Shown here: piece after piece, positions 1 to 49,532 of the stretch | How the letters are laid out: the number at the start of each line of letters is the position of its first letter | How positions within the stretch are numbered: position 1 is the stretch's first letter | Virus record (IMG/VR): IMGVR_UViG_3300036760_000036 | Coordinates: 1-49,532 of that record | Reading direction: 5' to 3' (one strand) | Length of the DNA stretch: 49,532 nucleotides | DNA from: a virus | Made by a program: the position numbers and the translations under genes | Notes under the pieces: generated by a model | Database searches by the model: none | What the model was told of the DNA's origin: nothing | The model's input: the letters and a program-made list of their open reading frames with translations, nothing else

Positions 1-156
1 AACCCTAACGTGATGGCTCGTAGAGTCAGCACTAACCTTAAGCGTCACGGCAAGGAGCACTTCTTAGAGACTGCTGAATTTGCTGGCAAGTTCAAGGCCA
101 CATCTCTGCTACATTTTGGGACTGAAGTCCCGCTGGGAAAGCGGGGCCATCCCTAA
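1..156 (+). pseudogene. 3' part of an upstream reading frame, probably the N-terminal part of a frameshifted endonuclease
   Basis: This frame is open from the left edge and ends at TAA 154-156. It encodes about 51 residues with a basic motif series (TNLKRHGKEHF, EFAGKFKATSLLHFGTEVP). That resembles the lysine/threonine-spaced repeats I associate with N-terminal parts of some phage Vsr-like endonucleases; this family memory is not certain. The Vsr-like domain continues one frame over from about 158. Dropping one G from the GGGG run at 143-146 would join both frames without a stop. So this is either the end of a separate gene or the 5' part of one gene broken by a single-base frameshift. Confidence 0.4.
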
Positions 157-157
157 G

Positions 158-490
158 ATGAACGAGCTGGAGCGTCTATCTGCGACATTCGTCGGTGGGC
201 GGCGCAAGAACCCTGACTTTGTGGTGCTCACTAAAGAGCAACTGGCGGCGTACCGTGCTGGGGTACCCCTCAAGGATTTGCGTACGTATCTCGTCATCGA
301 GATCAACGGTGATTTTTGGCACACGAAACATAAGGGGGTGTCAAGGGAGCAACGAGAGCGCGAGTTTGTGGACGGGTACGCTTCTATTGGCGTGTCTTGT
401 TTAGTCCTGTGGGGGTCCGACATTCACTCGGAGGCTGTGGATACCGCCTCAATGGTACAGGTATTCCTGGCCAAGGATGAACGGAGCTGA
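158..490 (+). CDS. Vsr-like (EDxHD-type) endonuclease domain, probable homing endonuclease fragment
   Basis: From the ATG at 158 it encodes 110 residues; the same frame is open back to a TTG at 80. The core RRKNPDFVV, followed by YLVIEINGDFWH and later SCLVLWGSDI, matches the strand-Asp-Pro-Asp / Val-Glu-x-x-Gly-Asp-x-W-H layout of very-short-patch-repair-like nucleases. That fold is also used by phage free-standing homing endonucleases. The same signature recurs in the large fusion protein at 13942-16152. No good Shine-Dalgarno precedes 158, and the preceding frame 1-156 looks related, so the gene is likely the C-terminal part of a frameshifted endonuclease. Activity is doubtful if the shift is real. 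Confidence 0.6.
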   Translation: MNELERLSATFVGGRRKNPDFVVLTKEQLAAYRAGVPLKDLRTYLVIEINGDFWHTKHKGVSREQREREFVDGYASIGVSCLVLWGSDIHSEAVDTASMVQVFLAKDERS

Positions 491-526
491 CTGTTCTTCT
501 TATGGCGTTGCCTAAAAAGAGGTACC

Positions 527-829
527 ATGTCTGATCCTGTCAAAGCGTTTGAGCAAGCTCTTCGTAACGCGAGTGCCGGTTCCGATATCCTCGATACCCT
601 GGTGGATCGACGGGCGTCTGTGACCAAGACGACCACGACTCCACTCTTTACGGGTAAGCCCAAAAAAGAGTCCCCTGAGGCGGCCAAGACCGTTGCGGAA
701 CTCAAGCAAGATGTGGCGGATATACGTGGCCGTCTTGAGGCTATGCGGGCGGATGCCGGTAACAAGATTTCGATCAATGCCGCTGTGCGGCAGTGCAATA
801 ACCTTTTGGACGCCCTGAATAAGCTCTGA
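527..829 (+). CDS. Small hypothetical protein with PVKAFExALRNAS N-terminus
   Basis: A 100-residue protein preceded by AAAGAGG spaced for the ATG. I do not recognise a family. Residues 3-16 read DPVKAFEQALRNAS and are almost the same as the start of the next gene product (NPVKAFEDALRNAS), although the rest differs. The middle is Lys/Thr-rich. Residues 50-100 look alpha-helical with a heptad-like pattern (ELKQDVADIRGRLEAMRAD). It lies in a run of small genes upstream of connector genes. A virion or assembly role is an inference from position only. Confidence 0.7.
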   Translation: MSDPVKAFEQALRNASAGSDILDTLVDRRASVTKTTTTPLFTGKPKKESPEAAKTVAELKQDVADIRGRLEAMRADAGNKISINAAVRQCNNLLDALNKL

Positions 830-851
830 AACTCTGGAAAGAGGTCTAATT

Positions 852-1220
852 GTGGCAAATAACCCTGTAAAAGCTTTCGAGGATGCCCTTCGTAATGCAT
901 CACACCCTAAGACCGCCATCTTGGATCACGGGCCTGTCGGCCGCGTTCTCAACAAGGTCTGGAACCGACTGCACGACATTCAATCCGAGATCGAGAAGAC
1001 CGATCAGGACTACCAGGATGCGGCCCACTTCAGTGGTAGGCCTGCCACTAAGGACGCACAGGCTATGATCAAGAAAATCCAAGCCTGCGTGGCGGACTTG
1101 AACACCCTTACGCACAAGACGCTCAACGAGCTTGCTGAGGCGGAGGCTGAATTCGTCAAGAAGCATGGGGAGCCAGGGGACTACTCCGACAAAATGCGGG
1201 CCGAGATCTTTCCTGGCTGA
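852..1220 (+). CDS. Small helical hypothetical protein, N-terminus shared with the preceding gene
   Basis: A 122-residue protein with a GTG start at 852 and AAAGAGG just upstream. The N-terminus ANNPVKAFEDALRNAS repeats that of the gene at 527-829. The remainder is mostly charged helix (KVWNRLHDIQSEIEKTDQDYQD and so on), probably a short coiled coil. No known domain is recognised. Codons for the shared N-terminal motif differ mainly at third positions from those of its neighbour, so the peptide, not the DNA, appears conserved. That suggests an old duplication of a functional N-terminal tag. Function unknown. Confidence 0.7.
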   Translation: MANNPVKAFEDALRNASHPKTAILDHGPVGRVLNKVWNRLHDIQSEIEKTDQDYQDAAHFSGRPATKDAQAMIKKIQACVADLNTLTHKTLNELAEAEAEFVKKHGEPGDYSDKMRAEIFPG

Positions 1221-1237
1221 GTGGTGTAGAGCGGGTC

Positions 1238-1552
1238 ATGCCAGACGCAACTAACGCAAAAGCAGTGAAGCTCACGGTCCAAGATCCGGTTTCACTCGAT
1301 GTCTTGAAAGAGTTCAACCAGCTTGAGGCGGCCCGCCACGACATTGCCCTGCGGCTCCTGGAGCTAGAGCAGGAGCGTGTCAGGCTGTTGGCGGCGGCCC
1401 ACCAAGTGGGCAAGCAGCATGAGCGGCTGTTCGAGAAGGTGCTGGTGGACCGGGGCCTTACACCTACGACCCCAGTGGACATCGACTCGACCACAGGCAT
1501 CATCAAGGTCCGGGTGCCTGCAAAACCGGCGGAAACTGACCCAGCAAGTTGA
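1238..1552 (+). CDS. Small coiled-coil hypothetical protein
   Basis: A 104-residue protein with an ATG at 1238 and GAGCGGG upstream. Residues 20-65 form a probable coiled coil (LKEFNQLEAARHDIALRLLE and following). They are followed by a short beta-like tail with VDIDSTTGIIKVRVP. It follows the two small helical genes and precedes the first connector-type structural gene. I do not recognise a family. A scaffold or assembly role is possible but only inferred from size and location. Confidence 0.65.
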   Translation: MPDATNAKAVKLTVQDPVSLDVLKEFNQLEAARHDIALRLLELEQERVRLLAAAHQVGKQHERLFEKVLVDRGLTPTTPVDIDSTTGIIKVRVPAKPAETDPAS

Positions 1553-1602
1553 CGGTCGTTCTTTCCGTTTGTGTCTAGGCTCTTGGTGGAGGGATCTGCC
1601 AC

Positions 1603-2961
1603 GTGCCCTACGCTTCCCAAAGAGACTGGAACACCACAGAGTTAGAGTACACAAAAACTCCGTGGCCGGTGCCTCCGCTCAATCTATTCTTGACGTCAGG
1701 CTACCGGCCTGGGGTCTTTGACTTGCGCTGGGACGATCCCGCCACGCTTGCTCTCAACAGCAAGTACAAGCTGTTGGGCGTCAACATTTACCGCTCGTTC
1801 GATTCTGAGTACGGCCCGTTCAACCGGATTTCCGAGCTTCTTGTGTGCTCGACGTTCTGGCGTGATCAGACCGACAACGAAGTAGTGATCGAAGAGGATG
1901 TGTCTGGGCAGTTCATTCTGAACGGGGAGTGCTCGGGATCAGGTGCGCAATCGCCCCGGTGGGTCTTCAAGACTCTGCACAGTCCTATCGTCAAAGAGGG
2001 ATCTCAGGCGGTGACCGCCGATCTGCCCGATGACGTGTTGGTCCACATCGACGGAGTGCCGGTTCGTCCGATGCGGGTCAATGGCTTCTCGGGTGAGATT
2101 GAGCTAGATCCGTTCATCTACGCGGACGTGGCGAGGCAGAAGCTGGACCCTTCTCTGGTGCCGGGACCCAACAGCCGGGTGACCTGCACTTACCGTCGTA
2201 ATCGGACGCTACTCAAGACTGACCTTGGGCAGCGGGTGTTCTACCGGATCACGACCGTTGGGGTTCGTAACAACTGTGACCTCTCTAGGGTGCAGTGCCA
2301 GGACCTGATCGAGACCCCTCTAGAGAACGCCACCGCTACGAGTTCCATGGAGATCGAGAAGATCGACTTCATGTGGCGTGAGGCGGTTCGGCGTAATCGT
2401 TTCATCTTGGAGCAGGGCGGGGAGAGGGTGAAGATTTTCCTACGCAAAAACGTAGGGGTCCCGTGCCCGTGTACTCCGGATGACTACCACAAGCAGCCGA
2501 TCAATGACTGCCGGATCTGTTATGGCACGGGGATTGTGGGTGGCTACGAAGGCCCCTACGACGCTTTGATTGCCCCCGATGATGCAGAACGTAGGATTGC
2601 CCAGAAGGACATTGGGCGGACTCTAGAGCACACCTACGAGGTCTGGACGGGCCCTATGCCCATCCTGTCGCAACGCGACTTCTTGGTGAAGATCAACGGG
2701 GAGCGGTATTCGGTGGGTGCTGTTAGGTTTCCGACTAATCGCGGGATGGTGCTCCAGCAGCACTTCAACATCGGGCATCTTGATGAGAAGGACATTCGGT
2801 ACCGTGTTCCGGTGGGTAACCCGGCCCGGTTCGCAGCTATCCAGTTTGCCCCCAATGGGCCTGAGCGTGAGGCGGACTCGAACATCACTGGCAAGCCCGG
2901 CATTCCGGATGAGCGTGAGTTGAGAGGCCGCAGCAAGGCTTGGGAAAACACGACTTTCTGA
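1603..2961 (+). CDS. Virion structural protein, probable neck/connector protein with Cys cluster
   Basis: A 452-residue protein starting at GTG 1603, with GGAGGG ten bases upstream. The N-terminal part contains a fibronectin-III-like strand pattern (LLGVNIYRSFDSEYGPFNRI). The C-terminal half holds a four-cysteine cluster, C288, C290, C303 and C306, the last pair in DCRICYGTG. This CxC/CxxCYGTG signature with a preceding long helix (VRRNRFILEQGGERVKIFLRK) resembles neck-region structural proteins of SPO1-like and other large myoviruses. The cluster probably binds zinc. Its stop codon overlaps the next start (TGATG), so translation is coupled. The exact neck role is inferred from order: upstream of the sheath and next to a gp10-like protein. 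Confidence 0.65.
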   Translation: MPYASQRDWNTTELEYTKTPWPVPPLNLFLTSGYRPGVFDLRWDDPATLALNSKYKLLGVNIYRSFDSEYGPFNRISELLVCSTFWRDQTDNEVVIEEDVSGQFILNGECSGSGAQSPRWVFKTLHSPIVKEGSQAVTADLPDDVLVHIDGVPVRPMRVNGFSGEIELDPFIYADVARQKLDPSLVPGPNSRVTCTYRRNRTLLKTDLGQRVFYRITTVGVRNNCDLSRVQCQDLIETPLENATATSSMEIEKIDFMWREAVRRNRFILEQGGERVKIFLRKNVGVPCPCTPDDYHKQPINDCRICYGTGIVGGYEGPYDALIAPDDAERRIAQKDIGRTLEHTYEVWTGPMPILSQRDFLVKINGERYSVGAVRFPTNRGMVLQQHFNIGHLDEKDIRYRVPVGNPARFAAIQFAPNGPEREADSNITGKPGIPDERELRGRSKAWENTTF

Positions 2962-3455
2962 TGCCTAAGCCGATCATAGCTGCGCGGGTTTACATGAAGC
3001 CCCTGTTACCCGATTCATTTAAGGGTGACACAGCTCTGATCTTGAGGCAGTCCAAGAATGAAGTGCTTAAGCGCCTTCGGGCCAAGCTCATGGGCACCGC
3101 GTTTTCCAAGCGAGCCAAGAAGGCTCTCTCGAAGGCGCTCAAGGTTGAGATTAAGACTTCAAGTCTTGTGGTAACGGTGGATCACCCGGCGTTTGAACCC
3201 TTGGTCAAGGGTCAACGCAAGGGGAAGATGAAGTGGTTGCTCAAGGCTAAGCGACCCATCCCTATCATCACGGATGACGGTAAGCTGATCTTCCGGACCG
3301 CCTCTGCGAAGTCCATGGGTACGAGGAAGCGTTGGGTGCACCCTGGTCGGCCACCTTCGGATTTCGTGGAGGGGGCCAAGCAAGATGCTCGTGAGGCTCT
3401 TAAAGCCAAGTTTGAGAAGGAACTGCGCAAGCAACTACGTGCTTCCTTCAGGTAA
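2961..3455 (+). CDS. HK97 gp10-like tail completion / virion morphogenesis protein candidate
   Basis: A 164-residue, strongly basic protein. I place the start at ATG 2961, overlapping the previous stop (TGATG); a TTG 21 bases upstream is also in frame but lies inside the previous gene. A helix-rich N-terminus is followed by the segment IKTSSLVVTVDHPAFEPLV. Near residues 120-140 come RKRWVHPGRPPSDFVEGA and then an amphipathic helix ending the protein. The W-x-HPG-x-P-x-x-F-x-x-x-A pattern is typical of gp10-like tail completion proteins. Such proteins sit at the head-tail interface, which fits the gene order. Assignment is by motif resemblance only. Confidence 0.55.
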   Translation: MPKPIIAARVYMKPLLPDSFKGDTALILRQSKNEVLKRLRAKLMGTAFSKRAKKALSKALKVEIKTSSLVVTVDHPAFEPLVKGQRKGKMKWLLKAKRPIPIITDDGKLIFRTASAKSMGTRKRWVHPGRPPSDFVEGAKQDAREALKAKFEKELRKQLRASFR

Positions 3456-3458
3456 CCC

Positions 3459-4103
3459 ATGACCTGGTTCGGTAGACTTTTACGAAGGGTTGGATTCATG
3501 CAAATACCCAGAGCGGGGGGTGACATCCGGGTAATCGGACTCGTTTCTCCTACACATTTGATCGAGGACATTGGGCGAGACGTACCACATGGGGTGGAGG
3601 TGGTGATCCCTGTGGACATGGCGTTGCGGTCCAAGGACTTGTGGCGGGGTATCAGTCAGCACGCTTTGGCGCAACTGCCCACGATCGCTACTACGGTTCC
3701 GAAGCTTTCCGCCCCAGACCCGGAACGGCCGCGTCTTGAGGCCAGGGTTCGGGAACTGGAATCGGTGGTTCGAGACCTGGAGACACAATTGCGTGTTTCA
3801 CAGGCCGAAAGCTTGTCTCTCAGGTTTGAATTGGAGCGTAGCACCCAAGCGCAAGAGCACGCTGTAAAGTTGGATACCATCTTGGCGGCTTTGCAGAACG
3901 GGGTAGTACCCACTGCGGGGCGTCCGTTGGCGGCACCTCGGCAAGAGGTAGCGGACGGGTCTGTCCCGACGTTCTTGCCGTCAGAAATCAAGCCGAGAGA
4001 CGTGACGGTCCGCATCGACATCCAGGGGGAGTCGTCTCAATCCGATGTGTCGGGGATTGGGGATCGCCTGCGTAAGATACGCAACAAGGAGGGCAGCCTG
4101 TGA
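3459..4103 (+). CDS. Structural/connector-region protein with central coiled coil
   Basis: A 214-residue protein. ATG 3459 is three bases after the previous stop. ATG 3498, with GAAGGG upstream, is an alternative start that would remove a basic amphipathic N-terminus. Residues 20-70 look like a compact beta/alpha module (DIRVIGLVSPTHLIEDIG, then VEVVIPVDMALRSKDLWRGI). Residues 88-135 are a clear coiled coil (RVRELESVVRDLETQLRVSQ). The tail is charged and probably disordered. No family recognised. Location suggests a neck or connector component. Confidence 0.6.
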   Translation: MTWFGRLLRRVGFMQIPRAGGDIRVIGLVSPTHLIEDIGRDVPHGVEVVIPVDMALRSKDLWRGISQHALAQLPTIATTVPKLSAPDPERPRLEARVRELESVVRDLETQLRVSQAESLSLRFELERSTQAQEHAVKLDTILAALQNGVVPTAGRPLAAPRQEVADGSVPTFLPSEIKPRDVTVRIDIQGESSQSDVSGIGDRLRKIRNKEGSL

Positions 4104-4134
4104 AGTGCGTGTCCGAGTGCCCGATGCAGGCCCT

Positions 4135-4164
4135 TTGATAAAGTTTTCTTATGTCAGCTCTTAT
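4135..4164 (+). promoter_or_regulatory. Candidate sigma70-type promoter
   Basis: TTGATA at 4135-4140 and TCTTAT at 4159-4164 are separated by 18 bases. They match the -35 (5 of 6) and -10 (4 of 6) consensus. A start about seven bases downstream would give a short leader into the CAGGAG ribosome binding site before ATG 4199. The stretch 4104-4198 carries no gene I can support. Weak evidence; phage late promoters may be unrelated. Confidence 0.25.
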
Positions 4165-4198
4165 GCTGATCACCCAATTTCTGTCCCAGGAGCCCCTC

Positions 4199-4507
4199 AT
4201 GCACCCACGTCAAGCCAGCGTACTCGTTCAGGCCACCGAAGTTGCCGATCGTCTTGCAGCTAAGAAACAGTCCGAGAAGAAGCCCGGAGGGCCCGTTTTG
4301 CTGTGGAAGTACACGGATCCCGACGGCAGCGTCTTTTACCTTGACGAGAAGAAGACGACGATCAAGTCCCCTTTCTCAGGCAAGTCCTTCGCGGCTCGTC
4401 CTGAGCGTCACACCCCAGCTCAGGTTGGCAAAGAGATGAAGGACGAGGCCAAGGCTGATAAGGCCAAGGCTGCGCCCAAGACTGCGTCGAATTTCTGGAA
4501 GGCCTGA
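4199..4507 (+). CDS. Small Lys/Ala-rich hypothetical protein
   Basis: A 102-residue protein. I choose ATG 4199 because CAGGAG stands six bases before it. The longer in-frame start at 4151 has no ribosome binding site and would overlap the candidate promoter. The central part has a small beta hairpin-like stretch (VLLWKYTDPDGSVFYLDEKK) followed by PFSGKSFAARPERHTP. The tail is Lys/Ala-rich and likely flexible. The central stretch resembles WW-like or zinc-free beta modules, but I do not recognise a family. It is followed after one base by the Dps-like gene. Confidence 0.6.
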   Translation: MHPRQASVLVQATEVADRLAAKKQSEKKPGGPVLLWKYTDPDGSVFYLDEKKTTIKSPFSGKSFAARPERHTPAQVGKEMKDEAKADKAKAAPKTASNFWKA

Positions 4508-4508
4508 A

Positions 4509-5417
4509 ATGGCCGAGAGTTCGACGCACGCGATTTGGGTAGACCCGCTCGCGTTTGATTCACTTGAGAATGGGCCCCCGTACTTGCCGGAACGACCGAG
4601 GGTTATGATGGCAAAGAACGCCAATTCGATTGAAGTGCTCCAGCGAGTGTGCGGGGCCTTTGCGGGCATGGCTATGGCGGAGCTGGGCGCTTTGGTGGCG
4701 ATCTTGAGGGCAGCCTCGATCGTTCACCAAAGCCACCACTGGCAGACCCGGGGTGGCAACTTCTTCGGGGATCACCTGTTGTTCGATCGCCTCTACAGTG
4801 AATCGGTAGGCTTCATCGATCAAGTGGCTGAGCGTGCCGTGGGATCCGGGAGTCGGGATCTCGTGTGCCCGAAGACTCAAGCGGGTTTGATCCCTGAGGT
4901 GGTCAACTACTGGTGCGGTAGCATTCAAGAGCCCACGTCTTTCGATATGGTCGTCGTGAGCCTTGGGGTTGAGCGTTGTGTGCTCGATTGCCTCAAAGAA
5001 GCACGTGGGAGTCTTGAGACAAAGGGCCTTCTCACGGACGGCACCGACAATCTGCTTCAAGGTGTAGCGGACAAGCATGAGGAATTCCTCTACTTGCTGC
5101 AACAGCGTCAAGGGGGTCGGATGGCCTCGTACCAGTACAAGCGTACCGCTGGCAGCACTTCTGAGGAGCGTTCACGTCGGAACAAGGTGAACGACGCTCT
5201 GACCAAGATGTCCAAGGTGTACCACAGGCATCTCCCGATCCAGGAGATCCGAGACCTTCTTGAGGCTAACGGCTTCGACACCTCAGAGCTTGAGGGCATC
5301 TACACGGGTCGGGATGGGAAGTCGCATGACAAGGTTGGGGAGCACACCTATCTGAGCTTGTCATGGCACAAGATGGAAGAGTCAGGGAACTGGGAAATCA
5401 CGGCGTACGTGAGTTGA
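4509..5417 (+). CDS. Dps-like ferritin-fold protein with extra C-terminal domain
   Basis: A 302-residue protein with GGAAGG ahead of the ATG. Residues 50-200 match the Dps/ferritin-like four-helix family. HHW at 76-78 is followed by RGGNFFGDH, then LFDRLY and IDQVAERAVG. Candidate ferroxidase ligands H77, H89, D104 and E108 have spacings of 12, 15 and 4, identical to H51, H63, D78 and E82 of E. coli Dps as I recall them. Dps proteins bind iron and often DNA and protect against peroxide. The C-terminal 90 residues (starting KVNDALTKMSKVYHRHLP) are an added domain I do not recognise. The gene sits between connector genes. Whether it acts in the infected cell or inside virions is unknown. Confidence 0.75.
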   Translation: MAESSTHAIWVDPLAFDSLENGPPYLPERPRVMMAKNANSIEVLQRVCGAFAGMAMAELGALVAILRAASIVHQSHHWQTRGGNFFGDHLLFDRLYSESVGFIDQVAERAVGSGSRDLVCPKTQAGLIPEVVNYWCGSIQEPTSFDMVVVSLGVERCVLDCLKEARGSLETKGLLTDGTDNLLQGVADKHEEFLYLLQQRQGGRMASYQYKRTAGSTSEERSRRNKVNDALTKMSKVYHRHLPIQEIRDLLEANGFDTSELEGIYTGRDGKSHDKVGEHTYLSLSWHKMEESGNWEITAYVS

Positions 5418-5478
5418 GTGCGTGCCTAAAAACCCTCCTCGTGGCACAAGGGGCAAAAATCAGATTGGACAGGATCAA

Positions 5479-6498
5479 ATGGCAAAAGTATCAGGTTACA
5501 GGCATGGTTGTGGGCTTGACGTAGGTACGATGAATCTTGTTGCCGCTAGGCAGACAGGAGACGGCCAGAGCGTTGAGACCAAGCGGATTCGAGACGCCTT
5601 CATCGACCTCGATCTTGAGGCCAAGAAGACGCTTCGCTTGTCCAAGGTGGACTACGTTGAGAAGGACGGGCAGCTCATCGTGTTGGGCGACTCAGCCCTC
5701 AACATGGCGAACCTGTTCAAGCGGGAAGTCCGTCGGCCCTTGAGCCGTGGCGTTATCTCGGCCGGTGAATTGGATGCTCAACAGATCCTGAGCCTGCTCA
5801 TCTCGAACGTCGTGGGTGAGCCCGTGACGCCCAAGGAGCACTGCTTCTACTCGGTGCCAGCGGCTCCTGTGGATGACGAGAACCAGGACATCATCTACCA
5901 CCAAGAGGTGTTCCGTAAGATCCTCGCGGAGCTGGGGTACACCCCGCATCCGATGAATGAGGCGATGGCGATCATCTACAGCCAGTGCGCCGAAGAGAAC
6001 TTTTCTGGGCTTGCGGTGAGCTTCGGTTCTGGCATGGGTAACATTGCCCTCGCGTACCAGACCGTCAAGGGTATGGACTTCTCGGTAGCGAGGGGTGGGG
6101 ACTGGATCGATACCCATGCCGCTAAGGCCACGGGTTCTACGTCTGCCCGCATGTGTACGATCAAAGAGAAGGGCGTGGATCTCGCGAACCCGAAGAACCG
6201 GGATGAGGAAGCGCTGGCGCTCTACATCCGGTCCTTGATCAAGTACGTGCTGGAGAACATCGCGATCCAGTTCAAGAAGGTTCAGTCCTCGTTGGATCTG
6301 CCGGAACCCATCCCGTTCATCGTGTCAGGCGGCACCAGTCGGGCGGGCGGCTTCATGGAAGTCTTCATCGATGAGTTCGAGGCGGTGAAGAAGCGTGGCT
6401 TCCCCATCCAGATTAGCGAGATCAGGTCCGCCAAAGACCCCATGACCTCCGTCGCAGAGGGCCTCTTGGTCCTGGCGATGGAAGAGCACGCGGGGTGA
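5479..6498 (+). CDS. Actin/Hsp70-superfamily (ParM/MreB-like) ATPase
   Basis: A 339-residue protein. ATG 5479 is chosen because GGACAGGA precedes it; a GTG at 5422 gives 19 extra, low-complexity residues. The actin-fold landmarks appear in order. The phosphate-1 loop is GLDVGTMNLV near residue 12. The phosphate-2 loop is LAVSFGSGMGNIAL near 179. The adenosine motif is FIVSGGTSRAGGF near 281. Such proteins polymerise (ParM, MreB, phage Alp proteins) or act as chaperone-like ATPases. The spacing suits a ParM-like size. It lies between the Dps-like gene and an endonuclease within the neck cluster. A role in DNA or particle positioning is an inference. Confidence 0.75.
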   Translation: MAKVSGYRHGCGLDVGTMNLVAARQTGDGQSVETKRIRDAFIDLDLEAKKTLRLSKVDYVEKDGQLIVLGDSALNMANLFKREVRRPLSRGVISAGELDAQQILSLLISNVVGEPVTPKEHCFYSVPAAPVDDENQDIIYHQEVFRKILAELGYTPHPMNEAMAIIYSQCAEENFSGLAVSFGSGMGNIALAYQTVKGMDFSVARGGDWIDTHAAKATGSTSARMCTIKEKGVDLANPKNRDEEALALYIRSLIKYVLENIAIQFKKVQSSLDLPEPIPFIVSGGTSRAGGFMEVFIDEFEAVKKRGFPIQISEIRSAKDPMTSVAEGLLVLAMEEHAG

Positions 6499-6502
6499 TC
6501 CT

Positions 6503-7138
6503 ATGCGACCATGCCGAAAATGCGGCGCAATGGATCGGCAGCCGAGTGGCCATTGTCGTCCGTGTAGCAAAGCTAGACATAGAATCCTTACAGAGGGGTT
6601 GGTTAACAAACCGTGTGTGAGGTGTGGTGCAACAGAACGGAATAAACGTGGTGGTTGTAAAGCGTGTCAACGTGCTCGTAAAAAAATCTGGCTTGAAGCC
6701 CCTGGTAACCCCCAGCCTTGCGTGAAGTGTGGCGCTATAGATCGCAACAGGTTTGGAGATTGCATCTCGTGTTCCAGAGAGCGCTCAAGGGAGTGGGCTA
6801 GAGAAAACGTGGTCCGGGCATCTTCTCAAGTCCAAGCGTGGCGGGCAGCCCACCCAGAAAAAGCTGTCGAGATGGATCTAAAGGTTAGGCTCAAGCGTTA
6901 CGCCCTAACCATTCAACAGTTTCGGAGTCTCTACACCTTACAGAAGGGGTTGTGCGCAATTTGTTCCGTGCTTCTACCGAGACGCTTTGATATTGATCAT
7001 GATCATGAGACTGGCGTGGTGCGGGGTTTACTTTGCCACCCTTGTAACATTGGTTTAGGTGGTTTCAAGGACAACCAGGACACTTTATTTAGTGCTATTC
7101 AGTATCTGAAACTCCATACCCTTCAGAAGGTTGGGTAA
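6503..7138 (+). CDS. Endonuclease VII-like HNH endonuclease with three zinc ribbons (homing type)
   Basis: A 211-residue protein; GGGGTGATC precedes the ATG. The C-terminal domain matches the recombination endonuclease VII family (T4 gp49-like). It has C151/C154 in CAICS, the DIDHDHETG active-site block at 163-171 and CHPCN at 178-182. The N-terminal third has three tandem units of the form C-x-x-CGA-x-[DE]R-x3-G-x-C-x2-C, each a probable zinc ribbon for DNA recognition. The gene is fitted between two structural genes: four bases after one stop, with its TAA sharing a base with the next ATG. Codon use is more A/T-rich than its neighbours. A free-standing homing endonuclease is the best reading; Holliday-junction resolution cannot be excluded. 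Confidence 0.8.
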   Translation: MRPCRKCGAMDRQPSGHCRPCSKARHRILTEGLVNKPCVRCGATERNKRGGCKACQRARKKIWLEAPGNPQPCVKCGAIDRNRFGDCISCSRERSREWARENVVRASSQVQAWRAAHPEKAVEMDLKVRLKRYALTIQQFRSLYTLQKGLCAICSVLLPRRFDIDHDHETGVVRGLLCHPCNIGLGGFKDNQDTLFSAIQYLKLHTLQKVG

Positions 7139-8334
7139 TGTACTATTACCTTGTCCAGGCCCTCAAGCGCCGCCTTGTCCTAGAGTTGCAAGACAGCTTC
7201 TCGAAGCATCCAATTTACGAGAAAATAGTACCCTTCATCCAGAACCGTTTCGCGTTCACAGAGCGCCCCCAGATGGGGATCGTCGTCAAGGGTTCGAGCG
7301 CGAATAAGGTTCAGCTCTCGGCCGACAACTTCTTGGGGTCGGTGGAGAGCCACGTGATGCTGGCCTATGTGGGGGCTCCCGTGTACCCGATCGAGTGGGT
7401 GCGTGAGGATCTGGCGTGTCTGAATGCCAACCACGGGGTGATGCCGACGCCCCCAGGCATCTACTACCTAGAGATCATATCGGCCCCGGAGAACGCTCAA
7501 TCCGAGGGCAGCTTTATCGTGGATCCGCTCCTGACGGTCAATGATGAAGCGGTGCTGCGTTTCATTTCGGGGATCGAAAATGAGGCTCAGCTTCAACGCC
7601 TGCCCGTGCAGGGGACGTTGCGGCTTTGGGAGAATCGTAAGTTCCTGTTGTCCGAGGGCACGCATTACCGTGTGGACTACGAGACAGGGGCGATCGAGCT
7701 GCTGATCCGGTCCGCAGCCGGATCGGTGCTGACCGCTGACTACCGCTATTCGGTACCTTCTGTGGGCCCTGTTTCGTACCAGTGGAACCGCTCAGATTTC
7801 ACAACGCTCCCTGGGGTCGTGTTGGCTTTCGGCAAGCGGGGCAAAGCGGGTGATAAGGTTGCGATTGTTGTCTACGAGGATCGGGTTGAGACGGCCCAGG
7901 CGTATGGTGGCCGCTTTGACGCGACGTTCGAGCTGGATGCCTTGGCTCGCGATCCTACGCAAATGGAGGAGTTGGCTGACCTGATCATTATGTATCTGTG
8001 GGGGCAGAAGCGCTCTGTTCTGTCTTCTGAGGGTATTGAGATTACGGACATTTCGATGGGCGGCGAGGCCGAAGAAATCTACGACGAAACGAGTGATGAC
8101 TCCTTCTACAATGCGTCGCTCTCGATTCAGATGCAGGCCGACTGGGAGATCCACATCCCGTTGCCCTTGACCGTTAGCCGGGTGACTCCGACGACAGCGC
8201 TAACGGACAAATCTGCCAACCCTCTCGACACACAACAGGCCACGACGATCATCAATGACGTTCAGAACAAGCTGTTCTTTGCGACGATGCCGGTCATTGC
8301 GGGGCGTAACAACAACTTTGAGAGGATCCTGTGA
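7138..8334 (+). CDS. Virion structural protein (neck / tail terminator region)
   Basis: A 398-residue protein whose ATG overlaps the endonuclease stop. It is beta-rich with few charged helices. A helical block, RDPTQMEELADLIIMYLW, is followed by EGIEITDISMGGEAEE near residues 275-320, a pattern I associate with tail-terminator or neck proteins of SPO1-like phages. The C-terminus contains a helix (QQATTIINDVQNKLFF). It lies directly upstream of the sheath, apart from the GIY-YIG and zinc-ribbon genes, which supports a neck role. Precise function not proven. Confidence 0.6.
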   Translation: MYYYLVQALKRRLVLELQDSFSKHPIYEKIVPFIQNRFAFTERPQMGIVVKGSSANKVQLSADNFLGSVESHVMLAYVGAPVYPIEWVREDLACLNANHGVMPTPPGIYYLEIISAPENAQSEGSFIVDPLLTVNDEAVLRFISGIENEAQLQRLPVQGTLRLWENRKFLLSEGTHYRVDYETGAIELLIRSAAGSVLTADYRYSVPSVGPVSYQWNRSDFTTLPGVVLAFGKRGKAGDKVAIVVYEDRVETAQAYGGRFDATFELDALARDPTQMEELADLIIMYLWGQKRSVLSSEGIEITDISMGGEAEEIYDETSDDSFYNASLSIQMQADWEIHIPLPLTVSRVTPTTALTDKSANPLDTQQATTIINDVQNKLFFATMPVIAGRNNNFERIL

Positions 8335-8972
8335 CGCAGCATACGCACAAAGGTAAAGCTACTTTGGTCTATGCTGCCGTATGCTTGTCTAACGGTAAAC
8401 TATACTTTGGAATTACATCCAGGTCCTTGGCTAGACGGCGGTCGGCACACTTAGCGGATAAGTCACGCGCAAGATTCCATCAAGCTCTCCGTAAGCACAC
8501 CCCGTCGAACTTCATCTGGGTGGAAATTATACGTACAGAAACGTGGGAAGAGGCTTGCAAGTGTGAGTCCTTCTTGATTGCTTTCTACCAAACTACAGAG
8601 CACACCTACGGTTACAATGGGACATTAGGAGGGGATGGCTCGGTAGGCTATCGACACACCCTTGAAGCCCGGCAAAGTATGCGTTCCAAAAGAGTTGGAA
8701 AGAGTACGTGGTCTAAAGGGGTAAAGATGACCGCAGATCAACTAAAGTCTAGGCTTGGTAATCAAAACCACTTAGGAAAAAAGCATTCTGTTGAGACGAA
8801 ACAACGGATGAGTGCGCTCGCGAAACGCTTAAAGACTCCTGCTCATACTATTCGGGTAGTTTTGCAGGAAGAGTCTGTTTTAGGGGTCAGTGCTGTCGCT
8901 CGAAAATTCGGAGTGTCTAGGAGTTCTGTTTATAAATGGAAGGCGATGTGTGATGCCACGCTATTCGTTTGA
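8331..8972 (+). CDS. GIY-YIG homing endonuclease with NUMOD3-like and HTH DNA-binding modules
   Basis: A 213-residue protein with a GTG start overlapping the previous stop (GTGA). The N-terminal GIY-YIG-type domain shows VYAAVCLSNGKLYFGITSRS followed by RRSAH and a catalytic-type Glu in CESFLIAFY. The middle has NUMOD3-like units (HTLEARQSMRSKRVGK and GKKHSVETKQRMS). The C-terminus is a helix-turn-helix (VSAVARKFGVSRSSVYKWK). This is the classic architecture of free-standing phage homing endonucleases. Its base composition is more A/T-rich than flanking structural genes. The 3' end overlaps the next gene by 20 bases. Confidence 0.85.
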   Translation: MTQHTHKGKATLVYAAVCLSNGKLYFGITSRSLARRRSAHLADKSRARFHQALRKHTPSNFIWVEIIRTETWEEACKCESFLIAFYQTTEHTYGYNGTLGGDGSVGYRHTLEARQSMRSKRVGKSTWSKGVKMTADQLKSRLGNQNHLGKKHSVETKQRMSALAKRLKTPAHTIRVVLQEESVLGVSAVARKFGVSRSSVYKWKAMCDATLFV

Positions 8973-9390
8973 ATGCACTGCGTGCGGTGATCTTCGGTTT
9001 GAGCGGAACTTGAGCATTCAGGCTGACCCCGTATCTCATGAGTGCCCCTCGTGTCACGATCCGGCACCCCTTGTGGTTTCGGGTTTCGGGTTTTCTTTTG
9101 CGGAAGGTACGGGTCCCACGGCCAACTCTGGGGTCCACGGCCAGGATTACCCGACAGCGGACCAAGCGGTAGGGCGCAGTGCTTCCAAGCGGTGGGAACA
9201 CATCCATGCCCGGGAAAAGGTCAAAAAAGAGGCTCGGAAGCAGGGTCAGACCCCTGCACTTATCCGGCACACAGGCAAGGATTTCATTGATTATGAACCT
9301 ATGAGCGACCAAGGGAGAGGGCAGCGCCGAAAACTGGCCAAGGAGGCTCTGACCCTTATGCGGAAGGAAGAAAATCCTCCGAAGCGTTAA
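8953..9390 (+). CDS. FmdB-like zinc-ribbon protein
   Basis: A 145-residue protein. I choose ATG 8953, giving the family-typical start MPRYSFECTACGDLRFERNL; GGAAGGCG lies upstream, inside the end of the GIY-YIG gene. Two CxxC pairs (CTAC, CPSC) form the FmdB/zinc-ribbon module in the first 40 residues. A Gly-rich then Lys/Arg-rich tail follows. FmdB-like ribbons are small regulatory or nucleic-acid-binding proteins found in bacteria and many phages. The exact job here is unknown. It is the last gene before the sheath transcription unit. Confidence 0.75.
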   Translation: MPRYSFECTACGDLRFERNLSIQADPVSHECPSCHDPAPLVVSGFGFSFAEGTGPTANSGVHGQDYPTADQAVGRSASKRWEHIHAREKVKKEARKQGQTPALIRHTGKDFIDYEPMSDQGRGQRRKLAKEALTLMRKEENPPKR

Positions 9391-9560
9391 TGTTTTGTTT
9401 CTCTTGCCTGTACGTGAGGCTAACGCGGCGGGCCAAAGCGGCAAGTCAAAATGTGGACCCAGATCGAATCCGAACTCCGAAGTAAAGGGCGAGCCCGCCA
9501 AGATAGGCACCCAGATTAAACGATTGCTCGCTACAGCGAGATAGCCTCAAGGAGATTCCG
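9391..9560 (+). other. Leader region before the tail sheath gene
   Basis: This 170-base region has no coding frame I can support. It contains GGCGGGC near 9428 and the complementary GCCCGCC near 9491, a local GGGC/GCCC hairpin, and the near-palindrome CTCGCTACAGCGAG at 9527-9540, about 20 bases before the ATG. AAGGAG precedes the ATG at 9561. The structure suggests an RNA leader or a regulatory site for a highly expressed gene. I see no clear -10/-35 pair. Confidence 0.35.
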
Positions 9561-12500
9561 ATGGCATTGGGTCCATTCATTTCATACGCACCCCCGGGTG
9601 TTTACACTCGTACCCTGACTGATACCAACGCCTCAAACTTGGTCGCTGGACTCAGGATCCCGGCACTGATCGGCGTCGGTCAGGAAGAACTGGAACAGGA
9701 CGACTTTGAGCTTGTCCGTGGTTCCAGCTCTACGGTTGACCAGCAGATTGTCAACGAGGACGAGTCTGAGAGTTGGGTGGTCGATGCGACCAACCCCAAC
9801 AACCTGATCCTCGGGGTTCAGGATGGCACCTTTACGACGATCCGGGTTCGTAACTTTCCGATCGTAGACGGTCAAGGCTTTGGCCGGGTCACCAATGACG
9901 TACGGTCGGTCACGGTGACTGTGAATGAATTGCCGGTTTCTTTGGGTGCAGTTCAAGGTCAGAAGGGTCTTGTGACCCTTCAGGTTCCGACACAGCCAAA
10001 TGATCGTGTCCGGGTCACCTACTTCTTCCACCGTGGTGACACGGCGTTCACGGATGACGTGTCCGAGCAGGTCACGGTCGAGAACGCCTCGCTGATTACG
10101 CCTGGCTACGCGCCCTTCGACATCACGACTGGCACCAATGACCAGTTCATCATCAACGTGAATGGTGTCGTGGCGACCATTGTGCTGCCTCAGGGCAGCT
10201 TGAACGCGGCGACGCTGGTTTCGGTCATCAATGCAGCGTTGGTCCCGAATCTCTCGACCTCGGTTTCCACGGATAACCAGGGCCAGGATCACGTTCAATT
10301 CACGACCCCGGTCGGTATCACGATTGGGGATGGTACGGCCAACGGGCCCCTTGGGTTCACGTCCGGGACGGCGACCAATCGTACCCGTGCGTTCCGCGTG
10401 TTTCAACGTCCTATCGTGGACGGGACGGGCGGCGGTACCACGACCACGGATACCTCGAAGGTGGTGGTCAAGGTTGACGGTACTCAGGTGCTGGCTTCAG
10501 CGGTTAGCGGCAGCCTGGGCATCGTGACTTTGCCCTTCGCTCCGGCCCCCGGTTCGACCGTTACCATCAACTACTGGGCGAACACCTGGCAGGACACGTT
10601 CGATTACCTGCCCAACAGCCTGGTGACGACGGTGCTGCGTTGCGGTATCTCGCCTGGTCGTAACGACTATATCCAGGGTACGGACTTCGTAGTTGCGAAT
10701 CCGACCACGGATGTTTCGGTCATCAACTGGGGCTCCAGCTTCCAGGTGGCGGCTGCCACGACAACGCCTGGTGCCACTCCGTTTGACGGGGCATCGGGTT
10801 CCGGTGGTCAGATCGTCGGCACACTGATTGACGATCAGATGTACCTGGGTGCTTGCACTCGGGTGACCAACACAAGCACGATCCCGGCCACGGTATCGAG
10901 CACGGACTTCTTGCTGCCTGAGGTTCCGACCACGGGTAACGGCCGGAGCACCACGTTGGGCTTGCCGACGTTTAACTCGGTGGCCAACTCGCGTCAGGAT
11001 CTTGTAACGAACCGCCCGGACCTGGTGGTGGTTTACACGGGTCGTACATTGCGGGACGCTCTCAATCGTCCGGCTGTTCCTGTCACGGTTGTCGATGGTG
11101 TGAACCGTCGGATCGTGCTCAAGACCCCGCAGCCGCCGGACTACAACGCCTACGCGACCTTCTACTACAGCCGTCTGGCTGATGACACGTTCATCTTCAC
11201 CAACACGGTGGCGGGTCCGGTAGGTTCGGGTCAGTACACGGTCTTCTCGACCACCCGTGATGCCAATCTGTATGAAGCGAAGTTCGGATCCAAGACGGGT
11301 AGCCAGATCATCCAGTGGCCTCGTGGCGTGGAGCAGATCCCGGATGCGTTCCACACGGGGGACGGTGCCCCCGCCGCTGAGGTGGTGACCGTTACCTTCG
11401 GTACGGCGGCAGCCCGTAACGCGGCCTACACGAACAAGGGCGGTTCGCCGTACTCGTTCTACAGCCCGTTCTCGGCGACCTGGACCACTCAGGTCAACGG
11501 CGTCAACCAGGTCTCGAACTTGGCGGCGGCGGCCCGGGCTTGCATGGTCGGCGGTCATGTGACCCCGGCAACCGGCGTGCCTCAAGTCACGATTCCGGCT
11601 TCCCCCAACAACGTGCTGAATCTGACGATCGATGGTTTCCCGATCGCCCCGATCAGCATCACTGCGGGTCTTCGTACCCCGGTCCAGATCATCGCGGATA
11701 TCAATGCGGCGATTGACGCAAACGCCAACTTCCTCGGTACCGCTCCGAACAACCTGGCGAGCTTCAAGCAGGTCGGTCCGGCCACGGGTGACATCTTCTT
11801 CATCATCAAGGGCCTCGAAGTTCCGGGAGCGCTTCCCGGCGGGTTCGATGATGTGGCGAATGTCACGATCAACCAGGGCACCGTTGAGACAACGCTTGGT
11901 TTCACGACCTTTGCGAGTGTCAACGGCACCACGAGCGCCATCAACAAGCCTGCCACGATGCTCGGTTCCCTCGCGGGTCCGTTCAACATCACGGCTGGTC
12001 TGAACGACGCTTTCAGTGTCCGCGTCAACGGCGTGGACTACTCGATTACGCTGACGGCGGGTCCGGCACAAACCGCTGCGGCGGTGGTGGCGGACATCAA
12101 CGCGGTGGTAGCTTCTGTGGCTAGCGTGGGCACGGGGGCGAACCTGAACAAGGTTCGTTTGACCTCAACCACGAACGACTCGGGTTCGGCTATCCTGATC
12201 AACATCGGGTCTGCAAACGCGGTTCTTGGGTTCACCCAGAACCAGTTCGCTAGTCAGACGTTGGTTGAGGCACAAGAAGTGGTAGATGTTCTCATGGATA
12301 CGGCGGGTTACGCGACGGGCGCTGTGGCGTACGTGGCTCCCATCAGCGGCAAGAACTACATCACGTTCGAGTCCTTGACCGTGGGTGCCGCCACCTCCTC
12401 AATCGGGTTTGCAAACTCCGCAAACTCGGCGTTCAACCCGACCACGGGTACGAACATCACGCCTGGCACTGACGGCGATGTTGGCGAGGATGCCCAGAAC

Positions 12501-13838
12501 AACTACGTGGTGACCTCGACCTCTCCGGTAGGGTCATCGGGCACCGGTACTCCGGGTCAGACGTACACGGATGCACGCACGGGGCTCCGCTTCACGGTTC
12601 TCCCGGCCAGCACGGGCAGCTACACACCCACGAATTACTTCACGTTGGAGGTCGGTCCGACCTTCCATGTGTCGCCTTCGGTGCCTCGCTACTCGATTGG
12701 TGGCCTGGAACTTCTCGTTTCCAACACGGTGGGCGTGGGTGTCAACGACACTGCCTCGCTCACGACGTACAACCCGAGCGGTGTGGAGCCGACGGTTGGG
12801 GACTTCTACTTCATCAGCTACCGCTACTTGAAGCAGGACTACTCGCCGAAAATCTTCCAGCAGCTCAAGACGATCGAAGCGAACTTCGGCAGGACCTCTG
12901 CTGAGAATCGCGTCACGTTGGCTGCCTACTTGGCCATCCTGAACGGTGCTGTGTTGGTGATCATCAAGCAGGTCTTGAAGATCCCCAACACGAACCAGGC
13001 GTCGGACCAGGCGTTCAACTCGGCCATCGACGAGTTGGCGACCCCGCTGCCCGGTAACATCAAGCCGGACATCATCATCCCGCTCTCCACCAGCACGGCG
13101 GTCTTCACGCACCTGACGGCACACTGCGAAGTCCAGTCGAACATCCGTAACCAGTCGGAGCGTATTGGGTTCATTGGGTTTGCGTCCGGCACGTCGCCGA
13201 CTTCCGCTCAAACGGTGGCCAAGGGCCTGAACTCCAGCCGTATCTTGGCGCTGTACCCGGATTCGTCGGTCATTACCCTGACCGATGCGCTTGGGCAGTC
13301 GTTCGAGAGTCTCGTGGACGGTAGCTTCTTCGGAGCTGCCGTGGCGGGTTCTGCTGTGTCACCTGCGGTTGACGTGGCGACCCCGTACACCCGTCGTCGC
13401 ATCCAGGGCTTTACCCGTATCCCCCGAATCATGGATCCGGTTGAGGCCAACCAAACGGCAGTTGCTGGTATCACGATTCTGGAGGACTTGGATCCGATCA
13501 TCCGAATCCGCCAGGGTCTAACCACGAACATGACCTCGGTGCTGACCCGGTTGCCCACCGTGGTGCAGATCGCGGACTTCGTGCAGCAGCAGTCGCGGGC
13601 AATCTTGGACTCCTTCATCGGAACCAAGTTCCTGGCGAGCCGCACCAACGAGGTCGTGGTTTCCATGACCAGCTTGTTCAAGAGCTTGGTCCAAGCGGAG
13701 ATTGTGGGAGCCTTCACGGGCATGACCGCAGCAATCGACGACGAGGACCCTACCGTCCTACGCTTCGAGATGTACTACTCTCCAATATTTCCTCTTTTGT
13801 ACATCATGATGACCTTCAACCTTCGAGCACGGGTCTAG
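9561..13838 (+). CDS. Tail sheath protein, enlarged
   Basis: A 1425-residue protein with an AAGGAG site. The N-terminus (MALGPFISYAPPGVYTRTL) and the C-terminal block (QGFTRIPRIMDPVEANQTAV near 1283 to the end, with QQQSRAILDSFIGTKFLASR) match contractile tail sheath proteins. These assemble around the tube and contract to drive injection. It is about twice the size of T4 gp18. Between the conserved ends lie beta modules. One, carrying PIVDGxG, is duplicated at about 94-180 and 275-360. Three flagellin_IN-like units (N-x-x-x-[IV]-x-[VI]-[ND]G with a following ADINA/SVINA helix) lie near 186, 686 and 808. The inserts are probably displayed on the tail surface. Confidence 0.88.
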   Translation: MALGPFISYAPPGVYTRTLTDTNASNLVAGLRIPALIGVGQEELEQDDFELVRGSSSTVDQQIVNEDESESWVVDATNPNNLILGVQDGTFTTIRVRNFPIVDGQGFGRVTNDVRSVTVTVNELPVSLGAVQGQKGLVTLQVPTQPNDRVRVTYFFHRGDTAFTDDVSEQVTVENASLITPGYAPFDITTGTNDQFIINVNGVVATIVLPQGSLNAATLVSVINAALVPNLSTSVSTDNQGQDHVQFTTPVGITIGDGTANGPLGFTSGTATNRTRAFRVFQRPIVDGTGGGTTTTDTSKVVVKVDGTQVLASAVSGSLGIVTLPFAPAPGSTVTINYWANTWQDTFDYLPNSLVTTVLRCGISPGRNDYIQGTDFVVANPTTDVSVINWGSSFQVAAATTTPGATPFDGASGSGGQIVGTLIDDQMYLGACTRVTNTSTIPATVSSTDFLLPEVPTTGNGRSTTLGLPTFNSVANSRQDLVTNRPDLVVVYTGRTLRDALNRPAVPVTVVDGVNRRIVLKTPQPPDYNAYATFYYSRLADDTFIFTNTVAGPVGSGQYTVFSTTRDANLYEAKFGSKTGSQIIQWPRGVEQIPDAFHTGDGAPAAEVVTVTFGTAAARNAAYTNKGGSPYSFYSPFSATWTTQVNGVNQVSNLAAAARACMVGGHVTPATGVPQVTIPASPNNVLNLTIDGFPIAPISITAGLRTPVQIIADINAAIDANANFLGTAPNNLASFKQVGPATGDIFFIIKGLEVPGALPGGFDDVANVTINQGTVETTLGFTTFASVNGTTSAINKPATMLGSLAGPFNITAGLNDAFSVRVNGVDYSITLTAGPAQTAAAVVADINAVVASVASVGTGANLNKVRLTSTTNDSGSAILINIGSANAVLGFTQNQFASQTLVEAQEVVDVLMDTAGYATGAVAYVAPISGKNYITFESLTVGAATSSIGFANSANSAFNPTTGTNITPGTDGDVGEDAQNNYVVTSTSPVGSSGTGTPGQTYTDARTGLRFTVLPASTGSYTPTNYFTLEVGPTFHVSPSVPRYSIGGLELLVSNTVGVGVNDTASLTTYNPSGVEPTVGDFYFISYRYLKQDYSPKIFQQLKTIEANFGRTSAENRVTLAAYLAILNGAVLVIIKQVLKIPNTNQASDQAFNSAIDELATPLPGNIKPDIIIPLSTSTAVFTHLTAHCEVQSNIRNQSERIGFIGFASGTSPTSAQTVAKGLNSSRILALYPDSSVITLTDALGQSFESLVDGSFFGAAVAGSAVSPAVDVATPYTRRRIQGFTRIPRIMDPVEANQTAVAGITILEDLDPIIRIRQGLTTNMTSVLTRLPTVVQIADFVQQQSRAILDSFIGTKFLASRTNEVVVSMTSLFKSLVQAEIVGAFTGMTAAIDDEDPTVLRFEMYYSPIFPLLYIMMTFNLRARV

Positions 13839-13869
13839 TACCCAAGCAAAATCAACCACTTAGGGTCGT

Positions 13870-13915
13870 AAGAGGGTCTGAGTCAGACGAACTGGCTCTG
13901 ACCCTCTTGCTTTTT
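13870..13915 (+). terminator. Intrinsic terminator after the tail sheath gene
   Basis: A 17-base stem (13870-13886 with 13892-13908, two mismatches) with a five-base loop is followed by GCTTTTTGG. It lies 32 bases after the sheath stop. This is the clearest rho-independent terminator in the window and would isolate sheath transcription from the accessory island. Confidence 0.8.
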
Positions 13916-13941
13916 GGGGAGGTTTCGGTAGAGTCCAGGGT

Positions 13942-16152
13942 ATGCGTAGAGGTTCCTGGACCCCCGAAGGGTTAGTCACCGCTTTTCTTGGCGGTGAGAC
14001 CCTGGATTCCCTTTGCAAGCGAGTCGGCGCTAGCCCGAACACCGTCCGAAGGGTCTTGAAAGAGCAGCTTGGTGAGGAGCAGTTTCGCTCTACCCGGGAC
14101 AGGAACGATCCCAAGCAGTCCACCGCGTCTGAGTCAGAACTCCTTGAGCCGTTCCACACGAACGAAGCTTTTAAGGATGTTGCCTCCCGTATTGGGGTGG
14201 GTCCCAACACATTGCGATCCAAGTGGGTCCAGGCTTTCGGCAAGGAAGCCTTTGACGCTCGTTCCAAGCGATTGCATTCCGACGCCGGTACGAGAGCTGG
14301 GCTCAGTTGGAAGGGCAAGACACGGGTAACCACTGAGCAGTACCGTGAGCGGGATGTGGCTCGCGGTTCAGATCACTGGTGCGAAGTCTGTGGTGGTGGC
14401 TTTGTTGGGTACCAGGCCCTTACCCATCACATGGTAAGGGCTGGAGACGAGGCGCATACCAAGGCTTTGGAGATGGTGCGTGCTAAGGTTGAGGACGAGA
14501 AGTGGGCCGGTCTTCAAGAGGGTGTTGACTATGTTGTGTGCCCTGAGTGTGGGCTAAGGGGTGTGACTCTTACAGGACACCTTCGTACGCATGGTCTGGA
14601 CACACAGTCCTTTAGGGTGAAGTGGCCCGATTGTCTTGTCTGGGCGTCCAAGGCCGCCGCCCAGCACCAAGCATCACTTGTGGCGTCATCTACGGATCAG
14701 TCCTATGGGTGGACCGTAGATGATCTCAAACCTTTTGCAGATGAGGCTGGGGCCATCATTGTAGCTAAAGCTGCCGCATCTCTAGGATCGGCTCAGATCA
14801 CTGTTCTACACTATTGCCGTAAGCTGGGTCTTCGTACTCGCAACAAACTTGCTTGGCAAAGGTTAGTTCTAGACAAGGCTGCTGAGTTTCTGGGCCCGTA
14901 CCAGTGGGAATGGGCTGACCCTAAGCTATACAACTCCGCTACAGGGCGGCCCTTCAATTACGATGGGTACTTCCCAGCGCACCAGTTAGTCATTGAAGCG
15001 CATGGGGATCAGCACTTCAAGTTTTCTGAATCCTGGCACGGTACCCTAGACGAGTTTCATCGTTTGCGGGCCATAGATGTGCTGAAGAAAGAGATGGCTC
15101 AGGCACACGGCATCAAAGTCATTACCGTTAGACATTCGGATCCAGTGCACGACGACTCTTTTTGGACGGCACTGTTGGGAGGGAGTAGCGCTCTCTGGGA
15201 GCACCTGTCTGAAAGCGCTAAGTGGACTAAGGTCAATGACACTCTCCTGGGGGTAAGGATGAAACCCTTCCCTGTTGTCCCTCCTAATGAAACTGAGCTA
15301 AAGAAGGCGTTGACCAGGATACACAAGCTAGTCCCCTATTTGGATGCTGGGCGTCAGATTCACCCGTACAGCACTATTGGGACGGCTGCTTGCGCTTCAT
15401 TCTTTCCTAACCGTTACCACGCTAAGCGGCAAGGGGACCGCAGTGCCTGGGACATGTGGCACAACGATGCCTCGTTGCGGAAAGCAATCCGTCTGCAACT
15501 GGACTCAGGGCATCCTACGACCCCGGAGAGGGTGTTGAAGGCCGTTGTGATGTTTAGTCGGACGCCTTCGGTGTTTCGGCCAGCGGTAGCTAAGTACGTG
15601 TATGAGAATTACTGCCCTAAGGGTGGCGTCGTTTGGGACCCTTGTGCGGGGTACGGTGGGCGTCTTTTGGGTGCGATGGCGGCTGGGGTTGGTCGTTACA
15701 TTGGTACGGATCTGGAGCCCGAGACAGCTCAAGGGAATCAAGCTCTGGTAGATGCTCTTGAGTGCAAGACGAGCTGCCGTATAGAGTGTGCGGATGCAAC
15801 AACTTTTGATCCAGGCGAGGCTTTGGATCTTGTGTTTACCTCACCCCCGTACTTTGATCTGGAGGTGTACGGGAAGAAGTTTGAGGCGTCGTTACGGGGG
15901 TCCTCTGTCGAGCAGTGGGTGCAGTCCTTTTTGGGGTCTGTTGTGGCACGGGCGGCACAGCGTTTGAAATCTGGCGGCTTTTTGGTTCTCAACCTACCTC
16001 AGAAGCCTGTGGGCGGTCTGCGGTTGGATTTGGCAATGGGCCCGTTAGTTCAGTTGGCGGGGTTGACTCCCTTGGAACCTGTCTACATGCCTGTTCGCAG
16101 TTTCAAGAAGGGGATGAAGCGGGAACCCCTTTTGGTTTGGCAGAAGCCCTGA
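13942..16152 (+). CDS. Multidomain zinc-finger / Vsr-like nuclease / DNA methyltransferase fusion
   Basis: A 736-residue protein. Two helix-turn-helix-like segments lie at residues 7-40 and 68-92. A C2H2-type finger begins at C147/C150, with histidines near 163. A Ros/MucR-like finger begins at C200/C203 and continues through GHLRTHGLDTQSFRVKW. A nuclease core of the Vsr/EDxHD kind covers 338-400: D341 in YDGYF, E352 in VIEAHGDQH, then KKE and ITVRH. The C-terminal third is a SAM-dependent DNA methyltransferase with motif I D566-P-C-A-G-Y-G-G-R and catalytic SPPYF at 634-638. This order fits gamma-type amino-methyltransferases (N6-adenine or N4-cytosine). The chain resembles a one-protein restriction-modification enzyme (type IIG-like in logic) or a homing nuclease that protects its own site. 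Confidence 0.8.
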   Translation: MRRGSWTPEGLVTAFLGGETLDSLCKRVGASPNTVRRVLKEQLGEEQFRSTRDRNDPKQSTASESELLEPFHTNEAFKDVASRIGVGPNTLRSKWVQAFGKEAFDARSKRLHSDAGTRAGLSWKGKTRVTTEQYRERDVARGSDHWCEVCGGGFVGYQALTHHMVRAGDEAHTKALEMVRAKVEDEKWAGLQEGVDYVVCPECGLRGVTLTGHLRTHGLDTQSFRVKWPDCLVWASKAAAQHQASLVASSTDQSYGWTVDDLKPFADEAGAIIVAKAAASLGSAQITVLHYCRKLGLRTRNKLAWQRLVLDKAAEFLGPYQWEWADPKLYNSATGRPFNYDGYFPAHQLVIEAHGDQHFKFSESWHGTLDEFHRLRAIDVLKKEMAQAHGIKVITVRHSDPVHDDSFWTALLGGSSALWEHLSESAKWTKVNDTLLGVRMKPFPVVPPNETELKKALTRIHKLVPYLDAGRQIHPYSTIGTAACASFFPNRYHAKRQGDRSAWDMWHNDASLRKAIRLQLDSGHPTTPERVLKAVVMFSRTPSVFRPAVAKYVYENYCPKGGVVWDPCAGYGGRLLGAMAAGVGRYIGTDLEPETAQGNQALVDALECKTSCRIECADATTFDPGEALDLVFTSPPYFDLEVYGKKFEASLRGSSVEQWVQSFLGSVVARAAQRLKSGGFLVLNLPQKPVGGLRLDLAMGPLVQLAGLTPLEPVYMPVRSFKKGMKREPLLVWQKP

Positions 16153-16156
16153 GCCC

Positions 16157-17008
16157 TCAGACGCGGACCAGTATTTCCAGGATGTCTCGGAGCAGGAGTA
16201 GGGTCCCTTCGGGTGGGCTTTTGAGCCAGAGGCCGTCTGGGGTGGTGGTCCAGTCTGCAAGCTCACCCATCGCGAGTTCCATCTGGTTGAGTACCCGACA
16301 AGCCAACGGTAGGTCGAACCCCAGGAACTGGCTTTTGCGAGCGACCAAGCAGTGCTTTCGGTCTCCTGGGCTGTGGTCTACGAGGATCCCTCGTAAGAAC
16401 CCGGCTCGAAACAGCTCGACCCAGCCGTCCCACAGAGGTGCTTGGGTTTCAGCCGCCACAAACCCGTTGGTTCCCCGGTCCAGGATCCGCACCTCGGTGT
16501 GTGGCGTCTGTCCCAGAAGGGGCAGCTTGCCTTCATGGATGTACTCTCGGATCCACCCCACCGCTGTGGTGACCCGGTGGCTCAGCTCACGTTGCGAGAT
16601 CCCGGTGTCGGGGAAGTAGACCCTAAGGGCTGACAAGAAGCGGGCCAGGTCTTCTTCGATGTGGGCCAAAGCGGGTAGCCCCAGGCGGTGCACGAAGTCC
16701 ACCGTGTAGACGAATCCAGCGGTGGCTGGGTGTGTTGCGAGATCTCGATGTAGGAACAACGCGATGGCCATGAGGGTGTCAATGTCTTGAACACGGGGTG
16801 TAGCGAATACCAGGGGCATGGCCCGGCCGAGCAGCAAGTCCTCGTAGAAACTGGGCAAAGCCCCACGGTCGAAGGGGGTGAATTCCGAGCCGTGGTGCTC
16901 GTAAGCCAGCGAGGTTTCGAGTTGGGCTTTGGAGGCCCCGGTCTCGAAGGACACTGCATCGGGCACTATGGCCGGAAGGTCCCGTTCTATCCGCACGTTA
17001 ATTTCCAT
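16157..17008 (-). CDS. Hypothetical protein, only minus-strand gene
   Basis: A 283-residue protein read on the minus strand, convergent with the fusion gene (stop codons four bases apart) and divergent from the HTH gene (41-base gap). There is no strong ribosome binding site before the ATG, so an internal start is possible. Visible features are EHHGSEFTPFDRG near residue 37, an Asp-rich stretch RVQDIDTLMAIALFLHRDLA, and VYTVDFVHRLGLPALAHIEED. The His/Asp groups hint at a metal-dependent hydrolase such as a DHH-type enzyme, but motif order does not fit well and I do not claim it. No competing + strand frame of similar quality spans this region. Confidence 0.6.
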   Translation of the reverse strand: MEINVRIERDLPAIVPDAVSFETGASKAQLETSLAYEHHGSEFTPFDRGALPSFYEDLLLGRAMPLVFATPRVQDIDTLMAIALFLHRDLATHPATAGFVYTVDFVHRLGLPALAHIEEDLARFLSALRVYFPDTGISQRELSHRVTTAVGWIREYIHEGKLPLLGQTPHTEVRILDRGTNGFVAAETQAPLWDGWVELFRAGFLRGILVDHSPGDRKHCLVARKSQFLGFDLPLACRVLNQMELAMGELADWTTTPDGLWLKSPPEGTLLLLRDILEILVRV

Positions 17009-17049
17009 ATTATTAAGCAGTTACACCACGTTCACTAACGGGGGTCTAG

Positions 17050-17622
17050 ATGGCCGACGACCTTGCTGATTTTCCGATAGTTGTACTGGAGGCGGATTAC
17101 CCCGAGCAGGTGGGTAAGATCGGGCTCTTTGACCTGTTGATGCCGGTTGGGGCCACGGGGCTGATTTTCGTGGCGGCGGTGCCGGGGCGTTTGTATCAGT
17201 GGGGCCCGTCTTTCTCTGACCCTGTCCAGAAGGCGGCGAACCTCAGGGCGGCCTCGACTTTGGTTCAAATGGGGCTTATCCGTGGGGAAAGCTTCGCTTT
17301 TCTCCGGGAGGCTTTGCAGCTCACGCAGGCCGATGTGGCGACCATGTATGGGGTTCCGTTGCTCACCGTTCAGGGGTGGGAGGGCAACACGATCGAGATC
17401 CCGAGGAACACTTGGGGCTGTCTGGCCTTTCGCGTTTGCACGGCAGATGGTATAGCTATGCTCCATGACTACGCCTTGGTTATGAACTTTCGTCCACGTT
17501 TGATCAGGGTGTTCCCAAACATCCCGATGACGCCTCAGCCTCAGCCTGACTCTCCGGCGTGTCCACCACAGTTCCCGCTTTTGGGTCCAAATTGCCCCCC
17601 AGCTCGGGATCCTTTGTGTTGA
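17050..17622 (+). CDS. XRE/HTH_3-like DNA-binding protein
   Basis: A 190-residue protein. Residues 78-125 hold a helix-turn-helix of XRE type: FLREALQLTQADVATMYGVP then VQGWE, the usual L-x-Q-x-x-[VA]A-x-x-x-G-V-x-x-x-T[VI]-x-x-WE pattern. The N-terminal 70 residues form an unrecognised alpha/beta module. The C-terminus is Pro-rich with several Cys (PQPQPDSPACPPQFP) and probably disordered. Such HTH domains occur in phage repressors and MqsA-type antitoxins. It is divergent from the minus-strand gene, so it may regulate that promoter region; this is inference. Confidence 0.65.
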   Translation: MADDLADFPIVVLEADYPEQVGKIGLFDLLMPVGATGLIFVAAVPGRLYQWGPSFSDPVQKAANLRAASTLVQMGLIRGESFAFLREALQLTQADVATMYGVPLLTVQGWEGNTIEIPRNTWGCLAFRVCTADGIAMLHDYALVMNFRPRLIRVFPNIPMTPQPQPDSPACPPQFPLLGPNCPPARDPLC

Positions 17623-17664
17623 TCCGATATTCTTCCTCTACATTACGCAAGTTGGAGTCAAGGT

Positions 17665-20600
17665 ATGCCTAATCTTTCAGAGCGCGTTTCCCGTCGGGTT
17701 CTTGCAGACGAGCTTGATCCTGATGACAACATCGGTGAGCTTGAGATCGCAGAGTATCTCGTGTTCATGCTCGCTCTCGATACGTACACTCGGTACGTTG
17801 AGGAAACGGCAGGCCCCGACGTGGAAGACGACCTGATTCGTAAGGGCATCATGCTCATTCGGCTCGCGGATCGTCAGCACCTGGCCACCATCCAAGCCTT
17901 CTTGGGTGACAACCTTCCGAGTGCCAACCACAAGCGGATGTTGGACAAGGCTTTCCGGTTTGTGGCTACCAACACGCAAGGCTTGGGTCGGCGGAGCCTT
18001 CAGTTGCGTACGCTTCTTTCGAGGGGCGGGGCTTCTACGATGCGAGCTGTGTTCAAGTCGAACAAGGCTTTGCTGGAGGTCAAGGCGGCGTTGGCGGCCT
18101 CTATGGTGGATGACGCGGATGCAGCGCTCGATAAGTTTGCCGTCATTCCGATGAGGAACCAGCGTTTGCGTAAGTGGATCGACGTAGCGGCTGAGACGGC
18201 TGGTTCTGGGTCGTTTCAGAACGCGGTATCGGTTGGCGGAGACGAGGCGGCGGCAGACCTCGATTCCTTGTACGCGGCCAAGGCTCAACAACAGGCTGCG
18301 ACCCCGGCTTCTGAGGACAGCCAACAGGCTTCGGACCAGCACGCGCAGATACTCTTGGACATGCAGACGCGGGCCACTGGAGCGGCTCAGAGGGCCATGG
18401 AAGTCTCGGGGGAGCCCGATGTGCCTCCGAATAAGTCCGAGGTTGTGGGCATTGCTACGGCGGCTGTGGCGGCTGCCATGACGGACCCCAGCAAGTCCAC
18501 CAACGTTCCAGCTTCTCTCCGGAGTCTGGATGAGGAACAGCAAGCGGCAGCGCTCACCGACGGCAAGGTCTTGGTGGCAGCCGGTGCGGGTGCTGGGAAG
18601 TGCATTCGAGGGGATACTCTTGTTCAAACCGTTAGAGGGATGATCCCAATTCGAGAGTTTGCAGAGCACCTGGCCGCGAACGAAGAGTCAGAGTTGGTTG
18701 AGACTGTGTTGGGCTTAGGTGGTCCAGAAAAGACCAGCACTATCCTGAATAACGGGCGTCGAAGCACGATTAGGTTGACAACCCATCTAGGGTATCAGAT
18801 TGAAGGTACTCCTAACCATCCTCTTTGGGTATTGCGGGATGGGGAGCTTCAATGGGTAGCACTGGGGCAGGTCGAAAGTTCAGACTTTTTATGCATTGAT
18901 CGTCGAGCAGGGTTGTTTGCGGAGGAACCGTTTCGTGTTTCTGAGCGTGCGTTTGTCAAAGTCACTAATTCAGAGCCTTCCAATATACCCGTTGAGTTGA
19001 CACCACAGGTTGCCTCTCTTCTTGGTTACATTGTAAGTGAGGGCCAAGTTGTCTACGGGCATCATTCCGTTGTTAACTTGACGACCACGGACGAGGCACA
19101 GTTGGGTCTTTACAAGACTTCTGTAGAGGGTATCATCTCAAAGTGGACTGCTTTCTATGACGAATCTGAAAAGCATTGGTGTCTGAAGTTCTACCGCAAG
19201 GCGAATTTAGAAGCCCTTGCTGACTTTGGGCTCACTTATTCACTTGCCTACGATAAAGAGGTTCCGGTTGGGGTTCTTAGGTCCCCTAAAAAAGTTGTAG
19301 TGTCTTTTCTTCGTGCCCTTTTTGACGGGGATGGCGGGTTCTACCGAAGCACTGTTTACTATGACAGTTCAAGTGAAAAGCTTGCAAGGCAGATCCATCA
19401 ACTACTTCTGTCCTTCGGTATCGTGTCGGCGTTACGCTTTAAGCCTAATGACAAGAGAGGGTGCTGGAACATTTCGTTGACTGGGGACAATGCCAGGCTG
19501 TTCTTGCGAGATATAGGTTTTAACCTAGTCGCTAAACAACAGGCCGCCGAATCGGCGTTGAACGATCTAACCTCGAACCCTAATCTTGACGTCTTTCCTG
19601 GCATCTCTCATTTGTTTAGGGAGGTGCATGAAGAGGCCAAGGGCGCTGGCTTACACCCTACGCTATACCCTGAGTACGGGGCTTTTAAATGTTGCATCAG
19701 TGGCACAAGGAATGCATCAAAGCCTACGTTACTGAAATTCCTACACGCCTACCCGGAGTCTAATACCCCAGCTCGTGCCGCTCTTCAGAAGTTTTCAGAA
19801 ACACCCTGGTTCTATGACGCGGTGGGTATCTTAGAGGACTCTGAGGCGGAGGTCTACGACTTCGTAGTGCCTGGCACTCACTCATTTTCCGCTGGTGGTT
19901 TTGTTAACCACAATTCCACCACGCTCGTGGCTCGCATTGACTACTTGGTGAAGGAACGCAAGCAGAATCCCAACCGTATCCTTGCGTGCTCGTTCAACCG
20001 CAAAGCGGCTGATGAACTCAAGGGTAAGATTGCGAAGAAGCTGGGGACCGATGGCTCCGATGTCGGGGTCCAGGTCGGCACTATGCACTCGCTGTTCTAC
20101 AAGTTCATCACGGGGGACCGTCAGGTGCCTGGTTTCGGCACACCTGAGGAACAGGCGATGCTCAAGCCGCCCCGTCTGATCGCGCCACCCAAGAAGGGCG
20201 TGCGGTCCGTGAGTCCGACCACGATTTCAATTGCGATCCGTAACATCTGGACCAATTGCGACGTGGAGGGCTTGGCCAGACGGTTCGGCTTCCCCGTTGA
20301 ATGGCTGGTGGAGCCCCCGAAGGCCAAGAAGGCCAACCTGCTCTTGAACAAGTGGCGTGGCAACGACGTGAGTCTCGAAGAGGCTAAGAAAAAGGTGACC
20401 TCGAAGGCGGAAGCCCAGGCGGTCGTTTGGTACGAGATGTATATGGGCGTCAAGGGTGACATCCCTGGGTGGCGTCCGCCGTGTGTGTCACCGGCTTACG
20501 ACAACTTCATGAAGAAGAATCGTCCGGGTGGTGAGCGTCTAGGTGATCTTGACGACATGCTCAAGGTGTTCCAGCAGATCTTGAAGCGGGACCCGAAAGC

Positions 20601-22446
20601 CAAGGCAATGGTCCAGGGCATGTTCGACCATTTCTTGGTCGATGAGTGCCAGGACTTGAACCTTGTGCAGCATCAGATCTTCGAGTTGATGACCGAGCAC
20701 ATCGGGGATGGCTCTGACGGCAAATCTCTGTGGATGATCGGGGACGATAAGCAAGCCATTTACCAGTTTCGTGGCGCTCGTCCTGAGCTGTTCACGAGCC
20801 TCGATGGTAAAGAGGGTTGGAAGACCCGGATGATCAAGACGAACTACCGTTGCGAGCCGGAGATCGTTGATGCTGCCAATCGTTTGGTTGCCCACAACGA
20901 TGGCAACATCCCTATGGAAGCCCGAGCTAACCCTAAGAAGGCTAGGGGCAAGGCTTCTATTATCGTGGACACGCCAAGCGACAACACGTCGGCGGCGATC
21001 CAGACTATCGGTCGTGTGGTCAAGGACATCGCGACCGAAGATGCGAAGGCTGAGGACTACGCGGTTCTGGCACGCACCAACGCAGAGTTGAACGACTTCG
21101 AGACTGCCTGCATCATCAACGAGATCCCCTACGTGCGGCGTGGTGGTAAGGGCTTCTTGGAGGCCCCTGAAACCAAGGCAGTCTTGGGGTATATCGACCT
21201 GATCACGGGCAATGACTATGAGAAGATGAAGGGCTCTCTCGTGTCGGCGCTCATGAAGCCCGATCGTGGCACCTACCTGGGTCCTGACGATGTGGCGAAG
21301 GCTGTGGATGAGGCTCTCGATGACCTCTCCAGGCGTGAGCGTGTCGATATCAGGTCCGTGAGCCCTATGGCCTTGTTGGAGAGCCGCAACATCCGGCTTC
21401 TTGCCGACAAGCTCAAGCAGCCGTACAGGCTCAAGATCATGGCCTCCGCTCGTGGCGATGTCCGCAAGGGCGAGTGGATGTACGGTAAGCGTGTGGACGA
21501 GCTGGCTGACAACCTCAAGGGGATGGCCAAGAATCTGCGGGATTTGTCCGCGTTCGTGGCGGCTGGGGACAACAGCACGGACAAGCTGCTGGACTACATC
21601 CTTGACAGCATGACCTCAGTGGTTTCAGGTTGGTCCCGTGAGCGGGGTGCCTACACGGAGACCAGCACGTTGCGTGAGCAGATCACGCATGACACCGCTA
21701 TCTTCGCCGATGACGACGGGGATGAGGACGAGACTGAGACAGAGGAAGTGGTGCCGGAGGTTGGTGAAGAAGGTTTGCTAGGGGTCAAAAAGAAGGAGGA
21801 CGTACCGGGCAAGGGTCTGGGTGCCGTTCAGTTCCTGTACCAAATGGCGGTTCCTAACGATAACGACCAGACCAACAATACAGACCCTTCTACGGCTCAA
21901 GGGTTTGTGAGCAAGATTGCCAGGTACTCGAAGCTGTCGGAGACTCTGCGGATCGACCCCGAGAAGTGGGAGAAGGATCAGAACAAGATCGCGGATCCTG
22001 GGCAGCGTCGGGCGAAACCCCCGGCCATCACGCTTTCTACGGTGCACTCGGTCAAGGGTCTTGAGTGGCCTAACGTTTCGGTGTTGATGCCTGCGGGTAA
22101 GTTCCCGCCTGTGCGTAGGCCTCGTCCCAATGAGCCTCCACCTGATCCGGTGGAGGAAGCGGAGAAGTTGAAGGCTGAGCGCAACTTGGCGTATGTGGCC
22201 TTGACCCGAGCTGCCGTGAATCTCGAAGTGTTGTGCCCCATGGTTTCGGATAACGGCATGGAGGCGGGCATCAGCCGCTTCGTCCGTGAGGCTGGTTTGC
22301 ACGAGGGGGAGAACGTCCCCAAGGGCGAGGTGTTCGAGTCTGGGGAGAAGACGGCTGCTGTTGAGGCTGTGGACCCACACGTGTTGGAAACCATCGAGCG
22401 GTACGCCGATGAGATGCCCGCAACGTATGATCGGAGGGGGTCATGA
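17665..22446 (+). CDS. UvrD/PcrA-type SF1 helicase interrupted by an intein
   Basis: A 1593-residue precursor, 1155 residues after splicing, with GGAG before the ATG. Superfamily 1A motifs appear in order. The Q-like motif is LDEEQQAAAL. Walker A is AAGAGAGK|STTL, split by the intein. Motif II is VDECQD near 992. Then come GDDKQAIYQFRGA near 1026, NYRCEP near 1060, TVHSVKGLEW near 1459 and AYVALTRA near 1512. These helicases move 3' to 5' on ssDNA and act in repair and recombination. About 290 residues precede the helicase core and match nothing I know; they are helix-rich with a Gln/Ala-rich linker. The C-terminus overlaps the next start (ATGA). The gene lies in the accessory island, not in an obvious replication cluster. 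Confidence 0.88.
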   Translation: MPNLSERVSRRVLADELDPDDNIGELEIAEYLVFMLALDTYTRYVEETAGPDVEDDLIRKGIMLIRLADRQHLATIQAFLGDNLPSANHKRMLDKAFRFVATNTQGLGRRSLQLRTLLSRGGASTMRAVFKSNKALLEVKAALAASMVDDADAALDKFAVIPMRNQRLRKWIDVAAETAGSGSFQNAVSVGGDEAAADLDSLYAAKAQQQAATPASEDSQQASDQHAQILLDMQTRATGAAQRAMEVSGEPDVPPNKSEVVGIATAAVAAAMTDPSKSTNVPASLRSLDEEQQAAALTDGKVLVAAGAGAGKCIRGDTLVQTVRGMIPIREFAEHLAANEESELVETVLGLGGPEKTSTILNNGRRSTIRLTTHLGYQIEGTPNHPLWVLRDGELQWVALGQVESSDFLCIDRRAGLFAEEPFRVSERAFVKVTNSEPSNIPVELTPQVASLLGYIVSEGQVVYGHHSVVNLTTTDEAQLGLYKTSVEGIISKWTAFYDESEKHWCLKFYRKANLEALADFGLTYSLAYDKEVPVGVLRSPKKVVVSFLRALFDGDGGFYRSTVYYDSSSEKLARQIHQLLLSFGIVSALRFKPNDKRGCWNISLTGDNARLFLRDIGFNLVAKQQAAESALNDLTSNPNLDVFPGISHLFREVHEEAKGAGLHPTLYPEYGAFKCCISGTRNASKPTLLKFLHAYPESNTPARAALQKFSETPWFYDAVGILEDSEAEVYDFVVPGTHSFSAGGFVNHNSTTLVARIDYLVKERKQNPNRILACSFNRKAADELKGKIAKKLGTDGSDVGVQVGTMHSLFYKFITGDRQVPGFGTPEEQAMLKPPRLIAPPKKGVRSVSPTTISIAIRNIWTNCDVEGLARRFGFPVEWLVEPPKAKKANLLLNKWRGNDVSLEEAKKKVTSKAEAQAVVWYEMYMGVKGDIPGWRPPCVSPAYDNFMKKNRPGGERLGDLDDMLKVFQQILKRDPKAKAMVQGMFDHFLVDECQDLNLVQHQIFELMTEHIGDGSDGKSLWMIGDDKQAIYQFRGARPELFTSLDGKEGWKTRMIKTNYRCEPEIVDAANRLVAHNDGNIPMEARANPKKARGKASIIVDTPSDNTSAAIQTIGRVVKDIATEDAKAEDYAVLARTNAELNDFETACIINEIPYVRRGGKGFLEAPETKAVLGYIDLITGNDYEKMKGSLVSALMKPDRGTYLGPDDVAKAVDEALDDLSRRERVDIRSVSPMALLESRNIRLLADKLKQPYRLKIMASARGDVRKGEWMYGKRVDELADNLKGMAKNLRDLSAFVAAGDNSTDKLLDYILDSMTSVVSGWSRERGAYTETSTLREQITHDTAIFADDDGDEDETETEEVVPEVGEEGLLGVKKKEDVPGKGLGAVQFLYQMAVPNDNDQTNNTDPSTAQGFVSKIARYSKLSETLRIDPEKWEKDQNKIADPGQRRAKPPAITLSTVHSVKGLEWPNVSVLMPAGKFPPVRRPRPNEPPPDPVEEAEKLKAERNLAYVALTRAAVNLEVLCPMVSDNGMEAGISRFVREAGLHEGENVPKGEVFESGEKTAAVEAVDPHVLETIERYADEMPATYDRRGS
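18601..19914 (+). mobile_element. LAGLIDADG intein in the helicase Walker A motif
   Basis: This 438-residue intein is in frame between Lys312 and Ser751 of the precursor. It starts with Cys1 in CIRGDTLVQT (block A), has TPNHP (block B), and ends with VYDFVVPGTHSFSAGGFVNHN followed by Ser+1 (blocks F/G). All splicing residues are present. Two LAGLIDADG dodecapeptides are visible, LLGYIVSEG near precursor residue 452 and FLRALFDGDG near 548, so the homing endonuclease may be active. Its codons are more A/T-rich than the exteins, a sign of recent acquisition. Boundaries come from the Walker A consensus GxGKST. Confidence 0.92.
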
Positions 22447-22841
22447 AAAAGCGGGCCATGGCGGCAACCTACACAGCGATTTCTCTTGAAGACATGGAGA
22501 AGTTCCTCAAGCGAGCGTTTCGTGTGCTCAAGCCTAAGAAAGGGGCGCAGAAGGGCGAGCTTGTGTTCGATCTGTACTTGAGTCCCAAGACGGGTATCCG
22601 GGTTTGGACATCGATCGCACAGGACGGCACTACGGGCGCTGGGGTTGGCGATGATGCGATTCGAGTGCAGCTATACAGCTTCGCTAGGGGCCGTCCTCTG
22701 ATGCCAGGTAAGGCCCCGATCGTGAAGCGCACGCAGGGCTGGCGGGACAGTTTGAAGGACAGAATTGAGGCCTACATTGAGGCATTTGACTCGAAAGAGG
22801 ATGAGATCGAGGCGGGCAAGTTCATCAACTGGAATGAGTGA
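22443..22841 (+). CDS. Small hypothetical protein coupled to the helicase
   Basis: A 132-residue protein with ATGA overlap to the helicase stop and GGAGGGGG just upstream. The N-terminal half is helix then beta (ISLEDMEKFLKRAFRVLK, then ELVFDLYLSPKTGIRVWTSI). The C-terminus is an acidic helix (LKDRIEAYIEAFDSKEDEIE). No family recognised. Tight translational coupling suggests a job linked to the helicase. Confidence 0.65.
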   Translation: MKKRAMAATYTAISLEDMEKFLKRAFRVLKPKKGAQKGELVFDLYLSPKTGIRVWTSIAQDGTTGAGVGDDAIRVQLYSFARGRPLMPGKAPIVKRTQGWRDSLKDRIEAYIEAFDSKEDEIEAGKFINWNE

Positions 22842-22875
22842 TATTTCCCGCGAATTCTCGTGATTCATTTGTAGG

Positions 22876-23070
22876 TTGCGCTACGTAACTGTAGTGAAAC
22901 AAGTTTGCCCAATCTGTGCGGGGCGTGGGCATGTGCACCTTCCAAGGTGTCGGGTCTTTGTTGACCCGGATGCCACGTGTACTTGTGGGCACCGTACCTG
23001 TCCGTCGTGTGACGGTTCCGGTACTCGGGAGGTCCGGAGCGCGGTCCCGGTGGCATTGATGTTCTTCTAG
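22876..23070 (+). CDS. Small zinc-binding protein with DnaJ-like CxxCxGxG motifs
   Basis: About 64 residues. It carries CPICAGRGH at the N-terminus and CTCGHRTCPSCDGSG further on, the paired CxxCxGxG layout of DnaJ-type zinc modules. The start is uncertain: TTG 22876 (used here) or GTG 22894; there is no ATG. The size and motifs suggest a small zinc knuckle. Role unknown. Confidence 0.5.
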   Translation: MRYVTVVKQVCPICAGRGHVHLPRCRVFVDPDATCTCGHRTCPSCDGSGTREVRSAVPVALMFF

Positions 23071-23086
23071 TGGGTTCCCTGTAGGG

Positions 23087-23710
23087 ATGCCACCGCTCAA
23101 GAAGACGCAGCAGCCACGTCGTGTGGCCATGGTGACGTTTGGGACCGACGGGTTTGTGGACTACGTTCAGGTCCCGGACGGCCAGCGTTACATGCTAGGC
23201 CCAATTTCTGTGCTCAAGCTGATCACCGGTTTGGTACCCACGCGAACAGCCCGGGTAGCGCTCAGGGAGTTCGTGTCCTCGCACCAGGTGATGCTGTCCG
23301 TGGACCTCGACCGGATGTGGGCAATGCTGCCGTTTAGGCGGGCTCGGTTTTCGTCTACTACTAACCCTCTTATGCAGGGCCATGATCGTCAGGCTCAGAT
23401 TGCTCGCTATAGCGAGTCGGAGAAACAAACTGCCATGCTCAAGACCGCTTCCTACGACACTTTCACCGCCAATGTGGAACTCGCCGAAGACATCGTAGCC
23501 AAGGTAGCGGCGACGGATGAGGCGATTGAACGTCTCAAGACCGCTGGTAAGCGGTTTGATTCGGTGCGTGCCAAACAAGATCTTCACAAGATTGCATCTC
23601 GGGTCGCTGAGATTGCGCAGAACGTGGATCTCGCACAACCGTGGGTTGGCAACGACTTGGCGGATCTCTCCAAGCAGGCGACTGAGATCCACGGGCTGTT
23701 CGAGGTTTGA
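23087..23710 (+). CDS. Hypothetical protein upstream of the tail tube gene
   Basis: A 207-residue protein with GTAGGG before the ATG. The N-terminal part is beta-rich (RRVAMVTFGTDGFVDYVQVP) and contains a helical VLKLITGLVPTRTARVALREF segment. Residues 105-207 are helical and look like a coiled coil (NVELAEDIVAKVAATDEAIERLK). An in-frame ATG at 23435 follows a perfect 14-base palindrome, so a shorter product is conceivable. No family recognised. Position suggests involvement in tail assembly, but this is inference. Confidence 0.65.
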   Translation: MPPLKKTQQPRRVAMVTFGTDGFVDYVQVPDGQRYMLGPISVLKLITGLVPTRTARVALREFVSSHQVMLSVDLDRMWAMLPFRRARFSSTTNPLMQGHDRQAQIARYSESEKQTAMLKTASYDTFTANVELAEDIVAKVAATDEAIERLKTAGKRFDSVRAKQDLHKIASRVAEIAQNVDLAQPWVGNDLADLSKQATEIHGLFEV

Positions 23711-23741
23711 ACCGCTCTTGAACCGCTGAAGGAGTCCTAAA

Positions 23742-24452
23742 ATGGCGAACGTAACTACATCGAATTACATTTACAGGATGGGAACAGCGCCAAATACACG
23801 TGCGGCTGTGTCTCAGAAGAACAAGATCTACGGCTACACAGTCGGTGCGGGCGGCTTTCAGCAGCTCGGGGTGATCTCGGAGTTCGGGTACCAGGAGTCA
23901 CGTACCATTGATTCAGTTCGTGGCGTTGGTTACGGCGATCAGATTGCCGAGCTTGTGCCGTCGATCACTGAAGCGATGACCCTGACCTTGAACCGCACGC
24001 TGTTGTACACGGCGAACCTGTGGCAGGTCGTTGGGTACAAGGGTGGCATCGACGGTCTGGCGCGTTCGCTGCGTCACCACCGTTGGCCCTTCGACATCAA
24101 GCAAGAGATGGTTTTCTCGGAGTTGGCTTCGCTCCAGGATCCCAATGGTACTTCGGTTGCGGCGACTGTTACGACGGGTCCCACGAGTGCGGACAACCCA
24201 ATCGTTACCCCGCGAGCCCTCTTGACCTTCTTCGAGGGGTGCTGGTTGAACAGCAACTCGGCGAGCTTCACCAGTGACTCGGCGATGGTCGTTGAGAACG
24301 CTGAGTGCACCGTTACGGACATCATCGACGGCGTGAGCCAGTATGGTGAGTTCATCGATACGGGCCTTGCGCCAGTGTCGGATAATGGTGGTCCGGGCAA
24401 GGGCTTCTCCCTGAGGTTCGCTAACAACAGTAACTCGGTCGTTCCGATCTAG
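23742..24452 (+). CDS. Tail tube protein candidate
   Basis: A 236-residue protein with the best ribosome binding site of the region (AAGGAG, eight bases before ATG), as expected for an abundant virion protein. It is beta-rich and Gly-rich, with YGYTVGAGGFQQLGVISEFG, repeated Asn/Ser/Thr and almost no long helices. The size is usual for myovirus tubes. It is followed by the two chaperone-like genes and the tape measure, the standard tube-chaperone-tape order. The sheath gene, usually its direct neighbour, is about 10 kb upstream. The assignment rests on order and composition rather than on a clear motif. Confidence 0.65.
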   Translation: MANVTTSNYIYRMGTAPNTRAAVSQKNKIYGYTVGAGGFQQLGVISEFGYQESRTIDSVRGVGYGDQIAELVPSITEAMTLTLNRTLLYTANLWQVVGYKGGIDGLARSLRHHRWPFDIKQEMVFSELASLQDPNGTSVAATVTTGPTSADNPIVTPRALLTFFEGCWLNSNSASFTSDSAMVVENAECTVTDIIDGVSQYGEFIDTGLAPVSDNGGPGKGFSLRFANNSNSVVPI

Positions 24453-24611
24453 TGGGTAGGCGGCGAGACGTGGGTGACAGCGGTTGAGCTAGATGTGCAT
24501 CAAATAAGATCAAACCAGATGTAAATTTCAGGTCGCGGGGTAGGACACCAGACCCAGATGTAGATCACGTTCAGTTCAGCGCTGTCATCCTCACATCAAA
24601 TGAGGATGAGC
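24453..24611 (+). other. Intergenic leader before the chaperone-like genes
   Basis: This 159-base stretch lacks a gene. It carries three AGATGT copies (near 24491, 24527 and 24556), a weak promoter-like pair (TTGAGC at 24484, TAAGAT at 24505, spacing only 15) and, at its 3' end, an RNA hairpin that covers the ribosome binding site of the next gene. A transcription or translation control point is plausible. Confidence 0.35.
24586..24608 (+). promoter_or_regulatory. Hairpin sequestering a Shine-Dalgarno sequence
   Basis: CATCCTCA (24586-24593) pairs perfectly with TGAGGATG (24601-24608) around a seven-base loop. The right arm includes GAGGA, which is the ribosome binding site for ATG 24612. 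Such a stem would reduce initiation unless opened by upstream translation, a protein or temperature. Seen directly in sequence; effect inferred. Confidence 0.5.
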
Positions 24612-25709
24612 ATGGCAATAGACGGTAAAAAACTCAAGGACGCCCTCGCCAAAGCCAAGAATGTCGGTTTGGTTGAGGAGGCATTCACAATTGAAGATTG
24701 TGAACTTGTCCTTCGTAATCTTAGGCAGGACGAGTACAACTCTATCCTACAAGATTGCGATGGTCTTGACGGTATGGCGTACTTGAATGCCTACCAGCGG
24801 GGGCACATTGCGCGTTCGATAGTGTCTCTCAATGGGGTTGATCTCCGTGACACTGCTTTCGTAGAGGTTGATGAGGACGACCCTAAGAGGCCGGGTCAAA
24901 CTAAAACTGTGAAGCACGAGCTGCATGCGTATCTGAACAAACAGGTACTTGGTACATGGGGCAAGGAGGCTATATTCACAGCTTTCCGTAAGTTTGGTGA
25001 CGTGGTTGGAGCGGCTGAGATCAAGGCTAAGCAGGGCGTAACCTTTGTTCTTTCCGATGAGCGGGATGAGGACAAGTATCGGAGGTTGCTGTTGGAAGCA
25101 CAGGAGTGCGAGGAGGCCATGCCGCAGTCTATGGTGACTTCGATTTTGGATGAGCTTGGGCTCATGCGGAAATCCACTGCTGACGAAATCAAGGCAGCGA
25201 TGACCAAGACCGATGAGTTGGCCAGGGCACAAGCCGCTGCTGATCAAGCCGCTGCTGATCAAGCCGCTGCTGATCAAGCCGCTGCTGCGGCAGAAGCCGC
25301 TATTCAGCAAGCCTCTGCTGATCAAGCCGCTGCTGCGGCAGAAGCCGCTATTCAGCAAGCCGCTGCTGATCAAGCCGCTGCTGATCAAGCCCGCCCGTCT
25401 GCGGGTCGTCCCATGGATCCACATTTGACCCTACAACAGGTGATCGCATCTCGTACGCCGGTACCGGTGGTGGCAGCACAGGCATCTCAAGACACGTCAC
25501 CTGCATTGAAGCGTGGGGCTGAGATTGCCGCTTTGGAAGGGGCTGCCGACAGTCATGGTTTGATCGAAGTGTACCGCCCTGATCAACCGCAGGGGCCTGT
25601 GGAGGTACGCAAACGAGAGCCCTTTGATGCGTCGGGTTTGGCTACGATTCTGGATAAACCCCCTTCTGCCGGTATCAACCCAAGATTTAAGCCTCAACCC
25701 AAGATCTAG
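24612..25709 (+). CDS. Tail assembly chaperone-like protein with AAADQ repeats
   Basis: A 365-residue protein. ATG 24612 is chosen because GAGGA precedes it by five bases; two ATGs just upstream (24600, 24606) are in frame but lie inside the hairpin. The N-terminal 200 residues are helical (FTIEDCELVLRNLRQDEYNS, KHELHAYLNKQVLGTWGKEA), typical of the gene pair placed before tape measure genes in myoviruses. Such proteins bind the tape measure during tail assembly. Residues 208-260 are an Ala/Gln/Asp repeat tract. The C-terminus is Pro-rich and probably unstructured. No programmed slip site into the next gene was found. Confidence 0.6.
   Translation: MAIDGKKLKDALAKAKNVGLVEEAFTIEDCELVLRNLRQDEYNSILQDCDGLDGMAYLNAYQRGHIARSIVSLNGVDLRDTAFVEVDEDDPKRPGQTKTVKHELHAYLNKQVLGTWGKEAIFTAFRKFGDVVGAAEIKAKQGVTFVLSDERDEDKYRRLLLEAQECEEAMPQSMVTSILDELGLMRKSTADEIKAAMTKTDELARAQAAADQAAADQAAADQAAAAAEAAIQQASADQAAAAAEAAIQQAAADQAAADQARPSAGRPMDPHLTLQQVIASRTPVPVVAAQASQDTSPALKRGAEIAALEGAADSHGLIEVYRPDQPQGPVEVRKREPFDASGLATILDKPPSAGINPRFKPQPKI
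25230..25391 (+). repeat. Tandem 15-bp / 48-bp coding repeat (AAADQ tract)
   Basis: The 15-base unit GCCGCTGCTGATCAA recurs at both ends of the tract. A 48-base unit containing GCGGCAGAAGCCGCTATTCA is present twice, starting near 25272 and 25320, with few differences. It encodes AAADQ and AAAAAEAAIQQA repeats, likely a helical spacer prone to length change by recombination. Confidence 0.85.
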
Positions 25710-25714
25710 GCTGT

Positions 25715-26992
25715 ATGTCAGAGGCAGCACAGGCACAGGCGTACGAGGCGGAGCAGACAAGGTTACGTGCTGAGCACGACGGGTCTCAGGCCATCCACAT
25801 CACGGCTCCTAAAGAGCCGGAGGTTAACCTAGAGGTCTATCGGGACGTTGAATTTGTGCTCTATCGCGGGTTTATCACGGTAGCTGCCGAGATAAACGAT
25901 GTGTACTTCGTGTTCAAGAGCTTGAATCACCACGAGTTCGAGCTGCTTAGGTTAGGGGGCGGCCTAAGGGGCAATCGCGTCACAGCTAAGTTTTGGTCCA
26001 CCTTCTTGGCTTATGGCGTGTTCATGGTTGACGGTATCAACATTCTTTCGGAGCGCTCTAAGTGGCTTCCTAAGTTAGCTGAGTTGTTTGAGACGTTGCC
26101 CAAAGAAGCCAGAGCTATGATTGTTCGGCACGTGAGTAACGTGAATCGCCGGTCTTCTAACGCTGTGATCCTTACTGAGGCGTACGCGATGGAATCGGTG
26201 TCCCGGTACCGTTGGATGCAAACTAAAGGTTTGGATTTGACCTCGACTGCCGTAACGGGCCTAGAGGGCACCCAACACCTGGGCCTCAATTGGGCACAGC
26301 AACTTTGGAGAGCCGTCAACCACGCTGAGGACAGGAATGAGCAGCACGAGCGGGAGTGGGAGAACTCTAAATTTGTAGGGTCCTGCTTCGCTGGTAAGGG
26401 TATCACAAAGGTCTACAACCAGGACAACGAGCGTAGGCGTAAGGACAAGGAAGAACGCCTGGCCCGTAAAGACAAACTTCTTCGGGAGGTCGTTTTAGGC
26501 GAAAGACCTGATTCTAACGTTACTATGACCCCCGGTGCTGTGGTTACGTCCGCCAGTACGGTTGAGGAACTGGCTTCTCAGCTAGAGAAGGATCTTCGTG
26601 GGGATAAGGATTGGCACGATCAGGTGATCGATGCCCACGAGACGAAGATCCGAGATCAGTACAATGCGCGTCGGAATCAGATTGAAGTCGTGGCAAAAGA
26701 GAATGCTATTCAGTTTGGCGACCATGATGTCGTGGGTGGTTCCGACATGCAAGGTATAACACCCGGTGAGGTAGGTAGGCGGGTAGAGCGCCGCAAACAG
26801 CTTCAAGCTCAAGAGGCTGGTAGACGGCAGGTGTACCCGGAGATCCATGACGGTAAGACTCAAGACTTTTTACAGCGATGGGAACTGGGCCCAGATGCGG
26901 CAGTTTCTACTACAGATCGCGATACAGCACAGGCTACTTCGTTACCTGCGACTGTAGCCCCTCGGACCCCACCGTTCAGAAGAAAGACATGA
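25715..26992 (+). CDS. Second tail-assembly-region protein upstream of tape measure
   Basis: A 425-residue protein. ATG 25715 is five bases after the previous stop, with only a weak ribosome binding site, so coupled translation is likely. Residues 40-130 are a mixed fold (YRDVEFVLYRGFITVAAEIN, then SLNHHEFELLRLGGGLRG). Residues 200-260 contain RAVNHAEDRNEQHEREWEN, KFVGSCFAGKGITKVYNQ and a very basic helix. That combination is seen in proteins encoded just before tape measure genes in large myoviruses. The C-terminal third is charged and low complexity. Probable chaperone or tape-measure partner, by position. Confidence 0.55.
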   Translation: MSEAAQAQAYEAEQTRLRAEHDGSQAIHITAPKEPEVNLEVYRDVEFVLYRGFITVAAEINDVYFVFKSLNHHEFELLRLGGGLRGNRVTAKFWSTFLAYGVFMVDGINILSERSKWLPKLAELFETLPKEARAMIVRHVSNVNRRSSNAVILTEAYAMESVSRYRWMQTKGLDLTSTAVTGLEGTQHLGLNWAQQLWRAVNHAEDRNEQHEREWENSKFVGSCFAGKGITKVYNQDNERRRKDKEERLARKDKLLREVVLGERPDSNVTMTPGAVVTSASTVEELASQLEKDLRGDKDWHDQVIDAHETKIRDQYNARRNQIEVVAKENAIQFGDHDVVGGSDMQGITPGEVGRRVERRKQLQAQEAGRRQVYPEIHDGKTQDFLQRWELGPDAAVSTTDRDTAQATSLPATVAPRTPPFRRKT

Positions 26993-26995
26993 TCC

Positions 26996-29900
26996 GTGGC
27001 TATTGAAAAACCAGAAGTAGTCAACTTCAAGTTTGCGGTCGATTCTCAGACCGCGATCTCGCAAGCCACTAAATTTCAGAAGGAGTTGACCAAGAAACTC
27101 AAGGTGGTTGAGAGGAATGAGAAGGATCTGAACAAGGGCCTTACTCAGTATCTTTACAGGATGGGTCGGGTCAAGCAAGTGGTGGGCCCTGTCTTGCAGA
27201 AGGAGTTGAAATCCCGCAAAGCGATTAGGGACGTAATTGCGTCCACTAACTTGTCGTTTGCTGAAGTTGTGAAGACAGCTAAGCAGACTTTGGCGGTCGT
27301 TACTGAACTAAAGACGCGACAGACCAACGCAGAGAAGGAGTTGAAGTCCCTTAGAGAGGACGATTACGCCCTTGGTCAGAAGCAGCTTGCGAACCAGAAG
27401 CGCGGGTTGCGTGTTGATGAGGCCGCTATAGCGGCCTCAAAGAGTAAGGTGGCGGCGGCTGAGGCAAACGTCGAGTCCGTCATGGAGATGGTTCGAGCCC
27501 AGGAAGTCGCTCTGAAGGGGGCTGAAAGCATCCTCAGTGTCAAGAAGCAGGAGTTAGCGACCCTCAGAGAACTTGAAGCATCTGGGGAGAGCATGGCAGA
27601 GCCCCACCAGGATTTGGAAAAGAGTGTGAATATACAGGGCCTGACTGATGCACTCAAGGCGTCTGGGGAGGACTTGTCAGAACCATTTAGGGCTTTCGCC
27701 TCAAAGGACTTGCCGGGGATCTTTGTAGGGTTGGGCAGGGTGTTTGGAAAAACCGTTTCCAAGCTAGACCTTATCGGTAAGATGCATACCGCTGCCAAGA
27801 AAGAAGAAGCCACGGGTGGCGACCCAGCGATGAAGGGCGTTATCGGGGTTATCGGTAAGCTTGCGTCCAGTATCGCCCCCGTGCTTAAGGGGATTAGTAC
27901 GATGCTCCCCATGCTGGGTATGATTGGTGGGGTTATCATGGGCATTGTTAAATTCCTCCTGGGTGCGGAAGCAGCCATGAAGGATTTCCAGAAGGAAATT
28001 CTGTCTACTTCTGGTAGCGCCGATTTCTTGGCCGGTAGCATGGGTAATGTAGGCTTGGGTGCCGCTGCGGCCGAGAAGGCTATGGGTGTGGCTTATGACG
28101 AGGCTTCACGTCTGGTCAACGTGCAGCGAGGCATCACCAAGGAAATGACCTCATCTTTTCAGTCTCAGCTCGGGGCTGAGGGTGTGACTCTTTCGATGCT
28201 CAACGATCAAATCGCGAAGGTCCCAAAAGAAGTGAGTAAGCTGTCCGGTGGGCTATCAGGCCTCAACGACGTGATGTGGACTAGCGTTGCATACTCTAGG
28301 AATTGGGGCGTTAGTTTGAGTGAACTTACTCAACTTCAAGGGGAGCTTACCAGCGAAGTAGGGATGAGCCTAACCAGCCTCACTGTGGAGTATGAACGCC
28401 TAACGCAGGGTGCGGCTGAGGCTGGGATGGCGAGCAACAAGTTCTTTGGGATCATCAAAAGCTTTTCCACAGACTTGTCCCTGTTTGCCCTACGCATGGT
28501 TGACGTCACCACAGCGCTCACTGCTATGGGCAAGGTGATGAATCCTCGGGACTCAGCAAAGTTCCTTCGCACACTCACCGATTTCGGTAAGGGCGATGTC
28601 TTAGATAACTTGAAAACAGTCATGTTGGCTGGTGAGGGTAAAGCCAGGGGTATCGCTCAGAAGGGGTTATCCAGCAGGGTTGAAAGTACCGTAAGCGACC
28701 TGGGGGCCAAAGTTGATCCTGCCTCCATGTTAGCCCTGAAAGATGCTATCTCTAAGGGGGACACCAAAGGGATGTCCGGTTTGTTGGCCACACTTGGGGA
28801 TAAGATCACATCCGACCAACGTGGGGCCTTGGAACGACTCGCCATTAATCAGGGTCGCCTAAACACTAAGAACTCTATTGATCTGGCCATGGTCATTAAA
28901 GATCAGGGTCCTGGGGAGAACATGGCGTTACTTGAGGCCCTGGCTCAGAAGAACTTCGGCACACCTCTGGCGAAACTTTCGGGCACTCAGATCATTGCTT
29001 TCAAGGGGATGACGGGTCAGAGCGAGGACATGATAACTCAGATGGCTCTCATGTCTGGGAGTTTGGAGATTACGCGGGAGACCCTTGCCAAAAAGTTGGA
29101 AAAGGGTCTGTCTTTGACGGTCAAAGAGACCGCTCAACTGAAGAAGCTGAGCGGTCTTACTGGGAAAGCCGCCACTGCTGCTAACGTGCGTGGTGCAGAT
29201 GATCAGGATATCTACAACAGCTTCACTCAAGGCCAGCAAGATCTGCTCAAAGCCTCGGCAAAAACAAAGGAGTTCCAAGACGCTACTGCACACCTTACCG
29301 TGAGCACTCTAGATGAGTTCTCCATCTTGGTAGAGAATCTCCTGACCAAGATTTTCACCTCCCTCAAGAAAATTGCTGACAGCCCGATGTTTGGTGGGAA
29401 GAGTGATGCGGATGTCAAGGGTGAGAAAATCCAAGCTGGCTTAGAGAAATCTAAAAACACAGAACTCATGAGTGCCTGGAAGGCATCCGGGGAGGACGCG
29501 GCGAAGTACCAGAAGGATGCGTTGTCTAAAGTGGTCTTGCCTGCACTCGCGGACAAAATGAGTGCGAGTAGCGAGGACGATAAAGCGGCTATTGTGGCAG
29601 CCCTTGAGGATGCCGTTGCGGATAGCAGCACAAATAGGACCATAGCGGGACACGGCTTCACTAACACAAAGAAGCAATCCACTGCTGATATCGAGGCGTC
29701 CGAAGCAAAGCTGGGTCGGAAATTGACCGCTGATGAGATGGCCACGAAGTTGGCCTACTACTTAGATCAGACGGATTACGTCGCAGTCATGGAGAGGCTG
29801 ACAAAGGCCACTGAGGAGGCTGCTGATGGTGCCGCCGCTCCCAAGGCCGCCCCTACTGCCCCCAAGGCCGCCCCCACCACAAGCGTGTGGTCGGATATGG

Positions 29901-30544
29901 CGAGTGGCGTGGCTGACTTCTTTGGGGGTGATGCCCCCAAAGAGGCCCCAAAGGCCTCTCCTGCCGCCTCTCCTGCCGCCTCTCCTGCCGTTGCCGCCCT
30001 TGCCACCGTCCCCGCTACCCCCGCTGATGTGGAGGCTACTACGGCGGCTGTGGGGGGTGTGACGGACACCCTCAAGAGGGGTATTCCGATTGAGAAGAGC
30101 ACAGTTGACAAGATGGGTGGAGCCACCCTTGAGGCTATCCGCACGGGTTTGTTCGAGTATTACATGTACAAAGATTTGGACCAAAAGGTTGTGGCTCAGG
30201 GCCTGAGAGGCGGTGCCTTTAGTCCCGGTAGCTTTGGGTCAGGTGTTGTAGGCGGTGCCACAACTATGGGGAGCCCTCAAGCTGCGTTGGGTAAGATGCT
30301 GTCGCCTAACGCGGACGGTGGTCTTGTAACGAGTATCGCCAATGGTATAGCTAACGTCCGTTCGGCCCCAGGTGAAGGTTTGGCATCGGTGGGCACCGGA
30401 GAGCGGATCACTCCCGCAGGTGGCCGTGGTGGTGGCGGGAACCTGAAGGTCGAGCTGGAGTTGAAGGGCGACCTGCGGCGTTTCATTGACGCTCGTGTGG
30501 TTGAGGGCGCTGCGGAGCATGACCGTAATAAGCGGTTGCGCTGA
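26996..30544 (+). CDS. Tape measure protein
   Basis: A 1182-residue protein with a GTG start, three bases after the previous stop. The N-terminal 260 residues are long coiled coil. A strongly hydrophobic segment at about 280-328 (VIGVIGKLASSIAPVLKGIS, then LPMLGMIGGVIMGIVKFLLG) is typical of tape measure proteins, which set tail length and help channel formation during injection. The centre is helical. Residues 940-1020 form an Ala/Pro/Lys-rich linker with KAAPTAPKAAPT and APKASPAASPAASPA. The C-terminus is Gly-rich then basic. It is the longest helical protein of the window and sits between chaperone-like and baseplate genes. Confidence 0.88.
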   Translation: MAIEKPEVVNFKFAVDSQTAISQATKFQKELTKKLKVVERNEKDLNKGLTQYLYRMGRVKQVVGPVLQKELKSRKAIRDVIASTNLSFAEVVKTAKQTLAVVTELKTRQTNAEKELKSLREDDYALGQKQLANQKRGLRVDEAAIAASKSKVAAAEANVESVMEMVRAQEVALKGAESILSVKKQELATLRELEASGESMAEPHQDLEKSVNIQGLTDALKASGEDLSEPFRAFASKDLPGIFVGLGRVFGKTVSKLDLIGKMHTAAKKEEATGGDPAMKGVIGVIGKLASSIAPVLKGISTMLPMLGMIGGVIMGIVKFLLGAEAAMKDFQKEILSTSGSADFLAGSMGNVGLGAAAAEKAMGVAYDEASRLVNVQRGITKEMTSSFQSQLGAEGVTLSMLNDQIAKVPKEVSKLSGGLSGLNDVMWTSVAYSRNWGVSLSELTQLQGELTSEVGMSLTSLTVEYERLTQGAAEAGMASNKFFGIIKSFSTDLSLFALRMVDVTTALTAMGKVMNPRDSAKFLRTLTDFGKGDVLDNLKTVMLAGEGKARGIAQKGLSSRVESTVSDLGAKVDPASMLALKDAISKGDTKGMSGLLATLGDKITSDQRGALERLAINQGRLNTKNSIDLAMVIKDQGPGENMALLEALAQKNFGTPLAKLSGTQIIAFKGMTGQSEDMITQMALMSGSLEITRETLAKKLEKGLSLTVKETAQLKKLSGLTGKAATAANVRGADDQDIYNSFTQGQQDLLKASAKTKEFQDATAHLTVSTLDEFSILVENLLTKIFTSLKKIADSPMFGGKSDADVKGEKIQAGLEKSKNTELMSAWKASGEDAAKYQKDALSKVVLPALADKMSASSEDDKAAIVAALEDAVADSSTNRTIAGHGFTNTKKQSTADIEASEAKLGRKLTADEMATKLAYYLDQTDYVAVMERLTKATEEAADGAAAPKAAPTAPKAAPTTSVWSDMASGVADFFGGDAPKEAPKASPAASPAASPAVAALATVPATPADVEATTAAVGGVTDTLKRGIPIEKSTVDKMGGATLEAIRTGLFEYYMYKDLDQKVVAQGLRGGAFSPGSFGSGVVGGATTMGSPQAALGKMLSPNADGGLVTSIANGIANVRSAPGEGLASVGTGERITPAGGRGGGGNLKVELELKGDLRRFIDARVVEGAAEHDRNKRLR

Positions 30545-30555
30545 GAGGTACTGCG

Positions 30556-31305
30556 ATGCCCCACATTCCTTCCCCTAACCCAGATACTGACTTGTTGCAG
30601 GTTCCGTCCACGAACCCCAACTATCAGCACGGTCTTGAGCAGCGGAAGTCCTACATCCCAATGGCCTTCCAAATAACCAGCCCGCTCAACAACCGGCGAT
30701 GCCTGTTGCCGCATGCCTTGGTGATGCACATCAACCCGCAGACCTTTACGGAGAACCACTCTAAGAAAGTTGAACGAATCCAGACTCGGGGCGGCTTCGT
30801 GGAGCAACACTGGGGGGACGATTTGACCGCTATCTCTGCTGATGGCTCGACCGGCGCGTTCATGAACATATCTACGGGGCTGTCCTCAGTGCTGCGCCAC
30901 AAGACTATCGCATGGGATCGCTACCGAGATCTGCATGATCTCTACCGCAACAACGGGAGCGTTTACGACCCCTACGGCAACATCGTGCTGCAAGGCAACG
31001 TGATGCTGCTTTTTGATCGCGGCACGTACATCGGGTATTTCCGATCCTTTGATGTGACCGAAACAGACGACCAACCCTTCACTTTTAAGGTGTCTTGGAC
31101 GTTTAAGGTCGAAGAAGAGTTGATGAAGATCCCAGGGCTCAGTCGAGATCCTTCGGCAAGGGGTAAGACTAACTATGAGAACGCCCCTAACTTCCAACAG
31201 ACGAACAACAATGTTGCCAATAGTGTTGTTGAGGTGCCTAGGAATGTGAGTGTGGACTTCGGGGTTTTCGGTCCGGCAGGCGAAGTTGGCAATGGGGTCG
31301 AGTAA
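30556..31305 (+). CDS. Baseplate protein with NPQ-type domain
   Basis: A 249-residue protein, GAGAGGT before ATG. Core motif series: LVMHINPQTFTENHSKKVER, then GGFVEQHWGDDLTAISADGS, LHDLYRNNG, and LLFDRGTYIGYFRSFDVTETDDQPFTFKVSWTF. The same series occurs in the C-terminal half of the next gene product (NPQSFQVTAEK, IVEHWGDN, LWLIYKNNG, YIGSFDSFTLTETDSAPFTL). The two proteins are thus paralogous in this domain. This type of protein sits directly after tape measure genes in myoviruses and belongs to the tail tip or baseplate hub. Confidence 0.7.
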   Translation: MPHIPSPNPDTDLLQVPSTNPNYQHGLEQRKSYIPMAFQITSPLNNRRCLLPHALVMHINPQTFTENHSKKVERIQTRGGFVEQHWGDDLTAISADGSTGAFMNISTGLSSVLRHKTIAWDRYRDLHDLYRNNGSVYDPYGNIVLQGNVMLLFDRGTYIGYFRSFDVTETDDQPFTFKVSWTFKVEEELMKIPGLSRDPSARGKTNYENAPNFQQTNNNVANSVVEVPRNVSVDFGVFGPAGEVGNGVE

Positions 31306-31311
31306 CAGGCA

Positions 31312-33072
31312 ATGGTCACAAAGAAGCGGATAGCTCAAGACATAGAAGATACAGCGGATTTTTACGAACCCGCTGTGTACGAGCTATTGTCGTTCTACCA
31401 GGCTCTTGAGACTCAGCCAGAACCGCTTGACGGGCAATTCATTCCTTTATCCGGGGTACAATTCCGAAGCCCTAAAGACGTCAATGTGATGGCGGTCGGA
31501 TTCGTCCCTCCGAGTTCTGACGTTACAGGGAGAATCCTGGATCGCTCCGCTTCTGTACGATCTCTAGACAGTACCTTCGTAGCTGAAGGCCCCGATGTAG
31601 GTCTTGAGGCTGAAGATGAGGTAGCGGATACCGACGAACCCACTTCGGTTAAAGCTGGGGCAGGGTTAGTGCCAACTGGTAAGATAAGCTCCCCCTTTAG
31701 TAATCCAGGTTCCCTCAGGTTGATCCAACCTGGTCCTGCAAAACGTCACGCTGGTATAGACATTCGAGCGGAACTTGGGGCTGACGTTCGTGCAGCGGCG
31801 GATGGTACGGTGGTGACCGTTGCTCCGGATGGTGTTCGGGACCGCTACGGTAACTGTGTCTTGATCGAGCATGCGGATGGCCGCGTCACTGTCTACGGTC
31901 ACTTGAAAGGGTTTGCGCCCGGTCTTTCGGCAGGTAAAAAAGTCGTTGGTGGTGAGGTTATTGGGTACGTGGGTACTACTCATTTGCCTGGGCCTCCGGT
32001 GGCACCCCATCTGCATTTTGAGGTGCTTGAGAAGAATGTACCAGGAGGGCCTGGTACCCCACGCCCTCAGCCTTTAGCAGCGGGAGCAGCGGATAAAATC
32101 AATGCCCCAGACTTATTGCGGCCAGCTCGCATCTCTCCTGAGGTCTGGCTTAAGCTACAGGGCCGATCGGTTTCCGACACCAAGGACACTTCTACGGCAC
32201 CCGTTGTGCAAGTGCCGTTCGTCTCCGACAGTGAGCCTGCAACGAATTGGGTAGAGCTGGGGGCCATAAGTGCTAATGAGGCCAGCAAGACTACCTCACA
32301 GGTTGCTGCCAAATCCCTCAGAACTGATGAATTGGAAGGGTCCTTTCTAGAGCAACAACGGGTCATGATCAATCAGATGCGGCAAGCCCTCGAACTGATG
32401 GCTAGGACACCACCGCTACGAATGTTGGTCAACCCGCAGTCTTTCCAAGTCACAGCCGAGAAACTCATATCGGACGGTAACTGGGGGAGGAACGGCCCTA
32501 TTGTCGAACACTGGGGCGACAACCAGGACAAGATCGAGGCTTCGGGTAAAGTTGCCGCGTTCTTCGCTCAAGACGCCAATAACCCAACTGGCCCTGGGCT
32601 TAGTCGAACGGCTCGACAGTTCTCTAAGAGCTACCAGAATCTCTTATCCCTGTGGCTCATATACAAGAATAACGGAGGGATCTGGTTTCCAGACCCCCTT
32701 GTGCCGGGAAACTCCAGGGCTAAGAACCTGTCGGTTGTCGGCTCAATCTACCTCTACTACGACAAGATTTTGTACATAGGGTCCTTCGACTCCTTCACCC
32801 TAACTGAGACCGATTCAGCTCCTTTCACATTGGAGTATTCTTTTTCGTTCACCGTGCGTTCGTGGTACCTATTGGACCATTTTGAGGACAACCAGTACAT
32901 GTACGGTAAGCCCACTGTGCCCTCCGTTCCTACCAGTGCTGGGGGCAACCCACTCATGGCTGGGAACACTGCACCTCAACCTAGCCCGAATGTGGCGTTA
33001 CCGCCTCCTGCGTTACCGTCCGATGATGGCTTGGGTCCAGTAGGGCCCAACGACTTTACCGGGGCTGGCTGA
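31312..33072 (+). CDS. Baseplate protein fused to an M23 (LytM-type) peptidase: tail-associated lysin
   Basis: A 586-residue protein. Residues 125-245 form an M23 metallopeptidase with zinc ligands H146 and D150 (RHAGID), H197 (YGHL) and the HLH pair H233/H235 (APHLHFEV). M23 enzymes cut peptide cross-links in peptidoglycan, so the protein likely opens the cell wall during injection. Residues 355-530 repeat the domain of the preceding gene product. The first 120 residues are an acidic linker with no known fold, and the C-terminus is Pro-rich. The stop codon overlaps the next ATG (TGATG). All metal ligands are intact. Confidence 0.85.
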   Translation: MVTKKRIAQDIEDTADFYEPAVYELLSFYQALETQPEPLDGQFIPLSGVQFRSPKDVNVMAVGFVPPSSDVTGRILDRSASVRSLDSTFVAEGPDVGLEAEDEVADTDEPTSVKAGAGLVPTGKISSPFSNPGSLRLIQPGPAKRHAGIDIRAELGADVRAAADGTVVTVAPDGVRDRYGNCVLIEHADGRVTVYGHLKGFAPGLSAGKKVVGGEVIGYVGTTHLPGPPVAPHLHFEVLEKNVPGGPGTPRPQPLAAGAADKINAPDLLRPARISPEVWLKLQGRSVSDTKDTSTAPVVQVPFVSDSEPATNWVELGAISANEASKTTSQVAAKSLRTDELEGSFLEQQRVMINQMRQALELMARTPPLRMLVNPQSFQVTAEKLISDGNWGRNGPIVEHWGDNQDKIEASGKVAAFFAQDANNPTGPGLSRTARQFSKSYQNLLSLWLIYKNNGGIWFPDPLVPGNSRAKNLSVVGSIYLYYDKILYIGSFDSFTLTETDSAPFTLEYSFSFTVRSWYLLDHFEDNQYMYGKPTVPSVPTSAGGNPLMAGNTAPQPSPNVALPPPALPSDDGLGPVGPNDFTGAG

Positions 33073-36000
33073 TGGCTCGTAGTCCCTATCAAGGTACCTA
33101 CCAATCTGGGGTCCGGCCAACTGTGGTCACGGCTCCAGATACGGTTGTCTACTTGAATGGCGAGCAGGCGATCGTAGGTTGCCCTAGCTGTTCCAGGTCG
33201 TTCGACTTCAACAAGTACATCACGTCAGTTCAAACCGATCTGGGAATAGATCGTGCGCCTGGATCAGCCTCGTTCAACTTGTCAATTCCACGGCACGCCA
33301 TCGACGACTTCTACTTCGACGGTAATCCGATCATCACGTCGATGATGGAGGTAGAAATCTACTCCAAGGGGTATTACTTGGTGGAAGGTATTCCACAATA
33401 CTACCCTATTTTCTGGGGTATCGTTACGGAAGTTGGGGACAGCTACTCCGGGGGTGAGCATTCTGTCAGTATCTCTTGTGCGGATATTCTGAAGTGGTGG
33501 GATATTTGTAAGGTGAACGTCAACGCGGCGTTCACAGCTCCTAACCCGCAGGAGGGGAAAACCATCAAGGGTAACGTCTTTGCTCAGGTTAACCCTTACG
33601 ACATAATGTTCACGCTGGCGAACCAAGCCTTCGGGGACATTATCGTGGCTACAGGGACCCTAAACAACGTCATACGAGAGAAGAACACAGAAGCCCAGAC
33701 TGTGGCGTCCGACGATATCATGCGGTACTGGAGTAAGCGTTTTGCTCGTATACGTAGCAGCCTCTTACTTTACGGAACACAAGGTGTTGCAGTTCGCGGG
33801 GACACGCTATTTGACACCTACTCTAGGGCCAAAGGCGACAAGGGTGCGGTTGTCTCCACCATCATACGTGACGCTAACGGCGGTGTGGACGGGGGTCAGG
33901 TGGTCTTTGACGCCGCCTCGGACCAGGTAGCCGCGTACCGTTTCGTGACAGCTAACGCCGGAAACATGGACATATGGCAGTCTGAGTACCAGACTAAACT
34001 AGAAATCGCCAACACATGTAAAGAAGCTCTGGGGTTCGAGTTCTACATGGATGTGACCGGCGACATCGTATTCAAACCACCCTTTTACAACCTAGATGTT
34101 CTGAGCAACAAGCCTGTGTCTTGGATCCAAGACATTGACATCATCGACTGGGATTTTTCTGAGTCGGAATCGAGTGTTGTGACTCAGGTTGTGCTTAAGG
34201 GGTCCTATGGCGGTACGCAGGACCTTGGTATTGACGGCCCTGCAACCCCAGGCACGTTTGTCACAGATTACCGCCTTTTGCGTAGGTACGGGTGGCGATC
34301 ACAGGACCACACCTCGGAGTTCCTATCGTCTCCTCAAGCCATGTATTACTACGGGCTGGATCTTCTGGATAGGATCAACTCAGCGCGTAATCAAGCGACC
34401 GTAACCATCCCAATGCGAGCGGAGTTGCGGTTAGGTTTTCCAATCTACATCGCCCCCAAAGATCAAATTTGGTATACCACGGGGATCAGTCACAACATTG
34501 CGTTTGGGGGTCGTGCCACCACGCAGTTGACGCTCACGGCTAAACGCTCCAAGTTCATCGCCCCTAAAGGCATAGGGAATATCAAGCTAACTTCCTTCAA
34601 TAACGTACCAGACGAGTCTAAGGAGGGGGAGAAACGGACATTTCGTTACTCGTCTAGGCAACTTGCGACGGGCGGGATTTTCAAGTTAGAGGCGGGTAGC
34701 GCGGCCACTCTCCCTCCAGATGAAGCTTCTTACGCGGCAGCGGCGGGTGTCGATAACCCCTTCGATCCACTCATTCTTCGGCACCCTAAGACCGGACGAA
34801 TCGTGGGTTACCCAAACGTAGTGATGGTCTACACTAGACCCTACACCCCTGCGGATATCAGCAATCAAGCGGGACAGAAGCCTGCGAGTGTGCCCGACCC
34901 TAACCTATCGGTTTCTGATCAACAGAAAAGGGTGGAACGACAGACTCAAACCCTGCCTCTTCAGCAAGACAGGTTGGTCACTGGTGCGCGGGATCAGCTA
35001 ATCGATAAGTTGGGGACTAATCGTTACCAGTACGGTCTTAACTCATCTGGGGTGTATGTGTACGCCCATGACACGTCGGCTGGCGGTGGGGTCATTAGCG
35101 AGTTACTTCTTCTGCCCACAAAGAACGTCACGGTCATTGATTCCAAGGACATTCTTCAATCAACTACGTCCGTAATCGTTCCGGTGAGCGATGAACGTGG
35201 GTTTGAAGTAATCGGCAACTTCCAATACGGCAGACGAGTGTCTTTGAGGGATGGTCGCTTAGTTGTTAGCGGCCCGAATGTTACGAAAGCTGCCGTCAGT
35301 CTACAACTCGCCTTGAGTGGTGACTTGAGTGCAACGCTGACAGCGCAGTCCCAAGGGCTCACTACGGTCTCAACGGGGTATGCTGATCCGGCGGCCACCC
35401 TTGCGACTCTAACTCCTGACGACACACAGACTGCTTCTACCGGGGTGATCAACCCTCAGACTAAGAGAATGGAGTTTGTCGATGTCGGTGACAATTTCGT
35501 AGACACAGCACCTCTCGGATCGCAAGAGCAGAAAGGTGTCATTCAGTCTGTGGAAGCTGGACAGTTGTCCAGAGCTTTGACGCTTACTGAGATGTCCGTG
35601 AAGGACGGGTTGTCTACCAGGGACGAGGATTGTGTGTGCTTGACCGGGCGGGCAGACCTGGCCTTCATGAATATCGGGTACACTGTCCAACCACTTACCG
35701 GCCCTTCCTCTACCACAGATAACTCGGGCCTCTTCCAAGCCACGGTGGCCGGTGGGCCAATTGAAGCGGGACGGCAAGAGCAGTTAGAGCAGAACATTGC
35801 TATTCTGAGGGACCAGTTGACGGCTGGTGGTGCTGAAGCACAGCAAGCAGCCGCCGAAGATGTGGATTTGAAGCTGCAAGCAGCTAGTGAAAGGTTCACC
35901 TCCCTACAATCCCAACTAGATGCCCAACAGGTGAGTGGCGGCCCCTTAGAGGCTCAACTGCAAGAAGTTCGAGTGGAGATAGCACGCCTCCAAGCGGAGT

Positions 36001-36695
36001 TAGCAGCCCGTCAGACCTCTGCGAATGCGGGTAGCGTGTCCGCTCGGTTGCAACAAGCTGAAGATGAACTCGACTTATTGCAACGTGGTGCTTCGTCTTC
36101 GGCGGGCAACCCGTCTGAAGTCGTGTCCAAAGTGGACAAGTTCTTGGTGGACCTTTACAGCAAGTTGGATACCCCGCATCAACAATTTGAGCAGGCAATC
36201 CGTGGGGATCTGCTACCTAGGTCTTTGAACTCAGCCGTGGGTCAGGATCCACTTGAGAGTCAGGACGCCTTTTTGTCCGGGTTGAAACTGGATGCTCTTT
36301 TCTCTCCGACACAGGTCCAACCAGTAGACGGACAGAGTGAACCCTCCGAACTTGCTCCGCCGTTTTCAGCCCCGAATCGGTTCAATCTGGGCGACGTGAA
36401 GGCAGCCGTGGGGGCTGTGGAATCAAACGCTAGGGACCTTTCCAAGAGTTGGGAGGATTTCAGCAAAAACCTGAAGAAGGACACAACCAAGACCAAGCTT
36501 TCTCTGGAATTGGCCAACGACAAGGCACAGATAGCTAGGCTCACAGCCCAAGTGGATTACCTGGAGAGCCAACAAGCTTCTCATACTGTTGTGATTGGTG
36601 TGAACCTTAAGGATGAGATTGACTCTAGAAACGAACAGATTGCTAAACTCCAGCAAGATGTTCTGCGCAAACAGACCCAACTCTCTACCCCCTAA
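33072..36695 (+). CDS. Baseplate hub protein with long C-terminal coiled coil
   Basis: A 1207-residue protein. The first 480 residues resemble hub proteins of the gp27/gpD/XkdQ type: SASFNLSIPRHAIDDFYFDG, FWGIVTEVGDSYSGGEHSVS, repeated beta barrels, and YYYGLDLLDRINSARNQATV near residue 435. From about 900 onwards there are long coiled coils (LEQNIAILRDQLTAGGAEAQ, LQEVRVEIARLQAELAARQ) and a final helix pair. The middle is beta-rich and low in motifs. The long helical tail is unusual for a hub and may reach into the tail tube or bind partner proteins. It is followed closely by the spike gene. Confidence 0.7.
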   Translation: MARSPYQGTYQSGVRPTVVTAPDTVVYLNGEQAIVGCPSCSRSFDFNKYITSVQTDLGIDRAPGSASFNLSIPRHAIDDFYFDGNPIITSMMEVEIYSKGYYLVEGIPQYYPIFWGIVTEVGDSYSGGEHSVSISCADILKWWDICKVNVNAAFTAPNPQEGKTIKGNVFAQVNPYDIMFTLANQAFGDIIVATGTLNNVIREKNTEAQTVASDDIMRYWSKRFARIRSSLLLYGTQGVAVRGDTLFDTYSRAKGDKGAVVSTIIRDANGGVDGGQVVFDAASDQVAAYRFVTANAGNMDIWQSEYQTKLEIANTCKEALGFEFYMDVTGDIVFKPPFYNLDVLSNKPVSWIQDIDIIDWDFSESESSVVTQVVLKGSYGGTQDLGIDGPATPGTFVTDYRLLRRYGWRSQDHTSEFLSSPQAMYYYGLDLLDRINSARNQATVTIPMRAELRLGFPIYIAPKDQIWYTTGISHNIAFGGRATTQLTLTAKRSKFIAPKGIGNIKLTSFNNVPDESKEGEKRTFRYSSRQLATGGIFKLEAGSAATLPPDEASYAAAAGVDNPFDPLILRHPKTGRIVGYPNVVMVYTRPYTPADISNQAGQKPASVPDPNLSVSDQQKRVERQTQTLPLQQDRLVTGARDQLIDKLGTNRYQYGLNSSGVYVYAHDTSAGGGVISELLLLPTKNVTVIDSKDILQSTTSVIVPVSDERGFEVIGNFQYGRRVSLRDGRLVVSGPNVTKAAVSLQLALSGDLSATLTAQSQGLTTVSTGYADPAATLATLTPDDTQTASTGVINPQTKRMEFVDVGDNFVDTAPLGSQEQKGVIQSVEAGQLSRALTLTEMSVKDGLSTRDEDCVCLTGRADLAFMNIGYTVQPLTGPSSTTDNSGLFQATVAGGPIEAGRQEQLEQNIAILRDQLTAGGAEAQQAAAEDVDLKLQAASERFTSLQSQLDAQQVSGGPLEAQLQEVRVEIARLQAELAARQTSANAGSVSARLQQAEDELDLLQRGASSSAGNPSEVVSKVDKFLVDLYSKLDTPHQQFEQAIRGDLLPRSLNSAVGQDPLESQDAFLSGLKLDALFSPTQVQPVDGQSEPSELAPPFSAPNRFNLGDVKAAVGAVESNARDLSKSWEDFSKNLKKDTTKTKLSLELANDKAQIARLTAQVDYLESQQASHTVVIGVNLKDEIDSRNEQIAKLQQDVLRKQTQLSTP

Positions 36696-36698
36696 GCC

Positions 36699-38852
36699 AT
36701 GTCAGACTATAGACCAAAGCACCCGTCTGGTTACGTACCAGGTAAGGAATTCATAGATCACGAGCCCTTTGGGATGAAGCTCGGGGTCCTTACTCGGGTT
36801 GATCCCCTTGAGTTGAAGGCTGACGTGACCATCGTTACTGGCGGCGGTGAGCGCTTTGAGATCGATCTCACCCAGGGGATGACTGGACCGCGTAGTTTTT
36901 GGGGTGGTGTACCCGAAGTTAACTCGATGGTCATCTTAGGCTATCGACGGAAACACAAGCAGCTTCATGAGGCTATGATCCTTGGGTACCTGCCTGTGGG
37001 CAAGCGCTCAGGCATGCGCTTCGACCCTTTTTCCTCGACCGACCAGTCGCAGGTGACCCCGGATGAGCAGTCCCTGTTCAACAAGGTGTTTTCCCCGCAG
37101 ATCAGGTACAAGAGTCTGAACCTAGAGCCAGGAGACGTGGGCGGTATGTCCGCGTCTGGTTCTGAGTTCACGTTGACTCGTGATGTACGGATGGCCAATC
37201 GAGCGGGGGATCTTTTTGAGCTTCGCGATTCTGACCGCACGCTTGTCTCACAGGCAATTCACCGGGTAGCGAGTGAAGCGGGTGTGTTCAGATCCTCGGG
37301 CCCCGTTCGGCGCGGTGGCTTGTTCTTACCTCCGGACATCATCAAAGAGGGGAAGACGCTCAAGGATTCATCGGAACGGTATTTCGGCAACACTATCTTG
37401 AAACGCTACACGGTCAGTACCGACGTGTTGTTTAATACGTTCAATGACGAAGCTCGCTTCCCACCCGTAACCTTTTCAAACGGACGACGGGCACACTACC
37501 CCGTAACGAGTCCTGGGATTGACTTCGAGCACCCCACTGAGAATGCCGGGGCGGATGCTTTTACCGAAGAACGCTTGGAGATGCTGCACTCTACGGACTT
37601 GGTTCAAGAAGTCCGTGAGGAAATCGACGGTTTTCAAATGGATCGTAAACCGATCTACATCGAGCGTATCCTTGGCACGCTCGTCGGGAATGACACGTCC
37701 TCGGATACGGGTCTTAAGCAGTATGGGCAACTACTGCGGCCAAAGATTTTCGACGACTTCTTGGCGACCAGTCCTGGCACTTTTAGCCTGGAGACGATTG
37801 CTCGATCTCCAATGGATGACGACGAAGCGTTCACAACCTCAGGTGCGTACCTATTCAGGATTAACCCGCCCCCGAAGCCCCCTGGTGTTTCCGACAACTT
37901 GAATGCTTTTGCTGTGGCGGTTTCAAAGCAAGGCAAGCTGTTCGTCAACATCCCTGGGTCAAGGGTTGAGAAATACGCATCCGGCGTCAAGAACGTTTCG
38001 GCTGAGATCAATATGGCGGGTGCCCTCAAGATGCGTCTTGGGGCGGCTAGTCCTAATGGGGTGGCCCTTCACCTGACCTCGGAAGGCAGCGTTGTGTTCG
38101 ATTTCCGAGGCGGTTCTTCAGGTGCGGGTCTGACCTTTCGCACCCACTCGTCCTACGTGGTTGAGGCTCAAGGGGTCCCCGATAACAATAATGTGGCGTA
38201 CAGCGAGAGCCTACAGGGGAACAAACAAACGTACTCTTCTGGGGATAATATCCAGCGTGTGGATGGCGGTAAGGCTACTACGGTTAACGGTGGGTACAAA
38301 ATTCTGGCAGACAGGTTTTCTGTCAACGCTCAATCGGGCTTTGGCTTGAATGCCGGGGGCATCGACGTGCTCAGCTCAGGCAAGAGCCAATACCAGTACG
38401 CTCTGGCGGTTCTGGAAACCATTGTGCTCGGTGGCAAGATATCTACGATTCTTGCAGGTGGTCTCACTGAGAACTTGGTGGTGGGTGCTCGCACAATCAA
38501 CGTGCTGGGTGGTGCCATGACCACCAACATTCCGGCGGGTGCCTACTCGGTAACCGTGGGCTCGGGTGCCATCAGCCTCGCTACGGCAGCGGGAGCGCTA
38601 TCCCTGTCAGCGGCAGCCGGGGCGGTGTCGGTTACGGCCGGTCTTGCGATGGCTCTTACGGCGGGCCTCGCGATGAACCTGACGGCACCTACCGCGATTA
38701 CCCTCACGAGTGCTCAAGTGCTCATCGGGACCGCTGCGGCCCCTCTTGGGGTGTGCCGTGGGACACCCATGCAACCACCGGGCACCCCTAGCCTGGACTG
38801 GATAACCGGCCTTCCTTTGCAGGGGGCTGCTCTCTTTAGGTCGGCGCTCTAG
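36699..38852 (+). CDS. Baseplate central spike protein (gp5/VgrG/gpV-like)
   Basis: A 717-residue protein. The N-terminal 110 residues look like an OB-fold (KLGVLTRVDPLELKADVTIV, then VPEVNSMVILGYRRK) as in gp5/gpV/VgrG spikes. Residues 420-700 are beta-solenoid-like, ending in a Gly/Ala/Thr repeat ladder (YSVTVGSGAISLATAAGALS, AVSVTAGLAMALTAGL). That is the pattern of the triple-stranded needle that pierces the outer cell surface. The end has a short PLGVCRGTPMQPPG segment. It has no visible lysozyme domain; the lytic function is in the M23 protein two genes upstream. No ribosome binding site is obvious, so it is likely translated by coupling. Confidence 0.8.
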   Translation: MSDYRPKHPSGYVPGKEFIDHEPFGMKLGVLTRVDPLELKADVTIVTGGGERFEIDLTQGMTGPRSFWGGVPEVNSMVILGYRRKHKQLHEAMILGYLPVGKRSGMRFDPFSSTDQSQVTPDEQSLFNKVFSPQIRYKSLNLEPGDVGGMSASGSEFTLTRDVRMANRAGDLFELRDSDRTLVSQAIHRVASEAGVFRSSGPVRRGGLFLPPDIIKEGKTLKDSSERYFGNTILKRYTVSTDVLFNTFNDEARFPPVTFSNGRRAHYPVTSPGIDFEHPTENAGADAFTEERLEMLHSTDLVQEVREEIDGFQMDRKPIYIERILGTLVGNDTSSDTGLKQYGQLLRPKIFDDFLATSPGTFSLETIARSPMDDDEAFTTSGAYLFRINPPPKPPGVSDNLNAFAVAVSKQGKLFVNIPGSRVEKYASGVKNVSAEINMAGALKMRLGAASPNGVALHLTSEGSVVFDFRGGSSGAGLTFRTHSSYVVEAQGVPDNNNVAYSESLQGNKQTYSSGDNIQRVDGGKATTVNGGYKILADRFSVNAQSGFGLNAGGIDVLSSGKSQYQYALAVLETIVLGGKISTILAGGLTENLVVGARTINVLGGAMTTNIPAGAYSVTVGSGAISLATAAGALSLSAAAGAVSVTAGLAMALTAGLAMNLTAPTAITLTSAQVLIGTAAAPLGVCRGTPMQPPGTPSLDWITGLPLQGAALFRSAL

Positions 38853-39428
38853 ATGCCTCTAGTGTCTCCAGTAATGGCTGCGGGGTTTATTGCGCCTAAC
38901 TTGCTTGCCACGGGGCAAATTGGGCAAGCTATGCCCAAGTTTGCCCTGGCCGTATCGCTAGGTGTAGTGGACTACTTGTCTAGCGCTAAAGTTGTATCGG
39001 TAGACACAGGAACGTTGGGAGTCGGGACAACCATTTTCCCCTTGATCGTACCGCAACCCGTTCTAGTGGCCGCTTTATTTTCTGGTTTTGGCTCCATGGG
39101 GCTACTTGGTCCGATGGCTCCGTTAGTCATAGTGGGTTTGGCAAATGGTATCACGCTGGGGTGCGCCGCTTTAGCACTTCTCAAAATCAACCATCCGACT
39201 GTAGGTGTGGGCGCTGGTGTAGCGAGAATAGTTGGTGGTAGTGCGATTCCATCCATGCTTGATGGCTTTGACGACATGGACATGAATACGGATGGTTCTA
39301 AGAAGATGGCCACCGCAATCGGAATTGCTCTGGATATTACGTTTGCGGCTTTTTTTGAGCCCGTGCCGATCGTTGGGTCGGCGTCCCCCGTGCCTAGCGG
39401 TGGGGTTGGCTTTGGTTCGGTGATCTAA
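38853..39428 (+). CDS. Small hydrophobic Gly-rich protein following the spike
   Basis: A 191-residue protein starting right after the spike stop. It is rich in Gly, Ala and Val with several 18-20 residue hydrophobic stretches (VLVAALFSGFGSMGLLGPMA and MAPLVIVGLANGITLGCAAL). It ends in a Gly/Ser/Pro tail. Position suggests a spike-tip or PAAR-like partner, but I do not see the expected His/Cys metal sites. A membrane protein is the other option. Function uncertain. Confidence 0.6.
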   Translation: MPLVSPVMAAGFIAPNLLATGQIGQAMPKFALAVSLGVVDYLSSAKVVSVDTGTLGVGTTIFPLIVPQPVLVAALFSGFGSMGLLGPMAPLVIVGLANGITLGCAALALLKINHPTVGVGAGVARIVGGSAIPSMLDGFDDMDMNTDGSKKMATAIGIALDITFAAFFEPVPIVGSASPVPSGGVGFGSVI

Positions 39429-40685
39429 ATGGAAAAGCGTTGCTCAAAATGCGGTGGTACTGGTCCGTTCACACGGGACAGATCTAAGCCAGATGGTCTA
39501 TATAGTAGCTGTAAAAAGTGCCGTAAGGTGTATTCTAACCTACCAGACAATCGAGAACGAAATAGATCGCAGGCTAAAGACTGGCGTGAGGCAAACCCAG
39601 AGATGGCACGAGCTGGGGCAGATGCTTGGCGCAAAAGTAACTTGGTTAAGGTTAAAGCCCGCCTCACGATCTACGCCTCTGAGAACAAGGATAAGTTTCG
39701 GCAATACTCTCGAAACTTCGAGAAGGCCCGGAGGTCTTTTGTGAATACCCTTAAGCACGGCCTCCCGTGCTTAGACTGCAATCGGTCTTACCCAGCTCAT
39801 TGCATGGACTTTGATCATGTACGTGGGGTGAAGGTTGCGTCTATTAGTCGGATGCTTAGCAAATATAGTGTAGATACAATTTTGCAGGAAATACAGAAAT
39901 GCGATTTAGTATGCGCCAACTGTCATCGCATCCGAACGGAAGCTAGGAGGGCTCCCTCAAAGAACGTCTACCGGCAGCGGCTCATGGCTAAATTCAACAC
40001 CTTGAAGTCTAAGCCGTGTGTAGACTGTGGCCTAACCCACCCACCGGCCGCGATGGAGTTCGACCACCTAGGGGAGAAAGACGCAAACGTTTCTAGTCTA
40101 TGGTCTTGGGATCGCGTGCTTGTTGAGGTGTCTAAATGTGAGCTTGTGTGCGCGTGTTGCCATAGAGTTAGAACTCATAGCCGTAGGGTACCAGGCGTTA
40201 TTCCACTTTCTCAAGCTACTCTAACCAAACGAGTAAGGAGGGACATTCGGGTCAAATCATCTCAGGCTTTTTTGGTTAGTGGTTTAGCTCTGGTGGGTAC
40301 GCGGCCGGATACAGAAATTGCGGGGGAATTCGGTATTCATCCAAGCACTGTAAGAAAACACAGAAAAAACATTGGGGTGGAGGCTTATCCCCAACCTACC
40401 GAGTGGGCTCTGATATTAGGTAGGTTACCGGACAATATCATAGCGGAACAATTCGGAAAGCACCCTGAGGTTGTACGTCGTAAACGCACTCAACTTGGTA
40501 TCCCTATCTATATCAGGCCAATGCCAGAACCACTCGGTGTACATCTTGTGCGTCCGTGGCATGAATTGGCTGGGACCATGTTGGACAAAGACGTTGCCAA
40601 GATCTTCGATATATCAAAGAGTGCCGTGAGTTGGTATCGAAAACGCATGGGAATCTTGGCGTTCAAGTATAGGGATGCTGCGTAA
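39429..40685 (+). CDS. Double HNH endonuclease with tandem HTH repeats (homing type)
   Basis: A 418-residue protein. The N-terminus has a zinc ribbon (CSKCGG ... CKKCRK). Two complete HNH units follow. Unit 1 is C114/C117, D129-H130 in MDFDH, and CANCHR with C162/C165/H166. Unit 2 is C197/C200, D212-H213 in MEFDH, and CACCHR with C241/C244/H245. The C-terminus holds three helix-turn-helix-like repeats (EIAGEFGIHPSTVRKHRK, IIAEQFGKHPEVVRRKR, DVAKIFDISKSAVSWYRKR). It fits exactly between structural genes, with no gap on either side. A/T-rich codons set it apart from its neighbours. Best reading: free-standing homing endonuclease with a duplicated catalytic domain. Confidence 0.85.
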   Translation: MEKRCSKCGGTGPFTRDRSKPDGLYSSCKKCRKVYSNLPDNRERNRSQAKDWREANPEMARAGADAWRKSNLVKVKARLTIYASENKDKFRQYSRNFEKARRSFVNTLKHGLPCLDCNRSYPAHCMDFDHVRGVKVASISRMLSKYSVDTILQEIQKCDLVCANCHRIRTEARRAPSKNVYRQRLMAKFNTLKSKPCVDCGLTHPPAAMEFDHLGEKDANVSSLWSWDRVLVEVSKCELVCACCHRVRTHSRRVPGVIPLSQATLTKRVRRDIRVKSSQAFLVSGLALVGTRPDTEIAGEFGIHPSTVRKHRKNIGVEAYPQPTEWALILGRLPDNIIAEQFGKHPEVVRRKRTQLGIPIYIRPMPEPLGVHLVRPWHELAGTMLDKDVAKIFDISKSAVSWYRKRMGILAFKYRDAA

Positions 40686-43600
40686 ATGCCTATTTCAAAT
40701 GGCTACGTCCTGGAAGGCATTCGTTGCGGGCAGAGTAATTCACCTTTTACGCAGACGCCGGACAACTACATCGCTGACCAGGTTGCGTTTGACGCGGCCT
40801 ACCCGTCGAGTGAGGCGAACCCTCGGACTGACTACCTCGTGCTGGTCACCTCTGAGGGTGAGCCGCCGCTGATCCCTGGGACGCCCCCGCCATACCCAGG
40901 GGCCCTGTACGGGGCCGAGTTCGGATGGGTTAAAAATGAGATCGTGCAGCGGTTCGATTACGCGGCCCGGTCAGGGCGGTTCAAGCCTCTGCCAGGGGCC
41001 GCCATCACGGTCGTGGGTAACCTTGCGGCGAATTCCAACACAGCTCGCTTGAAGGTCCGGGCCCCTGTCCAGGCTGCCGTAGTTCCCGCCGCCCCGTATC
41101 GCCTCTCTGTGGGCGCTACGGGCTCCGGTGTGGCCTGGGCAGTTACGATCGTGGCCCTCGATGTGGACTTCGGGTCCCCGCCCTCCTTGACCGCTGAACT
41201 GTCTCTAGAGACGGGCAACCTGAACTGGCACGCGGCTGACTTGACCACCTACGCGGGGCAGTTGGTTCGGTTCCAGCAGCAGCAGTTCTTCGACTTCCAG
41301 GAGTCCACGGGGAACGTCGGGTATGCCCCCGTCAGCCTGACGGACCCGCTCATCTTGCTGAACCCCAAGCCTGGCACGGGGCAGTTCCCGTTGCTTCGCT
41401 TTGGTTTTGGGTTCTACCTCCAGACCATCGAGGTCCCCAACGACGCTGGTTTGGTTCCGGCACCGGCTTCGGGCTTCGTGAAGTGGTCGCTGGCTACTGG
41501 CCGTCTGGCGTTCAATGCAGGGGACGCAGCCACCTATGCGGGTACCCCGGTCTACTACGATGGCGTGCTGTTCGCGACCGGCCTACAGTTGCCTCGTCAA
41601 GTGTTGGGGGACATCGCGACCCCGGCGGCTATCGTGGGTCTGCCCCCTGTGGGCGTGGACCTGATCTTCTCGTTACCCGCAGCCTCCACGTACTACCAAT
41701 TCCCTCGATTCAAGTATCTGCCCAGCGCTTCGTTTTCGCCGTCCGGAAAGGTGGGTGAGGTCCAGGTGGACCCCTTGACGGGTGTCGTGCAGTTCTCGGC
41801 TTCTGACCAGAGCACCTATGCACCTGAGGATGTTACTGTGGTGTTCGGGGATCTGCCGATCGAGCGTGGTATTTCGGTGCGTCTACTGCGGACCCCGGTG
41901 AACCTTGATGGCAGCCAAGCCCTCAAGGATGTGACAGCCATCTACGAGGTCAAGGGGGCCACTTGGGCCGACCCTATCATTGGGTCCCCGCAAGTCTTCT
42001 TGCCTTCGACGCCCATTCAGGATGCCGGGTACCAGTTGAAGGTCCAGGTGTTTCAGGGGCAGGGGACGTTCACCAGCAACGACTTCCCGGACCTGTCTTT
42101 GGTTGTGGCGGGCACGAGTACGACGTTTACAGGTCCGACTCTCACGGATCCGTTGGCTAGCTTTAGCACGGCTGGCGTCACCACTGGATCTCTGTTGCAA
42201 ATTCACACGACTGTGGCCAAAGGGCTCTACACAGTTGTCACCGTCACCCCAACGACCTTGACAACTAACCCTCCGGCACCTTCGGCTGTCGTGGGGGCCA
42301 CCTACAGCATCTACCCGGCGAGCAACCTTGGGTATTACAACGACTTCGATGCCGGAACCCTGTTCTACGCGCAACGCAAGAACCTGACGATCGTCCCGAT
42401 CACACAGCGCACATCTGACGTAATGCTGCCTGACCCTCTGGTGCTACAGGGCAACCTCTTGCTTGAGCTTGAGACGGGACCCGGCACAGGGATCTACAAC
42501 CCGCTTGTCCTGGGTACCGATGCCTTGTTCGATTCGACCTCGGGCGTTGTGTCCCTCACAACAAATGCCGGGCAGATCGTTGCGCAAGGAACCTCCGCCT
42601 CTTTCTCGGGCACAGCTTTCTCTGACCTCACGGCGGACTTCATCGCAGCAGGGGTGCAGCCTGGGTACCTGATCGAGATCGATACCACTGCTGCCAAGGG
42701 GGTCTACACGGTCCAAACCGTAGTGTCAGCCACAGCCCTTACTACGGATGTGCCCTCGCCCTCGCCCGTCATGGGTGCCCAGTACAGCGTGCGGGTCAAC
42801 CGGGAAGTGCTCGCGGACCGTTACTTCGATGAAGTGCAGTTGGTAGACCCTTCCACCAAGGTCGAGCGTATCAGGGGGCTGGGGCCTGCCTCGAATGGCC
42901 CGCGTCTCAACATTCCGATCGCCTATGTGAACAGCTCGGGGTTCCGCCTTGGTCCGGCGTCGGGTGGGCAGTTCGCTACGGTTGTGGTGGTGCCCAACAA
43001 CGGCGCTTTCACGGCACCCCCGACGGGTACCGTGCAGGTGAGTGCGGCTTCCGGCGACCTAAACTTCGCAGCCGCTGACCTCGGGACCACCGTGTACTGG
43101 GCCAAAACCTTGGTTCCCGACGTGGACTACATCATGTCCCCCGGGTTGGGGTTGATCCAGTTCACGGACCGAATGCTGACTCAGGAAGAAGTCCTGATCA
43201 CGTACACGACCCAGCCGCCCTCTACGGATCCTCCGACGCCAGCCGGTCCCCCGGTCACCGAGTATGCTCGGTTTCTGATCCGAAAGGAGATCACGCAAGC
43301 CCACCCAACCCCAACTTCGACGTTGACCTTTAACGTGGCTAGCCCGGGCCGACCTGTTCTTCCCGTGGCTTCAAACCCACCACCCGCTGTCTTTCGTGGT
43401 GGACGTCCTCAGACGCTGGGGACCCAATGCGTGGTGGACACGGTTGCCTCCACCATCACGTTCTTGGCGGACTCGATCATCACCGATGCCCTTCCACACG
43501 GCGCGATCATTGGCCCGAGTGAGCGGGTCTACATCGATTACTACGTGACGCAGGCTGTCGGTGGTGAGAAGACCACGACGATCCTGAATCCGCCGATCCA

Positions 43601-46600
43601 AACGGCTACCGTCAACATCCAAGAGACGGATCAGAACGGTAACCCCAACAACAAGTTCACGATCACGGGTGGGGATTACACAGCGAGTTTCCCAACGGGG
43701 TACTTGCTCCGAATTGAGAAAGATCAGGTCTACCTGATCGGCAGTTCGGTTTACGCCCCTGACACGACCACGGTCACGTTGGCTGGTACGCAGGTTTTCC
43801 AAGACACCTTCAACGATCCCAAGCTCTACGTGTCCTCGGGGCCCACCCCGATCACGAGTGCCCCGTTGGTCCCCGCGTATTTCACGCCAGAGACTCAGGC
43901 GTTTGAGGCCATTGCCCGTGGCAGCAACACGCTCTTGATCGCGGGGGACCGCACCCTTTCGTACCGCACAGGCGTTGTGCTTTTGTTCACAAATGGCGGG
44001 TCAACCTTCACGGACTTCCTGCAAGTCTCGGGGGCAAGCTACGACCCAGACACGGACCGTACGAAGGTCATGTTGTCGGCGAACGCTTTGCGTCAGTACG
44101 TGCAGGGGACGCAAATCCTGCTTTACTCGGTACGGCCGGTCTTCGAGCCCCCAACCGTTGAGGTCCCGACCAGCCAGGTTCCGGTTCTGATGCAGCCGAC
44201 CGTTGTGTACCGTCGGGTCACAGGCCAACCGGGCGTTATCCTGGACTCGCCCACGGACTACAAGATCGATGACACAGGGCGCGTGGTGTTCACGACGGCT
44301 CTAGCCCCGTTGGAGGAGTTCTCGATCTTCTACACGGGACTTAGGGTGGTTTCTCCAGGCATCAACTTGCGGGCCTCGTACACGAGCCAGATTGCCCCTA
44401 ACGCCAACAACGGGCTTCTCGGGCAGGTCTTGTTGGCGGACTACTTCATTCAGTCTCCCGACACGTTCTACTACCGTGTCGAGACCATGACCAACTTCCG
44501 AGGCGAGTATGCCAAGGAGATCGAGTCTGAGGCGAGCAGCGGGTCCTCGGGCCCACAGACCTCAAACGCTTCTCAGCCGCAGCTCTTTGAGCAGGGCCGC
44601 AAGTCTCTGTATTTCGATGAAGGGCACCTGGCCAACCAGGACATCATCGCCAGATCCAGTCTGCTGTTCTACAACAACTCAGTCAACTTGCTTGAGGCGT
44701 ACCTCAGGGCTCTTGATGGTCGGGTTGTAGGCAACAACGATGGGTTGTTCTTGTTCGACGGGACCACGGGTATACTCAACCCGTCTGGGTCAGCGACATT
44801 CCCGCTTGTCACGACGCTCCAAGATTTGAGTGCGATCTTCACCACGGTGCTTATTGGCAGGACTGTGGAGGTGCTTTCTGGCGCTAACAAGAGCCTGAAG
44901 CGAACGATTACCGCAGTACCTAGCGGCACTCAACTCACGCTGTCGCCAGCTCTTCCTTCGACGTCGTCTGGTAAGTATCGCGTTCTGGCTACGAACCAGA
45001 TTGACGATGTGATCCAGGTATCCCCGGCACCGTATTCGATTAAGTTCCCGCCTCTTGTCGTGACGTCTATTGGGACGTTCCGGAAATACTACATCCCGGG
45101 GGCGCTGAGTCGATTCTATCCAACCTCAAAGGATTTCTTTGCCTTTTCTACTGTGACGTCTGACTCTGAGACAGGGGATGAGGTTGTGGACACCAAGGCC
45201 ACAAACGTCACGCTCGTAGCTGAGTTGCATACGCGGTTAGCCTGGGGAGTTCTCACGGAGTCCACCGAATTCTCAGGACCTTCGATCCTCAAGGTGGACT
45301 TCGCGGATGGTTCGGAGCCTGGGTTCGATGATCAAGTTGAGAAGTATGCCCGCCCGCCCTTCAAGAACGGGATGAAATGCGTTGTTCAACGTCGGGATGG
45401 TACGTTCATTAACCCTGCGACCAGTCCGGTCACGGTTACCGCTGTAGCGGCCAACCAGTTGACAGTTACGGGTCTAGCGAGTGTCGCTGACGTGGGCACC
45501 ACTGTGTACCGTTCCCCTATTGACGACTCAGTGCAAGTTGACCCAGACAAACTGACCTACTACACGCTTGGTTTGGACTACTCTTTCAACGGGGACAGCG
45601 GTCAAGTCATCTACATCGGCGCGTTCCCACCCCCCCTCGTTAACACCCAGCTTGTCGAGGCTCAGGCGCTCTCGGGTAAAGTCAACCTCATCAACACTCT
45701 GACTGCACCCCTCCAGTTCCCGGCGCTTTACGGGGGTATTGAAGACGATGACGGTGACTTGAGTTTCCCGATCCAGACTCCGGATCCCGACAGCGAGCAA
45801 CAAGGCTACCTGTTCACTGAGGACAAGCTGATCCATGCTGTGACGGGACTCATACGCACTGTCACGACCTCGCCATTCGTGGGGACCGGCAGCTTGAACG
45901 CCCCGAGAACGATCATCACGAATGCGGTGCCCTTTGTGGCTCCGCTCCCGAAGGTTCATGACCTGGTTCGTATTTTGTCGGGTCTGAACGGCCAGACGAC
46001 CTTCCGCCGAATCACAGCCGTAGGTGCCTCTACGGTGACGGTGTCGGAAGTGTTTGCAGTCGTAGACGCTGGTTTCACGTTCGAGATTGGGGTGAGTGCC
46101 CTGGCGGTTACCGGGACAGCGGCTGTTACCAGCACGGTGACTCAGCTTGACGACCTGCTAGCCACCTTCTTGACCTCTGCCAAAGTGGGTCAAACCGTTG
46201 TCCTAACCTCTGGTGCTAACAATGGGGAACGTCGGCAGATTTCCGCTATCGCCAGCAACACTTCGTTGACGATGACGCCAGCTCTGCCCTTCCTTCCTGC
46301 GGGCCAAGCGTATCGTATTGACAATTCGTTGGCGACCTACGGGGGCACCTCGGGCGATCACATGACCGAGTTGAGTGCAGCGTTGGCGGGTGAGATCCTG
46401 TTGTACCCTGATGAGCAGCAGTACATCGAGGACTTCCTGGATCAAGTGTTCACGGACGTGACGACCGGTACGGGCTCCACCAGTGCAGCGGTGCTTACGG
46501 ACGGTTCTGCCACATTCCTGGACGATGGAGTATCGCCGGTCAACTACGTCTACATCGAGACAGGGTTGAACGCGGGGATCTACCCTGTGCTGTCAGTCAC

Positions 46601-47087
46601 CCAGACGCAGATTACGGTGACCACCCCGTTCCCTGTGGTGGCGGCGGGTGTCGCGTACCGGGTGGTTTCCCTTTTCGGTGCCTCGGAGGCTTCGATCCAA
46701 GCGCTCTTTGCGCTTCATCAGAACATCGCGGCCTTGATCAGCAGTGCCACGGCCTTCCAGACGTTGATCTCGACTCCTGTGGCGGTGACCAGAACACCTG
46801 CCGATACGGCATCGTTTGCGAGGGCAACTCTGACCACAGACTTGGGTACCCGGGACATGGTCGTGGATGCCCGTATCGCGGCACTCCCCACAGACATCTT
46901 GACGGTTGAGAACATTCTGGCCAACACGGACAGGTTGTACGATACTCGTTGGACGTGGGTTGACGCGAGAATCAACTTGGAATCCGGCTTGACTGTGCAG
47001 CAGGCTACCGCCACTGCTAACCGGGTTAAAGACCAGGCCAACATTTACAAGCAGTTGATCAAGCTGTTGGCCGTGGAGGGCTCATGA
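40686..47087 (+). CDS. Giant beta-rich tail/baseplate structural protein with internal repeats
   Basis: A 2133-residue protein, the largest of the window; the ATG follows directly on the endonuclease stop. Composition is Thr/Pro/Gly/Val-rich with few Lys and Cys, typical of surface beta structure. A repeated unit of about 70 residues has the form G[ST]-x-[ST]-x4-[DT]-L-x2-F-x5-[GV]-x4-[IV]-x-[ST]G-x-N...TVT. Copies start near 475 and 633 (two closely related), then 1365, 1730, 1806 and 1925. The C-terminal 130 residues are helical (IAALISSATAFQTLISTP and so on). A baseplate wedge or tail fibre role is likely but not decidable. The stop overlaps the next start. Confidence 0.7.
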   Translation: MPISNGYVLEGIRCGQSNSPFTQTPDNYIADQVAFDAAYPSSEANPRTDYLVLVTSEGEPPLIPGTPPPYPGALYGAEFGWVKNEIVQRFDYAARSGRFKPLPGAAITVVGNLAANSNTARLKVRAPVQAAVVPAAPYRLSVGATGSGVAWAVTIVALDVDFGSPPSLTAELSLETGNLNWHAADLTTYAGQLVRFQQQQFFDFQESTGNVGYAPVSLTDPLILLNPKPGTGQFPLLRFGFGFYLQTIEVPNDAGLVPAPASGFVKWSLATGRLAFNAGDAATYAGTPVYYDGVLFATGLQLPRQVLGDIATPAAIVGLPPVGVDLIFSLPAASTYYQFPRFKYLPSASFSPSGKVGEVQVDPLTGVVQFSASDQSTYAPEDVTVVFGDLPIERGISVRLLRTPVNLDGSQALKDVTAIYEVKGATWADPIIGSPQVFLPSTPIQDAGYQLKVQVFQGQGTFTSNDFPDLSLVVAGTSTTFTGPTLTDPLASFSTAGVTTGSLLQIHTTVAKGLYTVVTVTPTTLTTNPPAPSAVVGATYSIYPASNLGYYNDFDAGTLFYAQRKNLTIVPITQRTSDVMLPDPLVLQGNLLLELETGPGTGIYNPLVLGTDALFDSTSGVVSLTTNAGQIVAQGTSASFSGTAFSDLTADFIAAGVQPGYLIEIDTTAAKGVYTVQTVVSATALTTDVPSPSPVMGAQYSVRVNREVLADRYFDEVQLVDPSTKVERIRGLGPASNGPRLNIPIAYVNSSGFRLGPASGGQFATVVVVPNNGAFTAPPTGTVQVSAASGDLNFAAADLGTTVYWAKTLVPDVDYIMSPGLGLIQFTDRMLTQEEVLITYTTQPPSTDPPTPAGPPVTEYARFLIRKEITQAHPTPTSTLTFNVASPGRPVLPVASNPPPAVFRGGRPQTLGTQCVVDTVASTITFLADSIITDALPHGAIIGPSERVYIDYYVTQAVGGEKTTTILNPPIQTATVNIQETDQNGNPNNKFTITGGDYTASFPTGYLLRIEKDQVYLIGSSVYAPDTTTVTLAGTQVFQDTFNDPKLYVSSGPTPITSAPLVPAYFTPETQAFEAIARGSNTLLIAGDRTLSYRTGVVLLFTNGGSTFTDFLQVSGASYDPDTDRTKVMLSANALRQYVQGTQILLYSVRPVFEPPTVEVPTSQVPVLMQPTVVYRRVTGQPGVILDSPTDYKIDDTGRVVFTTALAPLEEFSIFYTGLRVVSPGINLRASYTSQIAPNANNGLLGQVLLADYFIQSPDTFYYRVETMTNFRGEYAKEIESEASSGSSGPQTSNASQPQLFEQGRKSLYFDEGHLANQDIIARSSLLFYNNSVNLLEAYLRALDGRVVGNNDGLFLFDGTTGILNPSGSATFPLVTTLQDLSAIFTTVLIGRTVEVLSGANKSLKRTITAVPSGTQLTLSPALPSTSSGKYRVLATNQIDDVIQVSPAPYSIKFPPLVVTSIGTFRKYYIPGALSRFYPTSKDFFAFSTVTSDSETGDEVVDTKATNVTLVAELHTRLAWGVLTESTEFSGPSILKVDFADGSEPGFDDQVEKYARPPFKNGMKCVVQRRDGTFINPATSPVTVTAVAANQLTVTGLASVADVGTTVYRSPIDDSVQVDPDKLTYYTLGLDYSFNGDSGQVIYIGAFPPPLVNTQLVEAQALSGKVNLINTLTAPLQFPALYGGIEDDDGDLSFPIQTPDPDSEQQGYLFTEDKLIHAVTGLIRTVTTSPFVGTGSLNAPRTIITNAVPFVAPLPKVHDLVRILSGLNGQTTFRRITAVGASTVTVSEVFAVVDAGFTFEIGVSALAVTGTAAVTSTVTQLDDLLATFLTSAKVGQTVVLTSGANNGERRQISAIASNTSLTMTPALPFLPAGQAYRIDNSLATYGGTSGDHMTELSAALAGEILLYPDEQQYIEDFLDQVFTDVTTGTGSTSAAVLTDGSATFLDDGVSPVNYVYIETGLNAGIYPVLSVTQTQITVTTPFPVVAAGVAYRVVSLFGASEASIQALFALHQNIAALISSATAFQTLISTPVAVTRTPADTASFARATLTTDLGTRDMVVDARIAALPTDILTVENILANTDRLYDTRWTWVDARINLESGLTVQQATATANRVKDQANIYKQLIKLLAVEGS

Positions 47088-47275
47088 GCGTAGACGAAGT
47101 TACCCCGGAGGAAGTGCAAGACGATACGCCCCCTAAGCCTAAGGGCGTTTGGGAGAAGCGTGAGTTCGCGATCAACGGGCGTATGAAAGAGGTCTGCCGC
47201 CTGAGTGCAGTGGCCACAGAGGCCGAGATTGCTGGTCTCAAGCGTAAGCTAGCTAAATTGCAGTACGGAAGCTGA
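47084..47275 (+). CDS. Small charged protein between two giant structural genes
   Basis: A 63-residue protein with GGAGGGCTC before ATG and ATGA overlap with the previous stop. The N-terminus is acidic and Pro-rich, followed by KREFAINGRMKEVCRLSAV and a Lys-rich helix. No family recognised. It may be an assembly helper; only position supports this. Confidence 0.65.
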   Translation: MSVDEVTPEEVQDDTPPKPKGVWEKREFAINGRMKEVCRLSAVATEAEIAGLKRKLAKLQYGS

Positions 47276-47281
47276 ACCTGA

Positions 47282-49471
47282 ATGGCCACCACCGCAAATT
47301 GGGAGTCTCTTTCAATCCAGATTCCTGGGCAGGAATTGCTGGACAAGGCCCGGAACGTCCTCGAAACCTTGATGGTCTTTTTGGAGGTTCTGAAGACCAT
47401 TCTTGAGACTGTGAAGGTATTCCTAGTTGACTTTGGGAACCCTATCAAGGCGCTGGTTGAGGCGCTGATTCAACTTATCCTAGCCTTATTCAATGCCCTC
47501 CAGCGTACTGGTATTTACGCCTGGTGGGACGTACCAGATCCTCAGACTGACCCCACTTTGAAACGGGTTTCCGGTGGGTACCAGGGGTTCACGACCAGGT
47601 TCAAAGCTGGTCTGCAAGACTCACGTGACCCTAATCGACCTCAACCCATTGCTGGGCTCACTAATAGCGGCTTCGTTCTCCTTGTAGTCGATTCAACCAG
47701 TATTGAGGACTTGCTCAACGGGATTCAAACTCTTTTGCGGTTTTTCGGTAGGGAGTTTTTGACCCCGCAGTATGCGGCTCCGGCAGATGTTAAGGTACTC
47801 CCCTTAGGCGGTGATGGGGATCCTATCCTATCCATAGTGAAGTTGTTTCAGGATCAACCGAAGTCAGTTGTGGTGGAGTGGTCTTTACCGCCTGCTTCAA
47901 ACCCAGGTGATCCGGGGTTTTCAGATTTGATTCAGGAAGCCTCATTGAACTTCCTGCCGCCACGTTTTCTGATCGAGAAGAGCGAAGTTAACCCAGCCAC
48001 GGGGGAGGTTGACGTTTCTCTACTGTCCGATCCGGATGCTGTGGGTCAGGTGGTTGCTACGGTGCCTACCAAGTTTGAAGGGCGTGGGCAACCCGGGGTT
48101 ATCCTTAGCCAGCAAGTTAGGATCCTGGATAACTACCAAGACCCTGTTGTCAAGTTTCAGAAGTACATCGTCATTGACACTTCGACGAACACCTCAACAT
48201 TTCTACTTGGGCAGTTAGGTACGTTCCGTTACATCGACAACGATGTGGAACTGAACAAGACGTACTACTATCGTGTCAGGGCCTACAGTGGCTCTCTTGC
48301 CGTGGTCAATGACTCCGTTACCTTTGGTCTGCCCGAGACAAACGTAATAGACCAAACCCCTTACATTGTGTGGCCTGGCACAGAGCCTTCAAAGCCCCCG
48401 GTGATGGGCAAGGCTTCTCCTACGGCTTCAATAATGATACCTGTGTATCCGGAGAAGTTCGATGTCATTGAGGTTCTCAATCGTTTGTTTCAGACCGCGT
48501 TCTCTCTGAACTTTCACTTACCGTTGCCCAAGGGGGCAAAGTTTGATCCATCGGGGGCACACCTTGAGCCGTACACAGTAGGCTCAGACGTTGGCAAGAG
48601 TTCGCTCACCACACTGGCCGGTCCGCTAACGTCCTTCGAGGCCATCCCACTTGTTGGTGCTGGTTCTAACGTGCTGGCTGTGACCGCTGCGTTTCAGCCT
48701 GATCCTGTCACGGGGCTACTACCTGTTTTACCCTGGAACGAGTCTTTGGTACGTCGGAACGCTTCCCGTTTGGCGATAACTGTGGCTGGGGCCATGCTGC
48801 AAGCCAACAACGCCCTGGTTTTCAAGGAGTACATGGAGGGCGACTTTCCGAAGGGTATCCCCCCGAGCAGCACTACCCTCAAAGCCACTAACCTGAAGGA
48901 GTTGGTCTACGAGATTACCAAGGTGCAAGATCCTAACTTGTCTGGCCAAGGTGGCGTTCAGACGGCGGGCGTGCTTTACGGCAATTTGTTCACCGATGAC
49001 ATCGTTCGACTCAACGTCTTAGCGGCGGTGAACTTCTGCAAGACCTTCACCTTAGGGGGTGCCCCTCCGGATTGGATTCAAGTCAGCTTTTTGCGCGACA
49101 TCGTTCCGTGGTCTGCTCAGCTACTCTACGAACTGCTGGCTAAGATGCAGGCGCTTTTGGACGCCTATAGTGGGGTCATTGATGAAATCAAGGCGTTCAT
49201 CGACCTCATTATCCGAAAGATCAATGTGCTGGAGGGCTTTCTAGAGTACCTGATCTCATTGCTAAACTTCATCGAGAGTTTGGCATTGCCCGTCTACATT
49301 CTAAGCGTCCCACAGACCAGCGGCGACTCCAACGAATGGGCCTCGATTATTGACAATGCCGGAGGCACGCCCCCGCCAAGTGGCCCTACTGGGTATTCGG
49401 CCGGGGTTAGTTTAGCGTATGTGGCGGTGGATATCGGGCCGTTTTCAGAGGCGTTCTCTCTGATCTTCTAG
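47282..49471 (+). CDS. Virion structural protein (baseplate region) with terminal hydrophobic helices
   Basis: A 729-residue protein. Residues 18-75 form long hydrophobic helices (LLDKARNVLETLMVFLEVLK, ALVEALIQLILALFNALQ). The centre is beta-rich with a fibronectin-III-like strand set (NKTYYYRVRAYSGSLAVVND near 320-345). Residues 640-690 are again amphipathic helices (DEIKAFIDLIIRKINVLEGF). The end is Gly/Ser/Pro-rich. This helix-beta-helix pattern fits a large baseplate or tail-surface protein rather than an enzyme. No catalytic motif seen. Exact function not recognised. Confidence 0.6.
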   Translation: MATTANWESLSIQIPGQELLDKARNVLETLMVFLEVLKTILETVKVFLVDFGNPIKALVEALIQLILALFNALQRTGIYAWWDVPDPQTDPTLKRVSGGYQGFTTRFKAGLQDSRDPNRPQPIAGLTNSGFVLLVVDSTSIEDLLNGIQTLLRFFGREFLTPQYAAPADVKVLPLGGDGDPILSIVKLFQDQPKSVVVEWSLPPASNPGDPGFSDLIQEASLNFLPPRFLIEKSEVNPATGEVDVSLLSDPDAVGQVVATVPTKFEGRGQPGVILSQQVRILDNYQDPVVKFQKYIVIDTSTNTSTFLLGQLGTFRYIDNDVELNKTYYYRVRAYSGSLAVVNDSVTFGLPETNVIDQTPYIVWPGTEPSKPPVMGKASPTASIMIPVYPEKFDVIEVLNRLFQTAFSLNFHLPLPKGAKFDPSGAHLEPYTVGSDVGKSSLTTLAGPLTSFEAIPLVGAGSNVLAVTAAFQPDPVTGLLPVLPWNESLVRRNASRLAITVAGAMLQANNALVFKEYMEGDFPKGIPPSSTTLKATNLKELVYEITKVQDPNLSGQGGVQTAGVLYGNLFTDDIVRLNVLAAVNFCKTFTLGGAPPDWIQVSFLRDIVPWSAQLLYELLAKMQALLDAYSGVIDEIKAFIDLIIRKINVLEGFLEYLISLLNFIESLALPVYILSVPQTSGDSNEWASIIDNAGGTPPPSGPTGYSAGVSLAYVAVDIGPFSEAFSLIF

Positions 49472-49513
49472 GGCCGCGTTTTCTCTTGTGCTAACGCTGT
49501 GCTGGAGGTTCTT

Positions 49514-49532
49514 GTGCCTTTTCAGTTCAATG
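49514..49532 (+). CDS. Start of a further gene, truncated by the window edge
   Basis: GGAGG is followed six bases later by GTG at 49514 and an open frame (MPFQFN) to the edge. Only six codons are visible, so no product can be named. The 42 bases before it hold nothing else. Confidence 0.5.

Follow-up and report, generated by a model that had tools for sequence, protein, structure and literature searches.

Dps proteins encoded by phages are already known. The part of PMC8008677 available to us describes DPS from Gratiaviridae and from 36 further phage genomes, cites Lactobacillus phages, and treats phage DPS as a helper of the host cell. Two further bodies of work concern proteins that accompany phage or other invading DNA. 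According to the accessible sections of PMC5694885, Alt and the internal proteins of T4 bear a short capsid-targeting sequence, and a bolus of proteins is ejected from the heads of jumbo phages. The accessible text of PMC5512222 names ADP-ribosyltransferases (ARTs), peptidases, and helicases as injected with invading DNA, UvrD being among its conjugative-element examples; the words Dps and ferritin are absent from that text.

A literature search on Dps and ferritins of jumbo and huge phages, with most subscription journals and bioRxiv outside its scope, found nothing specific to such a family. Word searches met neither 'Dps' nor 'ferritin' in the main text of the jumbo-phage overviews PMC7824862 and PMC13282480, or in the large-phage lineage paper PMC12619734. 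Among the seven papers found to name 'Volactin', none has a title or listed abstract about phages.

Here we describe a Dps gene in a viral sequence from IMG/VR (the window: the whole stretch of DNA analysed, 49,532 nucleotides). On the evidence of its sequence and structural model, the product of ORF 4509-5417 is a Dps-family mini-ferritin from a lineage of huge tailed phages. Our best explanation of the whole, to which we give a probability of roughly 55%, is that this huge-phage Dps forms shells, oxidizes iron, is tagged for the virion, and is delivered with the genome. The computed part of this explanation consists of the fold, the ligands, their conservation, the synteny, and the tag statistics.

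The Dps protein and its metal site

The gene and its parts are these:
4509..5417, + strand: phage Dps-like ferritin gene, 302 amino acids (ORF, Pfam, PHROG, and PDB matches)
4533..4592, + strand: conserved N-terminal peptide W-x-D-P-..-F/Y-..-G-P-P-Y-L-P-E, residues 9-28
4665..5108, + strand: ferritin/Dps four-helix domain, residues 53-200 (model pLDDT mostly above 90; BC helix 121-135)
4737..4742, + strand: H77-W78, first ferroxidase ligand and Dps H-W pair (alignment to E. coli Dps; family alignment)
4773..4787, + strand: ferroxidase ligands H89 and D93 (alignment to E. coli Dps; family alignment)
4818..4832, + strand: ferroxidase ligands D104 and E108 (alignment to E. coli Dps; family alignment)
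5118..5150, + strand: tail R-M-A-S-Y-Q-Y-K-R-T-A, residues 204-214, a degenerate Y-S-Y-D-R-R copy between the ferritin and extra domains
5163..5414, + strand: C-terminal domain, residues 219-302, its first part matching PADR1_N (only in the window and one relative, locus L002)

The original prediction, a phage Dps-like protein, is upheld by database matches and by a model that best matches solved Dps structures. Pfam Ferritin (PF00210) covers residues 58-197 at 2.6e-5, marginally above the curated cut-off; phrog_3636, annotated 'DNA binding protein', matches at 1.2e-11; and the best PDB sequence matches are Dps proteins (2d5k, 4.6e-7; 1n1q; 1ji5). The NCBIfam Dps equivalogs score below threshold, the best giving 30 bits against a cut-off of 114.

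Structure prediction, among the checks proposed with the original prediction, gave a ferritin/Dps-like fold rather than one unlike ferritin. In the AlphaFold2 monomer, built with a 34-row alignment (A3), pLDDT exceeds 90 over most of the stretch from about residue 41 to 200, which contains four long helices and a BC helix at 121-135; a short helix in the B-C loop is a feature of the Dps family. Foldseek returned 65 matches at E<=0.001, and the best 50 of these 65 are Dps-family chains. In VIA-align the model reaches Z 17.1 (rmsd 2.6, 144 residues aligned) to M. smegmatis Dps2 and Nostoc Dps4 (5hjf). Bacterioferritins score 15.8-16.8, near the Dps chains, so the fold alone cannot tell Dps from bacterioferritin. 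It is the ligand pattern and the H-W pair, read from the sequence, that set the ORF apart as a Dps. A viral structure library gave as its top match a Dps from an uncultured Caudovirales phage (6e-8). The model also aligns with entries labelled 'Prohead protease' and 'ParB/Sulfiredoxin', labels which suggest that other phages may fuse Dps to head proteins.

The predicted metal site, H77, H89, D104, and E108 with 12-15-4 spacing, held up in full. Phmmer places residues 69-115 on residues 43-89 of E. coli Dps (1f30, 1dps), equal lengths without a gap; thus H77, H89, D93, D104, and E108 fall on E. coli positions 51, 63, 67, 78, and 82, which we take to be the ferroxidase ligands. The ORF therefore contains the set H-12-H-4-D/E-11-D-4-E together with the H-W pair.

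Conservation was assessed in a family gathered from two IMG/VR searches, a first that gave 16 loci and a second, with the neighbouring volactin protein, that gave 52. An HMM search of both locus sets and of the phage record LR745208.1 yielded 60 sequences, or 40 unique ones including the window after identical or contained sequences were dropped; this set still holds near-identical pairs and truncated members (L003, L024, L054). The source contigs reach 416 kb, some being short fragments, and LR745208.1 is 485 kb. Exactly one Dps match was found in 13 of 16 records searched whole and none in the other three (G008, G014, G015); the records may be fragments. A scan of bacterial and archaeal genome contigs confirmed no cellular relative.

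H77, H89, D104, and E108 are identical in all 34 rows of alignment A3, where E stands at position 93 in 24 rows, D in 8, and M in 2. Wherever the 40-member set covers them, the same four residues are again identical (38/38, 38/38, 39/39, and 39/39, respectively). Of the 148 core positions 17 are invariant, and four preset ones would all be among them with a chance of 1.2e-4. In all except the two nearest members, identity to the window protein drops to 29-63%, and the alignment indicates that the metal site is kept by selection despite this divergence. The best reading of sequence and model together is that the Dps of this lineage is ferroxidase-competent.

Both ends of the protein depart from this conserved core, and in the model confidence is low at both (pLDDT about 50-66 for the N-terminus and the C-terminal domain), so that a structure search with the C-terminal domain is of little value. 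Ahead of the ferritin domain stands the motif W-x-D-P-x-x-[FY]-...-G-P-P-Y-L-P, whose P13 and P24 are identical in 36/36 covered members; GPPYLP is absent from every other ORF of the loci searched. The DNA-binding N-terminal tail of E. coli Dps is rich in Lys and Arg. A tail of that type was not found in this family, in which the N-terminal extension, at a median net charge of -2 (from -7 to 3), is not basic, and DNA binding in the manner of E. coli Dps is, on this composition, doubtful.

The C-terminal domain of about 90 residues, also part of the original prediction, is real in the window and is not a family trait. PADR1_N covers residues 219-260 in the full-length Pfam search, and reaches 4.7e-6, above cut-off, when the domain is searched alone. 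Residues 217-302 have one counterpart, 90.6% identical, on contig IMGVR_UViG_3300022744_000131 (L002); tblastn over the loci collected and a viral contig scan found the domain nowhere beyond these two. It follows the tail at which the Dps of other members terminates (L003 stops at GGRTASYSYRRTP), and we read it from these comparisons as a recent lineage-specific fusion.

The assembly block and the volactin neighbour

Dps is flanked in the window by two conserved genes:
4151..4507, + strand: small gene upstream of Dps, 118 amino acids, conserved in most relatives, product ending KTASNFWKA
5422..6498, + strand: volactin-like actin gene, syntenic partner of Dps (PF25216, 262 bits)

The gene order 1238 - 1603 - 2940 - 3459 - 4151 - Dps - volactin - 7138 - 8890 - 9561 is kept in 16/16 IMG/VR loci as far as each extends (L009 has no match to 4151, and two loci are short). 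Upstream DNA of 1500 nt or more is available at 44 of the 52 volactin loci. Dps precedes volactin in 39 of these 44, and the median distance to the first aligned codon of volactin is 39 nt. L032, L061, L064, L068, and L069 lack an upstream Dps, and the record of L061 has it elsewhere. Dps is visible in 3 of the 8 loci with less than 1500 nt upstream. In two relatives, G013 and LR745208.1, Dps lies away from the assembly block. The annotated phage collection contains only two volactin relatives, both in huge phages.

In relative G001, the genes upstream of the block match a portal (phrog_16240, 3.9e-12), a major head protein (phrog_2522, 1.3e-48), and, inside an intein-bearing ORF, a head maturation protease (phrog_18299, 2.2e-6), which places Dps within a virion-assembly block. 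(In that ORF, L077:10637-14911 on the minus strand, the protease match is split by an intein and LAGLIDADG domains.) Peptidase_S77, sought as prohead protease, scored above cut-off in 0 of 16 records. On the tail side, the 1425-residue product at 9561 is presumed from its position to be the tail sheath, and has no telling family match. The prediction had set Dps 'among neck genes'. Its place in the virion-assembly block is confirmed and conserved across the lineage, and the block extends from genes of the head side as far as the presumed tail sheath; the neck assignment itself is less firm, the Neck1 match of gene 2940-3455 being weak (PHROG E 0.075). Taken as a whole, the earlier interpretation keeps its Dps fold, intact site, and assembly-block position, and its suggestion of packaging gains indirect support from a terminal tag (below); the C-terminal domain is not supported as a family trait.

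Several local variations were seen. In L005 (5674-6639) the upstream 118-residue gene and Dps form one open frame, a natural fusion. Endonuclease genes at 6503-7138 (Endonuclease VII-type) and 8331-8972 (GIY-YIG/NUMOD3), the second overlapping the zinc-ribbon gene at its listed start (8890), are both missing from the otherwise collinear L002 locus and are probably mobile insertions. A glutamine-rich, very acidic protein without a family match lies upstream of the major capsid protein in L077 (9336-10568, minus strand) and in L082 (G006), and is a scaffold candidate.

Position in the block might reflect late expression only. Dps would then be an ordinary late intracellular stress protein, absent from the virion and directed against Fenton chemistry around phage DNA or in the infected cell. 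This would accord with the Dps-like proteins of other phages (Cronobacter, Aeromonas), with the host protection proposed for gut phage DPS (PMC8008677, in its available part), and with the location of the gene elsewhere in LR745208.1 and G013; the persistent position by volactin and the terminal tag shared with other proteins (below) would need a further explanation, and we regard the proposal as unlikely. Synteny with volactin and head-tail genes would also suit a Dps-fold protein that is a structural or assembly factor, such as a neck component or volactin partner, with iron chemistry secondary, as would an N-terminal peptide different from the Dps DNA-binding tail. For a purely structural role, however, ferroxidase ligands that are all invariant at 29-63% identity (most members) would be needless, and this second proposal seems to us quite improbable.

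A tag at the ends of unrelated proteins

Many tails in the Dps family end in Y-S-Y-D-x-R, in forms such as YSYDSR, SYDRR, YDFR, and YKYDRR. YDxR falls within the last 12 residues in 15 of 40 Dps tails; in a looser sense a Y-type motif is present in 26 and absent from 14. Among the 836 proteins of two whole contigs and the window, YDxR falls in the C-terminal 12 residues of three, each a UvrD helicase orthologue. The window tail, RMASYQYKRTAG, carries a degenerate tag (YQYKR; L002 has YSYRR), so the packaging case for the window protein rests on its relatives.

Two other terminal motifs were considered as tags and rejected. C-terminal D-x-W-K, present on several Dps tails, the 4151-4507 gene product, and a head-cluster protein, occurs 26 times versus 4-21 for controls, which is not significant; N-terminal F-E-x-A-L-[RK] is not enriched (7 versus 3-7). 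A W-K motif, often after K-x-A-S, replaces YDRR on the Dps tails of L036-L039, L042, L043, L062, and L067, and the upstream protein 4151-4507 of the window ends in it too. The small proteins encoded at 527-829 and 852-1220 have a common N-terminal stretch, P-V-K-A-F-E-x-A-L-R-x-A-S, with which the ORF after Dps in L003 (525 onward) also begins.

The consensus M-Y-[ST]-Y-D-R-R recurs at the termini of unrelated proteins in these phages. A census of YDRR took in the window, five complete contigs, and the greater part of another (G002 380001-396539 was left out); it used stop-to-stop ORFs, which include spurious frames for the motif and its controls alike and are cut at the borders of 20-kb pieces. 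YDRR occurs 49 times in total, versus 7-26 for each of its 11 permutations. Counts at most 8 codons from a start are 24 for YDRR (one of them, L110:376-843, lying inside the presumed sheath) and 20 for all 11 permutations summed; for the C-terminal 10 residues they are 10 and 9.

With their tags removed, 30 tagged proteins have no mutual similarity save for two helicases. A domain scan of 30 tagged proteins (alignment A4) found one ART-PolyVal (2.1e-12), one SprT-like (3.6e-7), and weak matches at best for the rest; most tagged proteins are without a known family. N-terminally tagged proteins such as L115:6488 and L113:15714 were considered as ADP-ribosyltransferases, and only L002:724 has a Pfam or PHROGs match to support this; the others are left out of the count. 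The helicase of the window is:
17665..22446, + strand: UvrD-family helicase with intein, ending ATYDRRGS (PF00580, 8.7e-36)

Four of its six orthologues end in YDRR plus at most two residues; those of G005 and G010 do not, and that of G004 has the motif at both ends. The gene sits within the tail-side block. Its 1593-residue ORF had been considered as the tape measure protein, which the Pfam assignment to UvrD helicase rules out.

That the tag is genuine and bound to the lineage is best supported, at the sequence level, by a DNA pattern scan of 2.9 million IMG/VR contigs for exact M-Y-[ST]-Y-D-R-R with fixed TAC/GAC codons. It found 14 stretches on 10 contigs, encoding 9 distinct protein families, versus 0 for a control with Y and D swapped. 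Dps and volactin are both present on seven of the ten contigs; two of the remaining three have tagged proteins identical to those of G002 and look, by that identity, like fragments of the same phage.

A T-A-S-like motif often lies beside the tag: [TVMIL]A[SAG] follows 16 of 32 N-terminal tags (21 from the 30 compared proteins and 11 picked elsewhere, with tagged orthologues left out), versus 3.8% of background windows. This candidate site, a statistical one, would fit removal of the tag by the prohead protease. As a genome-wide protease site, [KR]TAS was rejected: it occurs 11 times versus up to 10 for permutations in G001 and 10 versus up to 10 in G009, and is weak in the window.

Possible delivery with the genome, and known parallels

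A tag common to Dps and other phage proteins hints at a ferritin in the virus particle. In our preferred explanation, Dps would form a hollow shell that oxidizes Fe(II) with peroxide or oxygen and keeps the ferric mineral; the C-terminal Y-S-Y-D-x-R tag, in much of the lineage, would mark proteins for the virion in the style of T4 capsid targeting; and packaged Dps, travelling with the genome or leaving the particle with it at ejection, would clear Fenton iron from the surroundings of the phage DNA. By analogy, Dps is probably packaged and delivered with the genome: ART-PolyVal, SprT-like, and UvrD proteins share its tag, and these belong to classes known as injected.

The tag could direct something other than packaging. 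It might be an address for a replication compartment, a chaperone, or volactin filaments. It is known only as a recurrent terminal motif, most of its carriers are of unassigned function, and many lie outside the structural block; the carriers with known domains (ART-PolyVal, SprT-like, UvrD), however, are of injected classes. We regard such another address as rather less likely than not. In its most general form the packaging reading holds that a tag at either end (Y-S-Y-D-R-R, often with a T-A-S-like flank) sends unrelated proteins into the particle to be delivered alongside the genome, with Dps, an ADP-ribosyltransferase, and a UvrD helicase among them. We advance this generalization tentatively, at somewhat less than even odds.

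If it is true, the virion carries a ferritin that detoxifies iron, a phage counterpart of the ferritin cargo found in encapsulins. Should the tag be a packaging address, it would also supply a sequence rule for predicting which proteins uncultured phages inject, and a virus would be shown to carry an iron-oxidizing ferritin in its particle. Independently of the tag's meaning, a ferritin is a near-constant part of the huge-phage assembly block, often with a lineage-specific terminal tag, and its pairing with a volactin-like actin becomes a testable question.

Compared with bacterial Dps (E. coli 1dps/1f30, 2d5k, and Nostoc Dps4 5hjf), the huge-phage protein has the same four-helix fold, BC helix, and H-W signature, with its ligands in register; it differs in having the conserved W-x-DP..GPPYLP peptide at its N-terminus in place of a basic tail, and in a C-terminal tail that resembles the tag. 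PHROG 3636, the Cronobacter and Aeromonas phage Dps, and the DPS of Gratiaviridae and Lactobacillus phages are likewise phage-encoded members of the Dps family, although identity, compared at the sequence level, is 28-41% over only part of the protein. The Dps of LR745208.1, a huge phage of 485 kb, is 29-30% identical, has the same ligands, and shares its genome with a volactin; unlike the window protein, it lacks the full-length N-terminal extension and the tail tag, and lies about 140 kb from volactin.

The T4 capsid-targeting sequence (PMC5694885, as far as its available sections describe it) is likewise a short terminal peptide on unrelated proteins, and the N-terminal copies of the huge-phage tag are, in the same way, followed by a possible cleavage motif. 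The huge-phage tag, a putative packaging address, differs in sequence and occurs at either terminus. Polyvalent proteins (PMC5512222, in its accessible text) include ART, peptidase, and UvrD helicase classes that are also found among the tag carriers, which here are mostly separate small proteins.

Follow-up and report, generated by a model that had tools for sequence, protein, structure and literature searches.

The fusion gene and its domains

The window, by which we mean the whole 49,532-base stretch analysed, is probably a fragment, and a near-identity search found no near-identical counterpart of it among phage records. At positions 13942–16152 (plus strand) lies a complete gene of 736 amino acids that starts with ATG, contains no internal stops and encodes tandem HTH units, two zinc fingers, an EDxHD/Vsr-like nuclease and a SAM-dependent amino-methyltransferase. 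The initial annotation had described such a single chain from the letters alone. The reading frame and motifs agree with that description, as do conservation, structure prediction and Foldseek comparison, and the motif positions it gave (D341, E352, D566-PCAGYG and S634-PPYF) are correct in the translation and conserved. Related loci on other contigs (L-numbers) were found by scans with window proteins or profiles; a scan of viral contigs with the single protein returned two close relatives only, and profiles were used thereafter. The frame stays open and conserved across these relatives (99.8% DNA identity in L002, 68% amino acid identity in both L003 and L164, 52% in L151, and more distant examples), which indicates that the fusion is a real gene. 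In the nuclease as well as the methyltransferase part, dN is far below dS. A chance reading frame or assembly chimera was rejected because the fusion recurs on independent contigs, and foreign codon usage was dismissed as a sign of recent arrival because the codon usage of the gene is unremarkable. An intein or in-frame intron within a methyltransferase gene was also rejected, since the methyltransferase unit is intact, with the nuclease lying before it, and since this protein, in contrast to the neighboring helicase, matched no splicing domain.

In the window protein, Pfam gives HTH, zinc-finger and N6/N4 methyltransferase signals, every one below its curated cut-off. PHROG matches comprise homing-endonuclease and HNH-labelled nuclease families at residues 334–402 and methyltransferase families at 537–709. 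A full-length AlphaFold2 model built with 13 homologues has a mean pLDDT of 82.9 and a pTM of 0.48, so that single domains are well modelled and their mutual arrangement is not.

The N-terminal DNA-binding region (residues 8–118; 13963–14295, plus strand) contains model helices at 8–55 and 64–118, in agreement with the two HTH-like segments originally noticed, and Pfam HTH_23 and HTH_Tnp_1 score near or below cut-off here. It is followed by zinc finger 1 (residues 145–172; 14374–14457, plus strand), with ligands C147, C150, H163 and H172, and by the Ros/MucR-like zinc finger 2 (residues 196–228; 14527–14625, plus strand), with ligands C200, C203, H213 and H217. Both ligand quartets are invariant in 13 of 13 aligned homologues. 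The zinc-finger modules proposed earlier therefore stand, but the Ros/MucR label attached to them reflects similarity at the level of a zinc finger only. Both zf-C2H2_4 and ROS_MUCR fall under their curated cut-offs in the window protein, the latter (PF05443) scoring 20.6 bits against a gathering score of 25.4 over a zinc-finger-sized stretch; ROS_MUCR is above cut-off in the relatives L009, L006 and L165. A Ros/MucR regulator was rejected on this score. Tethered modular DNA-binding units are a trait of EDxHD homing endonucleases and are present here as HTHs and zinc fingers, while the relative L006 carries NUMOD3.

The nuclease domain occupies residues 301–415 (14842–15186, plus strand). Alignment adds E323, H358 and D379 to the D341 and E352 already recognized, and this EDxHD set is conserved, nuclease-only relatives included. 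E323 is substituted in one of 11 aligned rows (L183), whereas D341, E352, H358 and D379 are kept. Modelled alone with 11 homologues, residues 301–415 give a pLDDT of 93.6 and a pTM of 0.85. When this model was compared with the PDB by Foldseek, Vsr came first (1vsr, probability 1.00, E 9e-3), with the Vsr–DNA structure 1cw0 at 0.99 and the EDxHD homing endonuclease I-Bth0305I (3r3p) fourth at 0.87, all with modest E-values. A PDB sequence-profile search with the nuclease gave chance matches only, although structure comparison did find Vsr relatives; Pfam Vsr (PF03852) is not matched by the window protein, and among the relatives only L006 just reaches its cut-off. Over residues 338–400, where the initial annotation had placed a Vsr/EDxHD-type core, prediction returns a nuclease fold matching 1vsr, 1cw0 and 3r3p, and the catalytic residues are retained in homologues. 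This predicted Vsr-like fold with its E, D, H and D residues is the hallmark of the EDxHD enzymes, a known homing family (PMC3943268).

The methyltransferase unit spans residues ~420–736 (15199–16149, plus strand) and carries DPCAGYGG (SAM motif I, 566–573) and SPPYF (634–638), both conserved across homologues. Its motifs had been correctly read, but its start had been put near residue 540; alignment with stand-alone relatives of ~330 amino acids moves this to near residue 420. Structure comparison of the full-length model recovered class I methyltransferases, among them the type IIG enzyme BpuSI at rank 19, and a profile search of the PDB recovered the DNA N4-cytosine methyltransferases 8s9m/8s9n, as well as 2zie. 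The Pfam N6_N4_Mtase score is 24.3 in the window protein against a cut-off of 26.7, which is passed in L014, L015, L016 and L088. These motifs within a predicted class I fold are those of an SPPY-type DNA amino-methyltransferase (N4-cytosine or N6-adenine), though the substrate of such an enzyme could be a different base, or even RNA. There is no target-recognition domain after motif IV, as the chain stops in the model at the last strand of the methyltransferase fold.

Two relatives show unusual arrangements. In L190 (439–4729) the fusion homologue is split into an HTH part at 439–762 and a remainder from 3125, with ~2.3 kb between them that is possibly an insertion or intron. In L006, from a 484 kb phage, the gene at 440–2152 adjoins a zinc finger–Vsr–methyltransferase fusion and, by reading, itself encodes a zinc-finger protein with a nuclease-like core and no methyltransferase.

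The insertion site and its alleles

The fusion gene is flanked by a conserved virion-type gene of 1425 amino acids upstream (9561–13838, plus strand) and a conserved convergent gene of 283 amino acids downstream (16157–17008, minus strand). We take the upstream gene to be tail-sheath-like; PHROG and PDB searches give it no name and did not confirm this label. A terminator-like hairpin with a T-run, identified by eye, lies between it and the fusion gene (13870–13915, plus strand). In L145 the segment 13839–16158 is missing, with homology ending at 13837 and resuming at 16159, and its flanks align to the window at 83–91% DNA identity. Directly after the upstream gene, the L145 junction holds 349 bp with a small ORF, and the same small ORF follows the fusion gene in L164. 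The upstream protein of this empty locus is closer to that of the window (95% amino acid identity) than are those of the occupied loci L164 (93%) and L003 (82–84%).

A scan with the upstream 1425-amino-acid protein recovered 29 loci among the matches listed, and four kinds of allele occur at this fixed position. The full fusion is found in L003, L164, L151 and L148, the last cut by the contig end. L165, L168 and L172 carry HTH–zinc finger–EDxHD proteins of 540–636 amino acids without a methyltransferase, L146 retains a remnant consisting of the methyltransferase tail only, and the junction is empty not only in L145 but also in L149, L150, L154, L156/L161, L157, L159, L166 and L170. Close relatives thus differ in whether this fixed site holds the gene, as expected of an EDxHD homing endonuclease. 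The distant fusions in L175, L177, L009, L183, L189, L190 and L191 also come after a homologue of the 1425-amino-acid gene. Some of these lie on contigs of 497–619 kb, and because they share the upstream gene the window probably derives from a huge phage.

One portion of the gene has a distinct history. L003 and L164 are 93–100% identical over residues ~190–520, a stretch of ~1 kb corresponding approximately to 14509–15501 (plus strand) and comprising zinc finger 2, a variable DNA-binding region, the nuclease and the N-terminal part of the methyltransferase. In the upstream gene, the HTH and zinc finger 1 part and the methyltransferase core, in contrast, their DNA identity is 60–93%, and dS is 0.04–0.14 within the cassette versus 0.7–1.2 outside it. 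The backbone of L164 is nearer to the window than to L003. A near-identical cassette in otherwise diverged copies indicates that the block moved recently between them, and we infer that specificity for both the nuclease and the methyltransferase resides within it.

Alternatively, the gene at this locus could be a long-standing resident that was domesticated for regulation, genome marking or marker exclusion and has kept one position since a huge-phage ancestor, with many losses and little or no homing now. In the methyltransferase tree the 11 EDxHD fusions do form one clade (SH-aLRT 98), adjoining the LAGLIDADG fusions described below, and all 11 have the 1425-amino-acid gene or its homologue immediately upstream, even at about 40–47% identity. 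One clade at one position over such deep divergence suggests that the pattern is in part due to ancient vertical descent accompanied by losses. As a full account it is very improbable, however, given that the site is empty in the relative with the closest upstream gene, that a ~1 kb cassette is almost identical in two otherwise diverged copies, and that fusion and nuclease-only forms alternate at the site. Homing by the fusion gene is well supported by these sequence comparisons. The initial annotation had offered two functional guesses. The gene behaves like an insertion at a specific site, where alleles that are empty, reduced to a remnant or limited to the nuclease also occur, and this favors the homing nuclease of that annotation over its one-gene restriction enzyme, which is much less supported.

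Related fusions and a second site

The wider family was sampled with methyltransferase profiles, in two scans of viral contigs and a third scan of genomes. Scanned loci were picked by peptide patterns, and the counts given here apply to the matches listed and are not frequencies. At least 204 distinct methyltransferase ORFs were obtained, of which 149 are short, stand-alone methyltransferases (e.g. in Vibrio phage 2.058.O), 26 carry LAGLIDADG, 11 carry EDxHD by profile and the rest are other long forms; alignment adds L006 as a further EDxHD–methyltransferase fusion. Pfam LAGLIDADG_2 was matched in nine of ten fusions scanned, the tenth (L009) being of the EDxHD type. In L198, according to PHROG matches, a GIY-YIG-like or homing part is fused to the methyltransferase. 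By sequence, the same methyltransferase family is joined to at least two unrelated nuclease families, LAGLIDADG and EDxHD, and joining has been repeated, with the nuclease-type labels on the methyltransferase tree needing at least seven changes.

The LAGLIDADG fusions have a site of their own. Among the matches listed, upstream sequence is available for 25 of them, and in every case the fusion comes after a major head protein gene (phrog_2522, E 2e-47); the same is true of four of 116 stand-alone methyltransferases. A scan with the head gene gave 72 informative loci among the matches listed: 36 have no tagged gene, 24 have LAGLIDADG only, nine have the fusion and three have the methyltransferase with another N-terminal part, while eight more loci were too short to tell. 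The nuclease half of the fusion in L088 shares 64% identity with nuclease-only genes in L255 and L258, which lack the methyltransferase. In three cases the two sites of a single phage differ, one being occupied by a fusion and the other by a gene for the nuclease alone (L189 with L276, L191 with L322 and L195 with L172), a pattern that speaks for a local role.

Several other arrangements follow the head gene. L259 (1705–4086), L265 (5524–7875) and L270 (2118–4154) combine CGNR zinc fingers, two PD-(D/E)XK-looking domains and the same methyltransferase; this fourth nuclease type is a motif reading for which searches of Pfam, PHROG and the PDB gave no confirmation. L062 (4041–5936) has a methyltransferase of the same family with a different nuclease-like N-terminal part and a Ros/MucR-like C-terminal stretch. 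L100 carries two LAGLIDADG–methyltransferase fusions back to back (1315–3711 and 3723–5768) on a contig binned as Altiarchaeales.

The prevalence of stand-alone methyltransferases of this family in phages raises the question of whether the methyltransferase is cargo, with the nuclease homing and the methyltransferase serving the phage otherwise, for example by masking host restriction sites, and so paying for a selfish gene with which it shares no target. In moraphages, homing nucleases have been proposed to pair with helpful genes, there antitoxins (PMC12619734), and nuclease-only relatives at the same sites do without the methyltransferase. We nevertheless consider this arrangement unlikely, because the N-terminal part of the methyltransferase travels with the nuclease in the exchanged cassette, motif IV is not followed by a separate domain for target recognition, and one methyltransferase family has been joined in a single chain to at least two unrelated nuclease families.

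Proposed function and relation to known enzymes

Our preferred reading, to which we assign a probability of about 60% on the basis of sequence comparisons and structural models, is that the fusion is a free-standing, intron-less EDxHD (Vsr-like) homing endonuclease carrying its own self-protective DNA methyltransferase. The HTHs and zinc fingers would recognize a long target located at the 3' end of the neighboring 1425-amino-acid gene or close to it, and the nuclease would cleave the genomes of co-infecting phages that lack the fusion gene. Recombinational repair would then copy the gene into the cut genome. The methyltransferase, steered by the DNA-recognition parts of the same chain, would mark the target in the carrier, and this marked, still uninterrupted site would be spared from cutting. 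Cleavage, homing, methylation and self-protection are thus predicted activities. Shielding of the element's own uncut target is suggested because the neighboring virion gene is uninterrupted, so that the target may survive in the carrier, and because the nuclease and the recognition parts are exchanged together in a single block. Of the explanations considered for the methyltransferase, self-protection appears to account best for these observations. Nuclease-only relatives at the same sites imply that the methyltransferase is not required, and protection may usually come from target divergence.

The presence of a nuclease, recognition modules and a methyltransferase on one chain also recalls type IIG enzymes such as BpuSI (3s1s), which unite cutting, methylation and recognition in one polypeptide and whose methyltransferase fold is matched here, although BpuSI was one of many class I methyltransferases recovered. 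A restriction-modification enzyme of this kind would act against competing phages or host DNA, cutting unmethylated copies of a short, frequent site that is methylated in its own genome, and the cassette exchange resembles specificity swapping in restriction systems. The window protein differs from type IIG enzymes in having a Vsr-like nuclease in mid-chain and no recognition domain after the methyltransferase, and in its homing-type, site-specific presence and absence. A strict link between insertion site and nuclease type is typical of homing, as are alleles that are empty or hold the nuclease alone, and so is the partnership with LAGLIDADG. Were the recognition site frequent, a nuclease encoded at this position with no methyltransferase attached would be lethal. 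Furthermore, the window protein matched no restriction-type families and PADLOC matched mainly methyltransferase parts. A restriction role is, accordingly, rather improbable.

More tentatively, at close to even odds, the self-protecting homing endonuclease may represent a recurrent class in which one methyltransferase family was taken up by at least two unrelated nuclease families, LAGLIDADG and EDxHD, and probably by GIY-YIG and a PD-(D/E)XK-like type as well. Each member would methylate essentially a single long site beside an essential virion gene and cut rivals while leaving its own target uninterrupted. In the literature covered, consisting of open-access papers and a small share of preprints, we found no earlier description of a homing nuclease–methyltransferase class. 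The nearest case is that of the actinophage Taj_79-type methylases, in which a LAGLIDADG domain is inserted within the methylase; nine related sequences were reported, with no strong evidence of transfer (PMC9957025). These likewise place a homing nuclease domain and a phage methylase in a single chain. In the present family, by contrast, the nuclease occupies the N-terminal side, there are several recurring nuclease types and every fusion lies at a homing-type site, and there were no actinophages among the matches to the window protein.

Other known enzymes share only parts of the architecture. Like I-Bth0305I and the EDxHD family, the window protein combines a Vsr-like catalytic domain (E, D, H, D; matching 3r3p) with modular DNA-binding units and is phage-borne; unlike I-Bth0305I, it has the nuclease in mid-chain with a methyltransferase after it and is free-standing between genes. 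A review of the EDxHD enzymes mentions no methyltransferase (PMC3943268). The nuclease domain finds its best structural match in Vsr, the very-short-patch repair endonuclease (1vsr, 1cw0). Vsr is small, acts in mismatch repair and has a C5-cytosine methylase as its partner, whereas the window protein is large, modular and phage-encoded, with the SPPY motif of an amino-methyltransferase. The position of the gene between conserved phage genes and beside its presumed target is like that of the free-standing homing genes of T4. To our knowledge, none of the T4 genes carries a methyltransferase. One of them, SegF, is cited in PMC12908238 for intronless homing.

Homing genes normally avoid self-cutting by interrupting or altering their own target. 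If the self-protection reading is correct, a target in an essential virion gene that is left intact and marked would be a new answer to the problem of self-tolerance in free-standing homing genes, and the reading predicts one methylated site beside the insertion. Such fusions would form a bridge, and possibly a route, from selfish genes to restriction-modification enzymes, and would provide enzymes, with specificity cassettes that can be exchanged, for cutting and methylating long sites that are almost unique.

Competition by means of homing nucleases is already known in jumbo phages (PMC12908238). Other mobile-type nucleases in the window are a GIY-YIG-like homing endonuclease (8331–8972), a tandem HNH protein (39429–40685) and an endonuclease VII-like protein (6503–7138). 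A UvrD-type helicase gene (17665–22446) contains an intein-like insert at roughly residues 332–742 (Intein_splicing, LAGLIDADG_3) that is shared with L002 and absent from L145, L164, L154, L157 and L161.
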